A stretch of DNA of 64,000 bases from Halegenticoccus tardaugens. Lineage in GTDB: Archaea; Halobacteriota; Halobacteria; Halobacteriales; Haloferacaceae. The notes beneath the pieces are model-generated. The model ran no database searches. It had not been told where the DNA came from and saw only the letters and a list, made by a program, of their open reading frames with translations. The stretch covers positions 681,708-745,707 of the forward strand of contig NZ_SDIC01000002.1 of NCBI RefSeq assembly GCF_004116405.1. Reading direction: 5' to 3'. Both the position numbers and the translations under genes were made by a program. Below are positions 1-64,000 of this stretch, one piece after another; the stretch's first letter is position 1; each line of letters begins with the position of its first letter.

Positions 1-1
1 G

Positions 2-529
2 ATCCTCGTCCCGATGGTCGAGACGGCCGACCAGGCGGCGGCCATCGTCGAAGCGACTCAATATCCGCCCGGAGGACGGCGTGGTCTCGGGATCACCCGG
101 GCATCGGAGTACGGCCTCTCAATTAACAACCATATCAAGTCTGTAGAAGAAACCCTGGTCAGACACGTCCAATTGGAGTCCGTACCTGCTATCGAAAATG
201 CTACTGAGATAGCTGCTGTCGACGGTATTGATGGTGTGTTCGTCGGTCCCGTAGACCTCTCAATGTCGATGGACTGTTTCGGCGAATGGGAGGACGAGGC
301 GTTTCTCGACGCAGTAACACACGCAGTCGAGGCAGCACACAATGCCGGTATCGCTATCGGGACTCTGGCTACTACAGCGGACCAGCGAGCGGCTCGCATC
401 GAGTGGGGAGTGGACTATCTCGCCGCGAGTGTGGACTTGACTCATCTCGCGGATGGTGCCGCCGAGGCTCTCGACCACTGTCTGGCCCTCTCCGATCGGG
501 AGAACAAAATTGAAAGCACGGATCGATAA
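2..529 (+). CDS. HpcH/HpaI-family aldolase, C-terminal part (gene starts before the window)
   Basis: The reading frame is open from the first bases of the window, so the N-terminus lies outside it. Visible hallmarks are ILVPMVET near the edge, the PPGGRRG turn, and AIENATEI followed by VFVGPVDLS, which match the substrate and metal-binding segments of the HpcH/HpaI aldolase/citrate lyase family. These class II aldolases split 2-keto-3-deoxy sugar acids into pyruvate and an aldehyde; 2-keto-3-deoxy-L-rhamnonate aldolase belongs here. The frame ends at a TAA after a hydrophilic tail. Inference: with the enolase-superfamily remnant and the FucO-like dehydrogenase just downstream, it probably cleaved a deoxysugar-acid intermediate to pyruvate and lactaldehyde. 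The exact substrate cannot be read from the sequence. Confidence 0.85.
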   Translation: MLVPMVETADQAAAIVEATQYPPGGRRGLGITRASEYGLSINNHIKSVEETLVRHVQLESVPAIENATEIAAVDGIDGVFVGPVDLSMSMDCFGEWEDEAFLDAVTHAVEAAHNAGIAIGTLATTADQRAARIEWGVDYLAASVDLTHLADGAAEALDHCLALSDRENKIESTDR

Positions 530-967
530 GAGCCAGCAACCATGAGGAATCGATAGTCGCGATTGGGTTGCGGCGTGGTGTACTTCTCGTCGTCTTTCGC
601 TCTCAACCATACCTGCAAGGAAGGGAGAGATGGACTTCACCGCTGGTTGAGTACGGTTGGAGATGGATTCTTCATAGATCTATAGTAGAGGTTAGATTTG
701 TAGATGGGTGGTTGCTCTTTAAACAACAAAATACGAACACCATCTTTTGGTTAACAGCAGTTGTCCCAATTCAGTATCGACCTGTGTAGTGGCGTAACCT
801 ACAAGTCGTACTTCTCTGTACCTCTACTGGGAATGCTCAATTATCCAATTATATATGATTAGATTATTGGGTTTTCATCAGTAGATCAGGGAACAAATCG
901 ACGAGTGTGTTATAACCCCTCATCTCAATATGTAATCGGTCGAATCAGTGCACGAAATCGAGTTCAG
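530..967. other. Intergenic stretch without a recognisable gene
   Basis: About 440 bases between the aldolase stop and the broken IclR gene. It contains only short chance frames. The second half (840-930) is AT-rich. I see no convincing promoter-gene pair or repeat here. Confidence 0.6.
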
Positions 968-1703
968 TTACGTTGGTGACGTTTTGGGAAGTGTAGGGAA
1001 CTCCTGTCTGAAACGTCTTCCTCTCATCCGATTGACTGAACTCGAGATACTGATGGCGGCTTCGACACCGCCGTCCCCATTACGGATAGGTACGGCAACG
1101 GAGTGAAGCCCAAGTTTCCGTTCTTCACAGTCGAAGACAACCCTACGTTCGAGGATTTGTTCCAATTCCTTTTGAGCGCGCGCCTGTTGACAGTTGTTTG
1201 TTCCGTCACAGAGGGAAGGTCGTACTGATTCAAAATCCGCTCGACCCGCTCTGCTGGGAGATGGGCGAGAATCGCCTATCCGGGGGCTGTCCTGTGGAGG
1301 TACACACGTTGACCAGTAGGAGTATCGACAGTCACGCCCGCTCCACTGTCTCCCGGTGAACAAAGATTTCGCACACACCCTCTTCCATTAGCAGATTGAT
1401 GAGTTCACCTGTTTCCTTGATGAGCCGCCGCATCTCCAGTTTTGCGGCCTCGTAAACGTCATCTCGGTTGCGCGCGATTTCACCGAATTCGAGGAAGCGA
1501 AGTCCAACGTGATATTCGGTTCCCTCTTTCGTGACATAGCCCATCTCCTGAAGCGTCGAAAGGTAGTTGTAGACGCTGCTTTTCGCCATTCCAAGGTTGT
1601 CTGCGACTTCCGTTACACCGGCACCGTCAGCGCGTACAAGTATTTCGACGATGCTAAACGTCATGCGTGCAGCCTTAATCGGGTTCTTAGCTACATCAGC
1701 CAT
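968..1703 (-). pseudogene. IclR-family transcriptional regulator, frameshifted
   Basis: Reading leftward from the ATG at 1703, the first ~120 codons give a clean IclR N-terminal half: a winged helix-turn-helix with VTEVADNLGMAKSSVYNYL and the start of the effector domain (ETGELINLLMEEG). After about 1335 the frame is lost. The C-terminal effector-domain signature (GDGGVEAAISISSSVNRMRG, near 1020-1080) is found in a different frame, and the middle is degraded. Intact relatives in this window at 4652-5440 and 29094-29861 show what the full length should be, about 255 residues. It sits between the aldolase and an enolase-superfamily remnant and presumably once regulated them. The multiple disruptions make restoration by a single sequencing error unlikely. 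Confidence 0.85.
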
Positions 1704-1912
1704 AAAATTCCATTGAAGTAGTATATACAAAAATATTAACTCATGCCTGTATCCTAACGAGTTGGAATACAGAATTCCGACACTGCCGAAGGGTAAACGT
1801 CTGCCGCGAGACGCTGATACAGCCAGTCAATTGACCGGCACGATTTATTACCGGGGGGTCGTATTGGTCCTTTCATAGCATCGAAAATAACACTCATTGA
1901 GAGCACTGATTC

Positions 1913-2242
1913 CGTTATACGCTCAAAGACGTCGATGCTGAGGGAAACGAATTCGACTTAATCTACGCGTCGGGGATGACAACAGAACAAAAGCTGTTTG
2001 CGCCGCGCATTCATACCGACGAGGAAACTTCGGGCGAGTACATCGGCGGCAACTCGCCTACAGCTGCCCAAATTAGCACCTTCGCGAACTACCTCACCAA
2101 TAAATATCATTTAGAGCGCGAACGACGCTGGATCGAGAGCGAACGCGCACTCATCAAGTACGACAGGATGGGAATAGACCCAATCGACATCGACCTGTGG
2201 AATCCTGCGGGAAACCAGTTAACGTTTGTCCGCCACGGTTAA
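1913..2242 (+). pseudogene. Truncated enolase-superfamily (mandelate racemase type) sugar-acid dehydratase, N-terminal fragment
   Basis: The translated stretch EFDLIYASG...EQKLFAPRIHTDEETSGEYIGGNSP...RMGIDPIDIDLWNPAG aligns closely, without gaps, with residues ~28-112 of the intact enzyme encoded at 31172-32347 (GFNLVYEPG...EYVGGNSPGAAQ...RMGVDPIDIALWDLAG). Homology begins a little before the ATG at 1976 and stops at the end of the N-terminal capping domain. The whole catalytic barrel is missing and a stop follows at 2240. It is therefore a dead fragment of a second copy. Its position beside the aldolase and the iron dehydrogenase suggests that this corner once carried a full deoxysugar-acid pathway. 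Confidence 0.8.
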
Positions 2243-2261
2243 CGAGTCTGGCTTCCGACAG

Positions 2262-3050
2262 TCACGTCTCAGCGTTGAATAGCCCATACGGTGTGTCAAT
2301 AGTCGCGTCCGGGGTAGGCCCCTCATTTTCAGTCCGCGCGTGAGCGGTGACGTGGATGCCCGGGATACCAGCCCGCTGAGCGCCTCTAATGTCCGATTCG
2401 AGTGAATCTCCAACCATTGCGACGTCACCTTCGAGACCAGACAGCGCTTGCTCGAATAGCTCTGGGTGTGGTTTCCCGATGATGGTTGGTTCTCGTCCCG
2501 TCGCGGTTCGCAGAGCAGCTACCAACGCACCCGTCCCTGGTGCAATCCCCTCGGCGGTAGGGTACGCGTTGTCGTTGTTGGCTGCGACGAATGCCGCTCC
2601 GTGGTCGCTTATGAGCCTCGTGGCGGCCGCGAGCTTATCATAGGTCACCGTTCGGTCAAGGCCGACGGCAACAGCATCGGCGGTGACCACGCCGGCACCG
2701 TCAATTCCATGGGTTGCATCAGTCCGTTTCACCCCCTGTCGGGCCATCTCGGCCGCGAATCCGTCACCGCCGAGAACGTAAACCGACTCAGACCTCATGT
2801 CGGCTAGGTGAGCGGCTGTGGCCGACGCGGCAGTGTACATCTCTTCGACGTTCGCCTCGATGTCGAGGTCTCGAAGGTGCTCACAGAGTGCTTGACGGGT
2901 CGAACGGGAGTTGTTCGTTACGAATCGAATCGGTGTCCCACGCTCGCGCAGACGAGCGAGTGCGTCGACCGCGCCGTCGACAGGGTAATCGCCGACGATG
3001 AGGACGCCATCAAGGTCGAACAGGAACGCATCGTATTGGTCGGCCAACAT
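2262..3050 (-). CDS. HAD-superfamily (class IIA, NagD-like) sugar phosphatase
   Basis: A complete 262-residue protein. The N-terminal motif FDLDGVL (nucleophile Asp12, acid Asp14), the TNNS motif near residue 46, the basic GKPHPELF segment and the terminal VGDSLESDIRGAQRAG motif are the four HAD signatures in order. The long insertion between motifs II and III fits the C2 cap of the NagD/pNPPase subfamily. Such cytoplasmic enzymes remove phosphate from small sugar phosphates, nucleotides or glycerol phosphate; the substrate is not predictable. It is divergent from the iron alcohol dehydrogenase at 3170. Both ends look intact, unlike its left neighbours. Confidence 0.88.
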   Translation of the reverse strand: MLADQYDAFLFDLDGVLIVGDYPVDGAVDALARLRERGTPIRFVTNNSRSTRQALCEHLRDLDIEANVEEMYTAASATAAHLADMRSESVYVLGGDGFAAEMARQGVKRTDATHGIDGAGVVTADAVAVGLDRTVTYDKLAAATRLISDHGAAFVAANNDNAYPTAEGIAPGTGALVAALRTATGREPTIIGKPHPELFEQALSGLEGDVAMVGDSLESDIRGAQRAGIPGIHVTAHARTENEGPTPDATIDTPYGLFNAET

Positions 3051-3138
3051 CAGGTAGGGATTTCTATGCCACCAACTTGAGTCTCACCGTTAACGACAGG
3101 TGGTGAGTGAGGAGTGGAGCCGACTCCAGCACCCAAGA

Positions 3139-3145
3139 TTATAAG
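3139..3145 (+). promoter_or_regulatory. TATA box of the iron alcohol dehydrogenase gene
   Basis: TTATAAG lies about 28 bases ahead of the ATG at 3170, the spacing expected of a leaderless haloarchaeal transcript. This favours the ATG at 3170 over the upstream in-frame GTG at 3158. Confidence 0.6.
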
Positions 3146-3169
3146 ACAGTTTGAGCTGTGGGGACACAC

Positions 3170-4363
3170 ATGTCTGACGGCGTTCACTCGCTTACCGAAA
3201 TGAATTGCATCCAATGGCCAGGGAGAGTAGAGTACGGTATCGGAGCAACCGCCAAGCTCGACTCTTTCGTCACATCCAAAGCTATTGACAGCGCACTCGT
3301 TATCACGGATGCTGACATCGTGGCAGCGGGTGTCATCGATCCCGTCAAGGACGTGCTTGATGCCGCGGGCGCTACTGTCGAGGTCTTCGATCGCGTCAAG
3401 CCCGAGCCCAAGCTTTCGATGGCCGAGGACGCGGCAGCAACCCTTCACGATGGAGATTTCGACTTCGTCGTCGGCGTCGGCGGGGGTAGCAGCATGGATA
3501 CCGCGAAACTCGCGTCGGTTCTCGCAGTCCATGACGTTCCGGTTCGCGACACAGTCGGTATGGGGAACATTCCCGGCGCAGGTCTACCGCTCGCACTACT
3601 ACCAACAACCGCCGGAACCGGCAGTGAGGTGACTCACATCGGCGTCTTCTCAGACGCCGAGGACAATGGCAACAAGGTTGTCGTCTACGACGAGCACTTG
3701 TTTGCAGACCTCGCGCTCGTCGATCCCGCGTTCACCGAATCGCTCCCGGCAAGAGTCGCCGCCGCGACTGGGATGGATGCGCTCACCCACGCGATCGAAG
3801 CGTACGTGACAATGCTTCGGACCCCCTACACCGATGGGCTGGCCCGCGACGCAATCGACCGAATCGGGGGCAACCTTCGTGCTGCAGTCCACCAAGGTGC
3901 GGACAACGACGAGGCGCGCTATGAGATGAGTTTCGCAGCAATGGTCGCCGGACAGGCATTCGTCAACTCCGGACTGGGCGCGGTCCACGCGCTCACCTAC
4001 CCGCTTGGCGTTGAGTGTGGCATTGGACACGGTCTCGCGAACGCCGTCCTCCTCTCGCACGTCATGGAATACAACGTCCCAGCTGAACCGGAACGATTCG
4101 CCGATATCGCGCGGCTGCTCGGACAGGAATGTGCACCGGGTGAGACGACGCTCGACCTCGCGTACAAGAGCGTCGACGCGGTCCAGGAACTTAACGATGA
4201 CATCGGAATACCCAACCGAATCAGGGAACTCAGTGACATCGACGCCAAAGAATTTGGACGGTTCGCTGACGTTTGTTTGGAGTACTCTGAACACAACATC
4301 GATCGAAACCCGCGCAATCTCGACCGCACAGATCTCATCAAGATCTTCGAGAACGCGTACTGA
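3170..4363 (+). CDS. Iron-containing alcohol dehydrogenase, FucO (lactaldehyde reductase)-like
   Basis: A 397-residue group III (iron-dependent) dehydrogenase. The NAD-binding loop GGGSSMD is at 104-110 and PTTAGTGSEV near 145. The four metal ligands of Escherichia coli FucO (one Asp and three His) are matched in spacing by D203, H207 (MDALTHAIEAY), H273 (VHALTYPLG) and H287 (GHGLANA). The family interconverts short alcohols and aldehydes, and FucO reduces L-lactaldehyde to propane-1,2-diol. Neighbours are an HpcH-type aldolase, which would release lactaldehyde from a 6-deoxy keto acid, and IclR regulators; this supports a lactaldehyde or related role by inference. The start is set by the TATA box at 3139-3145. 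A different hydroxy-compound substrate is possible. Confidence 0.85.
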   Translation: MSDGVHSLTEMNCIQWPGRVEYGIGATAKLDSFVTSKAIDSALVITDADIVAAGVIDPVKDVLDAAGATVEVFDRVKPEPKLSMAEDAAATLHDGDFDFVVGVGGGSSMDTAKLASVLAVHDVPVRDTVGMGNIPGAGLPLALLPTTAGTGSEVTHIGVFSDAEDNGNKVVVYDEHLFADLALVDPAFTESLPARVAAATGMDALTHAIEAYVTMLRTPYTDGLARDAIDRIGGNLRAAVHQGADNDEARYEMSFAAMVAGQAFVNSGLGAVHALTYPLGVECGIGHGLANAVLLSHVMEYNVPAEPERFADIARLLGQECAPGETTLDLAYKSVDAVQELNDDIGIPNRIRELSDIDAKEFGRFADVCLEYSEHNIDRNPRNLDRTDLIKIFENAY

Positions 4364-4651
4364 CGGATCGCAATCGGATGCCCAATTATCTCCGCGCGTT
4401 CAGGTGATACTCTACACTGCCTTCACCGAACGGCGATCGAACAACTATTTCTCACCGGAATCGTTCCTGGAGTGCTCCTTGGACTTACACTCACGGCGGT
4501 GGTCTTCCTCATCTTCTAACAGAATTGAGAATGTCGATCAATCAGTTCGTCGAAGGCGAATTGAGGACAGCGTTCATAGAGGCGTTTGCAGTCCTCCTTG
4601 CATCGATCCGCACCATTGGCGGAGATCCCGGTGTTCACGCCGGGAGGGAGA

Positions 4652-5440
4652 TCATGAATAGGTCATATTGAGCTCCGTGACGTTCGCAGCGCTTTGAACG
4701 AGCTCTGGAATTTCTTTAGTGAACTTTTCCCCCCTCATGCGACTCTTTGGTCCGGAGACGCTGATTGCGCCAACGGCGCGTCCATTCTGATCAAGGACAG
4801 GCGCGGCGATGCAACGGAGTCCGGGGAGGCGCTCGCCGTCATCTTGGGCGTACCTACGTTCGCGGATGTTCGCGAGTTCTTCCTCGAGTGTCTCTCGATT
4901 CGTGATCGTTTGAGGAGTCCGCTCGGGGAGGCCCCATCGATTGATGATGACGTCCACCTTCTCCTCGGGAAGGTACGCCAGGATCGCTTTTCCGAGCGAC
5001 GTGCAGTGAAGCTTCACCCGCATCCCAGCGCGTGTGTCGACCTGCACGGCCTGTGAACCCTTTGCTCGGTAGATGTATACACCCTCGCCGTGCTCCTCGA
5101 CGAGCAAGTTGGCCAACTCGCCGGTCTCTTCTGCGAGAAGGTCAACCTGCGGTTTCGCCATGTCGTAAAGGCCCATTCGATTACGCGCATGTTCACCGAG
5201 GTCGAGGAACTTGAGTCCGACACGGTAGGTGTCCCCCTCCCGCATGACGTACTCATTCTGTCGCAGCGTACTAAGATGACTGTACACCGTGCTCTTCGGG
5301 ATGTTCAACTCCTTTGCCAATTCCGTGACCCCGGCGCCCCCCAGACGCTTTAACGCCTCCAGGACGTGCAGCGAGGTTTCCAGCGCCCCGATCCGTCCAT
5401 CGGTTTGTGCGGCCATGGCTTGGTGTTTGTTCACACTCAT
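4652..5440 (-). CDS. IclR-family transcriptional regulator
   Basis: An intact 262-residue regulator. The winged helix-turn-helix is at roughly residues 20-75 (VTELAKELNIPKSTVYSHLSTL) and the IclR effector-binding domain follows, ending in the typical RCIAAPVLDQNGRAVGAISVSGP block. IclR proteins bind DNA as dimers or tetramers and respond to pathway intermediates; in haloarchaea, members control pentose, glucose and deoxysugar degradation. It is convergent with the iron dehydrogenase at 3170-4363, with ~290 bases between them. An AT-rich TATA-like stretch lies near 5480-5492. A second in-frame ATG at 5416 is a possible alternative start. It resembles the broken copy at 968-1703, so it may control the left-hand aldolase/dehydrogenase genes. 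Confidence 0.88.
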   Translation of the reverse strand: MSVNKHQAMAAQTDGRIGALETSLHVLEALKRLGGAGVTELAKELNIPKSTVYSHLSTLRQNEYVMREGDTYRVGLKFLDLGEHARNRMGLYDMAKPQVDLLAEETGELANLLVEEHGEGVYIYRAKGSQAVQVDTRAGMRVKLHCTSLGKAILAYLPEEKVDVIINRWGLPERTPQTITNRETLEEELANIRERRYAQDDGERLPGLRCIAAPVLDQNGRAVGAISVSGPKSRMRGEKFTKEIPELVQSAANVTELNMTYS

Positions 5441-7789
5441 CGCACAAAACGCTTGTTCATCATTATTGGAAAATAGAAATTAATATATTTTTAACTTGTT
5501 TATAATTACTAATATTTAGTAGATTGTGGATACACTCTAGTCTTTACGCTGAATTTCTCGATTGGACCGTTTGTATAGGATTATACATGAGGTTTAATTT
5601 CGGTATTCAGGAAGTCGATCGCTTTCGTCGGACGAGCTAACGGGTATGACGAGTGGCTCTTTTAGTGCTATGAATATTAATAATATGAAATTATTAATAA
5701 TTAACAGTAACATAGTACAATTACAAATATTTGATCGAGCTAGACAAATAGTTCTTCCGTGAGTAAGAAAGCGCCAGCGAGGACGATGGACGAAAAGCTT
5801 CGTGGTGGACGGTTCTACCGTCGGATCCAGAGCGAGATATCCTCTATATGCGCGTTCACGACTGTTAATCGAAAACAGACGATGACCTGTTATTAACCAT
5901 CCTGTCAACCGAGATCGTCAGGATATCTATTCTCTGTTTTCGAGATATGGTGCCCACATTCACGAGTATCGCGTCGCTGATGGGGCCCATAACTACGTCT
6001 CGAAAAAGGGATACAGAGGAGGGATTCCCACGACCACCTTCTTTATATCTTCTCGTTCTAGCTATGAAAATAAATTTGGTGCTCAAAAATAGTTGTATAG
6101 AATCTGTAGTCATCTACAACCACTTCATTTCGTTCCCGATTCGATAGTCGTTTCTGAGATGCGCTCCCATCCAGCCGAGAGGACAAACCTACCGAAGATC
6201 CGTTGAGGCGTGACTCCGAGTGGCGGCTTTCGGAAACCCATTTCGGAAACCACGAGATGGAGCAAAAAATCGTCCGACTGAGAAACGGCATCACGTCACA
6301 CCAGGTGAGTTGCGTCCGTACAATGAATTAGTCTCGATATGGCTCCGCCTCGACTCGTTTGAGGCTGACTGCACTGAGTGCGTGTCCGACCGCCAACAAT
6401 CAATCCACTGCTAAGACGTGCTTAGTTCTCGCCGAGCAGATAGCGACATGCTCTATGCGTATCTCTACGCGGACCTGGATGAGACATATCCAGTGTTGGC
6501 CGATGATGTGCGCGTCCTCGAATGTATTCGAGAGACCAAGCGAGAGATAATGCAGGAACTCACAAGATGTGCCTGATCGATCACGTTGAAACGAGCTCAC
6601 AAGTTGATAACCTCTCGCGGTGAGCGGGTCACAACCCACACTGTGGCCACGACACGTCCCTCACGTGCAGGAATCTCCCGACAATAGGTTGCACTCACTG
6701 CCTGCACTAGCTAGAAGTTGCGTTTGTTTCGTGGTATCAGAGATGACGCCACCCACGTCTTCGAGGGAATCGATCCGTGTTGACTTGGTAGACGTCATAG
6801 CTTATGAGGCGGCGATGTGGATTCGCGAACCTGGGAGGGATTCTGCTCATTCTCCAACGGAACGCAGGCTACCACCGACCTTTTTGCATGTCTTATTTTA
6901 TTTGTCACATTGACATTGGCGAGAAATAGTGCTTAAGTGGGATCGGTCCCGACCGTACGACTTGAAAGAGCTCCTCTGGTGGATATGCGTTGACGAGTAG
7001 GGTTCATCGATGATGAACGAACGAGGAATTTTCCTACTTTAGGAACAATAGCCAATTACATATAGTATTGGCTATTTAACGGGAAAGAATGTGGATTTAA
7101 CAGGATTATTTGGATTATCTACTCACTATTATAACTTTGTGGTGGGGTATCTCATGCCCATTGGAGATCATTTGGTCCGGCAATAGTGAACAATCATCAC
7201 AGCTTGATTGCCCCAACGTACCTTATGCAAATAGAGTGTTATTCCTACATAAATCTTACAGTAGATGCCTAATTGAGCCCGCAAACCGCTGGCAAGTGAC
7301 AGATTTGTTCGAGGAGCAGATAATGACAACTAAATCTTATTTTGCTGCTTCCGAGTTGGATTACAGTAGTACATCTGTAACAGAATTCGTGAGATGGTTC
7401 ATTATCATCGCACAGCTATCTAACAGACAACAATTCCACAATACAGGCCCAAAGAGCAGCCGAATCAGCGAATCACCTGTTCTTTATCTGTATTCATATC
7501 GATGATAATCATAGCTAAAAACAGCAGCGAAATGCGATCTTCACCGGGATTTTACCGGTCCCCTTAGTTCGACTTCCAAAAAAAAATAAATAGTTCGGAA
7601 GAAATAAACACACTACCGCGTTATTCCGCAGAAGGTCACTCGTTGAGAGCGTAATTCGGTCATTGCTGGCTCTATGAATCTTTGGACCAGTATATTCAAC
7701 GTCTGATAACAGACTGACCGTCGTATAACGTCCGAATGAAAAGTAATTGCTATTCTTGGAATTAATAGAGTAAAAACATGTTTCAGAGT
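5441..7789. other. Gene-poor, AT-rich decayed region
   Basis: About 2.3 kb without a gene I can support. Codon-like stretches occur, for instance a 43-codon piece at 6448-6576 reading MLYAYLYADLDETYP and another at about 6160-6330 containing MEQKIVRLRNGITSH. They are short, flanked by stops, and I do not recognise them. Runs of A and T are frequent (5480-5720, 7050-7110, 7570-7620). The context on the right, an IS630 remnant, fits IS-driven decay. Confidence 0.5.
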
Positions 7790-7965
7790 GAAGCTCATAG
7801 ATTCTCGGAGAGGAGAGTCTCAGAAGCGCGGTGACAAGATACTCTTTAATTTCAGCACTCTTATGAAACAGATAGTTGGCTCGCCCAGCTCTCGACTGAA
7901 GCCAACACTCTTCGAGTGGATTTAATGGAGGATACAACGCGAATGCGTCGGTGGTGACGTGGGAA
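7790..7965 (-). pseudogene. IS630-family transposase, C-terminal remnant
   Basis: Reading leftward, the frame gives DAFALYPPLNPLEECW, then RANYLFHKSAEIKEYL and LLRLSSPRIYEL. This matches the end of IS630 transposases: the conserved P-x-L-N/H-P-x-E-x-x-W segment holding the last acidic DDE residue, followed by the helical tail. The intact copy in this window (27119-27610) has SPELHPVEEYWRQLK in the same place. Everything upstream of the motif is missing and the frame runs past the normal end. It is a relic of an older insertion. Confidence 0.7.
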
Positions 7966-8025
7966 AAGGACTATATATAGTACTCGAAGCATTTGACGAC
8001 TTTCAGGTTGAGTGACTCGTTCGAA

Positions 8026-8895
8026 CTACAACCCGATTCTCGATCGGAATTCCGGAGTTCCGCTGACGGCTGGCTCGATGCGATACAGTGCGCCTGCGCC
8101 CTCTCCCTCGATCTCCTTCGTCCCTCCAGGGCCGAGTGCTGTCGTCACGTAGGCTTCGTCGTAGCCTTCGCCCCCGAACGCGACGCTCGATACTTTCCGT
8201 GCTGGGAACTCGATTCGTCGCTCTTCCCGTCCCGTGGTGGGGTCGTATCTGGCTAGATACCCACCGTCCCACCGCGCCGACCAGAGATGTCCCTCGGAAT
8301 CGACGGTCATCCCGTCCGGAATCCCCGGTTCGTCCGCACTCCCCAAGAACAGCTTCCGGTCGGAGAGCGCACCGGTCTCCTCGCTGTAGTCATACCGATA
8401 GATGCAATGCGCTTCCGACTCGGTGAAGTAGAACTGTTCTAGGTCGGGAGCGAACCCCATTCCATTCGGAATCGCGAGTCCATCTTCCAAGTGGGTGTAC
8501 GTTCGGTCGGGATCGAGTCGATAGAGACGGCCACCGTGGTCCGTTGTCGGCATCGTGCCACAGAAAACCCGTCCCTTGGGATCCGCGATGACATCATTGA
8601 ACCGCGAATCGATCTCCTGTGGGATCTTCTCGATGATCGTCTCGGTCGTTCCGTCACGCCACACTTCGACAGTTCCACGGTCCTCGAACAACAACAACGA
8701 TCCGTCGGCCTGTATGGTAATGCCTCCGATGGCGGTCGTTTCGTGACACTGTTCGTGGTCGTTCGTCTCGGGGTCGTACCGAAACAGTCGTCCATTGTGG
8801 ATGTCGACCCAGTAGAGTCGCTGTTCGTCGGGGTGCCAGATGGGCCCTTCCCCGATGTGACACCCGTAGTCCGCGATGAGGTCCAACTCGACCAT
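8026..8895 (-). CDS. SMP-30/gluconolactonase/LRE family lactonase
   Basis: A 289-residue beta-propeller protein. Signatures include HIGEGPIWHPDEQRLYWVDI at the N-terminus (the metal-binding Glu of the family lies in GEGP), a central RFNDVIADPKGRVFCG, and IPNGMGFAPD followed by IPDGMTVDSEGHLWSARWDG, where the conserved Asn and Asp metal ligands lie. The family hydrolyses aldonolactones to aldonic acids, using a divalent metal, in the cytoplasm. The frame stays open upstream to 9201, but that part overlaps the ISH8-like element and has no homology, so the ATG at 8895 is chosen. A TATA box at 8919-8926 fits a leaderless start. It may serve any of the nearby aldose oxidation routes; the sugar is unknown. 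Confidence 0.87.
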   Translation of the reverse strand: MVELDLIADYGCHIGEGPIWHPDEQRLYWVDIHNGRLFRYDPETNDHEQCHETTAIGGITIQADGSLLLFEDRGTVEVWRDGTTETIIEKIPQEIDSRFNDVIADPKGRVFCGTMPTTDHGGRLYRLDPDRTYTHLEDGLAIPNGMGFAPDLEQFYFTESEAHCIYRYDYSEETGALSDRKLFLGSADEPGIPDGMTVDSEGHLWSARWDGGYLARYDPTTGREERRIEFPARKVSSVAFGGEGYDEAYVTTALGPGGTKEIEGEGAGALYRIEPAVSGTPEFRSRIGL

Positions 8896-8918
8896 GGTCG
8901 TCCGATACTTGTACCCCA

Positions 8919-8926
8919 CACATATA
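8919..8926 (-). promoter_or_regulatory. TATA box of the lactonase gene, squeezed against an IS end
   Basis: On the minus strand CTATATGT is centred ~28 bases ahead of the ATG at 8895. The left end of the ISH8-like element begins at about 8937, only about ten bases upstream of the TATA box. Any operator further upstream has been displaced. Confidence 0.55.
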
Positions 8927-8936
8927 GCCCCTGGGG

Positions 8937-10340
8937 CACCCGTCTTTAGGCTAAGAGAAGAACCGCGTAACAGCAGCGGCTTATCGAGGAGAGCTTTTGT
9001 GTGGAATGAGGAGGCAAGAGCAGTGTCCAACAGCGCCTCCTCATCGAGGATCATGCGTCGGCTCACTACACTGTTTCCCTCTGAGTATCTCGAAGAGCAC
9101 GTCGAGGAACTCAGCGTGGTCGAGCGTGAGGGCAAACTACAGATGCCAGTTCCTCGTATGGGCGCTCGTGTTCGGCTTCGCCGCAGGCAACCGTCGAACA
9201 CTCGCTGGGCTCAGACGCAGCTACAACTTGCCGGCTGATGAGACGATCTCTCCGGGCGGTTTCTATCACCGGCTGACGCCGTCACTCGCAGAATACCTCC
9301 GCGACCTGGTTGAGCGCGGTCTCGACGAGGTCGCTGTTCCCGATGCTATTGACGCTGACATCGACCGGTTTAGGGACGTGATGATCGCCGATGGAACCGT
9401 GCTACGGTTGCACGAGTTCCTCTCTGATGAATTCCAAGCCTGTCACGTGGAGCAGGCTGGAGCGACGCTCCACCTGCTCCACAACGCCACCGACCAGACG
9501 AGTGAACGAATCGACGTGACTGACGAGAAAACGCACGACAGCACGCTGTTCAAGACGGGATCATGGCTGCAAGGACGGCTGGTTCTGCTCGATTTGGCGT
9601 ACTTCAAGTACCGCCGCTTCGCATTGATCGACGAAAACGACGGCTACTTCGTGAGTCGGCTGAAGCAGAACGCGAATCCGCTGATAACGACGGAGTTACG
9701 GGAATGGCGCGGCCGCGCCATTCCCCTGGAAGGCGAGCAGATCCACGATGTGGTCGATGACCTCTCGCGGCAGTACATCGACGTGGAGGTCGAAGCGGAG
9801 TTCAAGCGAGGTCAGTGCGAGGGAACGCGGTCGCTGGATACGATGCGGTTCCGTGTCGTCGGCGTCCGCGATGAGGACGCCGACGACTACCATCTGTACA
9901 TCACGAATCTGCCGAGAGAGAAGTTTCTCCCGTCGGATCTAGCAACGCTGTATCGGTGTCGATGGGAGGTAGAGACGTTGTTCGGTGAGCTGAAGACGCA
10001 GTACGAACTAGATGAGTTCGACACGAGGAACCCGGATGTCGTGGAAATCTTGCTGTACGCGGCGTTGCTGTCGCTGTTGGTGAGCCGTGAGTTGTTGGAT
10101 CTAGTCACCGAGCAGGTGACGACGAGATCGTGTTTCCGCCGGAACGCTTAGCGGCGACCTTCCGGTCGCACGCCCAGCTCATCCTTCATGAACTCAGTGA
10201 GTACCTCGGCTACTCCCCACCGCCGCTGATGGAGCGTCTGATCGAAGACGCACAGAAGATCCACCAGCAACGACCGATCTTACAGGAAACGCTCGCCACC
10301 GCTACGCAGCCGAGGTGTGAGTCTTAGCTAAAGACGAATG
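8937..10340 (+). mobile_element. ISH8-like insertion sequence (IS4 family), inactive copy
   Basis: About 1.4 kb bounded by imperfect inverted repeats: CACCCGTCTTTAGGCTAAG at the left end and, on the other strand, CATTCGTCTTTAGCTAAG at the right end. The length and the encoded transposase agree with ISH8, a well known haloarchaeal element of about 1.4 kb. No direct target duplication is visible at these boundaries (GCCCCTGGGG against GGTACCGACA), which suggests rearrangement after insertion. The transposase gene carries two frameshifts. Confidence 0.85.
9053..10327 (+). pseudogene. ISH8-type transposase with two frameshifts
   Basis: The N-terminus MRRLTTLFPSEYLEEHVEEL starts at 9053 and runs to about 9150, where one extra base in CCAGTTCCTCGTA shifts the frame. 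The main body follows in the next frame: DVMIADGTVLRLHEF with a catalytic Asp, the LFKTGSWLQGRLVLLDLAYFKY block, and YRCRWEVETLFGELK, the Y-x-x-R-W-x-x-E motif of IS4 enzymes. Near 10115-10117 one missing base returns to the first frame for FPPERLAATFRSHAQLILHEL to the stop at 10327. Both lesions are single-base, so decay is recent. No programmed frameshift is known for this family. Confidence 0.88.
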
Positions 10341-10552
10341 GGTACCGACAGTGAGTCCGATGTGGACGCTCCGTGAGATCATCGCGTTCATCGGTACGAA
10401 TCTCGACATTGAGATGTCCTCTCGCTCCTCGGGTCGTCGAAATGTAGAAACTCGATTGTGACCGAGGGTGCTCTCGACCGACGTTCGGTTTCACCAACGA
10501 GCGACTGCGTCCTATGTTTTTGATAATCGCTCATCCCTCTCGCGAAGTTACG

Positions 10553-11779
10553 TCATTCGTTGGAGACGACACCGGTAGCGTGCATATACTCGTCAATCTT
10601 GTCGACGATCGTCTTGGCGAATGCATCGTCGTTGATCGCCAGGTCACGTTCGAGTAACTCGACGTCATCGCTAAGATGTTCCCTAAGGGAATCGAAGAGG
10701 GCTGCATCTGCGTCGGGGTCGTGGAAATCCTCACCTTCGACGTCAATCATCGAAATTCCGGAGAGCGGTAGTACCAGTGCTGTCGACCCCGCCGCTGCGT
10801 TGAGCTTCTCGGCGATAATTCGGCCGACTTCCGCGTTCTCCTCGATAGTCGTCCGCATCAGGGTCACCTGTGGGTTGTGGATATGGAAGCGTCGCCCCTC
10901 GAACTGGTCGGGAACTGAATCGCGCGGGCCGAAGTTCACCATGTCGAGAGCGCCAGTCGAGACCACTTGCGGAATCCCGAGTTTTCCAGCAGCATCGAGC
11001 CGGTCCGGACCGGCGGACAAAACGCCCCCGACGAGTTCGTCGGCCCATTCGGTCGTCGTGACGTCAAGGACGCCGTCGATGACACCTTCGCTAATGAGAT
11101 TCTCCATCGCTTGGCCTCCGGTCCCAGTGGCGTGGAAGACGATAGTTTCGTAGCCCCGGTCTTCGAGTTCGGCTCTCGCCGTTTTCACGCACGGGGTCGT
11201 GACGCCGAACATTGTAATTCCGATCGTCGGTTTTTCCTCCATTTCGATGTCGGGGTCGTTGGCGACCATTCCGACCATTGCGAGGGCGGCGTTCGCGATG
11301 ACCATCCGCGATAGTCGATTAAGACCTTCGATGTCGGCGACGGAATACAGCATCATCACGTCTCGCGCGTCGACGTACGGTTCCGTGTCGCCGGAGGCCA
11401 TGGTCGAAACCATGAGTTTGGGAACACCGACGGGCAGCGCCCGCATCGCCGTGGTGGCGATCGACGTGTTTCCGGATCCGCCGAGGCCCAAGATTCCGCT
11501 TAGGGTGCCGTCTCGGTGGAGGCGCTCCGCAATAGCGGCGGCACCCGCTCCCATCGTTTCCATTGCCATTCCACGGTCAGCGTTCTCTCGCAACGCATCG
11601 AGGTCTGTCTGTGCCGCGTCGGCAACCTCACCGGCAGATGTCTCAGGATCAAAGGGGGGGCCGTTCATGACGCCGACGTCGACGACGTGGACGTCGACCC
11701 CTTGTGACTCGATGACGTCCCGAGCGAATTCGATTTCCTCACCCTTCGTGTCGAGCGTGCCGATAATGACGATGGCCAT
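10553..11779 (-). CDS. Tm-1-like ATP-binding domain protein (UPF0261)
   Basis: A 408-residue protein starting MAIVIIGTLDTKGEE, the diagnostic opening of the UPF0261/Tm-1-like family. Other family blocks are GILGLGGSGNTS, PKLMVSTMASGDT, VTTPCVKTARAEL and VVSTGALDMVNFG. In plants and fungi the homologous domain is fused to a C-terminal TIM barrel; tomato Tm-1 binds ATP and blocks tobamovirus replication. The prokaryotic role is not established. Here the TIM-barrel partner is a separate gene at 12407-13240, with a cupin between them. The ATG at 11779 is preferred to the upstream start at 11878 because the conserved domain begins there and TTTATTCT lies ~28 bases upstream. Confidence 0.88.
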   Translation of the reverse strand: MAIVIIGTLDTKGEEIEFARDVIESQGVDVHVVDVGVMNGPPFDPETSAGEVADAAQTDLDALRENADRGMAMETMGAGAAAIAERLHRDGTLSGILGLGGSGNTSIATTAMRALPVGVPKLMVSTMASGDTEPYVDARDVMMLYSVADIEGLNRLSRMVIANAALAMVGMVANDPDIEMEEKPTIGITMFGVTTPCVKTARAELEDRGYETIVFHATGTGGQAMENLISEGVIDGVLDVTTTEWADELVGGVLSAGPDRLDAAGKLGIPQVVSTGALDMVNFGPRDSVPDQFEGRRFHIHNPQVTLMRTTIEENAEVGRIIAEKLNAAAGSTALVLPLSGISMIDVEGEDFHDPDADAALFDSLREHLSDDVELLERDLAINDDAFAKTIVDKIDEYMHATGVVSNE

Positions 11780-11963
11780 ACCACCTTGATATCGTCGAAG
11801 AGGAGAATAAATGTTATCAACCTGCAAATCAGAGCACCGTCGCCCGACACCGCTATTCGAATGGTCGTAACCGATCAACCGGCCCGGTGGACCTCGGAAG
11901 GTTTCTGCGATCAGACACCCACTTCACGAAAGAATATTATTGTCAGAGATGCCATTTCAATTC

Positions 11964-12371
11964 ATGGCAAAGGATAAGCGCTTCGTCTCGCCGGACGATG
12001 TCGAGAGCCTGCAGTTCGATTGGGGTGTCTTGAAATGGATGTCGACTCCGGACAAGACCGGCTCGTCGCGAATGAGCTGCGGTGAGGTTCGCCTCGAACC
12101 CGGAAAGGGTCACGAACGACACACTCATACCGAAAGCGACGAGATGCTATACGTCGTACACGGTAAAGGGGAACAAGAGATCGACGATGAAACCAGAGAA
12201 ATCTCTGCTGGGGATATGATTTATATCCCGAGAGGCATCCCGCACGGGACGGTCAACACGAGTTGGAAACCGCTGACTCTGATCGCAGTGTATACACCCC
12301 CAGGGCCCGAGGAGCAATTGCGTGATCTCCCAGACTGCGAGATCATCCCTCCTGGTAAATTCCCGGAGTGA
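11964..12371 (+). CDS. Small cupin-domain protein
   Basis: A 135-residue single cupin. Motif 1 is LEPGKGHERHTHTESDEMLYVVHGKGE with the metal-binding H-x-H-x(3,5)-E pattern, and motif 2 is AGDMIYIPRGIPHGTVN with the third His. Such cupins bind a divalent metal and act as isomerases, mutarotases or sugar-binding sensors, or support oxidative steps. The ATG at 11964 is chosen because GAATATTATT sits at about -28; in-frame starts at 11940 and 11949 are less likely. It lies between the two halves of the Tm-1 system. It points toward the PEP-hydrolase-like gene and is divergent from the UPF0261 gene, so a joint function is plausible but unproven. Confidence 0.82.
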   Translation: MAKDKRFVSPDDVESLQFDWGVLKWMSTPDKTGSSRMSCGEVRLEPGKGHERHTHTESDEMLYVVHGKGEQEIDDETREISAGDMIYIPRGIPHGTVNTSWKPLTLIAVYTPPGPEEQLRDLPDCEIIPPGKFPE

Positions 12372-12406
12372 GAGTTTCCAGGTCCGACGATAGAGATCTT
12401 TGTCGG

Positions 12407-13240
12407 TTAGAAATCGATCCGTTTGAACTCCTGAGCCTGTGTCTGGATGGCTTCTTCGGTCGGAAGTCGTTCGAGGCTGGAGGCACCAAAGAACCCGATG
12501 ACTCCGTCCGTATTATTGAGGACAAATTCGGCATCGTCAGGCCATGCAATTGGGCCACCGTGACAGATGACCATGACGTCTTCGTTGACCTCCTTAGCGG
12601 CATCGTGGTGTGCCTGCACTCGGTCCGCGGCCGTCTCCAAGTTGAGGGCAGTTTCCGCACCGATGTCTCCGGACGTCGTAAGTCCCATGTGCGAAACGAT
12701 CACGTCGGCTCCGGCCTCAGTCATCTCGTGAGCTTGCTCCTCGCTGAAAACGTACGGGCATGTCAGCAACCCCTGCTCCGAGGCCTCTCGGATCATGTCG
12801 ACCTCTTTATCGTATCCCATCCCGGTCTCTTCGAGGTTTTGTCTGAACCCGCTATCCTCGTCAATGAGACCGACAGTTGGGAAGTTCTGAACGCCAGAGA
12901 AGCCACGTCGCCGCAGATCCTCGATAAACACGTCCATCTGCCGGAACGGATCGGTTCCATTCACTCCGGCGAGAACCGGAGTATCTTCGACGACCGGAAT
13001 GACCTCATGTCCCATCTCGAGGACGATTTTGTTCGCATCCCCGTACGATAACAGTCCGGCGAGCGACCCACGCCCGTTCATTCGATATCGGCCGGAGTTG
13101 TAGATGATGAGAAGGTCCACCCCACCGCGTTCGGCGAACTTCGCCGAAATGCCGGTTCCCGCACCAGCGCCGATTACTGGGTCACCGTTTGAAACCGTCT
13201 CGTTGAGTCGTGCAAGGGACTCTTGACGCGTGAATTTCAT
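12407..13240 (-). CDS. Phosphoenolpyruvate-hydrolase-like TIM-barrel protein (Tm-1 C-terminal half homologue)
   Basis: A 277-residue TIM barrel of the PEP hydrolase-like/TIM-barrel signal transduction family (Pfam PF09370 as I recall it). Recognisable segments are IGAGAGTGISAKFAERGGVDLLIIYNSGR near the N-terminus, AGVNGTDPF, GFSGVQNFPTVGLIDG-type sequence (here GLIDEDSGFR), and CHGGPIAWPDDAEFVL. The family is the C-terminal half of eukaryotic Tm-1-like proteins, so together with 10553-11779 it rebuilds the fused architecture as two genes. Its reaction is not established. A TATA-like TTTTGATA lies ~28 bases ahead of the ATG at 13240. It is convergent with the cupin, with only 35 bases between the two stops. 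Confidence 0.85.
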   Translation of the reverse strand: MKFTRQESLARLNETVSNGDPVIGAGAGTGISAKFAERGGVDLLIIYNSGRYRMNGRGSLAGLLSYGDANKIVLEMGHEVIPVVEDTPVLAGVNGTDPFRQMDVFIEDLRRRGFSGVQNFPTVGLIDEDSGFRQNLEETGMGYDKEVDMIREASEQGLLTCPYVFSEEQAHEMTEAGADVIVSHMGLTTSGDIGAETALNLETAADRVQAHHDAAKEVNEDVMVICHGGPIAWPDDAEFVLNNTDGVIGFFGASSLERLPTEEAIQTQAQEFKRIDF

Positions 13241-13356
13241 ACTTCGCTAGAAACTTCGCTGCGTGAGCCTATCAAAATTTCCCCGGACCCCGAGTCGTTC
13301 GTAACGATCGGCGAAAGTGTGCTACTGTCATTTATATCTACAGAAATAGGCGAAGA

Positions 13357-13368
13357 TTTAAATAAAAA
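13357..13368 (+). promoter_or_regulatory. TATA box of the first ABC ATPase gene
   Basis: TTTAAATAAAAA is centred about 28 bases ahead of the ATG at 13390, consistent with a leaderless transcript. Confidence 0.55.
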
Positions 13369-13389
13369 TAACTGATGATATCGAACGTT

Positions 13390-14580
13390 ATGGGTTCGCT
13401 CCGTTTAGACCAAGTGACAAAGCGATACGACGATGTGGTTGCAGTAAACGATATGAAACTTGACATTAGGGACAGCGAGTTCATCTCGTTAGTTGGTCCC
13501 TCCGGCTGTGGAAAATCAACCACGCTGAAGATGATCGGAGGATTAACTACTCCGACCAAGGGTTCAGTCCACATCGGAGACCGAGAGGTCACTCATCTCC
13601 CACCTAAGGATCGAAATCTTGCAATGGTATTTCAAAATATCGCACTGTTCCCCCATATGAACGTCTATGACAATATCAGCTACGGTCTCCGCGTTCGCAA
13701 GAGGGACAAGTCCGAAATCGACGAGCGAGTCAACCGAGCGGTCGGGATTCTCCAATTGGAGGGCATGCTTGATCGAATGCCGAGCGAACTCAGTGGCGGG
13801 CAGCGTCAACGTGTTGCCATTGGGAGGGCTATCGTCCGAAACCCAGATATCTTCCTGATGGACGAGCCGCTAGCGAACTTAGATGCGAAACTACGTGTTC
13901 ACATGCGGACGGAACTCCAGCGCATCCAACGTCAGTTAGATGTGACGACGATTTACGTAACGCACGATCAGGAGGAAGCGATGACGATGTCAGATCGAAT
14001 AGCTGTCATCAACGGTGGCGAACTCCAACAAATCGCCCCTCCACTGATCTGCTACAACGAACCCGCCAACCTGTTCGTCGCGGGGTTCATCGGTTCGCCC
14101 AGTATGAACATTCTTGAGGGAGAGACTCGCGACGGGACCCTCAGGCACAAGTCGTTCGACATCGTCATCGACACTTCGACGGCGAATATCCCACCGGATA
14201 TCGAGGGCGTCACGCTCGGAATACGTCCGGAGGACGTGTATCCGGCCGCCATCGACTCCGAACTCGCATCACCTTCTCGCCGGTTCAGTGCGACTATTGA
14301 CGTCCTCGAACCAGTCGGGGAAAAAATCTTTGTGTATCTCAAGGCGGACGACGGTGTTGAGGACTTCTCGGTGGGAGACGTAGACGACATCGAGGGTCGG
14401 CACGAATCGCTACTGATGAGCGTCGAACCGGATTACGACATTGAAGAGGGCGAGCGTATCGACGTGGTGTTCGACCGATCGAAGATCCATCTCTTCGAGA
14501 CGATTTCCGGTAATGCCCTCGACCATGGTATCGATGATCGACCGACTACTGAATCGACACCCAACAAAAATGTATCGTAA
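13390..14580 (+). CDS. ABC sugar importer 1, ATP-binding subunit (MalK/UgpC type)
   Basis: A 396-residue ATPase of the carbohydrate uptake (CUT1) class. Walker A is GPSGCGKST at 36-44, the Q-loop is in AMVFQNIALFPHM, the signature is LSGGQRQRVAIGRA, Walker B is IFLMDEPLANLDAK and the H-loop is VTHDQEEAMTM. A TOBE-like regulatory tail occupies residues ~240-380. It would power the membrane proteins encoded at 17167-19075, whose solute-binding protein starts at 15672. A broken unrelated gene lies in between. The in-frame ATG at 13375 is less likely, because the domain and the TATA spacing fit 13390. Confidence 0.9.
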   Translation: MGSLRLDQVTKRYDDVVAVNDMKLDIRDSEFISLVGPSGCGKSTTLKMIGGLTTPTKGSVHIGDREVTHLPPKDRNLAMVFQNIALFPHMNVYDNISYGLRVRKRDKSEIDERVNRAVGILQLEGMLDRMPSELSGGQRQRVAIGRAIVRNPDIFLMDEPLANLDAKLRVHMRTELQRIQRQLDVTTIYVTHDQEEAMTMSDRIAVINGGELQQIAPPLICYNEPANLFVAGFIGSPSMNILEGETRDGTLRHKSFDIVIDTSTANIPPDIEGVTLGIRPEDVYPAAIDSELASPSRRFSATIDVLEPVGEKIFVYLKADDGVEDFSVGDVDDIEGRHESLLMSVEPDYDIEEGERIDVVFDRSKIHLFETISGNALDHGIDDRPTTESTPNKNVS

Positions 14581-14592
14581 GCGTCGGACGGT

Positions 14593-15465
14593 ATGAGCAC
14601 GTCGGATACCACGCTCGGCGAGTTCGTCTCACGTTTACGTCAGGAAATGTACACGGGATCGAATCGTTGTTGGCCCTGCACGGGGTTGAACGTCGGGTTA
14701 CTCACCTGTCTTTCGATCCTCAGCAGCATCTTCATCACGCCTTTTTTCGGAATTGTGTCGTTTCTCATCGGCCTCACGGCTATCTGGCTATGAGGGTATC
14801 TCGTCCCGTACACGCCACAACTCACTCGTACACTGCTCACAGCACCACCCAGTGTCCGGAATGCTCCAGAACTGCCTCTTCACGAATCGATCGACGGACG
14901 CAGTGACGGCAGTAGAAATATCGATGCGCAGACCGTGTCAGGGATCATCGACGAACTCTTGGCAGCTGTCGTCCTCCGAGAGGACGAGCGGGGGTTATCA
15001 CTGAACCCAGAGTTTCGCAGACAGTGAAGGTCAGAGATCGTCGGGGCACGACTGAACGAAAGGGACGAACTTGCGACAGCGCTACAGACGGCGGTTCCGT
15101 GGGTCGCCGAGGCGTCAGTCGTCACCGACGACGGCCGGTACTGGATCATACTCGCCGATGATGAAAATCAAATCAAAAACGAAACCTGGTTGTCGCCCTC
15201 AGCTGCTATAGCCGATCTCGCTGCAATCAGTACACTGACAACACGAACCAATTTCACCCCCCGGCGTAAAACGCTTTCTGCGCCACCACTCCGTCAGTTT
15301 CTGGAACAGTGTCCGGCGTGCGATTCGACGTTAGAAGTAACATCGCCCCACTCCTGCTGTGGCAGCCCTCGAAGCATTGCCAAGGGGATCGAATCAGTTC
15401 TCAGTTGCCCATCGTGCGATGAGATCGTTACCGCCTTCATGATACCAGGCGACGAGGACGCGTGA
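14593..15465 (+). pseudogene. Haloarchaeal membrane/zinc-ribbon hypothetical protein interrupted by two in-frame TGA codons
   Basis: One frame stays coding for 290 codons except for TGA at 14791-14793 and 15025-15027. The N-terminal ~66 codons give SNRCWPCTGLNVGLL followed by two hydrophobic helices ending IWL; then TGA, then GYLVPYTPQLTRTLL. The second TGA follows EFRRQ and precedes RSEIVGARLNERDEL. The C-terminus has paired cysteine knuckles, CPACDS...CC...CPSCDE, a zinc-ribbon pattern. I recognise the RCWPCT + membrane + zinc-ribbon layout as a conserved haloarchaeal protein without known function. Each TGA is one transition away from a sense codon (CGA or TGG). It starts 12 bases after the ABC ATPase. 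Nonsense decay is the simplest reading. Confidence 0.7.
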
Positions 15466-15639
15466 TGTTCGAGGAGTGAGCAGTTTGAGCATTCCGTGAG
15501 CGATTTGATGGTCTCCGTCGTCCCGTCGCAACGGTTCCAGTCGGCGCATGAAAATAATAAAATATTTGGTATAGTAAACGAGCTTAAAACGTGTCTTATA
15601 AATCACCGCAATTCAATCTCAATCTTAGGACCCCACCCT

Positions 15640-15650
15640 TTATATACTAT
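15640..15650 (+). promoter_or_regulatory. TATA box of transporter operon 1
   Basis: TTATATACTAT is centred ~27 bases ahead of the ATG at 15672, the presumed leaderless start of the solute-binding protein gene. Confidence 0.6.
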
Positions 15651-15671
15651 TACTAATTGGTAACTATATGC

Positions 15672-17162
15672 ATGGCTTCCGAGAATGATAGTGGTAGGAA
15701 CTCGATTTCCAACCACCGCTTCGTTCCCAGACGGAAATTTATGAGGTCGATCGGCGCAACAGGAGTCGCCGCGGGCGTCGCCGGCTGTTCGAGCGGGGGT
15801 ATCGTCGGTAACAACGGCGATGGGACGGGGTCGGATGTCGGCGGTAGTGGCGGAACGACTATCGAATTCATTGTTAACGACGAGTGGGCAACTATTCAAG
15901 ACCAGGTAAATAAGCAACTCCACAATGCAGGGATGCCCAAGAACATAACAGTCGAAATGTCCACCGCTGGGCAAACCACGGACGATCAACAAGTCCAGTA
16001 TCGTCAGTGGCTAGCGGCCGGGCGGACTACGCCCGATATCATGTTCTTTGACAGTGGATGGACAATTCCGTTTATTGTCCGTGGTCAACTGCTCAATCTT
16101 GAAGAGGAACTCCCACAGGATCTTCTTGACCGAGTCCACAATAGATACTTCCCAGCGAGCGTCAACTCTGCAACGGCACCAAACGGAGACCTCTATGCAT
16201 TCCCTATTTACCCAGATTTTCCGACAATTCAGTATCGAAAGGATTTAGTTCAGAATGCCGGGTATGACTGGGAGCAATACGCAACTCAACCAATGTCTTG
16301 GAAGCAGTTCTCCAACGAACTCAAAGACGTTTACGAACGATCCGACGTCGACTATGGGTTTAATACACAACACGTTGCTGCCGAACAGCTCTCGTGTTGT
16401 GTATTCAATGAGTATCTCTCCTCATGGGGAGGAGCCTTCTTCGGGAACCCTCAAAAGAATCTATATCAAAATATTGGAAAGCGGCCTATTACCCTCAACG
16501 AAAAACCAGTCGTCGATTCACTGAAGATGGCTCGTACATTCATTTATGGTTCGAATGTAACAAATACATTTGAAAGCTACGGAGGAAATATCGTACCTGA
16601 ACCAACCCTCCAGTGGGATGTCGAAGCGGCACGGGCACCATTCACGAGTGGGAACGCCGTCGCACTCCGTAATTGGCCGTACTCAATCGCGATTAGCGGA
16701 AGTGAAGAAAATCTTGGAGACAAACAGGGCGTTATGCCGATGCCGTACGGGACGTCCAAAGGAAAATACCCCGGAACTGGCGGCTCAATTGCCGCACTTG
16801 GCGGCTGGCATGTTGGCGTCAATCCCAATACGGAGAAACTTGATGCAATCATAAAATTTTTACGAGCAATGACGACTAAACAATTTATGAAAGATACTTT
16901 CAAGACAGTTGGCTGGATGCCGCCTATCCCAGATGTGCTCACAGATTCGACTGACATTCCCATTATGGGGAAATTCGTCGACACGTTAGCTTACGCAGGC
17001 CAACATTCCATGCCTCGCCCAGTTACAGTGCTGTGGCCACAGCAGGCTGACGCAATTGAACAAGCCGCCAACTCCGCACTCTCAAACGATGGAAATCCGA
17101 GTGCTGCCATGAACAGTCTCAGTAACAGGATCGCTGCTATCGAAAATGACTTTCAAGGGTGA
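15672..17162 (+). CDS. ABC sugar importer 1, extracellular solute-binding lipoprotein
   Basis: A 496-residue family 1 (MalE-type) solute-binding protein. The N-terminus has a twin-arginine pair (R20-R21 in PRRKFMRS) and a lipobox VAGC with Cys39, so it should be exported folded by Tat and anchored by a lipid outside the membrane. The mature part begins with a low-complexity Gly/Ser linker. Substrate-facing blocks such as GDLYAFPIYPDFPTIQYRKDLV are typical of the family. It is the first gene of an operon with two permeases (17167, 18146). Codons are noticeably more AT-rich than in the surrounding catabolic genes, hinting at a different origin. The ligand is unknown; a sugar or oligosaccharide is likely. 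Confidence 0.9.
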   Translation: MASENDSGRNSISNHRFVPRRKFMRSIGATGVAAGVAGCSSGGIVGNNGDGTGSDVGGSGGTTIEFIVNDEWATIQDQVNKQLHNAGMPKNITVEMSTAGQTTDDQQVQYRQWLAAGRTTPDIMFFDSGWTIPFIVRGQLLNLEEELPQDLLDRVHNRYFPASVNSATAPNGDLYAFPIYPDFPTIQYRKDLVQNAGYDWEQYATQPMSWKQFSNELKDVYERSDVDYGFNTQHVAAEQLSCCVFNEYLSSWGGAFFGNPQKNLYQNIGKRPITLNEKPVVDSLKMARTFIYGSNVTNTFESYGGNIVPEPTLQWDVEAARAPFTSGNAVALRNWPYSIAISGSEENLGDKQGVMPMPYGTSKGKYPGTGGSIAALGGWHVGVNPNTEKLDAIIKFLRAMTTKQFMKDTFKTVGWMPPIPDVLTDSTDIPIMGKFVDTLAYAGQHSMPRPVTVLWPQQADAIEQAANSALSNDGNPSAAMNSLSNRIAAIENDFQG

Positions 17163-17166
17163 TCTA

Positions 17167-18144
17167 ATGGGGACCAAAAATCGTATGGACATGCTGCCGT
17201 ACCGTGCAGATAGAGCCCTTCTTAATTGGATTGAGCGGCTCAGTGACACTCAGTTTGTCTACCTGATGCTACTGCCAGTGCTCATCTTATTAGGTTCAAT
17301 GGCGATCTGGCCACTCGTCGAGACCTTTAGAATGTCTCTGCATGCTGACAATCTCACCAGTTCGAACGCAACCGGTATATTTGTCGGACTGGATAATTAT
17401 GTGAAACTTTTATCTGGTGATGCGAATATACTCCTGCCAAGCCCCTTCTTAGATCTCTCGAAACCGTTAGCAAGCGCGGTGCCTGTAACGTTGATTTTCA
17501 CTGCAATCGCAGTCGGTGTCGAGACGATTATCGGATTTGGAATGGCACTAGTCCTCAACAAACAATTCCGTGCTCGTCGGTGGGTAAGAGTGTGTTTGAT
17601 ACTCCCATGGGCAGTTCCGGTTGTCATTCAAGGGATGATCTTCTACTTGATGTTCACGCCCGGAGTTGGTTTTGCTGTTGAGCCACTTCAGCAACTCGGA
17701 TTAATTTCCGGTGCACCCCTTTCTGACGGACAATCTACACTCATCGTTGTGATTCTATCGGATATTTGGAAACAATCGGCATTCATGGCGCTATTAATTC
17801 TTGCAGGACTGCAGAGCGTCGACCGAAGCCTCTATAATGTAGCGAAAGTCACCGGCGCATCGAAGTTCCAACAGTTTAGGACGATCACGTTCCCATTAGT
17901 TTTGCCGACACTTCTGATTGCTTTGCTGTTTCGTACGATTGCAGCGTTGAAAGTGTACGGGACGGTCGTAACAGTCGCAAATTGTAACACGCTTCCAACA
18001 CTAACCTGTCTGGTCGTGACAACGTGGAACGCAAATCGGTTTGCATCGGCAGCTGCCATTGCCTTCATCATGGCTCTAGTCATTGGACTTTCACTACTCG
18101 GCTATCTGTTTAAGCTTCGTAACATGGACTACGGAGGGATCTAA
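17167..18144 (+). CDS. ABC sugar importer 1, permease (MalF type)
   Basis: A 325-residue inner-membrane protein with six predicted hydrophobic segments, starting with VYLMLLPVLILLGSMAIWPL. The cytoplasmic coupling loop carries the EAA-like motif in YNVAKVTGASKFQQFRTITFPLVLPTLL. The ATG at 17167 is preferred: GGGTGAT just upstream can act as a ribosome binding site, whereas the earlier ATG at 17146 lies inside the solute-binding protein gene. The binding-protein gene ends only 4 bases before it, so the two are co-transcribed. It pairs with the next gene to form the channel, and the ATPase is at 13390-14580. Confidence 0.9.
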   Translation: MGTKNRMDMLPYRADRALLNWIERLSDTQFVYLMLLPVLILLGSMAIWPLVETFRMSLHADNLTSSNATGIFVGLDNYVKLLSGDANILLPSPFLDLSKPLASAVPVTLIFTAIAVGVETIIGFGMALVLNKQFRARRWVRVCLILPWAVPVVIQGMIFYLMFTPGVGFAVEPLQQLGLISGAPLSDGQSTLIVVILSDIWKQSAFMALLILAGLQSVDRSLYNVAKVTGASKFQQFRTITFPLVLPTLLIALLFRTIAALKVYGTVVTVANCNTLPTLTCLVVTTWNANRFASAAAIAFIMALVIGLSLLGYLFKLRNMDYGGI

Positions 18145-18145
18145 C

Positions 18146-19075
18146 ATGGCAAAAGGACAAGTTACAGCCGATTCAGAGTCGAATAACGCCATCGAAACGC
18201 TCGCACAACGGATGCTCCAGAACCCAGAGTCGGTGTATCGAGTGCTGTTCTACGTCTTTACCGGCTTTTTTTTATGGATGTCGCTTTTTCCCTTCTACTG
18301 GCTCATGGTGCTATCGCTCACACCGATGAGTAACCTCTCCAATATGGGACTAGTACCAAATGGATTCAATCCCTCAGTATTCTTGACAGTTTTTGAGACG
18401 GTTCCATTTCACCACTATATCTTCAATAGTATGATAATTGCTGGATTGACTACAATTGTAGTTCTATTCATTGGCAGTATCGGCGGCTACGTCTTCGGGA
18501 GATACGAATTCCCAGGCCGGACGGTGCTAATGTTAGGTGTTCTGGTGATCTCGTATTTTCCTCCTGCATCGTTCCTGATTCCGTTGTTCAAACTTTTCAC
18601 AGGTAATGTCGATCTGTTCGGGCTTCAATACCCTCAGATATATTATACTCCGGGAGCGGTCGTCTTTCCTCTAAGTGCATTAATTATGCCACTCGTGATA
18701 TTCATTCTTGCTACATTTTATGGGCAGATTCCCGATGGCTTAGAGGACGCTGCCCGAATAGAAGGATCGACTCGGATTGGTGCATTGTTTCGAGTAATTG
18801 TTCCGCTGTCAGCACCCGGTGTCGCAACTGCCGGGATCTTGACGTTCATTATCGTCTACAATGAATTCTTCTTCTCGTACATGTTCCTCGGAAGCAATCC
18901 TCAAGAGTGGGGAGTAATTCTTCAAGGTATTCTCCGCTTCCAAGGGACTCGTGCACAGGCGTACAACATGATGGCTGCTGCGAGCCTGATCGGTGTGCTT
19001 CCGATGGCGGCGGTCGTCGCCCTCGCCCAGGACAAGGTCGTCAGTGGCCTCACACAGGGGGCGCTCAAGGAGTAA
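18146..19075 (+). CDS. ABC sugar importer 1, permease (MalG type)
   Basis: A 309-residue membrane protein with a cytoplasmic N-terminal tail and six hydrophobic segments (first: LFYVFTGFFLWMSLFPFYWLMVLSL). The EAA loop reads LEDAARIEGSTRIGALFRVIVPLSAPG. GGAGGG eight bases ahead of the ATG at 18146 is a good ribosome binding site, and the previous gene stops one base earlier. It is the second channel subunit of importer 1. The C-terminal QGALKE is typical of MalG-like proteins. Confidence 0.9.
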   Translation: MAKGQVTADSESNNAIETLAQRMLQNPESVYRVLFYVFTGFFLWMSLFPFYWLMVLSLTPMSNLSNMGLVPNGFNPSVFLTVFETVPFHHYIFNSMIIAGLTTIVVLFIGSIGGYVFGRYEFPGRTVLMLGVLVISYFPPASFLIPLFKLFTGNVDLFGLQYPQIYYTPGAVVFPLSALIMPLVIFILATFYGQIPDGLEDAARIEGSTRIGALFRVIVPLSAPGVATAGILTFIIVYNEFFFSYMFLGSNPQEWGVILQGILRFQGTRAQAYNMMAAASLIGVLPMAAVVALAQDKVVSGLTQGALKE

Positions 19076-19119
19076 TCCATCCGCAGAAATTTTCTTATCA
19101 CTGATACCCGAATCCCTTA

Positions 19120-19335
19120 TGACGATGATTGGCACGATGGACGTTATATATTTGGCATTCGGAACGTACCAATTCGGCTTCTGACTTTACGGTATCATCT
19201 CGTTCTACTACGACATGAAGCGGCAATACCCCCGTATCTCCGTGCACGTTGAGAACGAAGTCAGCGCAAACGTGAAGAACGGGAAGCAGCCGTCGATAAA
19301 CTAGCGAAGTTATATGATCCAGCCGACGACGAATG
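19120..19335 (+). pseudogene. Decayed small membrane protein (in-frame TGA plus frameshift)
   Basis: From the ATG at 19120 the frame reads MTMIGTMDVIYLAFGTYQFGF, then TGA, then LYGIISFYYDMKRQYPR in the same frame. A second frame then carries RERSQRKREEREAAVDKLAKLYDPADDE to a stop. Read through, this is a one-helix membrane anchor with a charged, Arg/Glu-rich tail ending in a SHOCT-like KLAKLYD segment, a layout common in small haloarchaeal membrane proteins. One nonsense change and one frameshift would explain the present state. I cannot name the family with certainty. Confidence 0.45.
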
Positions 19336-19799
19336 ACCGACGGTTATCGAGGAGATGCAGTATCCAGGGAAATAGTGGGCGAGATGTACGATGGTAGTCA
19401 GCGTTCTCCCACCGAATGTCGAAGTCGACATTCTCTCCCGAGAAACCAATTGTCGTCGTGTAGGAGACGCCGAGAATGGAGAGTGGGCGGACGCGAAGAT
19501 AAGATCGACGACGAACTATCGCTTCGATCGGAGGAGTTACGATCACTGCCCGCGTCAGACCGAATCCAGACCCCCCATTGCACCTGGGTCCCGACTGTCC
19601 CACGCATATAGAGAATCGCCTTGAGCGGGACGGGCGTCGAGTCCGTCCGTTCTGCCCACGTGTACAACCTATTCGTCCACGACGCGATTGTGAGTTATCG
19701 AAGACAACGGTCATCTCGTTTTTCGGCAAACCCAACCGCAGAGGCAGAATAGACAAGAGTTATTAGATACCCATGTTCTGTCTTAGTCGATTTCTAACT
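19336..19799. other. Intergenic stretch without a recognisable gene
   Basis: About 460 bases with only short frames on both strands. A TATA-like GTTATTA at 19759-19765 may serve the dehydrogenase gene at 19800, leaving a short 5' leader. Confidence 0.45.
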
Positions 19800-20900
19800 A
19801 TGACCTGTCGAGTTATCCAAGTAGGTACCGGTGGACAGGGCAAACACTGGTGTTCGACGTTCCTCCGCGAAAACGTGGACGACGAGCGTATCGAGGTGGT
19901 CGGCGCTGTCGATATCGATCCGAATCAACACGAGAACGCCATCGAACATCTTGGCCTCACCGAGGATCAGTGTTACACGGAGGTCGAGAAGGCCTTCGAG
20001 GATGTTAATGCTGATTTCTGTACGGTCGTCATTCCGCCGTGGCTTCACGAGGAGGTGGTAGACGCGGCCATTGAACATGACCTCGACATCCTGAGCGAGA
20101 AACCCATCGCGGATACGCTCGAGGCGTCCGTGCGAATCGCGGAGAAGGTCTCCCGCGCCGATGTGAAGATGGGCGTGACAATGAGCCATCGGTTCGACCA
20201 AGATAAGACATCGCTCCGTCGCCACATTCAAGGCGACGAGTCCGGACCGCTTGATTATATCGTCGGCCGGTTCACCTGCAATGCGCGATCGTACGGGGCG
20301 TGGGGCGCGTTCCGCCATGAGATGGAGGACGTACTCATGATCGAAGGTGCGGTTCACCAACTCGACTTCATCGCCGACATGGCCGGAAGCGACTGTGAGA
20401 CGATTTACTCGGATACGTGGTGTCCCAAATGGGCTGAGTACGAAGGTGACGTACAGGCGCACGTCCACCTTCGGTTCGAAAACGGCACGCGGGCGATATG
20501 GGAGGGCGCGAAGGCGAACGCGGTCGGGTTGAACGGCTGGCAGAGTGACTACGTCCGCGCCGAGTGTCGGGACGAGACGCTTGTCCTCGATGACCGCGAA
20601 TTGGTCCGGTATTCGTACGACCCCGAAGAGGAGCAGGTCGTCGGCGGACGCACGGCGGACGGCGAACCCGTAGCCCTCGACGAACAGGAAAAGTGGGGCA
20701 ACACGTGGCTCGTCGAGCAGTTCGTCGATTGGCTCGACGGCGGCGAACCGATGGCGACCAATGTGCACGACAACCTGCAATCGATGGCACTGGTAGAGGC
20801 GGCGATACGGAGCAGTCGAACCGGGGAACTTGTGGACGTCCAGTCGTTGCTTGCAGATACTCGGGTCTCTGTGGAAGCTCAACTCCCACAAGTCGAGTAA
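19800..20900 (+). CDS. Gfo/Idh/MocA-family sugar dehydrogenase
   Basis: A 366-residue oxidoreductase. The Rossmann start VIQVGTGGQGKHWC holds the NAD(P)-binding GxGGxG loop, and the catalytic lysine lies in the family motif SEKPIADT (EKP) near residue 100. The C-terminal alpha/beta domain contains EGAVHQLDFIADMAG. The family oxidises or epimerises pyranoses, inositols and sugar derivatives in the cytoplasm. The ATG at 19800 is chosen because the domain starts there; an upstream ATG at 19773 adds only nine hydrophobic residues. It is followed after 93 bases by a sugar isomerase/epimerase gene. Such pairs are common in inositol-like and unusual-sugar pathways, but the substrate is unknown. Confidence 0.85.
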   Translation: MTCRVIQVGTGGQGKHWCSTFLRENVDDERIEVVGAVDIDPNQHENAIEHLGLTEDQCYTEVEKAFEDVNADFCTVVIPPWLHEEVVDAAIEHDLDILSEKPIADTLEASVRIAEKVSRADVKMGVTMSHRFDQDKTSLRRHIQGDESGPLDYIVGRFTCNARSYGAWGAFRHEMEDVLMIEGAVHQLDFIADMAGSDCETIYSDTWCPKWAEYEGDVQAHVHLRFENGTRAIWEGAKANAVGLNGWQSDYVRAECRDETLVLDDRELVRYSYDPEEEQVVGGRTADGEPVALDEQEKWGNTWLVEQFVDWLDGGEPMATNVHDNLQSMALVEAAIRSSRTGELVDVQSLLADTRVSVEAQLPQVE

Positions 20901-20993
20901 ATCAGGACCGAGACACTCGCCGGACCGACAGACGAGTGGTATTCACTGTTCCGACACCGCAAATTATATGGCTAAACCGTGAGATCCTCCCAC

Positions 20994-21962
20994 ATGGATG
21001 TCGGAGTCCTAACGGTCGCATTAGCCGACAAATCGATCGAGGACACGTTATCGTATCTCTCCGACCTTGGCGTCGGAGCCGTCGAACTCGCTTGCGGCGG
21101 ATTCGTCGGCAACACACACCTCTCGAGAAAGGAGTACTTGGATGAAGAGGGTGCCCAGTCCGAACTACAATCATTGCTTGTCGAAAACGACTTGTACATC
21201 TCGGCGTTGGCGACGCATAACAACCCGCTGCATCCCGTTAAGGAACGCGCGGCCGAAGCGGACGAAGAGCTTCGTGAGACAATCCGTCTTGCGCGCCAGC
21301 TCGACGTAGACGCCGTAACGACGTTCTCGGGTCTGCCGGCTGGGGATCAGGATGACTCCGTCCCTAACTGGATCACCGCGCCCTGGCCCAACGAACACCA
21401 TGAGGCCCACGAATATCAGTGGCAGGAGGTCGCTATCCCCTATTGGCAGGAAATTGAGACGTACGCAGACGACCACGGTGTGGACATCGCCATCGAGATG
21501 CACCCCAACATGCTTGTCTACGAACCGCACGGAATGCTCGAACTCCGCGAGGCCACGGGCGATCGCATTGGTGCAAACTTCGATCCGTCCCACCTACTAT
21601 GGCAGAATATCGACATTACCAGCGCGATTCGTCTGCTCGGCAAAGAAGACGCCATTCACCACTTTCATGCCAAGGACACCAAGGTGTACGACGCGAACGC
21701 CCGCGAGAAAGGGGTGCTTGACACGACACCGTATACAGACGAAATCGACCGTTCATGGATCTTCCGCTCAATCGGCTACGGCCATGGCGAGGCGTTCTGG
21801 AAGGACGTCGTCTCTGCCCTCCGAATGGTCGAGTACGACGGTACACTCTCCATCGAACATGAGGATTCACTCACATCATCGACGGAGGGATTGGAGAAGG
21901 CAATCGACGTACTGGGCCGAGCGGTGTTCAAATCGAATCCCGGCGACGCGTACTGGGCCTAA
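20994..21962 (+). CDS. Sugar phosphate isomerase/epimerase family protein (AP endonuclease-like TIM barrel)
   Basis: A 322-residue xylose-isomerase-like TIM barrel. The opening MDVGVLTVALADKSIEDTLSYLSDLGVGAVELACGG and the metal-site strands IAIEMHPNMLVYEP (Glu), GANFDPSHLLWQ (Asp and His), HFHAKDTKVY (His), and YDGTLSIEHED (Glu) match the family in order. Members isomerise or epimerise keto sugars, or dehydrate inosose (IolE-like), using a divalent metal. ATTATATG about 28 bases ahead of the ATG at 20994 supports a leaderless start. It probably works with the dehydrogenase at 19800-20900. Confidence 0.85.
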   Translation: MDVGVLTVALADKSIEDTLSYLSDLGVGAVELACGGFVGNTHLSRKEYLDEEGAQSELQSLLVENDLYISALATHNNPLHPVKERAAEADEELRETIRLARQLDVDAVTTFSGLPAGDQDDSVPNWITAPWPNEHHEAHEYQWQEVAIPYWQEIETYADDHGVDIAIEMHPNMLVYEPHGMLELREATGDRIGANFDPSHLLWQNIDITSAIRLLGKEDAIHHFHAKDTKVYDANAREKGVLDTTPYTDEIDRSWIFRSIGYGHGEAFWKDVVSALRMVEYDGTLSIEHEDSLTSSTEGLEKAIDVLGRAVFKSNPGDAYWA

Positions 21963-21992
21963 GGTAGCGCGATGGAGAAACCACTCTCTATC

Positions 21993-22405
21993 GGGTCCTC
22001 GGCTACCGATTCATTGGCAAAGCCCACGCGAACACGCTCGAACGCCTTCCGATGTTTTTCCCCAACGCCCGGCAGTCAAACAGTCGGTCTTCGTCGGTTG
22101 CGACAAAGAGTCAGTCACTGGGACGGCCCCGACCAGCTCGGGTACGAATCGTACGGGACCGACTGAGAGACGGTTGTGGACGATGTCGACGTTTACTATA
22201 ATATCCGTCATATGGCGGGTTCATCAAGCAGTGGCTTGCCGAGATTGAGAAGTCGTCTCCAGTCACGATATTGAGGCCGAAATCCACTAGATCTCCCGCA
22301 AGTGAAGGTATACAACCGCTGTTGCTCCCTCGGACCATGTGCACCTCTTTGAGGAAGACGGCGAAACCGTCCACAATCCGCCCGTCTACACTACCTGAAA
22401 GCGGG
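21993..22405 (+). pseudogene. Shattered Gfo/Idh/MocA-type gene and adjoining fragment
   Basis: At about 21996-22080 the plus strand reads VLGYRFIGKAHANTLERLPMFFPNA over ~70 bases, the typical N-terminus of Gfo/Idh/MocA dehydrogenases. After disruption, VVDDVDVYYN (about 22173-22200) fits the next strand of the same fold. Further on, at 22313-22400, another frame reads TTAVAPSDHVHLFEEDGETVH to a stop; I cannot assign it. The pieces are out of frame with each other and most of the gene is missing. It looks like a second dehydrogenase once followed the isomerase gene. Confidence 0.6.
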
Positions 22406-22417
22406 TCGCAATCGATT

Positions 22418-24367
22418 TTACGCCGGCTGCAACCACACCGTCATCGCACCGGGTTCGCGGTTATCCCACGCGAAGTACGGGATCGCGGTAATCGCTACAT
22501 CGTTTTCCTCAACATCATCTCGCGGCCGATACAGCAACTCAGCCCACTTGTCGGGGTCGCTCGCACGACCGTCCGCGGTGAGGACTGTCAGGCCGTCGAG
22601 AAGGTCTGCGTCGTACTTTGCTTCGACCGCGGCACTGGCCGGTAGCGCGAGGTGTTCGACGGGGACCGAATGATCGACCGCTTCGACACAGTACACGAGC
22701 GGGCCACGCCGGAGCGCTACGCGACCGGCAATCTCGCGAACCTTTGGGTGCGCCGTCAGCACATCGACTGGATGCGAGAATGTAAGTCGGAACTGGTCGC
22801 CCGCTGTCCACGAGCGTTTGATGGAGATATACCTATTGTCGTGGTCGGCTTCGATCGGTTCACCGTTAACAGTCGTGTCGACATCGTCTGCCCACTCGGG
22901 AACGCGGACACGCAGGTCGAACGCGACTGGGTCCTCATGCGTGAACTCGATGGTTGTCTCCCCCTCCCAAGGATAGTTAGTCGATTGAGTAAAGGAGATG
23001 GTCTCGCCGTCGAGCTCCGTCGCTACGTCACTCCCGACGAACTGGTTCACGTATAGCGCGTTCTCGGCGTCGGATCGGGCGTAGAGGTAGCGGCCGAGCG
23101 AGGCGAGTAGCCGTGCGGCGTTGGGCGGGCAACACGCAACGTAAAACCACTCCTTCCGGTGGTGGTCCCCCATCGTCTCAAGCGGATTGACATAGAAGAA
23201 CCGGTCGCCGCTGACACCGATACCAGCTAGGAAACCGTTGTACAGTGTCCGTTCGATTAGCTCAGCGTGCGCCGCGTCTCCGGTCAATTCGAACAGGCGG
23301 CGGTTCCAGAAGATGCTCCCGATGGCCGCACACGTTTCTGCGTACGCCGTCTGGTTAGGGAGGTCGTAGTCCTCGGTGAATCCCTCATGTTCGTGTTCGG
23401 ACCCGACCCCTCCGGTGACGTACATCCGCTTGGTCGTCATGTTCTCCCAGAGACGCGTGACGGCCTCGAACAGTTCATTGTCCGCTCTCTCCTGGAGGAG
23501 CGAGGCCACGGCCGTGTAGTAGTAGGTCGCACGCACAGCATGTCCCTCGATGGTCTCCTGCTCCCGGATTGGACGGTGGTCCTGCGCGTAGCTCCCGTCA
23601 TACTCATGGTCCACGAGAAAGTGCTTCCGCGCGACGTCGGCAGATCGCTCGCCGTGGTGGACGAATTCCGCTCCTGCGATCTGGTCGATGTTTGCAAGTT
23701 CGTCCGCCAGCGGGGACGGGTCCTGTCCCCGGGCATCGACGAAGTACTCGGCGAGATCGAGATAGCGCTCCTCGTCGGTGACGCGGTAGAGTTTGATCAG
23801 CGCGAGTTCAATCTCCTGGTGCCCCGGCACGCCGCTGTCGGCGTCGGGACCGAACTGTCGGTCGATGAGGTCCGCAAACCCGCTTGCGACATCGAGCAAG
23901 TCCTCGGAACCGGTTGTGTTGTTTTGTGCGACTGCGGCCTCGATGAGATGGCCGGCACAGTACAGTTCGTGCATAATACTCAGGTTCTCCCACCGCCGTT
24001 CAGGCTCCTCCAGCATGAAGTACGTGTTGAGGTAGCCGTCCTCGGCTTGGGCCGCCGCGATCAGATCGATAACCTCCTGGATCCGCTCTTCCAGATCCGG
24101 GTCGTCATCGCACGCGAGAACGTAGCTCGCCGCCTCGAGCCACTTGTATGCGTCTGAGTCGATAAACATTGGCCCTTCGAACCCGCCAGTCTCGCCGTCG
24201 ACGACGCGACGGAAGTTCTCTAGGCACCCGTTCTCTTGGAGCTGCTCGTACTGGTGTGCAATCGTCACCTCGCGGTTCGTTTCCAAGCGCGCGTTCCAGA
24301 ACTCATCGTCTATCTCAACGTCACCGAGTGGTAGCGACTCCGCTGTCGCCCGTGGTCCGGCTGGCAT
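22418..24367 (-). CDS. GH127 beta-L-arabinofuranosidase (DUF1680 family)
   Basis: A 649-residue glycoside hydrolase with an (alpha/alpha)6 barrel and C-terminal beta domains. The zinc site and nucleophile of the characterised Bifidobacterium enzyme HypBA1 (one Glu and three Cys) are matched by E344 and C346 in YAETCAAIG and by C412-C413 in ACCPPN. NLSIMHELYCAGHLIEAA is a further family block. Members release beta-L-arabinofuranose from oligosaccharides. No signal peptide is present, so it acts on imported material in the cytoplasm. A TATA-like CTATTAG lies ~28 bases ahead of the start at 24367. It is divergent from a truncated paralogue at 24478. Confidence 0.9.
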   Translation of the reverse strand: MPAGPRATAESLPLGDVEIDDEFWNARLETNREVTIAHQYEQLQENGCLENFRRVVDGETGGFEGPMFIDSDAYKWLEAASYVLACDDDPDLEERIQEVIDLIAAAQAEDGYLNTYFMLEEPERRWENLSIMHELYCAGHLIEAAVAQNNTTGSEDLLDVASGFADLIDRQFGPDADSGVPGHQEIELALIKLYRVTDEERYLDLAEYFVDARGQDPSPLADELANIDQIAGAEFVHHGERSADVARKHFLVDHEYDGSYAQDHRPIREQETIEGHAVRATYYYTAVASLLQERADNELFEAVTRLWENMTTKRMYVTGGVGSEHEHEGFTEDYDLPNQTAYAETCAAIGSIFWNRRLFELTGDAAHAELIERTLYNGFLAGIGVSGDRFFYVNPLETMGDHHRKEWFYVACCPPNAARLLASLGRYLYARSDAENALYVNQFVGSDVATELDGETISFTQSTNYPWEGETTIEFTHEDPVAFDLRVRVPEWADDVDTTVNGEPIEADHDNRYISIKRSWTAGDQFRLTFSHPVDVLTAHPKVREIAGRVALRRGPLVYCVEAVDHSVPVEHLALPASAAVEAKYDADLLDGLTVLTADGRASDPDKWAELLYRPRDDVEENDVAITAIPYFAWDNREPGAMTVWLQPA

Positions 24368-24477
24368 AGCGTATGAAAATCACTGGTAACCGACTAATAG
24401 CTATCCCATGTACCCGACCCGGTCGAGCGCGAGTGTAAAAATTTGTATTCTTGTGCTATGTGTGTGATTGTTCATCT

Positions 24478-24750
24478 ATGACCGCTCCGCAGGATTCGGT
24501 CCGTATCCAAGACGTGGTGATTAACGACGACTTCTGGACACCCGGGGTGACCAGAAACCGCGAGGTGACGATCGAATACCAGTACGACCAGCCTGAGGAG
24601 TCGGGCACGCTGGAGAACTTCCATCGCGTCGTCAAGGGGAAGACTGGCGGCTTCCAAGGGTGTGGTTTCAGGACAGTGAGAACGGGGTGATAGACTGCGA
24701 CATTCAGCCGAGGTATTCGATCAGCCGGTCGACCAAAGCGTCGCAACTGG
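24478..24750 (+). pseudogene. Truncated GH127 paralogue, N-terminal fragment
   Basis: The frame from ATG 24478 reads SVRIQDVVINDDFWTPGVTRNREVTIEYQYDQ, then GTLENFHRVVKGKTGGFQG, which aligns with residues ~10-65 of the GH127 enzyme encoded divergently at 22418-24367. A frameshift at about 24660 moves the next family piece, WFQDSE, to another frame. Homology then ends and the reading frame runs into the plasmid-type gene that follows. It is the surviving start of a second arabinofuranosidase gene, cut by whatever event brought in the polymerase cassette. Confidence 0.75.
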
Positions 24751-24884
24751 GACATCTCCGTAGAAGTCGGTCACACGGAAAGTGCAGTAGCAGACTGGAC
24801 CTGGCCCTGTGCGCGGACGACCAGGGAACTCCCCCAATTCACAAACCACCCCTCGACGGATCCAACATCGACATCGTCCCCGGT

Positions 24885-25166
24885 GGTGAGATTTCTCACG
24901 AGATCAAACGGGAACAGGTCCCTATTCGCGCATTCGAAAATGAGTGGGCAGCCTACCGACGCGGACTCCGTCGCGAAGACCAACAGCAGTTCGACCAGCT
25001 GTTCGAGCATATCCGAGCACACGCGGACGCCAGTGGCTATCTGAACCACACGAACCCGTTCTATCCAGCGATGATGTCGATCGCGCTCGCTCACGAGCGT
25101 CGACTCGATACCCTTGAAAGACGACTCGCACAGCTGGAAGCAGCGAATGCGCACGAGGAGGAGTGA
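24885..25166 (+). pseudogene. Plasmid-type conserved protein preceding the family-B polymerase, 5' end replaced
   Basis: The last ~90 codons read EIKREQVPIRAFENEWAAYRRGLRREDQQQ, then FDQLFEHIRAHADASGYLNHTNPFYPAMMS and a coiled-coil tail LERRLAQLEAANAHEEE. I recognise this as a small acidic helical protein commonly encoded just ahead of a family-B DNA polymerase on haloarchaeal plasmids and integrated elements. Upstream, the frame merges into debris of the GH127 paralogue, so the true start is uncertain (an in-frame continuation goes back to 24660). The stop at 25166 is 3 bases from the next gene. The function is unknown. Confidence 0.55.
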
Positions 25167-25169
25167 GCG

Positions 25170-27075
25170 ATGGTCTACGAAATCGATTACCTGGACGATG
25201 TGTACGAGTGGTCGCTCACACCCGACGGTCCCGAATACAGACGTGTAACCGACTACACGCCGACGCTGTACGCAATCTACGATGGTCAGGGTGAGGATGG
25301 ACTCGCTGCTCTCCGTGCTCGACTCACATCTTCTCCACGTGTTGAATTGCTCTGCATCGGAAAGTGGCGACGGGGATTCCGCCACGACCACGAAGATACC
25401 CCCACGATTGAGGTCACCAACCTAGATGCAGTACTTCCGATTGCCCACCAGATTCGCAAGCTCGGACGACCGGGCGAGTACAAGTGCTTCAATGTCGACT
25501 TCTCGCGCGAATTCCGCTATTGCCTTGAGAACGATCTTGATCCGACTCCAGCACAGACTCCATCGACACTCTCAATCGAGGTCGAGCCAGTTGAATTAGC
25601 GAATCCACCGATCACGGAACTCACGATCGACGATGAGACAGTAAGCGGCTCACCGACAGCCATCCTGCACGCTGTTTAGCATCGAATTGAACGAGCAGAT
25701 CCGGACGTGCTGATCCTCTCGTCGAGCGAACTCATTCCCGTTCTGTACGAGACCGCCGACGCACACGAGATGGATCTCCAACTCGGACGCCTGCCCGGCT
25801 GGCAACAGTTAGCCTCGAAATCAACATACGAAAGCTACGGGAACGTCGGCCACTCACCCGCGCGATGCAACATCCCCGGTCGGGCGATCATCGACAAATC
25901 GAATACGTTCTTCTTCGCCCAGTCGGGGTTAGACGGCTGTCTCGACATGGTCCGACGCTCAGGCAAATCATTGCAAGAAGTCGCGTGGGCGTCGATCAGC
26001 AACGTGCTCACAGCAATCCAGATCCGCGAAGCTCGTGAGCAGGATGTACTCGTCCCGTGGAACTCCTGGCGTCACGAGTTCTTCAAACCACTCACAACGC
26101 TCGATGACGCCGATCGGGGGGGCTTCACGTTTTCACCGGAGGTGGGCTTTCACGAAGACGTCCACGAGCTCGACTTTTCGAGCCTATATCCGAACATCAT
26201 CTGTGAGTTCAACATCAGCCCCGAAACGATCCGCTGTGAGTGCCATGCAGATCGTGAGGATGTCCCCGGGCTCGGGTATTCGATCTGCGATGAGCAGGGG
26301 TATCTCGTTGACGTGCTCCAGCCGCTGATCGACGCCCACGACGCGTTCAAACGCGAGATCTGTGAGACAGATGATCCTGAGTGGACCGCAACCCTGCAAG
26401 CTGGTCAGATGCAATAAAGTGGATTTTGGTGAGCTGCTTTGGGTATCAAGGCTTCTCAAACGCGAAATTCGGCCGGATTGAGTGCCACGAGGCGATTAAC
26501 GCCTACGCACGGAAGATTCTCCTCGACGCAAAGGAGATATTCGAGGCGAATGAATGGCGCCTCGTTCACGGAATTGTTGATAGTCTGTGGGTGACCGCAA
26601 ATGACGATGAAGAGCAAACGCCATTAGAGGAACTTGCTACCGCGATTACTGACCGTGTGGGCACTCGGCTTGAGTATGAGACAGCATTCGAGTGGGTAGC
26701 GTTCGTCCCGCTGCGCGATAGCGAGCAAGGCGCGCTCACCAAGTAGGAAAGGTTGCAGAGACGGATGGCGAAGTGCGTCGATGAGTATCAACAGTACACG
26801 CGGACGGTTGCCGCCTCGAACGGGCCGACGACGCGGGATTAGATCCGCAGCCTGGCCAAGACGTCTCCTACGATGTCGTCGACGAGTCGAAGCGCTCCCG
26901 CGACCGCGTTGCGCTTGCGCATGAATTGCCAGAGGGGTATGATGTGGAGTTTTATGTTGAGCCGTTGCTTCGAGCGGCAGAAAGTGTCTGTTCGCCACTT
27001 GGCTGGCGTCGTGACGAAATTGCAGAGTACTTAGCGGAGCGGACGACGTCGACGCTGTCAGCGTTCCACTCGTGA
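25170..27075 (+). pseudogene. Plasmid-type family-B DNA polymerase, multiply disrupted
   Basis: The N-terminus MVYEIDYLDDVYEWSL is intact, but TAG at 25677-25679 interrupts the frame. The same frame resumes with VLILSSSELIPVLYE and contains polymerase motif A, ELDFSSLYPNII. Near 26400-26420 the frame shifts to IKWILVSCFGYQGFSNAKFGRIE (motif B region) and VHGIVDSLWVT at the position of motif C, where the usual D-T-D-S core is only V-D-S. Past a stop at 26746, a further frame carries the C-terminus, VEFYVEPLLRAAESV and GWRRDEIAEYLAERTTSTLSAF, ending at 27075. At least one nonsense codon and two frame changes or deletions make it non-functional. Confidence 0.8.
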
Positions 27076-27118
27076 TGAGTGCCTCGCCGAGGTCGTCGGA
27101 TGACTTCTATAGTAGTCG

Positions 27119-27610
27119 TCAGAAGTAGTTGCTCATATCTGGAATAGAAAGTCGGCCAAGTGCAGTGTCGATCGCTGTGTTGAGTTCGTCGAGAGACTCA
27201 AAGAATCGGTTGCCAAGAGCGTCTTTCAGTTGTCTCCAATACTCTTCAACCGGGTGTAACTCCGGTGAGTACGCCGGCAATCTCACGAGGGCGAGGTCGT
27301 CACGGGCCGTAAGGTCCGTGACGGACGACGCTCGGAAATACGATGCTCCATCGAGTACGACAATCAAATCTTCTTGGAATTTTTCACACAATGCGAGAAT
27401 GAAGTGTTTCGCGTGATCGGCAGGTACGTACTCCTCGAATCGTGAGAAGAAGCGATCACCGAGAACGGTGATCGCACCGAGTAAGCAGGTCCAGTCACGT
27501 TGCCCAGAGAGTTCGACTGATGGACGCGTGCCGCGCGGAACCCACGCGACACGCGGCTCAACTTGCACGGATTTCTTGGTTTGGTCGATACAAACTACCG
27601 TGGCGTCCAT
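27119..27610 (-). CDS. IS630 transposase, DDE catalytic part
   Basis: 163 residues beginning MDATVVCIDQTKKSV, which supplies the first catalytic Asp. The second Asp is in EDLIVVLDGASYF and the final Glu in SPELHPVEEYWRQLK. The tail GNRFFESLDELNTAIDTAL is typical. The frame overlaps the end of the helix-turn-helix frame (27595-28104) by 16 bases and sits in the -1 frame relative to it, so a functional enzyme may need ribosomal frameshifting at the junction, as in other IS630 elements. No classical slippery heptamer in the right phase is visible. Confidence 0.85.
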   Translation of the reverse strand: MDATVVCIDQTKKSVQVEPRVAWVPRGTRPSVELSGQRDWTCLLGAITVLGDRFFSRFEEYVPADHAKHFILALCEKFQEDLIVVLDGASYFRASSVTDLTARDDLALVRLPAYSPELHPVEEYWRQLKDALGNRFFESLDELNTAIDTALGRLSIPDMSNYF

Positions 27611-28104
27611 CTCTCGTCGCTTTGTTTGAGGTCGTCGTGAAACCCGTCTCGGTCTTCAGGCTCGGCTTCGGCGGCTGTTCGACGAGGTTTTTGGTAACTC
27701 AATCCCGCTTCTTTCATCAACCGTCGGCAGCTGGGGGTTGAGCAGTCAACGTCGAACGTTTCTTCGAGGAAATCCTCGAGGAGCGCCGGCGCGTCGATCC
27801 CTGCTTCAGTTGGCGGTTGCTGAAGCGTTTGTTCCAACTGGTTCTGTTGTTTTTCGGTGAGCTTACGCGGTCTTCCTGACCAATGATCGTCCTGAACAGC
27901 CTGCTTAAGCGGCTCTGTTTCGAGCCGCTTGAGCCAGCTGTAAATCGTTCGTCTCTGCACACTGTACCACTCGGCAAGTTCAGTTTGTGTGACACCGTTT
28001 TTGTACGCAATCGCTGCGGTAAGCCGTTGTGTCGGGTTGTTTTCTTCAACTTCGTTGAGCGCCCGCTGAAGTTCCTCGACAGAGAGTTCGTCGAGATGGT
28101 CCAT
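27595..28104 (-). CDS. IS630 transposase, N-terminal helix-turn-helix part
   Basis: 169 residues from the ATG at 28104. The paired helix-turn-helix region is visible: AIAYKNGVTQTELAEWYSVQRRTIYSWLKRL, followed by a linker GRPRKLTEKQQNQLEQTL and a second helical domain (SCRRLMKEAGLSYQKPRR). This part binds the terminal repeats. It ends at TAG shortly after the start codon of the catalytic frame. The helix-turn-helix and catalytic regions are both complete, so the element could be active if the frames are joined. Confidence 0.82.
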   Translation of the reverse strand: MDHLDELSVEELQRALNEVEENNPTQRLTAAIAYKNGVTQTELAEWYSVQRRTIYSWLKRLETEPLKQAVQDDHWSGRPRKLTEKQQNQLEQTLQQPPTEAGIDAPALLEDFLEETFDVDCSTPSCRRLMKEAGLSYQKPRRTAAEAEPEDRDGFHDDLKQSDERWTPR

Positions 28105-28150
28105 GAGTAACCACAAACGCTTGGGTTGAAAGTTCTAACATCTATTATAG

Positions 28151-29093
28151 TTGCTCATGTTGCTCGTAGACTTGCTCAAAGAGATTTAGACACGCGAAAA
28201 TGGCTCAAAATTCTCGATGTGCACAGTAAGTGACTCCTTTTCGTATCATGCCGTGTCCGTGTAATCGTCCCATGGAGCACGGTCTAAGTTACGGCCGAAG
28301 CTAGTCTATTTCCTAATATAGAACGAGCTGTCTCAAGAGGTGAACCATGTAGAACGAGCTTTGTCATGAAGGTGCGCAGCAAAAATGGCAGAACCAGGGC
28401 GCTGAACTGCATGTTGATACTCGCTTCCAACGAAGATGCCACCATCGAGGAACCAGATAGCGTGTATCGAAGTCTTCTGAGTAGAGGACCTGGTTATTTG
28501 CTATCGCGCGGATTAGATTTGTCCGGAGACTGTACATCGGTTTTAAACTACCTCTTACAGACATACGGTTGTCAAAGGTTCTTTTCAGGCCAGTTATGTG
28601 TACTGATCCTACGAAGCAAGAGCTTACAAGTACAGAATCGTGATAGCAATGATCTGCATATCGTGTTGTTATCTTCTGTATTCCCTTTTCTCCCCCATAT
28701 CCTCTAGAATTAGACGCCTCGTTCTCATTAACCCTCAATAATAGACCAGCAATTATGGAATTAGGTGCAGTATTAATCGATAAACTCAGTTTCAATACAA
28801 ATTCGACTTTGTCCTGACTTCCCATTCAAAATTTGCAGATTTTGCTCTAGTAGTTGGTATTATTAGGAATTATTTGCCCAGTTCGCACTCCATACATCTC
28901 CCTGGTTGCAAGGGTGAGTGGCGATCAATACTGATCATAGTCCAGTAATACTAAAATAAAGGTTTATTATCGCTTTAGATGTGTTTAGAAGCTTTGAAGA
29001 TTCCAGTATTACTGGAGATCCGTTGATATATTTGAGATGTCAAACAAGTCTCTGTACCCTGTTGATCATTACTAGAAAGTACTAGCAATATAA
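28151..29093. other. Intergenic region without a recognisable gene
   Basis: About 940 bases between the IS630 end and an IclR gene. A 10-base phrase AGAACGAGCT is repeated at about 28320 and 28351. Several short frames occur on both strands (around 28364-28825), but none shows a family motif. The right third is AT-rich. Confidence 0.5.
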
Positions 29094-29861
29094 TTATGTA
29101 TAATTGATGTTGAGTTCGATCACGTTAGCGGCGGACTTGAGTTTCTCTGGAAACTTTTCTCGGTATAGGTCGCCCTGAAATCGACTCGTCGGGCCCGAGA
29201 TGCTGATGGCACCTTCAACTTCACCGTCCTTATTAATAATCGGAGTAGCGACGCATCGGAGTCCTTTAAGCCGCGCCTCGTCATCGAAAGCTACCCCTTT
29301 TTCTCGTACGTGTTCTAACCGCGAAAAGAGCGTATCACGTTCTGTAATCGTATTCTCCGTCGTTTCCGGGAGTCCATATCGATCAATGATTTCGTTGACG
29401 CGTTCACTGGATAAGTGTGCGAGGATTGCCTGTCCGAGGGCCGTATTATGCAGGTAAACGCGATGACCTATGTAAGAATCAGATTTAACTGCGTTTTCCC
29501 CGTTCGCTCGGTAGAGGTAGATCCCACGACCGTGTTGTTCAACGAGTAAATTAGTCATCTCACCAGTTTCTTCGGCGAGTTCGGTTACTTCGTCTTTGCT
29601 GGTCTGGTAGAGTAGTTCTTTGTGTCGAGCGTATCCTCCGAGATCAAGGAGTCGGAGTCCAACTTGGTACGTATTGCCATTCTTGACGACGTACCCGTCG
29701 TGTTCGAGCGTGTTTAGGTAGTTATGGATACTACTTTTCGAGAGCGAAAACACATCTGTCAATTCGGTCACTGTTGCTTCGTCGCGTGCTTTGATCGTTT
29801 CCAAGATCTTGAAGGTTGTGCGGGCTGTCTTGACCATTGTTTTGTTGTTTTGGTCGGCCAT
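29094..29861 (-). CDS. IclR-family transcriptional regulator of the fucose-type locus
   Basis: A complete 255-residue regulator: winged helix-turn-helix VTELTDVFSLSKSSIHNYLNTLEHDGYV at about 30-60, and the effector domain ending LRCVATPIINKDGEVEGAISISGP. It is divergent from the dehydrogenase at 30026, with ~165 bases between the starts; TTTATTAT lies ~28 bases ahead of its own ATG. Haloarchaeal IclR proteins often sit beside, and control, the sugar pathway they sense. Its position at the left end of the 30-42 kb block makes it the best candidate regulator of the fucoside genes. Whether it activates or represses cannot be told. Confidence 0.88.
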   Translation of the reverse strand: MADQNNKTMVKTARTTFKILETIKARDEATVTELTDVFSLSKSSIHNYLNTLEHDGYVVKNGNTYQVGLRLLDLGGYARHKELLYQTSKDEVTELAEETGEMTNLLVEQHGRGIYLYRANGENAVKSDSYIGHRVYLHNTALGQAILAHLSSERVNEIIDRYGLPETTENTITERDTLFSRLEHVREKGVAFDDEARLKGLRCVATPIINKDGEVEGAISISGPTSRFQGDLYREKFPEKLKSAANVIELNINYT

Positions 29862-30025
29862 AGTTACTCTGCAGTGTCAAACCATAATAAATCTTCATTA
29901 AGCTATTCTGGATAACAGTGTTTCTTCCCTCGGACGCTTTTCGAGAGATACCACTGTTGTATTACGAGACATTGTGAGACACAATATTGATATTCCCTCA
30001 GTGAAAATTGATATTCGAATTACCT

Positions 30026-31123
30026 ATGAGTTATCGCGCAGCGATTATCGGCACAGGCGGAATTGCAGGTATGGGAATCCTTGGTATGCACGACACGGAT
30101 GCAATTGGCAAGGAGAAGATTCGAGCCAGTCACGCGGGAGGGTACGATGCCACGTCTGATATCGAGTTAGTCGCAGTGGCTGACGTTGACGAGGAAAACT
30201 TGACGACGTTCGGTAACGCGTGGGGAATTCCCCCCGACCGGCAGTACCTTAGCCACGAATCGATGCTGAGCGAGGAAAACCTCGATGTCGTCTCGGTGTG
30301 TACACCGTCATTCCTTCACCACGACCACGTCGTCAGTACCGCGCGCTCGGCAGCCGCTCCCGATGTAATCTGGTGTGAAAAGCCAATCGCCTCGTCGGTT
30401 TCTGACGCCGAAGAGATGATCGATGTCTGTGAGGAGGAGAACACGAAACTTGTGGTCAACCATTCGTTCCGGTTCACAAACAAGCTTCAACAGCTGTACG
30501 CCCTGCTCCAGGAGGAGCGACTGCTCGGTGAGGTCCATTCCGTCTCGACCCAATTTCGGATGGAACTGTTGCGCAACTCCACGCATCTGCTTGACACGCT
30601 CGTCTATCTGCTCGACTCACGTGCAGAACGTGTCAGTGGCTACATCTCCGGCGAGAATGAGGCAGTCGAATCGCTCAACGTCGGTCTCGAAGTTGACGAC
30701 TCGGCCGGCGGTGGGTTTGTGCTAATGAACGACGGGACGTTCGCCACCATTGACTGCACTATTCCGCGATCCCATTCATCGATGACTCTCCAGTTCATTG
30801 GGAGTGATGGGAAGCTCTATATGAATAACGACGACGGTGAGTGGCGCTACTGGCGACTGGAGGACAGCGACCACATCGAGACACCGCTCCCCGGGATTGA
30901 GAGCGCTTGGACGTGGAATGAGGACTACCAGGGCGCGTTCGCCAACGCCGCCTGCCACGTCCAGTCGCTGCTCGACGGGACGGCAACAAATGCGTCGACG
31001 GGTCGCGAAGCGTTGCGTTCACTCGAAATCATCGTCGGCTTCTACGTTTCGCACTACACCGGAAGTCAGGTCAATATCCCGCTGGAGCGACCGCTCCGCG
31101 ATGTCGAAATCACGTCCTGGTGA
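30026..31123 (+). CDS. Gfo/Idh/MocA-family oxidoreductase
   Basis: A 365-residue enzyme. The Rossmann loop GTGGIAGMGILGMHD follows the start, and WCEKPIASSVSDAEEMI carries the conserved EKP lysine. The second domain includes NHSFRFTNKLQQLYALLQEERLLGEVHSV. It is likely NAD(P)-dependent and cytoplasmic. It is the first gene to the right of the IclR regulator and converges on the sugar-acid dehydratase gene (48 bases between stops). In this context it could oxidise a fucose derivative or handle another glycoside-derived sugar; the sequence alone cannot decide. It is clearly different from the dehydrogenase at 19800-20900. Confidence 0.85.
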   Translation: MSYRAAIIGTGGIAGMGILGMHDTDAIGKEKIRASHAGGYDATSDIELVAVADVDEENLTTFGNAWGIPPDRQYLSHESMLSEENLDVVSVCTPSFLHHDHVVSTARSAAAPDVIWCEKPIASSVSDAEEMIDVCEEENTKLVVNHSFRFTNKLQQLYALLQEERLLGEVHSVSTQFRMELLRNSTHLLDTLVYLLDSRAERVSGYISGENEAVESLNVGLEVDDSAGGGFVLMNDGTFATIDCTIPRSHSSMTLQFIGSDGKLYMNNDDGEWRYWRLEDSDHIETPLPGIESAWTWNEDYQGAFANAACHVQSLLDGTATNASTGREALRSLEIIVGFYVSHYTGSQVNIPLERPLRDVEITSW

Positions 31124-31171
31124 ATCAGTGGTCAGCTAGCTGGTGCGAAAAAGCAGTGTCGTCGCGGAGCG

Positions 31172-32347
31172 TTACTCGTAGACGTGGACGCTACCGGTCT
31201 GGTTGTCCATGATGTAGTCCCAGGCGTACTCGACACCGAGTCCGGGGCCGTCGGGCACCGTGACCATGCCGTCGTCGTCGATGGTGTCGATCATGTCTGA
31301 GTAGTCACCCTCGTACACTGGCGGCTGAGTGTTTGGACAGTCGGGGTGAACAAGTGCGAGTTCGTAGTAGTTGGTGTTACGGATCGCGGCGATACATTGA
31401 CGTTGTGCCGGGCCTAGTGCGTGGAATTCCGTGTCGATACCGAAGGCTTCAGCGACATTCGCACGCTTCATCGCGCCTGTGATGCCTGCGTCGTACTCAG
31501 GATCGGCCCGCAGGAAATCCGTCGCCTCGTTGGCGAGGAAGCCCGTGGCTGGCTCCAATCCGCGAACGTGCTCGGTCTGGAGGATCGAAATATCGATATT
31601 TTGATAGATCTTTCTGTGAGCGTGTTGTGAGATACCGTCATCGCGGTAGGGGTCTTCATACCAGAAGAAACCGGCCTCATCGAGCGTGTGGCCGAGTTTC
31701 AGCGCGTCGACAAGCGTTTCGAGTTCGCAAGCCGGGTCGCACATTAGGTCCACTTTGTCGCCGACACGACCACCGAGCAGCAGTGCGGTTTCAATCTCAC
31801 GGTCGAGGTCGCGTGAGCCTTCGCTGCCGCCCCAGCCGTGGATCTTGAACGCCTGATAACCCATTTTCAAACACTCCTCGGCGAACTCGGCGAACGCTTC
31901 GGGAGAGTCTAGTCCGCCGTTTTCGTCGCCGTGGTAGGTTGAGGCGTATGCGGGGAACTCGGTACGGTAGGTTCCTAGCAGTTCGTGAATCGGCACGTCG
32001 TAGTACTTGCCAGCCAGGTCCCACAGCGCGATGTCAATCGGATCCACTCCCATCCGGTCGTACTTTCGCAGCGCACGTTTGATCTCACTCCAGTGTTTCT
32101 CACGTTCGATCGGGTTCTTGCCCACGAGGTAGTCGGCAAACATGTTAATCTGAGCTGCGCCAGGGGAGTTGCCGCCGACGTACTCACCCGTGATGCCTTC
32201 GTCCGTGTGAACTGTCAATGCGAACAGTTTACGCTCCGTGACTTCGCCCGGCTCGTACACGAGGTTGAAGCCGTGCTGGTCGGTGCCAACGTTTGCGATC
32301 GGGTATGCAAACTCCACCGATTCGATCCTGGTAATTTCAGGTGCCAT
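31172..32347 (-). CDS. Enolase-superfamily sugar-acid dehydratase (mandelate racemase/muconate lactonising type)
   Basis: A 391-residue enzyme with the N-terminal capping domain (to ~115) and a modified TIM barrel. K168-x-H170 (FKIH) is on the second strand, metal ligands are D204 (LMCDP), E231 (WYEDPY) and E259 (QTEH), and H309 lies in DTEFHALG on the seventh strand. These match the acid-sugar dehydratase/mandelate racemase branch. The enzyme probably removes water from an aldonic acid to give a 2-keto-3-deoxy acid; L-fuconate is the best guess from its neighbours. It is divergent from transporter operon 2. A TATA-like TTTAAT lies ~28 bases ahead of the start. A truncated copy lies at 1913-2242. 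Confidence 0.87.
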   Translation of the reverse strand: MAPEITRIESVEFAYPIANVGTDQHGFNLVYEPGEVTERKLFALTVHTDEGITGEYVGGNSPGAAQINMFADYLVGKNPIEREKHWSEIKRALRKYDRMGVDPIDIALWDLAGKYYDVPIHELLGTYRTEFPAYASTYHGDENGGLDSPEAFAEFAEECLKMGYQAFKIHGWGGSEGSRDLDREIETALLLGGRVGDKVDLMCDPACELETLVDALKLGHTLDEAGFFWYEDPYRDDGISQHAHRKIYQNIDISILQTEHVRGLEPATGFLANEATDFLRADPEYDAGITGAMKRANVAEAFGIDTEFHALGPAQRQCIAAIRNTNYYELALVHPDCPNTQPPVYEGDYSDMIDTIDDDGMVTVPDGPGLGVEYAWDYIMDNQTGSVHVYE

Positions 32348-32387
32348 ATCAATTCCAGATATAGCACAGGATTAAATCTCTGTGTTT

Positions 32388-32406
32388 CGACCGGTTGACG
32401 ACCGGT
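32388..32406. promoter_or_regulatory. Candidate operator: CGACCGGT repeated with an 11-bp period
   Basis: CGACCGGT occurs at 32388-32395 and again at 32399-32406, separated by TGA, so the copies are exactly 11 bases apart, one helical turn. ACCGGT inside each copy is also a palindrome. The site lies in the divergent promoter region between the dehydratase (start 32347) and the solute-binding protein (start 32474), about 40 bases upstream of one start and 70 of the other. It is a good place for a shared regulator, perhaps the IclR protein of 29094-29861. Confidence 0.4.
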
Positions 32407-32473
32407 GTTTTGAGAAAAATCATAGACAATTATTAAATATTAATTACATCTTGGGAAAGCTTCATCTACCACT

Positions 32474-33910
32474 ATGCCGAAGTTTCACACGGTCATGATT
32501 GACGAAGAAAGGCGGCGAACCCTCAGAATTATTGGCGCAGCCGGAATGACCGGACTTGCAGGATGCACTGGTGGCGGTGGAAATAATGAAAGCAGCGGCA
32601 ACGGTGAAGGTGATAATCCCAATGCGATATCGTGGTGGAACATCGACGTCCAGGGCACTGCCAAAGAGGCGGCTGCAAAGCTTGAGAGCATGTTTGAAGA
32701 GCAGACGGGCATCCAGGTTGAACAGACAAAATACGAGAACACGCCCTACAAGCCAGCTGTCTCGAACGCGCTGGGAACGGACGATGCCCCGGATCTGTTC
32801 TACATCTGGCCCGGCCCGAATCGACTCGGCCGATACGTTCGTAACGGGAACGTTATTCCACTTGACGGCGCCCTTTCAAAAGAGCAGAAGAATGCCCAGA
32901 TTCCGGACGCGATTCGCGGAGCACAGTACAAGAAAGATGAAATTCTGTCATGGCGAGATAATAGCGGAGAGATGTACAGTATCCCGTACGACCTGGCGGG
33001 CATCCCGATCTGGTACAATAAGAATGTACTCAGCGAAGCTGGTGTCGACCCAGAACGACTTAAACACGCGACGGACATCACGTGGAGCGAGTTCCTCGAC
33101 ATCTGTTCGAAGCTGTCCAACGCTGGCTACACGGCGATCGAGTGTGGGAACCGGAACAGCTGGACTATCGGTCACTGGGTCTCGGCGTTCATGATCAAGG
33201 CGGCAGGCGTCGACCACTACTACAACGCGGCATTCGGGCTGGAAGGTGCGTCGCTCACCGACGAGCCCTTCCAGACGGCCCTCTCGCGGCTCAAACAGTT
33301 GTACGACAATGGCTACTTCAATCAGGACATCAACTCCCTGAATAACAACGAAGCTGCGGCCCTGTTCTTCAGTGGACAGGCCGGCTTCTGGTCCCAAGGA
33401 ACGTGGGTCAGCGAGGTTATCTCCTCACAGGCTCCCGACGACTTTGCTGGGATTCCTGACGTCATGGACTACATGTGGTGGCCAGCTTTCCCAGACGTAT
33501 ACGAGAACAGCGAGAACGAGCGGATGAGTGTCGTGCCCAATTCCACGGTTGCCATCAGTTCCCAAGCTGCCAAACGTGGCGACGAGCACCTTACCAAGGT
33601 CAAAAAATTCGCGAGCTTCTTCGGCAGTCTCGACGCGCAGAAAGCCTTCTTCGAGATTACGGGGTCGCCCGTTACGCGAACCGACGTGTACGACGAGGTG
33701 GATATGTCGCCAAGTCAGCAGACGACCACCGCCACGGTCGGCCAGCTTCAGTCTGCCGATGAGGTTGGGATGGTGTTCGACGTTGCCTTCCTCCCCGAGA
33801 CGACCGAAGCGTTGTTATCGGGCGGTCAGGAACTGTTCACCGGTACCTCCCCGTCGAAGGTGTTGCAGAACGTTCAGAAAACGAACCAGGATGCACTCTC
33901 AAACCTCTAG
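32474..33910 (+). CDS. ABC sugar importer 2, extracellular solute-binding lipoprotein
   Basis: A 478-residue family 1 solute-binding protein. The Tat signal has R13-R15 (ERRRTLRI), and the lipobox LAGC places the lipidated Cys at 31, followed by a Gly/Asn/Ser-rich spacer. The mature domain has the usual openings AISWWNIDVQGTAKEAAAKL and DAPDLFYIWPG. An AT-rich AATATTAATTA at about -28 supports the ATG at 32474. The two permeases follow after 6 bases and overlap one another, forming one operon; the ATPase is at 39177. The GH29 fucosidase right after the permeases suggests that the ligand is a fucose-containing oligosaccharide or L-fucose. Confidence 0.9.
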   Translation: MPKFHTVMIDEERRRTLRIIGAAGMTGLAGCTGGGGNNESSGNGEGDNPNAISWWNIDVQGTAKEAAAKLESMFEEQTGIQVEQTKYENTPYKPAVSNALGTDDAPDLFYIWPGPNRLGRYVRNGNVIPLDGALSKEQKNAQIPDAIRGAQYKKDEILSWRDNSGEMYSIPYDLAGIPIWYNKNVLSEAGVDPERLKHATDITWSEFLDICSKLSNAGYTAIECGNRNSWTIGHWVSAFMIKAAGVDHYYNAAFGLEGASLTDEPFQTALSRLKQLYDNGYFNQDINSLNNNEAAALFFSGQAGFWSQGTWVSEVISSQAPDDFAGIPDVMDYMWWPAFPDVYENSENERMSVVPNSTVAISSQAAKRGDEHLTKVKKFASFFGSLDAQKAFFEITGSPVTRTDVYDEVDMSPSQQTTTATVGQLQSADEVGMVFDVAFLPETTEALLSGGQELFTGTSPSKVLQNVQKTNQDALSNL

Positions 33911-33916
33911 TGAAGC

Positions 33917-34861
33917 ATGAGCACCGAAAAATCACGGAGCGATGTTCGGGTCACCGTCTCTTCAGCGCTAGATGCGACGAGAGATTTTATCGAGGATCAT
34001 CCCCACTGGCTGTTCCTCCTGCCCGCACTCCTGATCTACCTCCCGTTCCTGGTAATACCAGCACTGGGCGTCTTCGGGCTTAGTACGTTCCAGTGGTCTG
34101 GCCTGGGCGACATGTCGTTCACCGGCACCGAGAACTTTATCGGAGCTTTGACTGATTCCGTTGTTAGAACATCGCTGTGGCACAATGTCGAGATTGCATT
34201 CTGGAGCCTCATCCTGCAAGCGGGTATCGGGCTGGCGTTGGCACTCGCCATCTACCGCCTCTCGGACCGCCTTCGGCAGTTCTTCCAGGTCGTGTATCTA
34301 CTCCCGATGACGCTCATGGCGGTGGCCGTCTCAATGATCTGGGGATATATGTACAACCCGTCATACGGGGTTCTGAACACAGTCATAGAGGAGATCGGTA
34401 TCAACTGGAATCCGCTGTGGCTCGGCAGTAAGAGCCTCGCGTTGTACGCCATCATTATCGTAGCGACGTGGCAGTGGACCGGATTCCGAGTCGTCCTCTG
34501 GCTCGCTGGACTCGATAGCATCGACAAAAGCTTGCTCGAAGCGGCACGTATGGACGGTGCCGGCCCACTACAGCGGTTCCGTTACATCACGCTGCCCCTG
34601 CTTAAGCCGGTCGCCATCTTCATCACCATCTACACCGTTATTGGCTCGTTCAACTCATTCGTGTATGTCTGGGTCATGACCAGCGGTGGTCCCGGACACG
34701 CCAGCGAAGTGATGGTCACGTGGATCTACAAGAACGCGTTCCTCCAGTCGAACTTCGGGCAGGCCGCGGCCATCAGCGTTCTGCTGTTCGTAATCGTCCT
34801 CGTACTCTCTCTGGTGAACATGCGCCTCGGTGATCGCGAGGCTGGAGGCGTGAACCCATGA
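33917..34861 (+). CDS. ABC sugar importer 2, permease (MalF type)
   Basis: A 314-residue membrane protein with six hydrophobic segments (first: HWLFLLPALLIYLPFLVIPALGVFGL). The EAA coupling loop is LLEAARMDGAGPLQRFRYITLPLLKP. Its ATG at 33917 is 6 bases past the stop of the solute-binding protein. The end overlaps the next gene by four bases (ATGA), so translation is coupled. Confidence 0.9.
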   Translation: MSTEKSRSDVRVTVSSALDATRDFIEDHPHWLFLLPALLIYLPFLVIPALGVFGLSTFQWSGLGDMSFTGTENFIGALTDSVVRTSLWHNVEIAFWSLILQAGIGLALALAIYRLSDRLRQFFQVVYLLPMTLMAVAVSMIWGYMYNPSYGVLNTVIEEIGINWNPLWLGSKSLALYAIIIVATWQWTGFRVVLWLAGLDSIDKSLLEAARMDGAGPLQRFRYITLPLLKPVAIFITIYTVIGSFNSFVYVWVMTSGGPGHASEVMVTWIYKNAFLQSNFGQAAAISVLLFVIVLVLSLVNMRLGDREAGGVNP

Positions 34862-35721
34862 GTGTAGGTTCCGACTACGCAGATCCGATTCGAGAGACCG
34901 CCGCGGAATTGTCCGGTAAGCTCTCGGCCCTGTTCGTGTTCGTTGTGGCGGGTGTGTTTCTCGTCCCGATACTGTTGTTACTCGTAACGAGTGTCAAATC
35001 GAAAACCGAGATTTTCACCAGTCCGCTGGCGTTACCTCAAGAGCTTCAGATCGAGAATTACGCCAATGCCTGGACGACCGGCGGATTTGACCAGTACTTC
35101 ATGAACAGCGTTATCGTCGTCTCGATTAGCCTCGTGTCGATCCTGCTGTTGGCGAGTCTGGCAGCGTACGCGCTCGTCCAGTTCGACTTCCCGGCAGACG
35201 ACTTCATGCTGGTGTTCTTCCTGGCAGGGTTCATGATCCCGCCTCAGGTGTTACTCGTTCCGCTATATACCATCATGAACGCGCTGAATCTATTGAACAC
35301 TTACTTCAGCCTCATCTTCGCGTATGTGGCGTTCGGGCTTCCGTTCTCGGTGTTCCTGTTGCGGCAGTTCTTCGTTACGATTCCGGACACCTACGCCGAA
35401 GCCGCGCGCATGGATGGCTGTACCGAGTTACAAGTATTCTTCCGCATCTACCTGCCGCTGTCGATGCCGGCACTGGCTGCCGTCGCTATCTACCAGTTCG
35501 TGTTCCTCTGGAACGAGTTCCTGTACGCAATTATCTTCATCACCGACGACGCGAAGCGGACATTACCGGCCGGTCTCATGGCTTTCCAGGGCCAGTACGC
35601 CGGTGACTGGGCGCAACTCGCTGCTGGGATCGTCATTGCGGTCACACCGACCGTACTCTTCTTCCTGGTCTTCCAGCGGCAGTTCATGCGCGGCATCTCG
35701 ATGGGGGCGACGAAGGGATAG
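34858..35721 (+). CDS. ABC sugar importer 2, permease (MalG type)
   Basis: A 287-residue membrane protein, six hydrophobic segments, with EAA loop YAEAARMDGCTELQVFFRIYLPLSMPAL. It starts inside the stop of the MalF-type gene (ATGA overlap) and completes the channel of importer 2. The GH29 fucosidase begins 72 bases downstream, probably in the same transcript. Confidence 0.9.
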   Translation: MSVGSDYADPIRETAAELSGKLSALFVFVVAGVFLVPILLLLVTSVKSKTEIFTSPLALPQELQIENYANAWTTGGFDQYFMNSVIVVSISLVSILLLASLAAYALVQFDFPADDFMLVFFLAGFMIPPQVLLVPLYTIMNALNLLNTYFSLIFAYVAFGLPFSVFLLRQFFVTIPDTYAEAARMDGCTELQVFFRIYLPLSMPALAAVAIYQFVFLWNEFLYAIIFITDDAKRTLPAGLMAFQGQYAGDWAQLAAGIVIAVTPTVLFFLVFQRQFMRGISMGATKG

Positions 35722-35793
35722 GCCTCCTCGGCGTCTCGTTATCGACGTCCTTCGTTCTTCGCTTCTCGTCTCTCAATTAGCTGCAGAACCGGA

Positions 35794-36933
35794 ATGACTA
35801 TTGAGACCGCCTCACATTATTCGGACGTGACTTCGTCAGCCCCAAGTTACCTCGACGAGTACGAACAGCAGTATGAAGAGGACCCACGACAAGCAGCGCG
35901 CGAGTGGTTCGCCGACGCGAAGTATGGTCTCTTTCTTCACTACGGATTATACTCGCTGCTGAGCAATCATGAGTGGGTCCAGTATCACGAACGAATCGAA
36001 CCCGCCAACTACGCGCAACTCCAGCACCACTTCACTGCGGAGTCGTTCGACGCCGAGCATATCGTCGAGTTTGCACAGGATTGCGGGATGAACTACATCA
36101 CGTTCACCGCACGCCATCACGAGGGATTCTGTCTCTTCGAAAGCGACTACACGACCTACTCAGCTGTCGAGGCTCCGGCGGGCCGCGACCTCGTAGCCGA
36201 ACTGTCTGATTCATGTCAGGAAGCTGGCCTAGGACTCTTTCTATACTACTCGCACGGGTACGACTGGCATCATCCGCACGCCCCGAACCGTGACGAGTGG
36301 GGTGATCCGGTCCGCCCCGCCTACGACGAGCAACCTGGATGCTATGCCGACGCTGGCCACGATCTCGACATCTACCTCGACTACCTCGAGTCCCAGGTCG
36401 AGGAATTGCTCACCCAGTACGGTCCAATCGCCGGCATCTGGCTCGATCCGTCCTATCTTCCGCAAAGAGATCCAGAGAGATTCGCCAAGGCGTTCCACCT
36501 CGAATCGTTGTACAAGACGGTCCGCGACTCTCAGCCCCAGACGCTGATCAGCTACAAGGAAGGCGTCACTGGAACAGAAGACTTTGTCACGCCAGAACAT
36601 GAGACGGGTGCACGCGACGTACTCGGCGAGGTGTGTACGACGATGATTCCCGGTGAGGCATACCGCGACGAGATGGCCGGACAGTGGGGCTACGGCGGCG
36701 AGGGCGGCCAAAACCAGCAGCAAGTCTCGACCTCGTGGGGCTATGCGAAGGCGGCTGAGGGGATACATCGCGACGCTGATGAGGTCTGGGAGAAGCTTTC
36801 GGCGACGCTGGCCGATGGGTACAATCTGCTATTGAACGTCGGGCCGCTCCCCGATGGCCGTCTCGACCCGGAAGATGTCGAGACGCTTCGTGCGGTCGGC
36901 GATCGAATCGAGTGCGAGGGGTATCCTGACTGA
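35794..36933 (+). CDS. GH29 alpha-L-fucosidase, intracellular
   Basis: A 379-residue catalytic domain of family GH29. The N-terminal block WFADAKYGLFLHYGLYSLL, the ITFTARHHEGFCLFES strand with the conserved His pair near 108-109, and the likely nucleophile D218 in GIWLDPSY are visible. YNLLLNVGPLPDGRLDPEDVETL at the C-terminus is the standard end of the catalytic barrel. There is no C-terminal beta-sandwich and no signal peptide, so it is a short cytoplasmic form. The enzyme releases L-fucose with retention of configuration. It follows importer 2 and precedes the fucose oxidation genes, so it is the natural entry point of the pathway. Confidence 0.9.
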   Translation: MTIETASHYSDVTSSAPSYLDEYEQQYEEDPRQAAREWFADAKYGLFLHYGLYSLLSNHEWVQYHERIEPANYAQLQHHFTAESFDAEHIVEFAQDCGMNYITFTARHHEGFCLFESDYTTYSAVEAPAGRDLVAELSDSCQEAGLGLFLYYSHGYDWHHPHAPNRDEWGDPVRPAYDEQPGCYADAGHDLDIYLDYLESQVEELLTQYGPIAGIWLDPSYLPQRDPERFAKAFHLESLYKTVRDSQPQTLISYKEGVTGTEDFVTPEHETGARDVLGEVCTTMIPGEAYRDEMAGQWGYGGEGGQNQQQVSTSWGYAKAAEGIHRDADEVWEKLSATLADGYNLLLNVGPLPDGRLDPEDVETLRAVGDRIECEGYPD

Positions 36934-37037
36934 TTGCCACGCGTAGCTTCCACTGGCGACCCTGTTGTATCGCAACTGACACCGTGTTCGACCGGCCGCA
37001 CCGGTGGATTCTTGGAAACCCACACTATGCATTCAGT

Positions 37038-37844
37038 ATGGTCGGCCACACTACGTACGACTACCGCGGTGAATCGGCTATCGTCACTGGCTCAACGAAA
37101 GGAATCGGTCGTGGGATCGCAGAGGGGCTCGCAAACGTGGGCGCGAACGTCGTCGTCAATTCTCGGACGGAAGACGACGTGACCGCGGTCACCGAGGAAC
37201 TCGATGAACGAAGCGAGGGCGAGGTAATCGGCGTCACGGCGGACATGGCCAAGCTAGACGAGATCGAGAACCTCGTCGAGACGGCCATCGACGCGTTCGG
37301 TGAGATCGACCTGTTGGTCAACAATGCCGCTGTATGGCCACGGGAGGAGTCTTTCGCCGAGGCGTCGATCGAGGACTGGGACTTCACCATGAACGTGAAC
37401 GTCCGGGCGCAGTACTACGCCTCGAAGCTCATCGCGGCTCACATGATCGACCAGGGCGTTGAGGGTTCGATTATCAACCACACCAGCCAGACTGGAGACC
37501 GACGAACAGGTCACCGTGGCTTATACGGTATTTCAAAGACCGCGATCAACGGTCTTACTTGGCGGATGGCCCACGAACTCGCCGAGCACGGCATCCGGAT
37601 GAACGCCATCTCGACGGATGTGACTAAGACCTACCAATTACGCTACGAGGCTGAGATGATCGCCGAGAACGATCCCGATCGGACACCCGAGGACGTACTC
37701 AGAGAGTGGGGCAAGGCGCGCCCGATTGGCCGGCTCGGCCAGCCCGAAGACCTCGCGAACGCGGTGCTGTACCTCGCCAGCGACGCGTCGTCCTACGTCG
37801 TTGGTACGATCCTGCGTGTAAGCGGAGGCGGCAATCTGGAGTGA
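37038..37844 (+). CDS. Short-chain dehydrogenase/reductase, candidate L-fucose dehydrogenase
   Basis: A 268-residue classical SDR: cofactor loop TGSTKGIGRG at 17-26, NNAA near 95-98, and catalytic S150, Y163 and K167 (YGISK). The tail VLYLASDASSYVVGTILRVSGGG is typical. In bacterial and haloarchaeal deoxysugar oxidation, an SDR oxidises the free sugar to the lactone using NAD(P). Its position between the fucosidase and the lactonase (4 bases to the next gene) points to L-fucose 1-dehydrogenase by inference. Oxidation of 2-keto-3-deoxyfuconate is an alternative. The ATG at 37038 is used because the conserved domain begins there. Confidence 0.85.
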   Translation: MVGHTTYDYRGESAIVTGSTKGIGRGIAEGLANVGANVVVNSRTEDDVTAVTEELDERSEGEVIGVTADMAKLDEIENLVETAIDAFGEIDLLVNNAAVWPREESFAEASIEDWDFTMNVNVRAQYYASKLIAAHMIDQGVEGSIINHTSQTGDRRTGHRGLYGISKTAINGLTWRMAHELAEHGIRMNAISTDVTKTYQLRYEAEMIAENDPDRTPEDVLREWGKARPIGRLGQPEDLANAVLYLASDASSYVVGTILRVSGGGNLE

Positions 37845-37848
37845 TCCA

Positions 37849-38721
37849 ATGCGATTTATTGACACACATACGCACGCTTGGGGCGTGAACACCGACGAAC
37901 TCCCGTGGCAGGCCGAGGTGTTACCACCGGGGTGGAACGGTCCCTACACTGGACGTGATCTGGTCACGGATATGGATGCAGTCGGCGTCGACGAGAGCGT
38001 CGTTGTTACGACGCCACTGTACGGACGTGGCGTTCGCGCCAACGAGTACACGATGCGAGTAATCGAGGCCTTCCCTGACCGACTGTGGGGTGTCTGCCTC
38101 ATGGACTTCTTTCAGGACAATCCCGAGCAGGTACGCGCGGACCTCCGGCGCGTCACCGGCCATGATCGGATATTGGGCGTGCGTATGCACGCCTGTCTCG
38201 AATACGCCAAGTACCCAGCCGAGTTGAACCGGACGGCCGACTGGATCCTCGACAATGCGCTCGAACCGGTCTGGGAGGAAGCTGCGGCACTCGACGCGGC
38301 CGTGTTCATCTTCCCGAAGGCAGAGCAACTGCCGATGGTCGCAGAAATCGCCGATGAGCATCCGGGCGTGCAACTCATCGTCGATCATATGGCGTTCCCG
38401 GACGAGATGACCGCGCCTGACGAGGCTCCGTGGAGGGCCTTCGAATCGGTGGCCGAGTGCGAAAACGTCGCCGTCAAGGTAAGTTCCCTTCCACGATCGG
38501 CCGAACGCGAGTGGCCCTACGAGGACTTGCACGGTTATGTCCGCGCTCTCGTCAAGTGGTTCGGTCCCGAGCGAATGATGCTCGGCTCGGACTACCCGTG
38601 GATGGACGACTGGGCAAGTTACGAGGACTGCCTTTCGTGGATCGAGGAGACGCCGTTTCTCTCCGCGCGCGATGTCTCGTATCTCTCGCACCGGACGTTT
38701 GAACGAATTCATGAGGTGTAG
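37849..38721 (+). CDS. Amidohydrolase-family lactonase, candidate L-fuconolactonase
   Basis: A 290-residue amidohydrolase (Amidohydro_2 branch). The N-terminal metal motif is DTHTHAW (H-x-H), a later His is in LIVDHMAFP, and the conserved Asp is in MLGSDYPW near residue 247. Relatives include L-fuconolactonase, L-rhamnono-gamma-lactonase and pyrone-dicarboxylate lactonase. Placed 4 bases after the SDR and just before the mutarotase, it most likely opens L-fucono-lactone to L-fuconate in the cytoplasm. The ATG is preceded by GGAGTGATCC, a plausible ribosome binding site. Confidence 0.86.
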   Translation: MRFIDTHTHAWGVNTDELPWQAEVLPPGWNGPYTGRDLVTDMDAVGVDESVVVTTPLYGRGVRANEYTMRVIEAFPDRLWGVCLMDFFQDNPEQVRADLRRVTGHDRILGVRMHACLEYAKYPAELNRTADWILDNALEPVWEEAAALDAAVFIFPKAEQLPMVAEIADEHPGVQLIVDHMAFPDEMTAPDEAPWRAFESVAECENVAVKVSSLPRSAEREWPYEDLHGYVRALVKWFGPERMMLGSDYPWMDDWASYEDCLSWIEETPFLSARDVSYLSHRTFERIHEV

Positions 38722-38789
38722 TTCGGCCGGACGAATTGTATTTATTGCCCAACATAATCTTCTTTAGCGACTCTACCGTTACCGTTGGT

Positions 38790-39134
38790 ATGTCATCAGA
38801 CACAGAACGAGCGGTGTATATTCAGCACATCGACTCCGAGCACAGAGACGAGTACCTCAAAGCACACGAGGACGTTCCTAAGGGTGTCTCACAGGCGATG
38901 AAACGAGGCGGGGTCACGGAGTTCGAACTGTACGTTAGAGACGATCTTGCCGTCTGTATTCTCGAAGCGGAGGACATTGGTGTCTACCTCGACGAAGTCG
39001 ACGGCGACGAGGCGGTGGAGGAGTGGGAACGCTATGTCGCCCAATTCAAACGCGAGGGCGTCGACGTGGATGACGATGAAGAACCGATTCCGTTCATGGA
39101 GCGCATCTGGACGCTTTCGCGCGCGTCGGTGTAA
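38790..39134 (+). CDS. L-rhamnose/L-fucose mutarotase-like protein
   Basis: A 114-residue protein of the L-rhamnose mutarotase (RhaM) family. YIQHIDSEHRDEYLKAHEDVPKGVSQAMKRGGV and FELYVRDDLAVCILEAED match the conserved core, with the His of AHEDVP in the catalytic position. Such enzymes speed the exchange of alpha and beta anomers of 6-deoxy sugars. Next to a retaining fucosidase and a dehydrogenase that usually prefers one anomer, it fits L-fucose mutarotation. The start at 38790 is the first good ATG; a longer in-frame extension begins at 38736. The ATPase gene follows after 42 bases. Confidence 0.82.
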   Translation: MSSDTERAVYIQHIDSEHRDEYLKAHEDVPKGVSQAMKRGGVTEFELYVRDDLAVCILEAEDIGVYLDEVDGDEAVEEWERYVAQFKREGVDVDDDEEPIPFMERIWTLSRASV

Positions 39135-39144
39135 CAAGGAACAA

Positions 39145-39152
39145 GATTTATC
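39145..39152 (+). promoter_or_regulatory. TATA box of the second ABC ATPase gene
   Basis: GATTTATC is centred ~28 bases ahead of the ATG at 39177, suggesting that this ATPase also has its own leaderless promoter. Confidence 0.5.
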
Positions 39153-39176
39153 ATCGAATACGGTCACCTGTTTTCT

Positions 39177-40346
39177 ATGGGCGACCTAGAGATAGCGAAC
39201 CTGACCAAACAATTCAGTGACGGGTCCGGGACAGCGATCGTCGCCGTTGACGACCTCTCGATTTCGATCAAAGACGGCGAATTTCTTGTCCTCGTCGGTC
39301 CCTCTGGCTGTGGAAAATCGACCACGTTGCGCTGTATCGCCGGTCTCGAATCAGCGAGCGAAGGCACCATCTCGCTCAACGGGACCGATATCACACACCA
39401 GCGCTCTCGTAACCGAGACATCGCGATGGTGTTCCAGAACTACGCGCTGTACCCCCACATGACCTCGCGCAAGAACATGGGGTTCGGGCTAAAGATGGGG
39501 ACGGACCTTTCCTCCGATGAGATCAACGAGCGCATTGAGAAGACTGCCAAGATGATGGGAATCGAGCAATTGCTCGACAAGAAGCCCAGGGAACTCTCCG
39601 GCGGCCAGCAACAGCGCGTGGCTCTTGGGCGCGCTATTGTCAGAGATCCGGAGCTGTTCCTGATGGACGAGCCACTGTCGAACCTAGACGCCAAGCTCCG
39701 CACCCAGATGCGGACCGAGTTACAGAATTTGCAGACAGATCTCGACGTAACGACGATCTACGTCACCCACGACCAGACGGAGGCGATGACGATGGGCGAT
39801 CGGATCGCCGTTCTCAATGACGGTGAGCTCCAGCAGATTGGGACACCCTTGGAGTGTTATCACCTCCCCGCTAACCGCTTCGTCGCCGGATTCATCGGGT
39901 CGCCGTCAATGAACTTCTTCGAGATGATTCAGGACCGAGACGTAGGGACACTGGTCAACGACGAGTTCGAGTACTCCCTTGACGCCACGACCGCCAAGTT
40001 CATTGCTGAGGTCACGGACACCCTCACGCTGGGCATCCGTCCCGAGGACATCCGCGTCGCAGCCAGCGGGGACGAGAATGTCCTCACCGTCGAGGTCGAT
40101 GTCGTGGAGCCACTGGGCGACCAGTCGTTCGTCTACTTCAAGGTCGGCGACCAGACGTACACGGCGAGTATCGACGGCGAGGAGTACATTCGAGAAGGGA
40201 CAGAAATCAACGTGGTGTTCCCCCAAAAGCGGGTTCACGTCTTCGACCGCCAGACCGGTGAAGCAATCAAAAACCGTGAACCACCTGAGGCGGCCCAGGC
40301 CGAGGCGGTTGAGTTCCAGGACTCAACTTCGTTCGCCGTTAAGTAG
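39177..40346 (+). CDS. ABC sugar importer 2, ATP-binding subunit (MalK/UgpC type)
   Basis: A 389-residue CUT1-type ATPase: Walker A GPSGCGKST near 40-48, Q-loop in AMVFQNYALYPHM, signature LSGGQQQRVALGRA, Walker B LFLMDEPLSNLDAK, H-loop VTHDQTEAMTM, then a TOBE-type tail with LGIRPEDIRV. It completes importer 2 (32474-35721), separated from it by the catabolic genes. It is closely related to the ATPase of importer 3 (53042-54178) and less so to that of importer 1. The ATPases of such systems can often serve several permeases, so sharing among the three importers is possible. Confidence 0.92.
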   Translation: MGDLEIANLTKQFSDGSGTAIVAVDDLSISIKDGEFLVLVGPSGCGKSTTLRCIAGLESASEGTISLNGTDITHQRSRNRDIAMVFQNYALYPHMTSRKNMGFGLKMGTDLSSDEINERIEKTAKMMGIEQLLDKKPRELSGGQQQRVALGRAIVRDPELFLMDEPLSNLDAKLRTQMRTELQNLQTDLDVTTIYVTHDQTEAMTMGDRIAVLNDGELQQIGTPLECYHLPANRFVAGFIGSPSMNFFEMIQDRDVGTLVNDEFEYSLDATTAKFIAEVTDTLTLGIRPEDIRVAASGDENVLTVEVDVVEPLGDQSFVYFKVGDQTYTASIDGEEYIREGTEINVVFPQKRVHVFDRQTGEAIKNREPPEAAQAEAVEFQDSTSFAVK

Positions 40347-40364
40347 TGCGACGGTTGGGTCGTC

Positions 40365-41792
40365 TCAGTGCGTGTTTTCAACGCTATTCAGTCGGATTGT
40401 GTATGCATGGTCGTGGTCGGGACGTTCCTGGAGTTCGATCGCGAGTCGGTCATCCGCGAGAGTGACGGTGAGTGAGCGATGTCCGTCAGCGGTCAGCAGT
40501 GTCGTTTCCGGTGCGTCGTCAAGGTCGATGTGGGCCGGCACCGACAGAGTTAGTTTGTCACCGGGCCAGCCGAGCGCGATTGCATAGAGATCACCGTCGT
40601 GGTGGGTGTAGCGCACTTTGGTGTCGCTGACATCGTCCTCGGCAACGAGCCAGGGGCGTGATCCGAAAATTGCCTCGCCGTTCACGTCGAGCCACTCACC
40701 GAGTGCCTGAAGGCGGTCCTTCTGTATGTCCGGAATCGTCCCGTCTGCTTTCGGACCGACGTTGATGAGGAGGTTGCCGTTCTTCGAGACGATGTCGACG
40801 AACGATTGGATCAATTCTTCGCGCGAGAGGTGATCGTCCTCGTCTTCCCCGGCGTTGTAGCCGAAAGAGTGGCCGATACCGCGATTACCCTCCCACGGCT
40901 CGTCTCGAAGTTCGTCGAACGTCGCGTACTCGGGCGTGATGAAATCGCCGTGCGTGTCCTCCGTCTCACGATTTTCGAGATCGATGGTCGGACCGATGGC
41001 GTCAGTCGAAGCTCGGTCGTTGACGGCGACTTCCTGGCCACGCTCGGCGGCGCGGTTGTAGTAATCGGCGATCAGCTCCTGAGTGTGCAGATGCTTGCCG
41101 TCAGCCTTGGGTACATCGAACCAGAGCATGTCGGGGTTGTATTTCCGGATCAACTCTCGATGCTTGGCGTTCATGAAGGCGACGTACTCCGAACCCGGTC
41201 CGCCCCGTTCTTCGCTAGGTCCACCTTTCTCGTAGTCGGGGTGTCCAAATTGGCCGTCGAAACCGGGCTGATAGTAGTTATAATTGGCGTGGTAAGAGGC
41301 AGCGAATCGAAGTCCCTGATTGCGAACAGCATCCGCGAGGTCGCCGACGAGGTCGCGCTCGGGTCCCATCTCAACGGCGTTGTACTTCGTGTAGTGGCTG
41401 CCCCACAGCGGGAAGCCGTCGTGGTGTTCGCCCGTGAGAACGACGTAGCCGGCTCCGACCTCGTCGAAGAGTGACGCCCATTCGTCGGGATCCCAGTTTT
41501 CGGCAGTGAAGTCATCGACGAAGTCGATATATTCGGCGTCTTCGCCGTAGGTTTCCTCGTGATACTCTTTCGTCGGCGACCCCTTCTCGTACATGTAGTA
41601 GGGGTACCACTCGGCGTACGGTGAGGCGTTCTCGCCACCGATTTCGGCGCCGGTCGGAGCCCACGCCGGGACCGAATAAATTCCCCAATGAATGAAGATA
41701 CCCAATTTTGCGTCACGGAACCACTCCGGTAGCTCGTGAGAGTCTAACGACTCCCAAGACGGCTCATATTCAGCCATGTGATGAAAATCCAC
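40365..41792 (-). CDS. GH29 alpha-L-fucosidase with C-terminal beta domain
   Basis: A 475-residue family GH29 enzyme, longer than its neighbour at 35794. The catalytic barrel shows WFRDAKLGIFIHWGIYSVPAW, VVLTGEHHDGFPLW and the likely nucleophile D226 in DMLWFDVPKADG. GNLLINVGPKADGTIPDIQ ends the barrel, and the last ~90 residues form a beta-sandwich tail. There is no signal peptide, so it also acts inside the cell. It is convergent with the ATPase of importer 2, 18 bases apart. The two fucosidases belong to visibly different subgroups and may split different linkages. TTTATTTC on the plus strand ~28 bases ahead supports the start at 41792; MAEYEP at 41777 is an alternative. Confidence 0.9.
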   Translation of the reverse strand: MDFHHMAEYEPSWESLDSHELPEWFRDAKLGIFIHWGIYSVPAWAPTGAEIGGENASPYAEWYPYYMYEKGSPTKEYHEETYGEDAEYIDFVDDFTAENWDPDEWASLFDEVGAGYVVLTGEHHDGFPLWGSHYTKYNAVEMGPERDLVGDLADAVRNQGLRFAASYHANYNYYQPGFDGQFGHPDYEKGGPSEERGGPGSEYVAFMNAKHRELIRKYNPDMLWFDVPKADGKHLHTQELIADYYNRAAERGQEVAVNDRASTDAIGPTIDLENRETEDTHGDFITPEYATFDELRDEPWEGNRGIGHSFGYNAGEDEDDHLSREELIQSFVDIVSKNGNLLINVGPKADGTIPDIQKDRLQALGEWLDVNGEAIFGSRPWLVAEDDVSDTKVRYTHHDGDLYAIALGWPGDKLTLSVPAHIDLDDAPETTLLTADGHRSLTVTLADDRLAIELQERPDHDHAYTIRLNSVENTH

Positions 41793-42562
41793 GCGGTGCA
41801 GGAAGTAGCTTTCGTTCGCGGTTTATTTCTCGATGTCGGTAAACTCACCTGGGAGACAATCTTTGAAGTGATCGCCGATATCACGAAGACCGTCTTTGGA
41901 CCGACGTGTTTACTCACACGGAACATAGAGTTTTAAGAATCCTATTAATTGAGATTGGTGAGATGATGACGCTGAACTGATTGCTTGCTGTTTTCCAATG
42001 AACATGCTTGCGATGTGATCTCGAATATCAAGTACAAATTCGTCAAATCACAGTTACTGAGAGTCTATATCGCGAGAGTCAATTACTAACAAGAGGACGT
42101 GCGACCATAATGAACCGTACCGGAATTTTGATTACAACCATGCGGGTGTAATCGACAACGAAAAGAATGGAAATGAAGCTCGTCCTTCGGAATTAGTTCG
42201 TGATCGTAACCATTTGTAATCTCAAGTGTGCGTACTCTCCGTCTATCATCGTCGAACGTATAATCTGCGATCAGGCATTCGCGCTCCGTGTTCGCCCTCT
42301 CTCTCTGTCGGAACAAAGACGTTGAACTCCCATTCTGGCCACCTCGCTCCGACCACACCGTCCGCCGTCCGTAACCTCAACCAAACGAACGAGAGAACTG
42401 CGATCGGAACTGTCACTTCGTCCGGGCAACCGTCTGACACGTCACGGTACCAGCGGGCAGACTTCGCCGACGGCAGCAAGTAATCCGGTTCCTCAACCGG
42501 TAGAATATCCTGATAGGTGGGTCGTCCCCAACTATTATGCGCGCCCCCCTTGATGCACAGGT
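41793..42562. other. Intergenic region with decayed coding-like stretches
   Basis: About 770 bases. On the plus strand near 41818-41900 one frame reads LDVGKLTWETIFEVIADITKT. On the minus strand around 42480-42130 two frames carry RWPEWEFNVFVPTERE and then ECLIADYTFDDDRRRVRTLEI, like one gene with a frameshift near 42300. I do not recognise a family. TATTATG at about 42532-42538 is a likely TATA box for the gene at 42563. Confidence 0.4.
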
Positions 42563-43447
42563 ATGAAAACGCGTTCACTGGGCGAGACCGGGCACGACAG
42601 CACTGTGATGACGTTCGGTGCGATCGTGCTGAACTGGCTCGAACAGGAGGGGGTCGATCAGATGGTGGAACTCGTCCTGGATCACGGAGTCAATCACTTT
42701 GACGTGGCCCCGGCCTACGGCGACGCCGAACTGAAGCTGAGACCGAAGCTCCACCAGCACCGCGAGGACATCTTCCTCGGGTGCAAGACCCAGGAGCGGG
42801 GCTACGAGGGTGCGAAGCGGAAGCTCGAACAGTCGCTCGACCGCCTTGGCGTGGACACCATCGACCTGTACCAAGTCCATGGTCTGGAGTACGAGCACGA
42901 AATCGACAGGATCACGGCCGACGACGGTGTCCTCGAGGCGATGCGGGAGGCTAAGGCCGACGGCGTCATCGATCACATCGGGCTGACCAGTCACGGGAAC
43001 CCCCAGCTCATCCTCGAGGCGATCGACCGCATCGACGACCTCGAGACGGTGATGTTCCCGCTGAACCCGGTTGTCGTCGGGAAGGACGACGAGGATCACG
43101 ACTACCAGGCGGTGCTCGAGCGCGCGAACGAGGAGAACATCGGCACGCTCGGCATCAAGGCCTTCGCGAAGGGGTCGTGGCCGCCGACCGAGGAACTCCC
43201 CGAGCGGGACCGCCCGTACGCGAATTGGTATGAGCCCGTCGACACGTCCGAGAAGATCCGTGACCGGTTCGACTTCGCTGCCTCGCAGGGCCTGACCAGC
43301 GTCGTCAGTCCCGGCGACCCGAAGCTCGTCGCGATGGTGCTTGAGGCCGCGAGCCGGTATGACGGCATGGACGAGGCGGCCCAGCGATCGCTCGTCGAGG
43401 AGGCTCGCCACGACGAGAGCCCCGTCCCGGAACAGCTCCACCACTGA
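42563..43447 (+). CDS. Aldo/keto reductase-family oxidoreductase
   Basis: A 294-residue (alpha/beta)8 barrel. The catalytic tetrad of the family is visible: Asp and Tyr in HFDVAPAYGDAE, Lys in FLGCKTQERG and His in YQVHGLE. The C-terminal third (IKAFAKGSW, LTSVVSPGDPKLV) fits the NADP(H) site of the YdjG/Tas-like branch. It reduces or oxidises a carbonyl or sugar substrate that is not predictable; a sugar reductase role is possible given the neighbourhood. Base composition is much more GC-rich than in the genes to its left. A methyltransferase gene follows 14 bases later in an apparent operon. Confidence 0.87.
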   Translation: MKTRSLGETGHDSTVMTFGAIVLNWLEQEGVDQMVELVLDHGVNHFDVAPAYGDAELKLRPKLHQHREDIFLGCKTQERGYEGAKRKLEQSLDRLGVDTIDLYQVHGLEYEHEIDRITADDGVLEAMREAKADGVIDHIGLTSHGNPQLILEAIDRIDDLETVMFPLNPVVVGKDDEDHDYQAVLERANEENIGTLGIKAFAKGSWPPTEELPERDRPYANWYEPVDTSEKIRDRFDFAASQGLTSVVSPGDPKLVAMVLEAASRYDGMDEAAQRSLVEEARHDESPVPEQLHH

Positions 43448-43461
43448 ACCTGGAGGTCTCG

Positions 43462-44181
43462 ATGGACGTTCCCCAGACAGTGACGGCAGCGCTCGAAGAC
43501 CGCCCCGTCGACGGGGCGACCTGCCTTGAGGCCGGCGCCGGCGTCGGGAACGCGACCACCGGATTGCTCGCAAACGGTGGCCGCCGGGTCTACGCTATTA
43601 CTAACGACAGTGACCACGCGACGACGGTCCGCGAACGAATCGGACGTACCGAGGCTGACCGTACTGCCGTGATCGAAGCAGACCTCACGAACACCCCGCT
43701 CGCGGCCGACTCCGTCGACGTCATCACCGCCCACACGCTGTTCAACGTGCTTCTACCCGCGGCGCTCCCCGCAGTCATCAAGGAACTGACCCGCGTCGCG
43801 GCTCCGGACTGTCACCTCGTCGTCGACGACTATGAACCGCTCCCCGAGGACGCCGCGGTGAGCGACCTGTTCGCCGTCGAGAACGCGGCCGCCGAGCTCG
43901 TCACCGGCCGTCCGGCGCTGACCTTCTACCCGTCGGCAGTTCTCCGACGCCTCTTCGCCGGGTACGGCTGGGAGTTCGATCGGGAACTGACGCTCCTCGA
44001 TCCCGTCCCCTGGACCGCAAGTCACGTCGAGGCACACGCGAACGCGGCCCGATCCAGAGCCACGGAGTTGGCGGCAGAACTGGGCGATCCACTGATCGCT
44101 GAGGTCGATCGCCTCGTCGATGCGATCGGTTCGGAGTCCGCGGGAACGATGTACAGCGTCGCCATGCGACGCCCGAACTGA
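43462..44181 (+). CDS. SAM-dependent methyltransferase (class I)
   Basis: A 239-residue protein with a class I methyltransferase Rossmann fold: motif I LEAGAGVGNATTGLL near residues 21-35, motif II-like VYAITND, IEADLTNTPLAADSVDVITAH (motifs III-IV), and LTRVAAPDCHLVVDDYEP. GGAGGT 6-11 bases ahead of the ATG is a clear ribosome binding site, unlike the leaderless genes around it, which fits an internal operon gene after the aldo/keto reductase. The methyl acceptor is unknown; small molecule or lipid is as likely as macromolecule. Confidence 0.82.
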   Translation: MDVPQTVTAALEDRPVDGATCLEAGAGVGNATTGLLANGGRRVYAITNDSDHATTVRERIGRTEADRTAVIEADLTNTPLAADSVDVITAHTLFNVLLPAALPAVIKELTRVAAPDCHLVVDDYEPLPEDAAVSDLFAVENAAAELVTGRPALTFYPSAVLRRLFAGYGWEFDRELTLLDPVPWTASHVEAHANAARSRATELAAELGDPLIAEVDRLVDAIGSESAGTMYSVAMRRPN

Positions 44182-44263
44182 TCAGTTGAGAGGGTTCGGA
44201 CCGGGCGACGGCCCCTCGAACTTTGTGGGGGAGCGCGGACTTTCATCCACCGACGTCGACTCT

Positions 44264-44344
44264 ATGACCGAACAGGCTAAGCTCGATCGGTTAGACGAAT
44301 ATCTCGCAACGAACGAACTCAAGTCGGTGCGGTTCGATTCTTAG
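44264..44344 (+). pseudogene. Possible truncated M24-type peptidase start
   Basis: An ATG at 44264 opens 26 codons, TEQAKLDRLDEYLATNELKSVRFDS, then TAG. The pattern of a short charged helix followed by E-x-x-S-V-x-F resembles the first residues of haloarchaeal Xaa-Pro dipeptidase (M24) proteins, but nothing downstream continues it. It is only a suggestion. Confidence 0.3.
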
Positions 44345-45031
44345 AGCCAGCAATGACCGAATTTCGCTCTCAACGAGTGACCTCCTGCGGATCAACAAAT
44401 TAGCGTGTTTATCTCCGCCAAACGATCTATTTTCTCGGAAGGCGAACTCAGAGAACCAGCAAAACCTTAGTGAAGACCGTATTCACTATTGTTTTTAGAT
44501 AATTACATTAGAGATACGAACCTAGAAAGAGAGCAGTTGATTCACTGATTCGGCTACGCTGAGGGCCTATATCGTGGGACGTATTATCTGCCATCAAGCA
44601 GTGCACCATAGATGAACCATCAGTGGACGATGTTTACAAGCGTATGACTGTAATTAGCCGTAGGAAGAAGGCAATAAAAAACAGTTGACACGAGCCGTTC
44701 TGGACACAACGCCGATCGGTATCTGCGTAATCACGATTCCGTCTAGTCGGCTCGCGGGGGCTTCGATGGGAGGATCATCTGTACTTACACGGGGCAGGTA
44801 AGTACAATGAAACTGTGGTAGTTGTTCACTATTGTCGGACGAATATTCCATGGTCAAGAAGGGATAGTCAGTGTGTACTATTGGCTTTCTACGGTGATTT
44901 AAGTGATGTTTTTCCCATAACGTGAATTTTGTCGCTGTTACGCACGAGATGCTAAGGTAGTCCGAAATGGAATTCTCTCCCGAACGTTCATCATCAATAA
45001 ACTCCCGTCGTCAAGGTGTATCTGTATGACA
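44345..45031. other. Intergenic region without a recognisable gene
   Basis: About 690 bases, AT-rich in parts (44480-44520, 44880-44960). Only short frames on both strands and no motif that I recognise. Confidence 0.5.
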
Positions 45032-45768
45032 GGCACTGTCTAGTTAGCCAATTTGAGAAGCGAGGAGTTCTTGTTTCGAATGTCTATGGCTCTACAAGAA
45101 TTCCTCAAGAAAACGTTAGACGGGGAGGCTTTTCAGTGTTAGCAGCGGGAACGGACGGCGAACGCCCTGACGGGCGTCGCCATCCGTCTCCACGCTGCTG
45201 GCTTATCGTTCAGGGAAACAGCGTCAATCCTAGAATTGCTTGACGTAGATCGGTCACACCAAGCGATTTGGCAGTGGAAAGAACGGCTCGCTGACAGCGG
45301 GTCGGACCCGCCGACGGCGAAGCCGTCGCGGATCGCTGTCGATGAGACCGCTGTCAAAATCGGCGACGAGAAATGCTGGGTCTACGCCGCAATCGATGTC
45401 GATTCAAAACTCCTGTTGGACATCGAAATCTTCGGCCGCCGCGAGGTCAGTCCCGCGGCGGCCTTCTTGCATCAACTCATCGAGAAACACGACGTTTCAG
45501 ACGCCGAGTTTCAGGTTGATGGTGGTGGCTACCTGACTGCCCTCTATCGATTGGGGCTGAGCGGTCAACTTGAGTATCGAACCCGAAACTACATCGAAAA
45601 GCGGTTTCAGACACTGCAAATCAGGACTGACCGCTTCCATACGACGTGGGTCGCCAGTCGGCGGGCTGTCCGAGATTGGCTCAAAACCTCCAAACGATAC
45701 TATAACCACCCTAGACCGCACCAATCGCTCAACAATCAACCTCCTGTTGAGGTTATCTAGACAGTGCC
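45032..45768 (+). mobile_element. IS6-family insertion sequence with a nonsense-mutated transposase
   Basis: A 737-bp element with inverted ends: GGCACTGTCTAGTTA at the left and, on the other strand, GGCACTGTCTAGATA at the right. The size suits haloarchaeal IS6 elements with one transposase gene. The flanking octamers (GTATGACA and GCTCGAAT) do not match, so no target duplication is visible. This suggests recombination between copies or decay. Confidence 0.82.
45080..45760 (+). pseudogene. IS6-family transposase with an in-frame TAG
   Basis: From ATG 45080 the frame reads MSMALQEFLKKTLDGEAFQ, then Cys, then TAG at 45140-45142, then QRERTANALTGVAIRLHAAG and the rest of a complete transposase. 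The DDE residues lie in AVDETAVKI, FQVDGGGYLTAL and RNYIEKRFQTLQIR; the last segment is YYNHPRPHQSLNN. The TAG is one base from a Leu codon (TTG or TTA to TAG), matching the FQLL seen in relatives. Translation could restart at an internal codon, giving a truncated protein without the N-terminal helix-turn-helix. It is probably inactive. Confidence 0.8.
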
Positions 45769-45932
45769 GCTCGAATCGTTTCGAACGTGATTCAGGCGCA
45801 GCTACGGCCTCGGTTCACGCCGTCCACCTGTCAGCGTACTCTCGCTGGTCGTCTCGGAGCGTAAATCGACGCGAGTACAAAGACACTCGATGGGTGATGT
45901 CACCCCTATCAAGACCGTTGCCGCATTACTCC

Positions 45933-45940
45933 ATTTTATC
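45933..45940 (+). promoter_or_regulatory. TATA box of the first GH4 gene
   Basis: ATTTTATC is centred ~28 bases ahead of the ATG at 45965. This supports a leaderless start there rather than at the earlier in-frame ATG at 45890. Confidence 0.55.
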
Positions 45941-45964
45941 ACACGGCATCGCCTGATGGGATCC

Positions 45965-47287
45965 ATGCCGAAGATCACGTTCATCGGTGCGGGAAGTATC
46001 ATCTTCGCCCGAAACCTAATGGGAGACGTCCTCTCGTATCCGGAACTGCAGGGAAGTACTCTATCACTGATGGATATCGATCCAAAGCGTCTCGATCGCA
46101 CCGTCGTGTCGGCCGAGGCGATGCTCGAGCACAACGACGTGGAAGCGACGATCGAGGTGACCACAGATCGTCGAGAGTCACTGGAAGGCGCCGATTACGT
46201 CCTCAACATGATCCACGTCGGCGGCCGTGAGCCGTTCGAGAACGAGATCCGTATCCCACAGGAGTACGGGGTTAATCAGGCCGTTGGGGATACCCTCGGT
46301 CCTGGCGGTATCTTCCGGATGCTTCGTACCAGCCCAGTGATGCTTGATCTCGCACACGATATAGAAGAACTCTGTTCGGACGCCCTCCTACTCAATTACA
46401 CCAATCCGATGGCGATGCTGTGCTGGGCGATCGACGAGGCGACCGACGTCGAAGTTGTCGGCCTCTGTCACAGTGTTCAACACACCGCCGAGGCCGTTTC
46501 GAACTACGCCGGCGTTCCCAAAGAGAAACTGGAGTATTGGGTCGCCGGCATCAACCATATGGCGTGGTTTCTGGAAGCCAAATGTGACGGCGCGAGTATC
46601 TATCCCGAACTCTACCAGGCGATGGACGATCCCAACATCTACGGGCGCGACAACGTACGCTTCGAGATGCTCCGCCACTTTGGGGCCTTCGTCACCGAGT
46701 CGAGCAATCACATGAGCGAGTATGTGCCCTACTTCCGCACCGAATCGGAGATCATTGAGGAGTTCATCGTCGAAGAGGACTATGACGATTACTTCGTCGA
46801 CTGGATGCCAACGGGACGGTACTTCGAGCACTGGTGCTCGTACCAGCAGGAGGCCGCCGAGATGGATGTCTCGGAGATCGATCCCGAGATCGAACGCTCG
46901 GAGGAGTATGGCTCGCGCATCATCCACTCGATGGAAACCGGACGACCTCGTCGAATGAACATCAACATCCGCAACGATGAGGGCACGATCGCGAACCTCG
47001 CCGAGGACGCCTGCGTCGAAGTACCCTGTTTGGTCGATGACCGAGGGGTTAATCCGTGCACTGTGGGCGACCTTCCACCACAATTGGCTGCGCTCAACCG
47101 GAGTAACATCGATGTCCAGCGGCTCGCGGTGAAGGCTGCCCTTGAACACGATCAGGATGCGTTGCGGCAGGCGATCAAGCTCGATCCGTTGACGGCGGCC
47201 GCGTGTACGCTCGAGGAGATCGACGACATGGTGACCGATCTCCTCGACGCCAACGCCGATTTCCTCCCCGATGAATTACTCGACTGA
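45965..47287 (+). CDS. GH4 family glycosidase, alpha-galactosidase/alpha-glucosidase (MelA/AglA) type
   Basis: A 440-residue NAD- and metal-dependent glycosidase. The NAD-binding start is ITFIGAGSIIFARNL, NYTNPM lies near 144-149, C168 in GLCHS and H198 in INHMAW are the metal ligands of the family, and LGPGGIFR closes the active-site loop. GH4 enzymes cleave by an oxidation-elimination route rather than a classical two-carboxylate mechanism. The lack of a phosphate-binding pattern that I can identify and the MelA-like CHS motif favour an unphosphorylated alpha-galactoside or related substrate. No signal peptide. It is convergent with importer 3. Residues ~347-423 are encoded by a tract nearly identical to the paralogue at 51523. 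Confidence 0.88.
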   Translation: MPKITFIGAGSIIFARNLMGDVLSYPELQGSTLSLMDIDPKRLDRTVVSAEAMLEHNDVEATIEVTTDRRESLEGADYVLNMIHVGGREPFENEIRIPQEYGVNQAVGDTLGPGGIFRMLRTSPVMLDLAHDIEELCSDALLLNYTNPMAMLCWAIDEATDVEVVGLCHSVQHTAEAVSNYAGVPKEKLEYWVAGINHMAWFLEAKCDGASIYPELYQAMDDPNIYGRDNVRFEMLRHFGAFVTESSNHMSEYVPYFRTESEIIEEFIVEEDYDDYFVDWMPTGRYFEHWCSYQQEAAEMDVSEIDPEIERSEEYGSRIIHSMETGRPRRMNINIRNDEGTIANLAEDACVEVPCLVDDRGVNPCTVGDLPPQLAALNRSNIDVQRLAVKAALEHDQDALRQAIKLDPLTAAACTLEEIDDMVTDLLDANADFLPDELLD

Positions 47288-47410
47288 AACGTGACGCCGG
47301 CAAACTGTTCGATCAACTTTCAGGGGCGTATTCTCGGTGTGAGAACTCTTTCATCTCACTCCTTCAGATCGCCGATCAAGAAAACGATTTGTACGTTGCT
47401 CGAAAAGCCA

Positions 47411-48307
47411 TCACATTCCTTTCAATCCGCCGCTGGCGAGTCCTTCGACTAGTCGGTTCTGGATGAGGGCGAATAGGACGACGACCGGAATCATCGTCAG
47501 GAACGCCGCTGTGAGCACCAGTCCCCAGTTAACCTGGTTTTGTGATTGGAAGAGCTGAAGCCCGAACGGTAGCGTCCGCGTCACAGCAGTCTGAGACAAA
47601 ACCGAGACGGCGAGGTAATCGTTCCATGATAGCACGAATGTGTAGAAGCCGGCCACAGTGATCCCTGGCAGTGAAAGTGGGAGCATGATCCGGCCGAGGA
47701 TATCGATCTGTGAACAGCCGTCCATCTTGCCCGCGTCCGCCAGAGAATCTGGGATATTGTCGAAGTAACCCTTGAGGAGCCACACCGCGAAGGGGAGTGC
47801 GAAAGCGGTATGAGCGAGGATGATACCTGGATACGTATCGACGAGACCTAGACTCGACATCACCAGGAAAAACGGGATGAGTACCAGCACCCACGGTAGC
47901 ATCTGCGTGGCGAGGTAACTCAAGAGGAGCGGCCCTCGCCCTGGGAACTCGAACTTGCTAAGCGCATAGGCGGCGAACACACCCAGTACGAGCGTTAGCA
48001 CGGTAGTGCTCGTGGCGACTGTGATCGAGTTGATGGCGTATTGCTGGAACTCCCCGCGTGTGAGGACCGTCACGTAGTGCTGTAGTGTAAACTGTCCCGG
48101 TGCCGGAAGGAGCTGACTTGAGTACATCACTGCTTGTTCTGAGACCGTCGCGATAAGGAGGTTAAAGATCGGCAGCAGGAGGAATCCGAAGTAGAGTGCG
48201 AGTGCGGCGTAGACCACCACGCCCATTCGCGGGCTCACTTCTTCACCGAGCCACTCGTCGAACCGCTGGACGAAGTTGTTCGGCTTATCGTCTGACTCTA
48301 CTGCCAT
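47411..48307 (-). CDS. ABC sugar importer 3, permease (MalG type)
   Basis: A 298-residue membrane protein with six hydrophobic segments and EAA loop LADAGKMDGCSQIDILGRIMLPLSLPG. The C-terminus LVEGLASGGLKGM is typical of MalG-like subunits. It is the last gene of a three-gene minus-strand operon (binding protein, MalF, MalG) and starts 34 bases after the MalF-type stop. The ATPase is likely the plus-strand gene at 53042. Confidence 0.9.
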   Translation of the reverse strand: MAVESDDKPNNFVQRFDEWLGEEVSPRMGVVVYAALALYFGFLLLPIFNLLIATVSEQAVMYSSQLLPAPGQFTLQHYVTVLTRGEFQQYAINSITVATSTTVLTLVLGVFAAYALSKFEFPGRGPLLLSYLATQMLPWVLVLIPFFLVMSSLGLVDTYPGIILAHTAFALPFAVWLLKGYFDNIPDSLADAGKMDGCSQIDILGRIMLPLSLPGITVAGFYTFVLSWNDYLAVSVLSQTAVTRTLPFGLQLFQSQNQVNWGLVLTAAFLTMIPVVVLFALIQNRLVEGLASGGLKGM

Positions 48308-48341
48308 GCGTGTACCTCCATTCGCGTTCGTTGTTGGATCA

Positions 48342-49253
48342 TTAGTCGATTTCCTCCAGCTTGACGTAAACCACGGTGAACACCATCAGCAAGATGAGCA
48401 TCACGATCCCGATGCTGGCGGCGTACCCCAGCGTGTATTGATTGAACGCCAGCTTGTAGACGTACGTCGCTAACACTTCCGTGGAACCGAGTGGGCCACC
48501 ACCAGTCGCAAGAAAGACGATGTCAAAATTGTTGAGCGTGAAGATGACGTGCAACACGATCATAATCATCGACACGTACGAGATGTTGGGAAGAGTGATG
48601 TAACGAAACTGCTGGAGCTTGCTCGCTCCGTCCATCGCAGCCGCCTCGTAGTAGGACTCGGGAATGGATTGCATGCTCGCCATCAGCGCGATGGCGAAAA
48701 AGGGCGCGTTCCGCCAGACGTGCATTACGACAATAAGGGGGAACGCCCACGTTGGAGAGCCGAACCAGTAGGTCGTTGGCAATCCGAGTGAACCAAGAAT
48801 GACGTTGAGAAATCCGTAATCTGGCTGGACCAGCCACCGGAAGATGATAACCATCACGATGATAGGCAACACCCACGTCACCATCGCAATGCTCCGGAAG
48901 ATCTTGATCCCCGGCACCTTCTGTTTGAGCACCAGCGCCAGTCCCAAGCCGAAGAGATACTCGAGCGAGACCGCGAGAACCGTTAGTAGAACGGAGTTCT
49001 TCATCGAGACCCAGAACGCCGGATCTGCCGTCATCTCATAGAAGTTCCGGAGACCGACGAATTCCACCTGATTCGGCTGGAGTAGCGACAGTTCCTGAAA
49101 CGCCATTGTGATGCCCCGAACAGTCGGGTACAGGACGATAAGCATCAGTACGATTGTCGTGGGGATGACAAACGCGTACCCGAGCCACGTCTCCTTGAGG
49201 AGGGCGGTGAACTCTTTGATATACCTGTTATCGGTCCGTGTTTCTGTCGCCAT
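48342..49253 (-). CDS. ABC sugar importer 3, permease (MalF type)
   Basis: A 303-residue membrane protein: six hydrophobic segments beginning TWLGYAFVIPTTIVLMLIVLYP, and EAA loop YYEAAAMDGASKLQQFRYITLPN. The ATG at 49253 is one base beyond the stop of the binding-protein gene, so translation is coupled. The frame extends further upstream, but only through the binding-protein gene. Confidence 0.9.
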   Translation of the reverse strand: MATETRTDNRYIKEFTALLKETWLGYAFVIPTTIVLMLIVLYPTVRGITMAFQELSLLQPNQVEFVGLRNFYEMTADPAFWVSMKNSVLLTVLAVSLEYLFGLGLALVLKQKVPGIKIFRSIAMVTWVLPIIVMVIIFRWLVQPDYGFLNVILGSLGLPTTYWFGSPTWAFPLIVVMHVWRNAPFFAIALMASMQSIPESYYEAAAMDGASKLQQFRYITLPNISYVSMIMIVLHVIFTLNNFDIVFLATGGGPLGSTEVLATYVYKLAFNQYTLGYAASIGIVMLILLMVFTVVYVKLEEID

Positions 49254-49254
49254 T

Positions 49255-50577
49255 CTAGACCTCTGATTCAAGACCTTTGAATGCAGAGTGCAGGTCCTTA
49301 CCGGCCTGCATTGGGTCCTTTCGCCCGTAGACAACTTGCTGCAACTCACCGTATAGCGCGTCCATGACCGGCCCCCAGCTGATCTTCGCAAGCGGTTTGC
49401 CTGCCTCCATCACGTCGATGAACGGCTTCCAGGCGTCAACGTCCATGGTCGTCTCAAGGCCCTCATGGACCGGCGTGACCCTGATGTCCGGTGGCATCTT
49501 GTTCATGGACTCTGGGCTGCAGAACTGCGAGACCATATCGAATGCCTCGTCTGTATTATCGGAGTGTTTGTTCACCATTACCGGCTTTACTTCCAAGTAG
49601 GTGCCGACATCGCCGCCCTCGGCGTACGGGAGCTGGGCGACGCCAGTGTTTTCCTTGAGAATCTGGGTCGTTTTCTCTTCGTTGTTGATGTCCTCGCCGG
49701 TCATCCAGCCAAGGAGCCAGGTCCCGCACTCGATCATCGCGATGTTCCCGTTCAGGTAGCCGGGATCGTTCTCTTGGTAGCCAGTCCCACGCTTGTCAGG
49801 ATCGGTGAACGGGTCGTCACTGGCCCATGGTTCGTGGTAGAAGGCGTCGAAGACCGTTCCGAGGGTTTCAGGAGTAGCCTGAAGCTTCCAGTTGTCTCCG
49901 TCCGGAACGTACAGGTTATCGTGAAATTGGAAGACGTGTGAAATCCACTCCTGGAAGACACGAACGTCCCCTTCCTTTGTGCAGTTATTGAAGGGGATTA
50001 TATCCTCGTTCTCCTTGATTGTGCGTGCAACCTCGTGGAACTCCTCGGCCGTTTCCGGCGGTTCGAGGCCATTCCTCTCGAAGATGTCTGTCCGATAGAC
50101 AAGCCCGCGGCCGTTCCCGAAGTACGGGAGCCCGTACACTTCGTCCTTGAACGTCATCGCATCCCAAGCTCCCTCAATGTACCCGTCGGTAAAGTTGAGG
50201 TCGTTGACCTGGTCCGTGATCGGTTCGAGGAGGCCGGCGTTGATGTACTCGGGGAGGTTTTCGATTAACCCCTCGATCGCGTCGGGATCACCCTGACGTC
50301 CACCGCTGAGGAACTTCTGCCGCATGTCCTCGTACTCGAATGGGGACAGTGTCACGGACGAGTCATGGTTTTCCTGCCACTTCTCTTGGAACCACTCCTT
50401 CCACGGATCCCACTCTTTCTCGTCGAACGGCGCAGCCCACAGGAGAAGCTCGCCACCCCCGTTTCCGCCAATACCCCAACCAGTACAGCCCGCGACCGAC
50501 GCAGCACTCGCGCTCGCTCCGACGCCTTTGAGGATGTTTCGCCGGCTAATGTAGTTCGACTCACTATTTTCATTCAT
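49255..50577 (-). CDS. ABC sugar importer 3, extracellular solute-binding lipoprotein
   Basis: A 440-residue family 1 binding protein. The Tat signal has R12-R13 (SRRNILKGVG), and lipobox VAGC gives lipidated Cys31, then a short Gly-rich linker. Mature blocks LLLWAAPFDEKEWDPW, DEVYGLPYFGNGRGLVYRTDIFE and GNIAMIECGTWLLGW are typical. An in-frame start at 50592 adds five residues; ATG 50577 is preferred for the signal peptide. It heads the operon with the two permeases. The flanking GH4 genes on both sides suggest that it binds alpha-galactosides or similar oligosaccharides. Confidence 0.9.
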   Translation of the reverse strand: MNENSESNYISRRNILKGVGASASAASVAGCTGWGIGGNGGGELLLWAAPFDEKEWDPWKEWFQEKWQENHDSSVTLSPFEYEDMRQKFLSGGRQGDPDAIEGLIENLPEYINAGLLEPITDQVNDLNFTDGYIEGAWDAMTFKDEVYGLPYFGNGRGLVYRTDIFERNGLEPPETAEEFHEVARTIKENEDIIPFNNCTKEGDVRVFQEWISHVFQFHDNLYVPDGDNWKLQATPETLGTVFDAFYHEPWASDDPFTDPDKRGTGYQENDPGYLNGNIAMIECGTWLLGWMTGEDINNEEKTTQILKENTGVAQLPYAEGGDVGTYLEVKPVMVNKHSDNTDEAFDMVSQFCSPESMNKMPPDIRVTPVHEGLETTMDVDAWKPFIDVMEAGKPLAKISWGPVMDALYGELQQVVYGRKDPMQAGKDLHSAFKGLESEV

Positions 50578-51039
50578 GTGAACACACTGCATTCAGACGA
50601 ATTCAGTTGTTAAAACTCTTGGGTCTATAAGGCAATTATACCTACTTTTGATACGGCGGTATTCTAATAATACATCAAGCGTTAGAAAAGAACCGCAGGG
50701 TACCTAAGGATGAAGAAGTCGCGGGTCACAGAACGCAGTCCTTATACCGTCAGACGAATTCAGCGTGCAACATCGCTAGACTGGCGATCGGGCGTAGAAC
50801 CGGACAGCCGATGGTACATAATTCGTCAAATGTACCGACCTAGAGGTCGCCTTTTGGTGACTCTCGGTCCCTATCCATCGACTCAGTGAGCAATTGCTAG
50901 CGCTTTTCTGTGTCTCCCATCTGCCAGAACATCGGTCGGCATCAGCACACCGTCGTCCGGTTTTGATCACGACAATGTCGGTCGCTAAATTGACCACAGG
51001 AAGGCCTCGCTTCGAGTTTGGTTTATAGAGATTAGGCGG
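50578..51039. other. Divergent intergenic region, no clear gene
   Basis: About 460 bases upstream of the importer 3 operon. TTGTTAAAAC around 50606-50616 may hold its TATA box on the minus strand. On the minus strand near 50880-50980 one frame has RCSGRWETQKS, vaguely like the R-W-x-x-E part of a DDE transposase, too weak to call. The right end runs into the IS605-type relic. Confidence 0.4.
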
Positions 51040-51383
51040 GAAAACCCACGACTTCAGTCGTGGGATGAATCGCCGCACAGTTCACAACCACTGAAACCGC
51101 AAAGTATGAGTGCCTACACCGCGTATCTGTGGTTGTCGTTGCGACGGACTTCCGTCGTAATTGACTGTCCGAGAACTGGCAGTTGACTTGGTGTTTGCCT
51201 CAGCAAAACGTAAGCCTTCGGACAACCAAACCGACGTTAAACAACCAGATACCTCCGATTCCTTCACGGGATAGGAGTAACGGGGGCGTGGCACTCCCAT
51301 CGGCGTGTCGGGTCGGAAACGTACGTTCCCAACCCAGCGCAACGGGCGTGGGAAGCCCACGACTGTAGTCGTGGGAGGATGTC
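51040..51383. mobile_element. IS200/IS605-type deletion derivative (short, no tnpA or tnpB)
   Basis: About 340 bases delimited by two near-identical hairpins: CCCACGACTTCAGTCGTGGG at 51045-51064, followed by ATGAATC, and CCCACGACTGTAGTCGTGGG at 51356-51375, followed by AGGATGTCA. These are the left-type and right-type ends that I know from haloarchaeal IS200/IS605 (IS1341-like) elements. The interior has no transposase or TnpB reading frame. A similar relic lies at 56186-56632. It sits just upstream of the second GH4 gene. Confidence 0.65.
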
Positions 51384-51522
51384 ACGTAGCGAAAATGGTT
51401 TCACCGGTGATTCTCCGAAGCTGAATCCACTGTATGCGATGGTGAATGCTTCGCCGAAACACGGGCGGCTCAGCACACATCAACCCAAAATGTTTTCAAT
51501 CCCTGTGTGTATCAAACCACCA

Positions 51523-52857
51523 ATGCCCAAGCTAGTATTTATCGGAGCCGGGAGTATGGTGTTCGCAAAGAACCTCCTTGGCGATATTCTTTCGTACTCG
51601 GAACTCGCCGATAGCGAGATCGTCCTAATGGACATCGATGACCACCGCCTCGAACAGACTAAGCGGGCCGCCCAGACGATGATCGAAACTGGTGGCGTCG
51701 AGGCGACCGTCCAAGCGACCACGGACCGCCGAGAGGCGCTGGAGGGCGCCGACTACGTCCTCAACATGATCAACGTCGGCGGGACCGAACCGTTCGAGAA
51801 CGAGATCCGCATTCCCGAAAAATATGGCGTCAAACAGGCGATCGGCGACACCCTCGGTCCCGGGGGGATTTTCCGTGGACTTCGAACGATCCCGGCCATG
51901 CTCAACATCGCCGCAGACATGGAGGACCTATGTCCTGACGCCCTACTGCTCAACTACACCAACCCGATGGCCATCCTCTGCTGGGCGCTGGAGGAGGCAA
52001 CCAACGTGGATGTCGTGGGTCTTTGTCACAGCGTTCCTCACACCGCTGAGGCCCTCGCGAGCTACGTCGGCGCCGACGTCGAGGATCTGAGCTACTGGGT
52101 CGCTGGCATAAATCACATGGCGTGGTTCCTGGAGACCGAGGTCAACGGTAGGGACGTCTACCCTACCCTTTACGAGGCCATGGAGGATCCCGAGATATAC
52201 GAGCGGGACACTGTTCGCTTCGAACTACTTCGCCACTTCGGGGCTTTCGTCACTGAATCCAGCCACCACATGAGCGAGTATGTCCCCTACTTCCGTACCG
52301 AAGCGGAGATCATTGAGAAGATGACCGGAACGAACTACGCTGAACGTATGCCGACCGCCACCTATCTAGAAGGGTGGAAGGTACGTTCTAAGGAACGCGA
52401 TCGGGCTACTTTCGACGACGAAGACCTCCGGATCGAGCGCTCCGAGGAATACGCCGCGCGCATTATCCATTCGGTGGAGACCGGTCAGCCCCGTCGGCTC
52501 AACCTGAACGTTAGCAACGCCGGGGGAGTTATCGGAAATCTAGCTGAGGACGCCTGCGTCGAAGTACCCTGTTTGGTCGATGACCGAGGGATTAATCCGT
52601 GCACTGTGGGCGACCTTCCACCACAATTGGCTGCGCTCAATCGAAGTAACATCGATGTCCAGCGGCTCGCGGTGAAGGCTGCCCTTGAACACGATCAGGA
52701 TGCGTTGCGGCAGGCGATCAAGCTCGATCCGTTGACGGCGGCCGCATGTACGCTCGAGGAGATCGACGACATGGTGACAGAGCTCCTTGACGCCAACGTC
52801 GATTACCTTCCGGACGGACTTGTGCAGGATGTTCACAAAATGACGAGATCGCATTAA
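51523..52857 (+). CDS. GH4 family glycosidase, paralogue of the 45965 gene
   Basis: A 444-residue GH4 enzyme with the same plan: NAD loop LVFIGAGSMVFAKNL, NYTNPM, C168 in GLCHS and H198 in INHMAW, and LGPGGIFRGL. It aligns along its full length with the protein of 45965-47287, at moderate similarity except for the C-terminal tract (52546-52778), which is almost identical in DNA. The middle differs (KVRSKERDRATFDDEDLRIERSEE), so substrate range may differ. The ATG at 51523 starts the domain; the open frame upstream runs into the IS605-type relic. The importer 3 ATPase follows 184 bases later. Confidence 0.88.
   Translation: MPKLVFIGAGSMVFAKNLLGDILSYSELADSEIVLMDIDDHRLEQTKRAAQTMIETGGVEATVQATTDRREALEGADYVLNMINVGGTEPFENEIRIPEKYGVKQAIGDTLGPGGIFRGLRTIPAMLNIAADMEDLCPDALLLNYTNPMAILCWALEEATNVDVVGLCHSVPHTAEALASYVGADVEDLSYWVAGINHMAWFLETEVNGRDVYPTLYEAMEDPEIYERDTVRFELLRHFGAFVTESSHHMSEYVPYFRTEAEIIEKMTGTNYAERMPTATYLEGWKVRSKERDRATFDDEDLRIERSEEYAARIIHSVETGQPRRLNLNVSNAGGVIGNLAEDACVEVPCLVDDRGINPCTVGDLPPQLAALNRSNIDVQRLAVKAALEHDQDALRQAIKLDPLTAAACTLEEIDDMVTELLDANVDYLPDGLVQDVHKMTRSH
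52546..52778. repeat. Near-identical 233-bp tract shared with 47003-47235
   Basis: I count four mismatches in 233 bases between this stretch and 47003-47235, in the same frame of the two GH4 genes. On both sides similarity drops abruptly to that of diverged paralogues. This is the pattern of gene conversion or recombination between the copies, which lie 5.5 kb apart in direct orientation. Confidence 0.85.
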
Positions 52858-53012
52858 GCACGGTATTCGTCAGATTGATCGTTTCCGTCGAATCGACCAT
52901 ATTCATAGTAACTATTTCGTCGACGAGAGGTACTCTGTTGACGGGCTGTTGCTCACCTTCAGTCGATCACAACTCGGTCGGGGGACAGATAAGATGATAC
53001 TAACACGCACAC

Positions 53013-53020
53013 CTATATGT
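53013..53020 (+). promoter_or_regulatory. TATA box of the third ABC ATPase gene
   Basis: CTATATGT is centred ~25 bases ahead of the ATG at 53042, fitting a leaderless start and arguing against the long N-terminal extension to 52949. Confidence 0.55.
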
Positions 53021-53041
53021 GAAGAGTCGATACATCAGAGT

Positions 53042-54178
53042 ATGGGTGAGCTAAATATAAATCACCTAACCAAGGTGTTCGGGGATGACGACGGCGAGAT
53101 CGTGGCAGTCGACGATCTCGACATCGCGATCGAGGACGGGGAGTTTCTCGTGCTCGTGGGGCCGTCGGGCTGTGGAAAGTCAACGACGCTCCGCTGTGTG
53201 GCAGGTTTGGAGTCGGTTACGAGCGGGAACATCATTCTCGACGATGAGTCGGTGACGAACCGAAAACCGAAAGATCGGAACATGGCGATGGTGTTTCAGA
53301 ACTACGCGCTCTATCCGCACATGACCGCCCAAGAGAACATGGGATTCGGTCTGAAGATGACAACCAATCTCTCGAAGGCGGAGATCAACCAACGAGTTGA
53401 GGATACAGCCAAGATGATGGGAATCTCTGAATTACTGGACGACCGTCCTGGTAACCTGTCCGGCGGTCAGCAACAGCGAGTGGCGCTGGGTCGGGCCATC
53501 GTCCGCGAACCGGAGGTTTTCCTGATGGACGAACCCTTGTCGAATCTGGACGCCAAGCTCCGCACCCAGATGCGGACCGAATTGCAAGAGCTACAACAAC
53601 ACCTCGACGTGACAACAATATATGTCACGCACGACCAGACAGAGGCGATGACGATGGGTGATCGCATCGCCGTCCTCAATAGAGGCGAACTTCAGCAGAT
53701 CGGTACTCCTCTCGAATGTTATCACCAGCCAAATAACCGCTTTGTCGCCGGTTTCATCGGTTCTCCGTCTATGAACTTCCTGGCTATGCGTTGGACAGGC
53801 CAAACGCTCGAACATACTACGTTTGAGTATCACCTCTCAGAACAAACTATGCAACAGGTAAGGGATATGGGTGTCGAACAAGTGACGCTGGGTATTCGTC
53901 CTGAAGATATCCAACCCGAAGCCAACGATCCAAACGCGATCACTATCACAGTGAACGTCACCGAACCTCTTGGAGACATGACATATGTGTACTTCGATAT
54001 TGGCGACACCGCCTGCACCGCAAGTGTGCCGGGCGATCTCTCGATCAGCGAAGGTGATCGACTGTCGGTAACGTTCCCCCAAGACCGAATTCATATCTTC
54101 GACGGGAACACCGGAAAGGTAATCACAAACCGAACGTTCCGACCCACGGATAAAGCTAACCAGAGTGTTAATACCTAA
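53042..54178 (+). CDS. ABC sugar importer 3, ATP-binding subunit (MalK/UgpC type)
   Basis: A 378-residue CUT1 ATPase with Walker A GPSGCGKST, signature LSGGQQQRVALGRA, Walker B VFLMDEPLSNLDAK, H-loop VTHDQTEAMTM, and a TOBE tail with LGIRPEDIQP. It shares long identical stretches with the ATPase at 39177 in the nucleotide-binding part and diverges in the tail. Location next to the second GH4 gene and the importer 3 operon makes it the likely energiser of that importer. Confidence 0.92.
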   Translation: MGELNINHLTKVFGDDDGEIVAVDDLDIAIEDGEFLVLVGPSGCGKSTTLRCVAGLESVTSGNIILDDESVTNRKPKDRNMAMVFQNYALYPHMTAQENMGFGLKMTTNLSKAEINQRVEDTAKMMGISELLDDRPGNLSGGQQQRVALGRAIVREPEVFLMDEPLSNLDAKLRTQMRTELQELQQHLDVTTIYVTHDQTEAMTMGDRIAVLNRGELQQIGTPLECYHQPNNRFVAGFIGSPSMNFLAMRWTGQTLEHTTFEYHLSEQTMQQVRDMGVEQVTLGIRPEDIQPEANDPNAITITVNVTEPLGDMTYVYFDIGDTACTASVPGDLSISEGDRLSVTFPQDRIHIFDGNTGKVITNRTFRPTDKANQSVNT

Positions 54179-54327
54179 CAACTGTTCTTTATTGATAGGG
54201 TACAACGGTCCAAGATGCGATATTCCTATCGGGACCTTCGACCGGTGGGACAGTAAAACCGCTGGAGCATGAAGTTTGAATTAGGAATTTGATATTTCTC
54301 AGATTGTACTTTGTCGGTCCAGAATAG

Positions 54328-55302
54328 CTATGACTTGAATGCACCCGCCACAAGTAATGGGAAGACCAGTGTCGCCTCTGCTTCGACCTGGGTATAGTTC
54401 GCTCGTTCTTCCTTGATTTTGCCCCACGAAACCGCCTCATTTGGCGTTGCGCCCGACAACGATCCGTCCCCCTCCATTCCAGTCGAGATATAGACGACGT
54501 AGTCTGCCCCGCCACGGAAGAGGTTCGTCATAATCGCATGGTGTTTCGGGACGCCACCACCAACCGCGATGAGGCCTGTTGCGTCTGCAAGTAACCCGTC
54601 CTCAATGAGTGAATCGTAATCATCCAGAATCTCGATACCGACGTCAGAATCGTAGCCCTGCCGATAATAGTAGAGGAAGTTTCCAACCTCGGCGTCCGTC
54701 AGCGCTGGACAGTACACCGGCACGTCGTTGTCCGCCGCTTGCTTCAACACCGAATCCTCGTCGTCAAGCGTCTCACCTAGCTCGCGTGCGAACGCCGTCG
54801 GCGTCCGAATTTTCTCCTCCGCAAAGAGATCTTCAAAGAAGTCATAGAGATATTCCTCTAACCACACATACCGATCAGAGGGAACGAAGAGATTACCAAG
54901 CCGATTGATGCCACGCTCCCGGAGCATTGCTTCGTCTGCGTCCCATTCGCCCATCTTAAACGGTTTCGCTGTCTTGATGACGTCCTCAGTTAGTGAGCCA
55001 GACGTCGTGATGAGAACATCCACATAGCCTTCCCGCACGAGGTAGGCAACGGTCTCGCGTAGTCCCGAGGAGATGATGTTCGACGTGAACGTAAGATAGA
55101 CAGTGGCGTCCGCCTCCTGCATGCGCTCGGCGATGTCGATGGCCTCCGCGAGCTGTGTCGCTTGGAATCCTGTTGTCGCGTAGGAGTCAAGCATCTCGTG
55201 GAAGTCGAACTCGCCGCGAAAGTCGTAGCCACGAACGTCAGGGGTATTGAGTTCCTCTTCACTCCCGGGGACGACGTGGTCGTGCGAGTCGTCGTTGTCC
55301 AT
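54328..55302 (-). CDS. Deoxyhypusine synthase
   Basis: A 324-residue member of the deoxyhypusine synthase family. NAD-binding strands include VYLTFTSNIISSGLRETV and VLITTSGSLTEDVIK. The spermidine/active-site end is GATPNEAVSWGKIKEE, with the catalytic Lys at about residue 295; AVGGGVPKHH is also a family block. The enzyme attaches the aminobutyl group to a lysine of translation factor aIF5A, a step considered essential in archaea. Its presence among IS-rich catabolic genes is unexpected; it may be the only copy on a chromid or a diverged second copy. It is divergent from hemD with ~90 bases between starts. The start at 55302 is preferred over an upstream start at 55365. Confidence 0.87.
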   Translation of the reverse strand: MDNDDSHDHVVPGSEEELNTPDVRGYDFRGEFDFHEMLDSYATTGFQATQLAEAIDIAERMQEADATVYLTFTSNIISSGLRETVAYLVREGYVDVLITTSGSLTEDVIKTAKPFKMGEWDADEAMLRERGINRLGNLFVPSDRYVWLEEYLYDFFEDLFAEEKIRTPTAFARELGETLDDEDSVLKQAADNDVPVYCPALTDAEVGNFLYYYRQGYDSDVGIEILDDYDSLIEDGLLADATGLIAVGGGVPKHHAIMTNLFRGGADYVVYISTGMEGDGSLSGATPNEAVSWGKIKEERANYTQVEAEATLVFPLLVAGAFKS

Positions 55303-55394
55303 ACAAGTGGATATCCGGACGAGTGATTTGAAGAACTCGGAATCATCGCGCAATTCTCGGTACATCCAAGGCCATCAACGATGGAGCATCCACT

Positions 55395-56132
55395 ATGCCT
55401 ACGCCGAAAGTGGCTGTTCTCCGCCCTGATGACACCCGTATTGACGAGGCAATCTGCTATCTTCAATCACTGGATGTTATACCGATTGCAGATCCAATGT
55501 TGACCATCTGTTCGACAGGAAAGCGGCCTCGTAAGGCGGAGTATTGTATCTTCACCAGTACGACAGGAGTCGAACTCGCTGTGGAACACGGATGGGAACC
55601 GGCCGGGACAACAGTGTGTGCTGTCGGTCGTCAGACTGCGACCGCGTTACGAGGTTGCGGATACTCTGCAGATGTGATTCCTTCGACGTTCACTTCCACA
55701 GGCCTTGTCGAAGAGTTGGCAGATGAGGTTGAAGGAAAGACTGTCGAGATCGCCCGAAGTGCACATGGAAGTGATGTCTTGATTCAGGGATTGAAAGAAG
55801 CTGGTGCAGCTGTCCATGAAACGCATCTCTATTGCTTAGAGCACCCGAGTACTGCAGGGCGGTCGGTCTCACTTGCTATAGAGGGCGAGTTGGATGGGAT
55901 ACTGTTCTCATCGCCGAAGACGGTCGATCACTTCTTCGAGATCGCTACCGAACGTGACGCTGTCGGTCCACTTCAACGTGAGTTGGCGGAAACGGTTATT
56001 GGTGCAATCGGAGCACCGACAGCGCGTACCGTCCGCAAAAATGGAGGCTCTGTTGACGTCGTCCCAGACCAGGCCGATTTTAATCAGCTTGCTGATACTA
56101 CGGTCAACCGTATACGAGAGAGACAGCAATAG
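55395..56132 (+). CDS. hemD: Uroporphyrinogen-III synthase
   Basis: A 245-residue HemD-family protein. The two-domain fold shows FTSTTGVELAVEHG and CAVGRQTATALRGCGY in the first half, VEIARSAHGSDVLIQGLKEAGAAV in the hinge region, and GILFSSPKTVDHFFE plus IGAIGAPTARTVRKNGGSVDVVP in the second. It closes hydroxymethylbilane to uroporphyrinogen III on the way to haem, sirohaem and cobamides. The family is poorly conserved, but the S-P-K-T-V and I-G-x-P-T-A blocks are characteristic. No other porphyrin gene is nearby. It is followed 54 bases later by an IS605-type relic. Confidence 0.82.
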   Translation: MPTPKVAVLRPDDTRIDEAICYLQSLDVIPIADPMLTICSTGKRPRKAEYCIFTSTTGVELAVEHGWEPAGTTVCAVGRQTATALRGCGYSADVIPSTFTSTGLVEELADEVEGKTVEIARSAHGSDVLIQGLKEAGAAVHETHLYCLEHPSTAGRSVSLAIEGELDGILFSSPKTVDHFFEIATERDAVGPLQRELAETVIGAIGAPTARTVRKNGGSVDVVPDQADFNQLADTTVNRIRERQQ

Positions 56133-56185
56133 AAGAACTCCGCCTTCAGCTAAGAAGGTGCGAACGATATTACAGAAGTACAGGA

Positions 56186-56632
56186 GAACGCCCACGACTG
56201 TCGTCGTGGGATGAATCCGTACATTTTAAGCGCCGTACCGCCGTATCTCAGGGTATCGACGTTCCCCGGTTTCGAGTCTCGGTCTTCGACCGCTCGACGG
56301 CTTCGCCGTCTCACTCGACCGGGTAAGAAAGTCGAATCCCACTCCACCACGTCCGGGCCTACGGGTCGTCTGACGCTGATGGTGGTACCCAAGAGGCTGA
56401 ATACCCTCTCGCGGAGGGACGGACCGGTATTCCGTCCCGGTGAAACGCCGGCTACATGTCGGTGGGAAGGCCGCTTTGGCACGGCTACACGCACTGCAAA
56501 GCACGTCCTTGGGAATAATTGGACGGCAACCGTCGAGGGGGGACGCGAAAGCGCACTTCGCCCCCGAGGAAACGTGCAACCGTGAACTCCCCTTCGGGGA
56601 ATCCCACGACTGTAGTCGGGTGGAGGATGTCA
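56186..56632. mobile_element. IS200/IS605-type deletion derivative with strongly structured interior
   Basis: About 450 bases between the hairpins CCCACGACTGTCGTCGTGGG (56191-56210, followed by ATGAATC) and CCCACGACTGTAGTCGGGTGG (56603-56623, followed by AGGATGTCA). The ends match those at 51040-51383. No tnpA or tnpB frame is present. The interior holds further inverted repeats: GACGGCTTCGCCGTC (56294-56308), a perfect 8-bp stem GGGACGGA/TCCGTCCC (56416-56438) and CCCCTTCGGGG (56588-56598). In intact elements the segment before the right end encodes the TnpB guide (omega/sot) RNA. Confidence 0.65.
56416..56632 (+). ncRNA. Possible relic of a TnpB-associated guide (omega/sot-type) RNA scaffold
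   Basis: The segment from the 56416-56438 stem-loop to the right-end hairpin is GC-rich, has no coding frame, and folds into several local stems. In IS1341-type haloarchaeal elements an RNA that overlaps the 3' end of tnpB and ends at the element border is expressed. By position this segment would be that RNA, retained after loss of tnpB. Expression and identity are inferred from position and structure only. Confidence 0.3.
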
Positions 56633-56639
56633 AAGTCGT

Positions 56640-56866
56640 TTAACTGTAAACCAAGTTACTCCGAAGAGGAAAACGCTAGCGCCGGAAACTAACAGAGTTT
56701 GGCGATAGCCTGACACGGTTGCAGCCCCGACTGTGAGCGGCGGGCCGATCGTCTCGGCGTGTAAGTCGATATCGACGTTTTCGACGCGAGCGCCGTCCGT
56801 CGGGGCGAGCACGGTTACACCGTACCCATTCGGTCGCTTCAAGATAATTCGTGAATCCTGTCAGGT
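56640..56866 (-). pseudogene. C-terminal fragment of a surface protein with membrane anchor
   Basis: The minus-strand frame reads LKRPNGYGVTVLAPTDGARVENVDIDLHAETIG, then switches to PPLTVGAATVSGYRQTLLVSGASVFLFGVTWFTVKRL and a stop. The first part is closely similar to a fragment at 58614-58920 (shared DNA 56748-56866 against 58795-58913). The second part is a hydrophobic anchor with a basic end. There is no start and the upstream part is absent, so it is a remnant of a beta-helix-like surface protein, apparently a fusion of two pieces. Confidence 0.55.
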
Positions 56867-56870
56867 TCGG

Positions 56871-57062
56871 CAGCACCGCTGTCGGAGGGTGTCTGTGGGA
56901 TCTGTGGGTTGGAGTTCGAGTGGACAGTCAATACCCCGTGAACGACGGCGAAGCCGACGAGACCTGAGCCTCGGATTAGAGATTGAAATATTATAGTTTG
57001 AGCTATAATAGTTTGAATCCTAATCTCGAAGAGCATATGTACCTCTCACGACGACTGCGGGC
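56871..57062. promoter_or_regulatory. Upstream region of the ATPase gene with repeated TATAGTTTGA-type motif
   Basis: TATAGTTTGA and TAATAGTTTGA are repeated near 56991-57017, overlapping the inverted pair TTATAG/CTATAA. CATATGT at 57034-57040 lies about 26 bases ahead of the ATG at 57063 and is the likely TATA box. The repeat just upstream could be a regulator site. Confidence 0.35.
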
Positions 57063-58478
57063 ATGGACCAGTTCGTCAATCGTACCGAAGAACTTGATCG
57101 GTTACAGACCCTCTATGAGAGCGGTGTTGCAGAACTCGCAATCGTCTACGGGCGGCGACAGATCGGTAAGAGCGAACTCGTCCGCCAGTCAATCATCGAC
57201 CGAGATGACGCGGTGTACTATCAGGCAGTCCAAGGGACGGCAACGACACAACTCAGGCGGTTCATCGAGGCGGCTGCCGCGACGTATCCCGATATAACGG
57301 CCGTTAAAGAGGAATGGGAACCCCTCTTGACACATCTCGTTGACAGAGACGCCATTATCATCATCGACGAATTTCCGTACCTTATCGAATCGAACGAGGG
57401 TCTCCCATCGATCATTCAACACCTCTGGGATACGGCTGTCGACGAGAGCCAGGCAACCCTCGTACTCACGGGCTCTGCGATCGGCATGATTTATACACAC
57501 GTCCTCGATGGGGGTGCTCCACTCTACGGGCGCGTGTCACAGACGCCGAATGGTCGTCTCGAACTCACGGAGCTCCCATTTCGCTCCACCCAGGAGTTCG
57601 TTCCAACGTACGATCCCGAAGAGCGAGTGTTCGTCTATGGCGTCTTCGGAGGGACGCCCAGATATCTCAGTCCCCTCGATCCATCACAGAATCTTGGAGA
57701 GAACATTACGCGGTTGCTGTGTGATCCGGATGGAGCACTCCACGACGAGCCCGAAACCGTCCTCCAAATGGAACTCAGCGAGGTAAACACGTATTTCTCG
57801 GTGCTGGAATCGATGGCCAGCGGGAATCACAGTCGGAACAAAATCGCCCAAGGTGCCGGCATCGAGAGCACGAACACCTCCTACTACTTCGACCGGCTAG
57901 AAACACTCCAGATCATCGAGAAACACCATCCAGCGCTCGCCGATCCGGCGCGCAGCAAGCGGACCCGATACCAGATTCGGGATCCCGTGTTTCGGTTTTA
58001 TTTCCGGTACCTCTATGGGCGCGGTGGGCAGTACGAACTCTACGGCGAAAACGCCTACGAGGACCTCATCGAACCGAAATTGCCCGACTTCGTCAGCGAG
58101 ACGTTCGAATCGCTTTGTCATCAAGCAGTGCCGGCACTCTATGCAGACTACCAGCTCACGCAGGTGCCGAGTCAGTGGTGGTACAAGGGTCGCGAGGTGG
58201 ATGTCGTCGCACCAACCGACGAATCGACGCTGATCGCTGGGGAAGCAAAGTTCACCAGCGCACCCCTCGGCTATGACGTGCTCTCCGATCTCGAAGACGA
58301 CGTCGAACATATCGACTGGACGCCCACAACAGGTGGTGATCCGGTGTATGAATTCGCATTGTTCAGCCGGTCTGGGTTCAAACGCTCCGTCGAAGAAGCT
58401 GCAGACGAACGCGAGAACCTCCGCCTCTTCGATCTGTCCGATATCGTTGCCGTTCTCGAGAGTGGGGACGAAAGCTGA
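57063..58478 (+). CDS. Archaeal ATPase (ATPase_2/DUF234 family)
   Basis: A 471-residue protein. The N-terminal P-loop ATPase domain has Walker A GRRQIGKS (30-37) and Walker B IIIIDEF with D102-E103, plus a sensor-like LVLTGSAIG. A winged-helix middle follows (NKIAQGAGIESTNTSYYFDRLETLQII). The C-terminal DUF234 part has SETFESLCHQAVPALY and, near residues 376-400, EVDVVAPTD...LIAGEAKF, the pattern of a restriction-type nuclease fold (E-V-D ... E-A-K). Such proteins are very common in archaea and linked to mobile DNA; their function is unknown, but the predicted nuclease suggests defence or element maintenance. Confidence 0.85.
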   Translation: MDQFVNRTEELDRLQTLYESGVAELAIVYGRRQIGKSELVRQSIIDRDDAVYYQAVQGTATTQLRRFIEAAAATYPDITAVKEEWEPLLTHLVDRDAIIIIDEFPYLIESNEGLPSIIQHLWDTAVDESQATLVLTGSAIGMIYTHVLDGGAPLYGRVSQTPNGRLELTELPFRSTQEFVPTYDPEERVFVYGVFGGTPRYLSPLDPSQNLGENITRLLCDPDGALHDEPETVLQMELSEVNTYFSVLESMASGNHSRNKIAQGAGIESTNTSYYFDRLETLQIIEKHHPALADPARSKRTRYQIRDPVFRFYFRYLYGRGGQYELYGENAYEDLIEPKLPDFVSETFESLCHQAVPALYADYQLTQVPSQWWYKGREVDVVAPTDESTLIAGEAKFTSAPLGYDVLSDLEDDVEHIDWTPTTGGDPVYEFALFSRSGFKRSVEEAADERENLRLFDLSDIVAVLESGDES

Positions 58479-58613
58479 CGCTGGGGATCTAACAACGGGG
58501 GATGGTTTTTCGACCCCCAGGAAGGGTGTGGGGCATCCGAAGTCTTGCATTCAACCTATGAAGACAGATCCGAGCAACCATCCACAAGCAGCACAGAACG
58601 GGAGTGAATGCGG

Positions 58614-58920
58614 TCAGGCAACACCAGACTGCGTCGAGTACGTCGGGATGCGCGTCAACGGGACGTCGTCGAGCAACACGTCAGAAAAGTCACCCTGGCC
58701 GATGAGCGCGTTCGTCCGCGACTCATCGACGCCGAGAGTTCGAACGCGGAGGCAGTCGACGGTCGCGTTCTCCCCGTTGACGATGAGGCCAATGGTTTCG
58801 GCGTGCAGGTCGATATCGACGTTTTCGACGTGAGCGCCGTCCGTCGGCGTGAGCACGGTCGCGCCGTAGCCGTTCGGTCGCTTCAAGACAATTCGCGAAT
58901 CCCGTGGAAAATCGGCGCAC
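58614..58920 (-). pseudogene. Fragment of a beta-helix-like surface protein
   Basis: Minus-strand reading gives VLKRPNGYGATVLTPTDGAHVENVDIDLHAETIGLIVNG, then CLRVRTLGVDESRTNALIGQGDFSDVLLDDVPLTRIP, ending at a TGA. Regular V-x-N-V/V-L-D-D spacing suggests right-handed beta-helix rungs, as in NosD/pectate-lyase-like proteins. Part of it is duplicated at 56748-56866. The upstream portion on the same strand is interrupted by stops and by the TTCCTG repeat. Confidence 0.5.
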
Positions 58921-59022
58921 CTTCGTAGAGGCGGACGTCGCGCTAATTGTGAAACGTCGACTTGTCGAGCAGGCGATCGACGACGCCGAGACAGTTTTGA
59001 ATCACCAAGTGCGGGAAGGTCG

Positions 59023-59136
59023 TTCCTGTTCCTGTTCCTGTTCCTGTTCCTGTTCCTGTTCCTGTTCCTGTTCCTGTTCCTGTTCCTGTTCCTGTTCCTG
59101 TTCCTGTTCCTGTTCCTGTTCCTGTTCCTGTTCCTG
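59023..59136. repeat. Hexanucleotide microsatellite, 19 copies of TTCCTG
   Basis: Perfect tandem array, 114 bases. On the minus strand it encodes Gln-Glu or Arg-Asn dipeptide runs depending on frame. It directly continues the linker of the adjoining surface-protein fragment (ARNRERDGDGEQEQ), so it was probably a coding low-complexity stalk. The unit length of 6 means that copy-number changes keep the frame. Confidence 0.95.
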
Positions 59137-59455
59137 TTCTCCGTCCCCGTCGCGTTCTCGATTGCGAGCTCCGCCTCCCGCGACACTCACGTTCTCGCTG
59201 ACGGGTTCGGCGCGTTCACTTTCATTTCCAGTGTCCCCGTCCTCGCTTCCGTCGATCCCGGGGACGAGGCGCCAGGCGTCGCCGCCGTCGATTTGGATGT
59301 TCGTGGCGTCACCCAGAGACGATCTTCCCCCCCCTCCCCTCGCAGACGTACAGGCCGTTATCCGGCCATCCCCCGGTTTGGATTCGCGAGAAGAGCATCG
59401 TTCCCTCTTGTCCGGGCGCGCCGGGACGAACGTTCAACCCCGCTACATCGGTTTT
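59137..59455 (-). pseudogene. Fragment of a beta-helix-like surface protein with acidic linker
   Basis: Minus-strand reading from about 59455 gives GAPGQEGTMLFSRIQTGGWPDNGLYV, then IVSGDATNIQIDGGDAWRLVPGIDGSED, and an acidic, Gly-rich linker into the hexamer repeat. The GAPGQEGTML... part is repeated at 63371-63455 (shared DNA 59344-59428). There is no start codon context upstream; instead the promoter of the acyl-CoA synthetase (59452-59459) lies there. This is a displaced piece of a cell-surface gene. Confidence 0.5.
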
Positions 59456-59459
59456 ATTG
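59452..59459 (+). promoter_or_regulatory. TATA box of the acyl-CoA synthetase gene
   Basis: TTTTATTG is centred ~28 bases ahead of the ATG at 59483. It supports that start rather than the far upstream one that would translate the TTCCTG repeat. Confidence 0.55.
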
Positions 59460-59482
59460 CACATGGCATGCAGATTGATATC

Positions 59483-61150
59483 ATGGATCAAAAGACGCGA
59501 CTCGACGCGTACCACTTCTACGAAGAGGAGTGGGACGACTACGATCGACTCCACGACTCGTTCGAATGGGAGGTGCCCTCGACGTTCAACATGGCCGAGT
59601 ACGTCTGTGATCGGTGGGCCGACGAGCGCGGCCGCGTCGCGCTGTTCGCGGCCGACGAGGGCGGGCGGGAACGGACGTACACATTCTGGCAACTTCGAAA
59701 CGCGTCAAACCGCCTCGCGAACCACCTCGCCGACCGGGGCGTGGGGCCCGGCGACCGGGTCGGTGTGAACGCCCCGCAGAAGCCTGAGACGGTGATTGCG
59801 CACGTCGCGGCGTGGAAACTCGGCGCCGCCTCGGTGCCGCTGAGCACGCTCTTCGGCGTCGACGGCCTCTCGTACCGCCTCGACGACTCCGAATCTGTGG
59901 CCTGCATCATCGACGAATCGAACGTCGACACGCTCCGCGAGGTTCGCGACAACCTCGACGCGTTGGACGCCGTACTGACCATCGAAGTGGACGATCCGCA
60001 GGACGACGAGACCGACCTCTGGGCGGCGACGGCGGACCATTCGCGCCACTTCGAGACGGCCGAGACGGACGCCGAGGACGACGCGATCGTCATATACACC
60101 AGCGGGACAACCGGCGACCCAAAGGGCGTCCGCCACGCCCACCGAATGTTGCTCGGTCACCTCCCGCTGTTTCTGACCACGTTCTGCAACCTTGAGATAC
60201 GGCCGACCGACGTCGCGTGGACACCCGCGGCGTGGGCGTGGGTCGCCTCGCTGTTCGACGTGGTGTTCCCTTCCCTGTACTACGGGAGGCCCGTCGTCGC
60301 CTACCAGGGAGGCCAGTTCGATCCCGACGAGGCGTTCGAGGTCATCGAGCGATTCGGCGTCTCGAACTTCTTCGCGCCGCCGACTGCCCTCAGGATGATG
60401 ATGGAGGTCGAGGACCCGTCCGACCGCTATGACGTGAACACGGTGCGCATCATTCCCAGCGGCGGCGAGTCGCTCGGACAGAGCATCGTCGACTGGGCCG
60501 AGGAGACCTTCGACGGTGCGGCGGTCCACGAAGGATACGGTCAGACCGAGGCCAACCTCACCATCGGCGACTGCACCGCTCTCACCGAGTTCCGCGAGGG
60601 GAAGATGGGATTCGCCGCCCCTGGTATGGACGTGCGGATCGTCGACCCCGACACCGCCGAGCCGACCGTCGAAACGGGGACGGTCGGAGAGATCGCGGTC
60701 CGCTACGACGGCAACCCCGTCTGCTTCAAGGAGTACCTGAATCAGCCTGAGAAGACCTCCCGCAAGGTCCGAAACGGCTGGCTCTTGACCGAGGACCTCG
60801 GAACCCGAGACGAGGACGGCTACTTCTCGTTCGTGTCGCGCAAGGACGATGTCATCATCAGCGCCGGCTACCGCATCGGGCCTGAGGAGATCGAGGAGTG
60901 CCTCGCGGGTCACGACGCCGTCGCCGACGCGGCCGTCGTCGGCGCTCCCGATGAGGAGCGCGGCGAGGTCCCTAAGGCGTACGTCGTCCTCGTCGACGGC
61001 TACGTTCCGGACGAATCGCTCGCAAGCGAACTCAGATCCCACGTGAAAGAGCGTCTCGCGAAGTACGAGTACCCCCGCGAGGTCGCGTTCATCGATGAAC
61101 TGCCGAAGACGACGACCGGCAAGGTCCGGCGCGCCGATCTCCGCGGTTAG
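59483..61150 (+). CDS. AMP-forming acyl-CoA synthetase (acetyl-CoA synthetase-like)
   Basis: A 555-residue ANL-superfamily ligase. The P-loop is IVIYTSGTTGDPKGVRHAHR, the A5 motif VHEGYGQTEANL, the A7-A8 region LTEDLGTRDEDGYFSFVSRKDDVI and the C-terminal catalytic lysine lies in PKTTTGKVRRADLR. It adenylates a carboxylic acid and transfers it to CoA. Medium-chain or 4-hydroxybutyrate-type acids are possible substrates, given the convergent lactonase/iron dehydrogenase operon, whose last gene overlaps this one by four bases. Very GC-rich codons. A long in-frame extension to 58904 that would read Ser-Cys repeats is rejected as non-coding. Confidence 0.9.
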   Translation: MDQKTRLDAYHFYEEEWDDYDRLHDSFEWEVPSTFNMAEYVCDRWADERGRVALFAADEGGRERTYTFWQLRNASNRLANHLADRGVGPGDRVGVNAPQKPETVIAHVAAWKLGAASVPLSTLFGVDGLSYRLDDSESVACIIDESNVDTLREVRDNLDALDAVLTIEVDDPQDDETDLWAATADHSRHFETAETDAEDDAIVIYTSGTTGDPKGVRHAHRMLLGHLPLFLTTFCNLEIRPTDVAWTPAAWAWVASLFDVVFPSLYYGRPVVAYQGGQFDPDEAFEVIERFGVSNFFAPPTALRMMMEVEDPSDRYDVNTVRIIPSGGESLGQSIVDWAEETFDGAAVHEGYGQTEANLTIGDCTALTEFREGKMGFAAPGMDVRIVDPDTAEPTVETGTVGEIAVRYDGNPVCFKEYLNQPEKTSRKVRNGWLLTEDLGTRDEDGYFSFVSRKDDVIISAGYRIGPEEIEECLAGHDAVADAAVVGAPDEERGEVPKAYVVLVDGYVPDESLASELRSHVKERLAKYEYPREVAFIDELPKTTTGKVRRADLRG

Positions 61151-62472
61151 ACGACGTCGGGCTCCCAGTTGTACAGTGCGTCCACGAAGATCCTTCGAAC
61201 GTCCTCCTCCGTCACGGGTCGTGGGTTACACCGGAGCAAGCGTGTCTGCGTGTCGACTGTCTGCTTCGCCAGCCAGTCGACATCGTCCTCGGTGATCCCC
61301 GCCAATTCGGTGAGGCCGCTGGGCAGGACGTTCAGGTCGCGCTGCAGGCGAATGTACTCTCCCTTGAGGGCGTCCGCCGCCTCGTTGGTGCTCATCCCCG
61401 TCGTGTCAACGCCAAACCGGCGAGCGAGCGAAGTGAACCGTTCGGGATCGCTTCCGGCGTTGTAGTCGAGCGTGCTCGCGGGGGTGAGTGCCGCGATGGT
61501 CTCGCCGTGGAATGTATGGTACCGGTTGCCGACCGGGTAGGCCATCGCGTGACAGAGGCTCGCGCCGGCGGTCAGTCCCGCTATCGCACCGAACAGCGCC
61601 CCTTGCAGCATGTTGGAGCGTGCCTCCAAGTCGTCGCCGTTGTGCACGGCCGTGCGGACGTTGTTCGACAGCAGGTCGATCGCCTTCTCGGAGAACATCT
61701 CCGTGAGAGGAGTCCGTCCGGCGTACACCGGACGATCGGCGGGGTCCGTCGGCCGCAGGAGCGAGTCGTACTCGTGGGTGGTGTACCCCTCGATGGCGTG
61801 GCCGAGGGCGTCCATCGCCGTCTTCGCTGTCAGATCCGGCGGGAGCGTCGTCGTGAACGTCGGATCGAGGACCGCGGCGTCGGCGCGGACGTGGTTGCTG
61901 GAGATCCCCTCCTTGATCCGTTTTTCCTCCACTGAGAGGATAGCGACCGGCGAGATCTCCGCGCCGGTGCCCGCCGTCGTCGGCAGCAGGACGAGCGGCG
62001 GACCGGATTCGTCAAGTGATTTCCCTTCGCCGGTCGGTTCGGCGATGTAATCCAGCGGCCCACCCCCGTTGGCGATCACTGCGCGGGTCACCTTCGCGGT
62101 GTCCATACAGCTTCCGCCGCCGAGACCAACGTAGAAGTCGTACCCGTCCTCGCCCTTCTCGTCCCGGACAAACGACAGACATTCCTCAACGGCCGCGATC
62201 GACGGTTCGCGCTCTGACTCGTCGTACACGTCCACGGTGTACTCGGCGTCCGAGAGGTGGTTCACGACGCGGTCAACGTGACCGATGTCGGCGAGCGTCT
62301 CGTCGGTGACGACGAGGCCGTGTGCATCCCCGTCAACGCCGAGGTCGCGCAGCTGGTAGGCCAGTTCCTCCGACGCGTCCCGACCGAACCGGATCTGCGG
62401 CATCTGGACGTGCCAGACGGTTTCAGACGAGAGTTCATGCGACGGCGCAGAGACGGAGCGTTCAGAGCTCAT
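61147..62472 (-). CDS. Iron-containing alcohol dehydrogenase, hydroxyacid-oxoacid transhydrogenase-like
   Basis: A 441-residue group III dehydrogenase with the NAD loop GGGSCMD (118-124), PTTAGTGAE, and metal ligands D221, H225 (MDALGHAIEGY), H308 (LCHAMAYPVG) and H322 (TFHGETIA), with the same 4 and 14 residue spacings as in FucO. The N-terminal VWHVQMPQIRFG resembles hydroxyacid-oxoacid transhydrogenases and 4-hydroxybutyrate dehydrogenases. It starts one base after the stop of the lactonase gene, so the two are translated together. A likely reaction is oxidation of 4-hydroxybutyrate to succinic semialdehyde; other hydroxy acids are possible. Confidence 0.87.
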   Translation of the reverse strand: MSSERSVSAPSHELSSETVWHVQMPQIRFGRDASEELAYQLRDLGVDGDAHGLVVTDETLADIGHVDRVVNHLSDAEYTVDVYDESEREPSIAAVEECLSFVRDEKGEDGYDFYVGLGGGSCMDTAKVTRAVIANGGGPLDYIAEPTGEGKSLDESGPPLVLLPTTAGTGAEISPVAILSVEEKRIKEGISSNHVRADAAVLDPTFTTTLPPDLTAKTAMDALGHAIEGYTTHEYDSLLRPTDPADRPVYAGRTPLTEMFSEKAIDLLSNNVRTAVHNGDDLEARSNMLQGALFGAIAGLTAGASLCHAMAYPVGNRYHTFHGETIAALTPASTLDYNAGSDPERFTSLARRFGVDTTGMSTNEAADALKGEYIRLQRDLNVLPSGLTELAGITEDDVDWLAKQTVDTQTRLLRCNPRPVTEEDVRRIFVDALYNWEPDVV

Positions 62473-62473
62473 C

Positions 62474-63277
62474 TCAGGGCCACCCCTCTCTGATGGTTTC
62501 GAACTGCTCCGGATCGTGGCCGTACACCACCTCGGCGTCGTGCCTGCGTTCGATCTCCTTTAACTTCTTCAGGCTGTCGAACCAGTGGCGGTGACTCCAG
62601 AGGAGGCCAGCCCCAAGCGGAACCTCCTCGTCGTAGTTCTCCGTCTGGTAGATCTCGTCGCCCGCAAAAGCGACGGTGCCGGCTCCGTCGAGGTGGACGA
62701 CAGTGCCCATGAGTCCCGGCGTGTGGCCCGGAAGGTGGACGAACTCGACGTCCTCGAAATGCGTCTCGCGATCGCGGTGGAGGACCCGCCAGTTCAGGTC
62801 GTGGTCGAAGTCGTTGAGGACGTACGCGCTGCTTCCTTCGTCGGTCTTGGCGCTGTAGTAGGCGAACTTCACCTCCTCCTCGTGGACGAACACTGGCGTG
62901 TCCGTGCCGTCGAAGTGGTGAAGGCCCCCCGCGTGGTCTAGGTGCAGGTGGGTCTGGAACACGTAGTCGATGTCGCTCAAGTCGTACCCCGCCTCCCCGA
63001 GGTCGTCGCGCAGGTCGTGGTCCTCGACGTCGTGTGGGTAGAACGCCTGCCTTAGCCCCTCCGGCCAATGTCCGTCGAGGGCGTCCTCGTGGTTACCCGT
63101 GTCCCAGAGGATGGCTCCCTCCGGGTGGTCGATGATGAGGTTGAACACCGGAATCTCGACGTAGTCGGTGTCCGGATTTGGCTCGTCGTGGCTCCCGAGC
63201 GTGTTTCCCTCAATGAGGTAGTTCAGGTCGCACTCCAGCCTCCCTCGGTCGATTATATCTATCGTTGCTTCGACCAT
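62474..63277 (-). CDS. Metallo-beta-lactamase-fold lactonase (N-acyl homoserine lactonase family)
   Basis: A 267-residue MBL-fold hydrolase of the AttM/AiiA-like branch. The metal motif HLHLDH covers residues 110-115, then H185 (LPGHTPG), D207 (AGDEIY) and H254 (VYGHD). The family opens lactone rings: acyl homoserine lactones or simple gamma-lactones. AttM/BlcC of Agrobacterium works on gamma-butyrolactone next to an iron dehydrogenase, BlcB; the same pair is seen here. It heads a two-gene operon. ACAATAC on the minus strand ~28 bases ahead is a plausible TATA box. Quorum-signal hydrolysis cannot be excluded. Confidence 0.88.
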   Translation of the reverse strand: MVEATIDIIDRGRLECDLNYLIEGNTLGSHDEPNPDTDYVEIPVFNLIIDHPEGAILWDTGNHEDALDGHWPEGLRQAFYPHDVEDHDLRDDLGEAGYDLSDIDYVFQTHLHLDHAGGLHHFDGTDTPVFVHEEEVKFAYYSAKTDEGSSAYVLNDFDHDLNWRVLHRDRETHFEDVEFVHLPGHTPGLMGTVVHLDGAGTVAFAGDEIYQTENYDEEVPLGAGLLWSHRHWFDSLKKLKEIERRHDAEVVYGHDPEQFETIREGWP

Positions 63278-63329
63278 GGTTAATCGTTAACCTCGAGCGG
63301 TATTGTATTATCTTAACCTGGTTGCCATG

Positions 63330-63873
63330 TCACCGTGAGATCGAACCACCGACGCGATCGAAAAACCCGCGGACGTAGAGGCCGTTATCCGGCCATCCCC
63401 CGATTTGGATTCGTGAGAAGAGCATCGTTCCCTCTTGTCCCGGTGCACCGGTGATTCCCGACGTGCTCCAGGACGAGTGTGTGCTTTCCGGCCCGGAGGT
63501 CGCTCGCGTATTGATGGCATCCTCGTAGTGCCGTCCGCCGGCTCGCATATCGATATAATCGACAACCGCCGTCGATTCCGGCGAGCAGGTCGTGAGGCGG
63601 AAATTGCCATGCATGCCGAGCGAGTGGGTGCCGTTGAAGGCGACGTTTCGCACCTCGAGGTGGCCATCGACGAAGCCGGCAAGTGCTTGCATGCCGGCGT
63701 TTTCGTGCCATTCCCAATCGAAGATGAACCCGCGAAAGACGAGCTGGCCCGTATGCGGATCATCCGGAATGCCGAGTTTGAAGAGGATGCTCTCGCCGGT
63801 GTACTGGCCGTCCGTTATCTCATGGTCGTGAATCGCGTCGACGCGCCCGTGTGGTTCAACAGATCATCCCTGA
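63330..63873 (-). pseudogene. Fragment of a beta-helix-like surface protein
   Basis: The minus strand reads one open stretch of ~180 codons: SVEPHGRVDAIHDHEITDGQY, then LVFRGFIFDWEWHENAGMQALAGFVDGHLEVRNVAFNG, NFRLTTCSPESTAVVDYIDM and GAPGQEGTMLFSRIQIGGWPDNGLYV. F-x-F/V-R-N-V-A-F repeats suggest beta-helix rungs. A stop precedes it upstream, and at about 63370 it loses similarity to its relative at 59137-59455, which itself carries the following segment. It is a central fragment of the same surface-protein family. Confidence 0.55.
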
Positions 63874-63920
63874 CTACATGAGGCGCAACATGTATCCCGT
63901 AAGCACCTGTACTGCCAAGT

Positions 63921-64000
63921 ATGGCAACCGAAGAACCTCCGGAAGAAACCAAGGTCAGCGACCGGGGAATGGTTACAATTCCGGCGTCGCTTCGCCGACG
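63921..64000 (+). CDS. AbrB/MazE-type (swapped-hairpin) DNA-binding protein, N-terminal part
   Basis: An ATG at 63921 opens a frame that runs off the window: MATEEPPEETKVSDRGMVTIPASLRR. K-V-S-D-R-G-x-V-T-I-P-x-x-L-R is the opening strand-loop of AbrB-type domains, found in haloarchaeal transcription factors and in antitoxins paired with PIN-domain toxins. Only 26 codons are visible, so the partner and role cannot be seen. Confidence 0.7.
   Translation, partial: MATEEPPEETKVSDRGMVTIPASLRR

Follow-up and report, generated by a model that had tools for sequence, protein, structure and literature searches.

The locus at positions 29094–41792 (~13 kb) of the window, meaning the whole 64,000-nucleotide stretch of Halegenticoccus tardaugens DNA that was analysed, is fairly likely to encode a pathway that imports fucosides, frees L-fucose in the cytosol and oxidises it to 2,4-diketo-3-deoxy-L-fuconate, all substrates being predicted from sequence. 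Fucosides would be taken up by an ABC importer and cleaved inside the cell by two GH29 fucosidases, after which the released L-fucose would be mutarotated by a RhaM-family protein (FucM role) and oxidised by an SDR (FucA role) to L-fuconolactone. An amidohydrolase (FucB role) would convert the lactone to L-fuconate, from which an MR/MLE (enolase-superfamily) dehydratase (FucC role) would form 2-keto-3-deoxy-L-fuconate. A Gfo/Idh/MocA oxidoreductase (Gfo) would then take the FucF role, replacing the SDR-type enzyme of bacteria, and yield the diketo acid, which a fumarylacetoacetate-hydrolase (FAH; FucG role) acting in trans would split into pyruvate and L-lactate. The locus thereby offers a testable gene set for deoxy-sugar use in haloarchaea, and a conserved Gfo/Idh/MocA family gains a specific proposed reaction. 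If true, this would mean that a dehydrogenase family was recruited independently to carry out the central step of the oxidative route for deoxy-sugars.

Gene content of the locus

All the genes named in the original prediction are intact and in their positions, and the main match of every gene in the locus exceeds the Pfam gathering cut-off, which bears out both the gene list and its packing into ~13 kb. One gene had been missed, namely gfo (30026–31123, plus strand, start at 30008 or 30026; PF01408, 70.4 bits). Families that, judged by Pfam, would supply the mutarotase, 1-dehydrogenase, lactonase and dehydratase all co-occur in the locus. The IclR-family gene (29094–29861, minus strand; Pfam IclR_C, 138.8 bits, and HTH_IclR) is divergent from gfo, and its product is presumably the local regulator.

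The solute-binding protein (32474–33910, plus strand; SBP_bac_1, 80.8 bits) carries RR..LR (Tat-like) and LAGC (lipobox) motifs near its N-terminus, as judged by eye, and is followed on the same strand by two ABC permeases (33917–34861 and 34858–35721; BPD_transp_1, 70.2 and 71.9 bits). The MalK/UgpC-type protein (39177–40346, plus strand; NF008653, 449.3 bits against a cut-off of 432) would be the ATPase of this importer, and fucosides its likely substrate.

The two GH29 proteins, GH29-1 (35794–36933, plus strand; PF01120, 200.2 bits) and GH29-2 (40365–41792, minus strand; PF01120, 359.4 bits), belong to the family by their PF01120 scores above the cut-off and by the aligned nucleophile Asp in both. 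Their best PDB matches are the alpha-L-fucosidases 8z63 (357 bits) and 2zwy (318 bits), respectively. The Asp of GH29-2 aligns with a residue that is Gly in 2wsp, which we take to be a nucleophile mutant. GH29-2 also matches an exo-alpha-L-galactosidase (254 bits) and retains the fucosidase Phe at the position occupied by Trp in that enzyme, presumably the methyl pocket. No signal-peptide-like N-terminus is seen by eye on either protein, as had been originally noted, and both are predicted to be cytosolic alpha-L-fucosidases.

Conservation and linkage in Halobacteria

Loci nearly syntenic with this one occur in Halocatena marina (L004 and L060, without GH29-1), Haladaptatus halobius (L003), Halogeometricum pallidum (L005) and two further genomes, G149 (L100 together with L202; GH29-1 was not found in its expected place) and G340 (L109). 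The gene arrangement is therefore more than chance. The IclR protein is 74–82% identical in four of these loci (L004, L005, L100 and L109) and 56% identical in H. halobius, and no convincing candidate for a shared IclR operator emerged when intergenic DNA from six syntenic loci was searched for gapped palindromes.

GH29 genes are rare and occur in 14 of 391 Halobacteria genomes. The lactonase clade (E<=1e-80) is present in 36/391 genomes, including 13 of the 14 with GH29 (1.29 expected; Fisher p 4.7e-14), and Gfo (E<=1e-60) is present in 79/391, including all 14 (2.83 expected; p 7e-11). The genes also lie close together, with start-to-start distances from GH29 of less than 5 kb to the lactonase gene in 12 of the 14 genomes and of less than 11 kb to gfo in 13 of them. 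This GH29–lactonase–Gfo linkage supports the fucose reading of the locus. Uptake, intracellular cleavage and oxidation to the 2-keto-3-deoxy acid, as originally suggested, remain the best reading, to which Gfo probably adds one further step. The claim that such a locus is unusual in archaea holds for the rarity of GH29 but not for the combination, since GH29 and the lactonase are neighbours in most genomes that have GH29, and archaeal L-fucose oxidation is already described for Sulfolobus in the available part of PMC6336799.

Comparison of the genes neighbouring gfo in 93 gfo-centred loci resolves two modules, in which SDR and RhaM go with the lactonase while Gfo goes with the acid-level genes. 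SDR is found near gfo in 15/20 loci with the lactonase versus 2/73 without it, and RhaM in 13/20 versus 0/73. The dehydratase orthologue is present in 39 of the 93 loci (adjacent in 35) and hydrolase-type FAH in 38; a dehydratase-family gene and a hydrolase-type FAH both lie within 3 kb in 14. Dehydratase or FAH accompanies gfo with none of the four scored C1-level markers in 45 loci, and the reverse is seen in 2.

Lactonase, mutarotase and dehydratase

The Amidohydro_2 protein (37849–38721, plus strand; PF04909, 108.8 bits) is the proposed L-fuconolactonase. Its best NCBIfam model is indeed L-fucono-1,5-lactonase (NF052480), with a score of 50.4 bits that lies below the cut-off of 400 and thus outside the family proper. 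The RhaM-family protein (38790–39134, plus strand, likely ATG at 38790; PF05336, 45.6 bits) is proposed to be the L-fucose mutarotase and the MR/MLE protein (31172–32347, minus strand; PF13378, 123.2 bits) the L-fuconate dehydratase.

The best PDB match of the dehydratase is 1rvk/4hcd (159 bits), and its residues K168, H170, D204, E231, E259 and H309 each show 97% conservation or more across 57 homologues. BLAST (E<=1e-3) gave no match to one annotated Shinella L-fuconate dehydratase, which has KMK (KxK) versus KIH (KxH) in our protein, and the protein falls outside the FucD family. The dehydratase family is widespread (137/391 genomes), and its distribution was therefore rejected as a guide to fucose specificity.

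The Gfo/Idh/MocA protein as a candidate 4-dehydrogenase

Gfo is a member of the Gfo/Idh/MocA superfamily, with a Rossmann N-domain, an EKP motif and a C-terminal alpha/beta domain, and its structure is predicted with a pLDDT of 90.5. The haloarchaeal Gfo6 D-xylose 1-dehydrogenases belong to the same superfamily, and some of their loci are close to enolase-superfamily dehydratases. Unlike the locus Gfo family, to which they are 19–20% identical in the alignment, Gfo6 proteins have a catalytic-helix Asp and a loop ahead of it; the Asp is kept in two annotated Gfo6 proteins and is Arg in all 42 aligned Gfo orthologues, where the loop is short. Gfo scores 54.5 bits against NF041392 (Gfo6 aldose 1-dehydrogenase; cut-off 350) and is thus outside Gfo6. 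The top Foldseek rows for the Gfo model are other Gfo proteins, with WlbA at rank 15, whereas VIA-align places first a WlbA structure that contains the uronic acid UDP-GlcNAcA.

Since Gfo accompanies dehydratase and FAH genes even in neighbourhoods that lack both a sugar dehydrogenase and a lactonase, we read it as probably the 2-keto-3-deoxy-L-fuconate 4-dehydrogenase, a reaction deduced from sequence context. In a quick tree, the locus Gfo is closest to four rows from loci of the same type (98), and its next-nearest relatives are from seven dehydratase–FAH–Gfo–LUD loci (94). In Halostagnicola larsenii (G207) and in G235, a different Gfo protein adjoins RhaM or lies within 1.5 kb of it, near the lactonase; the stretches hold no SDR of the locus type and retain the locus-type Gfo, as if the C1 slot alone had been replaced. 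The fucoside locus of H. halobius has three genes immediately ahead of its binding-protein gene, for a hydrolase-type FAH, a dehydratase and Gfo, and behind gfo a piece of a dehydratase gene (residues 322–388) is left. Because of this fragment, and because the H. halobius Gfo falls in another part of the tree, the trio looks like a swapped-in cassette.

Counter to the 4-dehydrogenase reading, 12 of the 93 gfo loci have an aldo/keto reductase and ABC genes and no dehydratase or lactonase label, and 15 have none of the scored dehydratase, FAH, C1 or LUD genes. A GH88 gene is present in one of the aldo/keto reductase-type loci and also in a related locus. More broadly, we put forward as a possibility with slightly less than even odds that the haloarchaeal Gfo/Idh/MocA 4-dehydrogenase is a third protein family for such a step beside SDR and MDR, a general 2-keto-3-deoxy-acid dehydrogenase whose cassette with dehydratase and FAH is re-used behind several front ends (fucosides, TRAP-imported sugar acids, perhaps rhamnose and unsaturated uronates). 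No description of this locus turned up in full-text searches of open-licence papers for L-fucose breakdown in haloarchaea or for a 4-dehydrogenase of the Gfo type.

Assignment of the two dehydrogenases

The SDR (37038–37844, plus strand, likely ATG at 37038, with GTG at 36984 also a possible start; adh_short_C2, 187 bits) has the catalytic Ser and YxxxK and is the proposed L-fucose 1-dehydrogenase. PDB similarity was dropped as uninformative for its assignment, many SDRs scoring alike. An exchange of the two dehydrogenases within the same pathway, with Gfo as the L-fucose 1-dehydrogenase and SDR as the 4-dehydrogenase, is unlikely but deserves attention, as the known bacterial 2-keto-3-deoxy-L-fuconate 4-dehydrogenases (FucF) are SDRs according to the available part of PMC11199699, and haloarchaeal genes annotated as D-xylose 1-dehydrogenase Gfo6 encode Gfo/Idh/MocA proteins. 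The exchanged roles are favoured by an Arg at position Tyr-3, relative to the catalytic Tyr, in the SDRs from most fucoside loci, since the bacterial 4-dehydrogenase has its carboxylate-binding Arg there; the Haloarcula SDRs lack this Arg.

The Arg/Thr ligand patterns taken for SDR-type L-2-keto-3-deoxyfuconate 4-dehydrogenases were R-T-R-R, R-T-Y-R, R-R-R-T and R-R-F-T. Of the two Shinella SDR matches, the one with R-T-R-R (by eye) is the better (27%, 80 bits versus 60.5). In the alignment to it, the first Arg is confined to SDRs of the fucoside type, most of which have it, the Thr (Thr183) position is Val, and the third and fourth positions vary with gap placement. This Val and the lack of the Tyr-3 Arg in Haloarcula speak against the exchange. 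The SDR gene also stops 4 bp before the lactonase gene and tracks it across loci, most gfo loci have dehydratase or FAH and no lactonase, and the Gfo6 Asp is replaced in Gfo, all of which argue for the SDR acting at C1 and Gfo at the keto-deoxy acid.

D-arabinose or L-galactose as substrate

Somewhat less probable still is an oxidation set chiefly for D-arabinose (or L-galactose), with the GH29 proteins supplying a related sugar such as L-galactose. D-arabinose is also a substrate of known L-fucose 1-dehydrogenases, as stated in the available part of PMC6336799. Haloarcula loci share the core of dehydratase, Gfo, lactonase and SDR, have no GH29 in the stretches read and carry XacE-like FAH and ALDH genes, as would be expected for a pentose, for instance D-arabinose; the galactosidase match of GH29-2 points to L-galactose. 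The H. tardaugens locus, however, contains neither ALDH nor FAH, the lactonase follows GH29 in nearly all genomes that have it, and GH29-2 is closer to 2zwy and keeps the fucosidase Phe.

Final cleavage of the keto-deoxy acid

No FAH or aldolase is present in the locus, and the original description of the system as complete was wrong for want of this cleaving enzyme. The genome has 11 FAH matches outside the locus, one of them, at C10:102.6 kb, within a rhamnose cluster on contig C10. Not every FAH was counted as hydrolase type, since none of FAH2, FAH9 and the genome's own FAH at C10:227 kb matches an NCBIfam model at 1e-20; FAH3 and FAH6 are similar to those three, and we take this type to be XacE-like. 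The FAH adjoining Gfo in Haloarcula is of the same type. Three of the genome's hydrolase-type FAHs were scanned and score 160–215 bits against NF053535 (cut-off 500). L-fucose and L-rhamnose yield the same diketo acid, as described in the available part of PMC11199699, and the FucG role in trans would most likely be taken by the rhamnose-cluster FAH or its paralogue at C10:26.7 kb.

Cleavage of 2-keto-3-deoxy-L-fuconate to pyruvate and L-lactaldehyde by an aldolase encoded elsewhere (route 1), with Gfo doing something else, is improbable: the lack of a hydrolase in the locus, the use of route 1 for L-fucose by Sulfolobus solfataricus (available part of PMC6336799) and dihydrodipicolinate-synthase-type genes in 12/93 gfo loci, with one upstream of an H. 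marina locus, speak for it, but against it stand the loci of H. halobius and G149, which carry hydrolase-like FAH genes, and the LUD (lactate-use) genes found in 14/93 gfo loci, versus 2 sites in the whole H. tardaugens genome.

Comparison with known systems

The locus resembles bacterial L-fucose route 3 (FucM-FucA-FucB-FucC-FucF-FucG of Xanthomonas, Burkholderia and Herbaspirillum; compare the Shinella cluster) in that a mutarotase, a dehydrogenase, an amidohydrolase-type lactonase and an enolase-superfamily dehydratase are clustered with an importer and a regulator. It differs in the Gfo/Idh/MocA protein that would stand in the place of FucF, in FucG being outside and two cytosolic-type GH29 genes inside, and in the distance of its proteins (lactonase 27% identical to the Shinella homologue). 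Sulfolobus L-fucose/D-arabinose oxidation (SSO1300, SSO3124) is likewise archaeal and non-phosphorylating with an enolase-superfamily dehydratase, but has an MDR-type 1-dehydrogenase and uses route 1 for L-fucose (available part of PMC6336799). The haloarchaeal L-rhamnose rhc cluster shares IclR, an amidohydrolase lactonase (rhcC, 34% identical) and an enolase-superfamily dehydratase (rhcD, 30%), and its FAH hydrolase and common diketo end product liken it to the proposed fucose route; unlike our locus, the Natronococcus rhc cluster includes oxidoreductases of the MDR and LLM types and lacks GH29. The H. tardaugens genome carries both the fucoside locus and a rhamnose cluster.

Gene content of the predicted fucoside locus

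Every gene listed in the original prediction for 29094-41792 is found there unbroken, and the gene content of the locus is real. An additional gene, encoding a Gfo/Idh/MocA oxidoreductase (Gfo), is present on the + strand between the IclR regulator and the MR/MLE-type dehydratase (31172-32347, - strand); it ends at 31123, and ATG at 30026 is a likelier start than TTG at 30008. The preferred starts of the SDR (proposed L-fucose 1-dehydrogenase) and of the RhaM mutarotase are the ATG codons at 37038 and 38790. The set had been called complete, but the locus contains no fumarylacetoacetate-hydrolase family (FAH) or aldolase gene. The window is the end of its contig (745,707 bases), in a 4.89 Mb genome of 14 contigs with completeness 99.98 and contamination 7.88.

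GH29-1 (35794-36933, + strand) and GH29-2 (40365-41792, - strand) are the only GH29 genes found in the genome. The top PDB match of GH29-1 is 8z63 (357 bits), while GH29-2 best matches the fucosidases 2zwy/1hl8 (318 bits), followed by 7snk, an alpha-L-fucosidase, and 7ljj, an exo-alpha-L-galactosidase (254 bits each). Since neither protein has an evident signal peptide, their substrate would enter the cell through the ABC importer. We infer the substrates of all enzymes and of the importer. Sulfated glycans are a possible source of the glycosides, as the genome has 22 sulfatase-family matches.

Linkage of fucosidase, lactonase and Gfo genes

The fucose reading of the locus is well supported by linkage. 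In an even sample of 391 genomes across the class Halobacteria, GH29 (PF01120) is present in 14, the lactonase clade (E<=1e-80) in 36, Gfo (E<=1e-60) in 79 and the dehydratase (E<=1e-120) in 137. GH29 and the lactonase share 13 genomes against 1.29 expected (p 4.7e-14), GH29 and Gfo share 14 against 2.83 (p 7e-11), and Gfo is present in 31 of the 36 lactonase genomes (p 2e-19). The p values assume independence between genomes, which does not hold for related species. The dehydratase is present in all 14 GH29 genomes, sometimes on a different contig. GH29 lies within 5 kb of the lactonase in 12 of the 14 and within 11 kb of gfo in 13. The exceptions are genome G392, with lactonase and GH29 on different contigs, and genome G217, which has no lactonase and carries GH29 close to Gfo and a hydrolase-type FAH.

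A lactonase scan of named species genomes gave 26 loci, 25 from Halobacteria and one from Vibrio. Synteny with the window is nearly complete in Haladaptatus halobius, Halogeometricum pallidum and Halocatena marina (the last without GH29-1). Genomes G340 and G149 are also near-syntenic; in G149 GH29-1 is not at its place, and a GH29 remnant carrying stop codons lies immediately upstream of gfo (C1:1129299-1129683). Lactonase homologues form a close clade (~53-83% identity) and a distant one (~33-40%), into which the annotated L-rhamnonolactonase rhcC falls by identity. The H. tardaugens genome has one lactonase of each clade.

Two gene modules around gfo

The window and 92 further stretches, mostly of 18 kb, make up 93 gfo-centred loci, with genes labelled by BLAST. 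The dehydratase orthologue is present in 39, in 35 of them next to gfo. Counting every type, FAH is found in 44 (hydrolase type 38, XacE-like 17), lactonase in 20, SDR in 17, lactate-use (LUD) genes in 14, RhaM in 13 and GH29 in 12. Dehydratase or FAH occurs without any of SDR, lactonase, rhcC or SMP30 in 45 of the 93 loci, the reverse in 2, and 15 have none of the scored dehydratase, FAH, C1-level or LUD genes. Of the 20 loci that have the lactonase, 15 carry the SDR and 13 carry RhaM; of the 73 that lack it, 2 carry the SDR and none carries RhaM. Because SDR and RhaM track the lactonase, while Gfo mostly accompanies dehydratase or FAH, two sets of genes each behave as a module: SDR, lactonase and RhaM, and dehydratase with Gfo, sometimes joined by FAH. 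In Halostagnicola larsenii and genome G235, a second, different Gfo lies near RhaM and lactonase, and an SDR of the window's type was not found in these stretches; this looks like a replacement in the C1 slot with the window-type Gfo retained.

Most fucoside-type SDRs have Arg three residues before the catalytic Tyr, and Haloarcula SDRs from loci without GH29 have Phe, which may mark a change of substrate. Two haloarchaeal GH88-DUF2264-DUF362-aldo/keto reductase-Gfo-IclR clusters (L208 and L212) are perhaps unsaturated-uronate loci with the same Gfo family.

End of the pathway

The genome has 11 FAH matches. One belongs to a rhamnose cluster on contig C10 (MDR, rhcD, LLM, FAH, rhcC; 72-85% identity to Natronococcus proteins) and scores 214 bits against the 2,4-didehydro-3-deoxy-L-rhamnonate hydrolase model; the FAH at C10:26.7 kb scores 200 (cut-off 500 for both). 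The H. halobius fucoside locus has an FAH with 67% identity to the C10:26.7 kb protein and 60% to that of the rhamnose cluster. As the Introduction of PMC11199699 describes the same diketo acid arising from L-rhamnose and L-fucose, one hydrolase could serve both routes.

In H. halobius (L003:1837-4373) the dehydratase is inverted, upstream of gfo and beside a hydrolase-type FAH. This set looks swapped in, since its Gfo groups on another branch, with those of loci L107, L123 and L162, and a second-dehydratase fragment (residues 322-388) remains behind gfo at 4173-4373; the swap speaks for the FAH-dehydratase-Gfo cassette as a working unit. H. tardaugens has a second dehydratase-Gfo pair, accompanied by UxaA, LUD and TRAP genes, at C10:66.8-69.0 kb. 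An MR4-type dehydratase adjoining it (L097, C10:69.2-70.3 kb) matches in two pieces and is perhaps broken.

Non-phosphorylating L-fucose pathways are described for bacteria in PMC11199699 and PMC13406643, and an L-fucose route for Sulfolobus in PMC6336799; an excerpt of PMC12343721 reports growth of the natronoarchaeon Natrarchaeobius versutus AArcel7 on fucose, isomer not given. Our search of open-licence papers found none that describes a fucose locus in haloarchaea or a 4-dehydrogenase of the Gfo type. We rate the pathway as such as known and the locus as a variant of it, in which the new element would be a Gfo protein at the place of the 4-dehydrogenase.

Neighbouring features in the window

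A second sugar cluster at 13375-24367 contains an ABC ATPase, a binding protein, two permeases, another Gfo/Idh/MocA gene and a GH127 beta-L-arabinofuranosidase-type gene. Between it and the fucoside locus, at 25707-28116, are part of a DNA polymerase B gene and transposase fragments of the IS630 type. Genes of another sugar importer, one for a binding protein and one or more for permeases, lie between two GH4 genes (45890-52857); they add to these sugar loci and make the window a sugar-use island. An aldo/keto reductase gene (42563-43447) is located downstream of GH29-2, and a homologue is likewise downstream in G149. At 1174-2212, a short IclR-regulator-like stretch (residues 124-178, 53%) and a dehydratase-like stretch (residues 13-113, 56%) are apparently remnants of a second copy.
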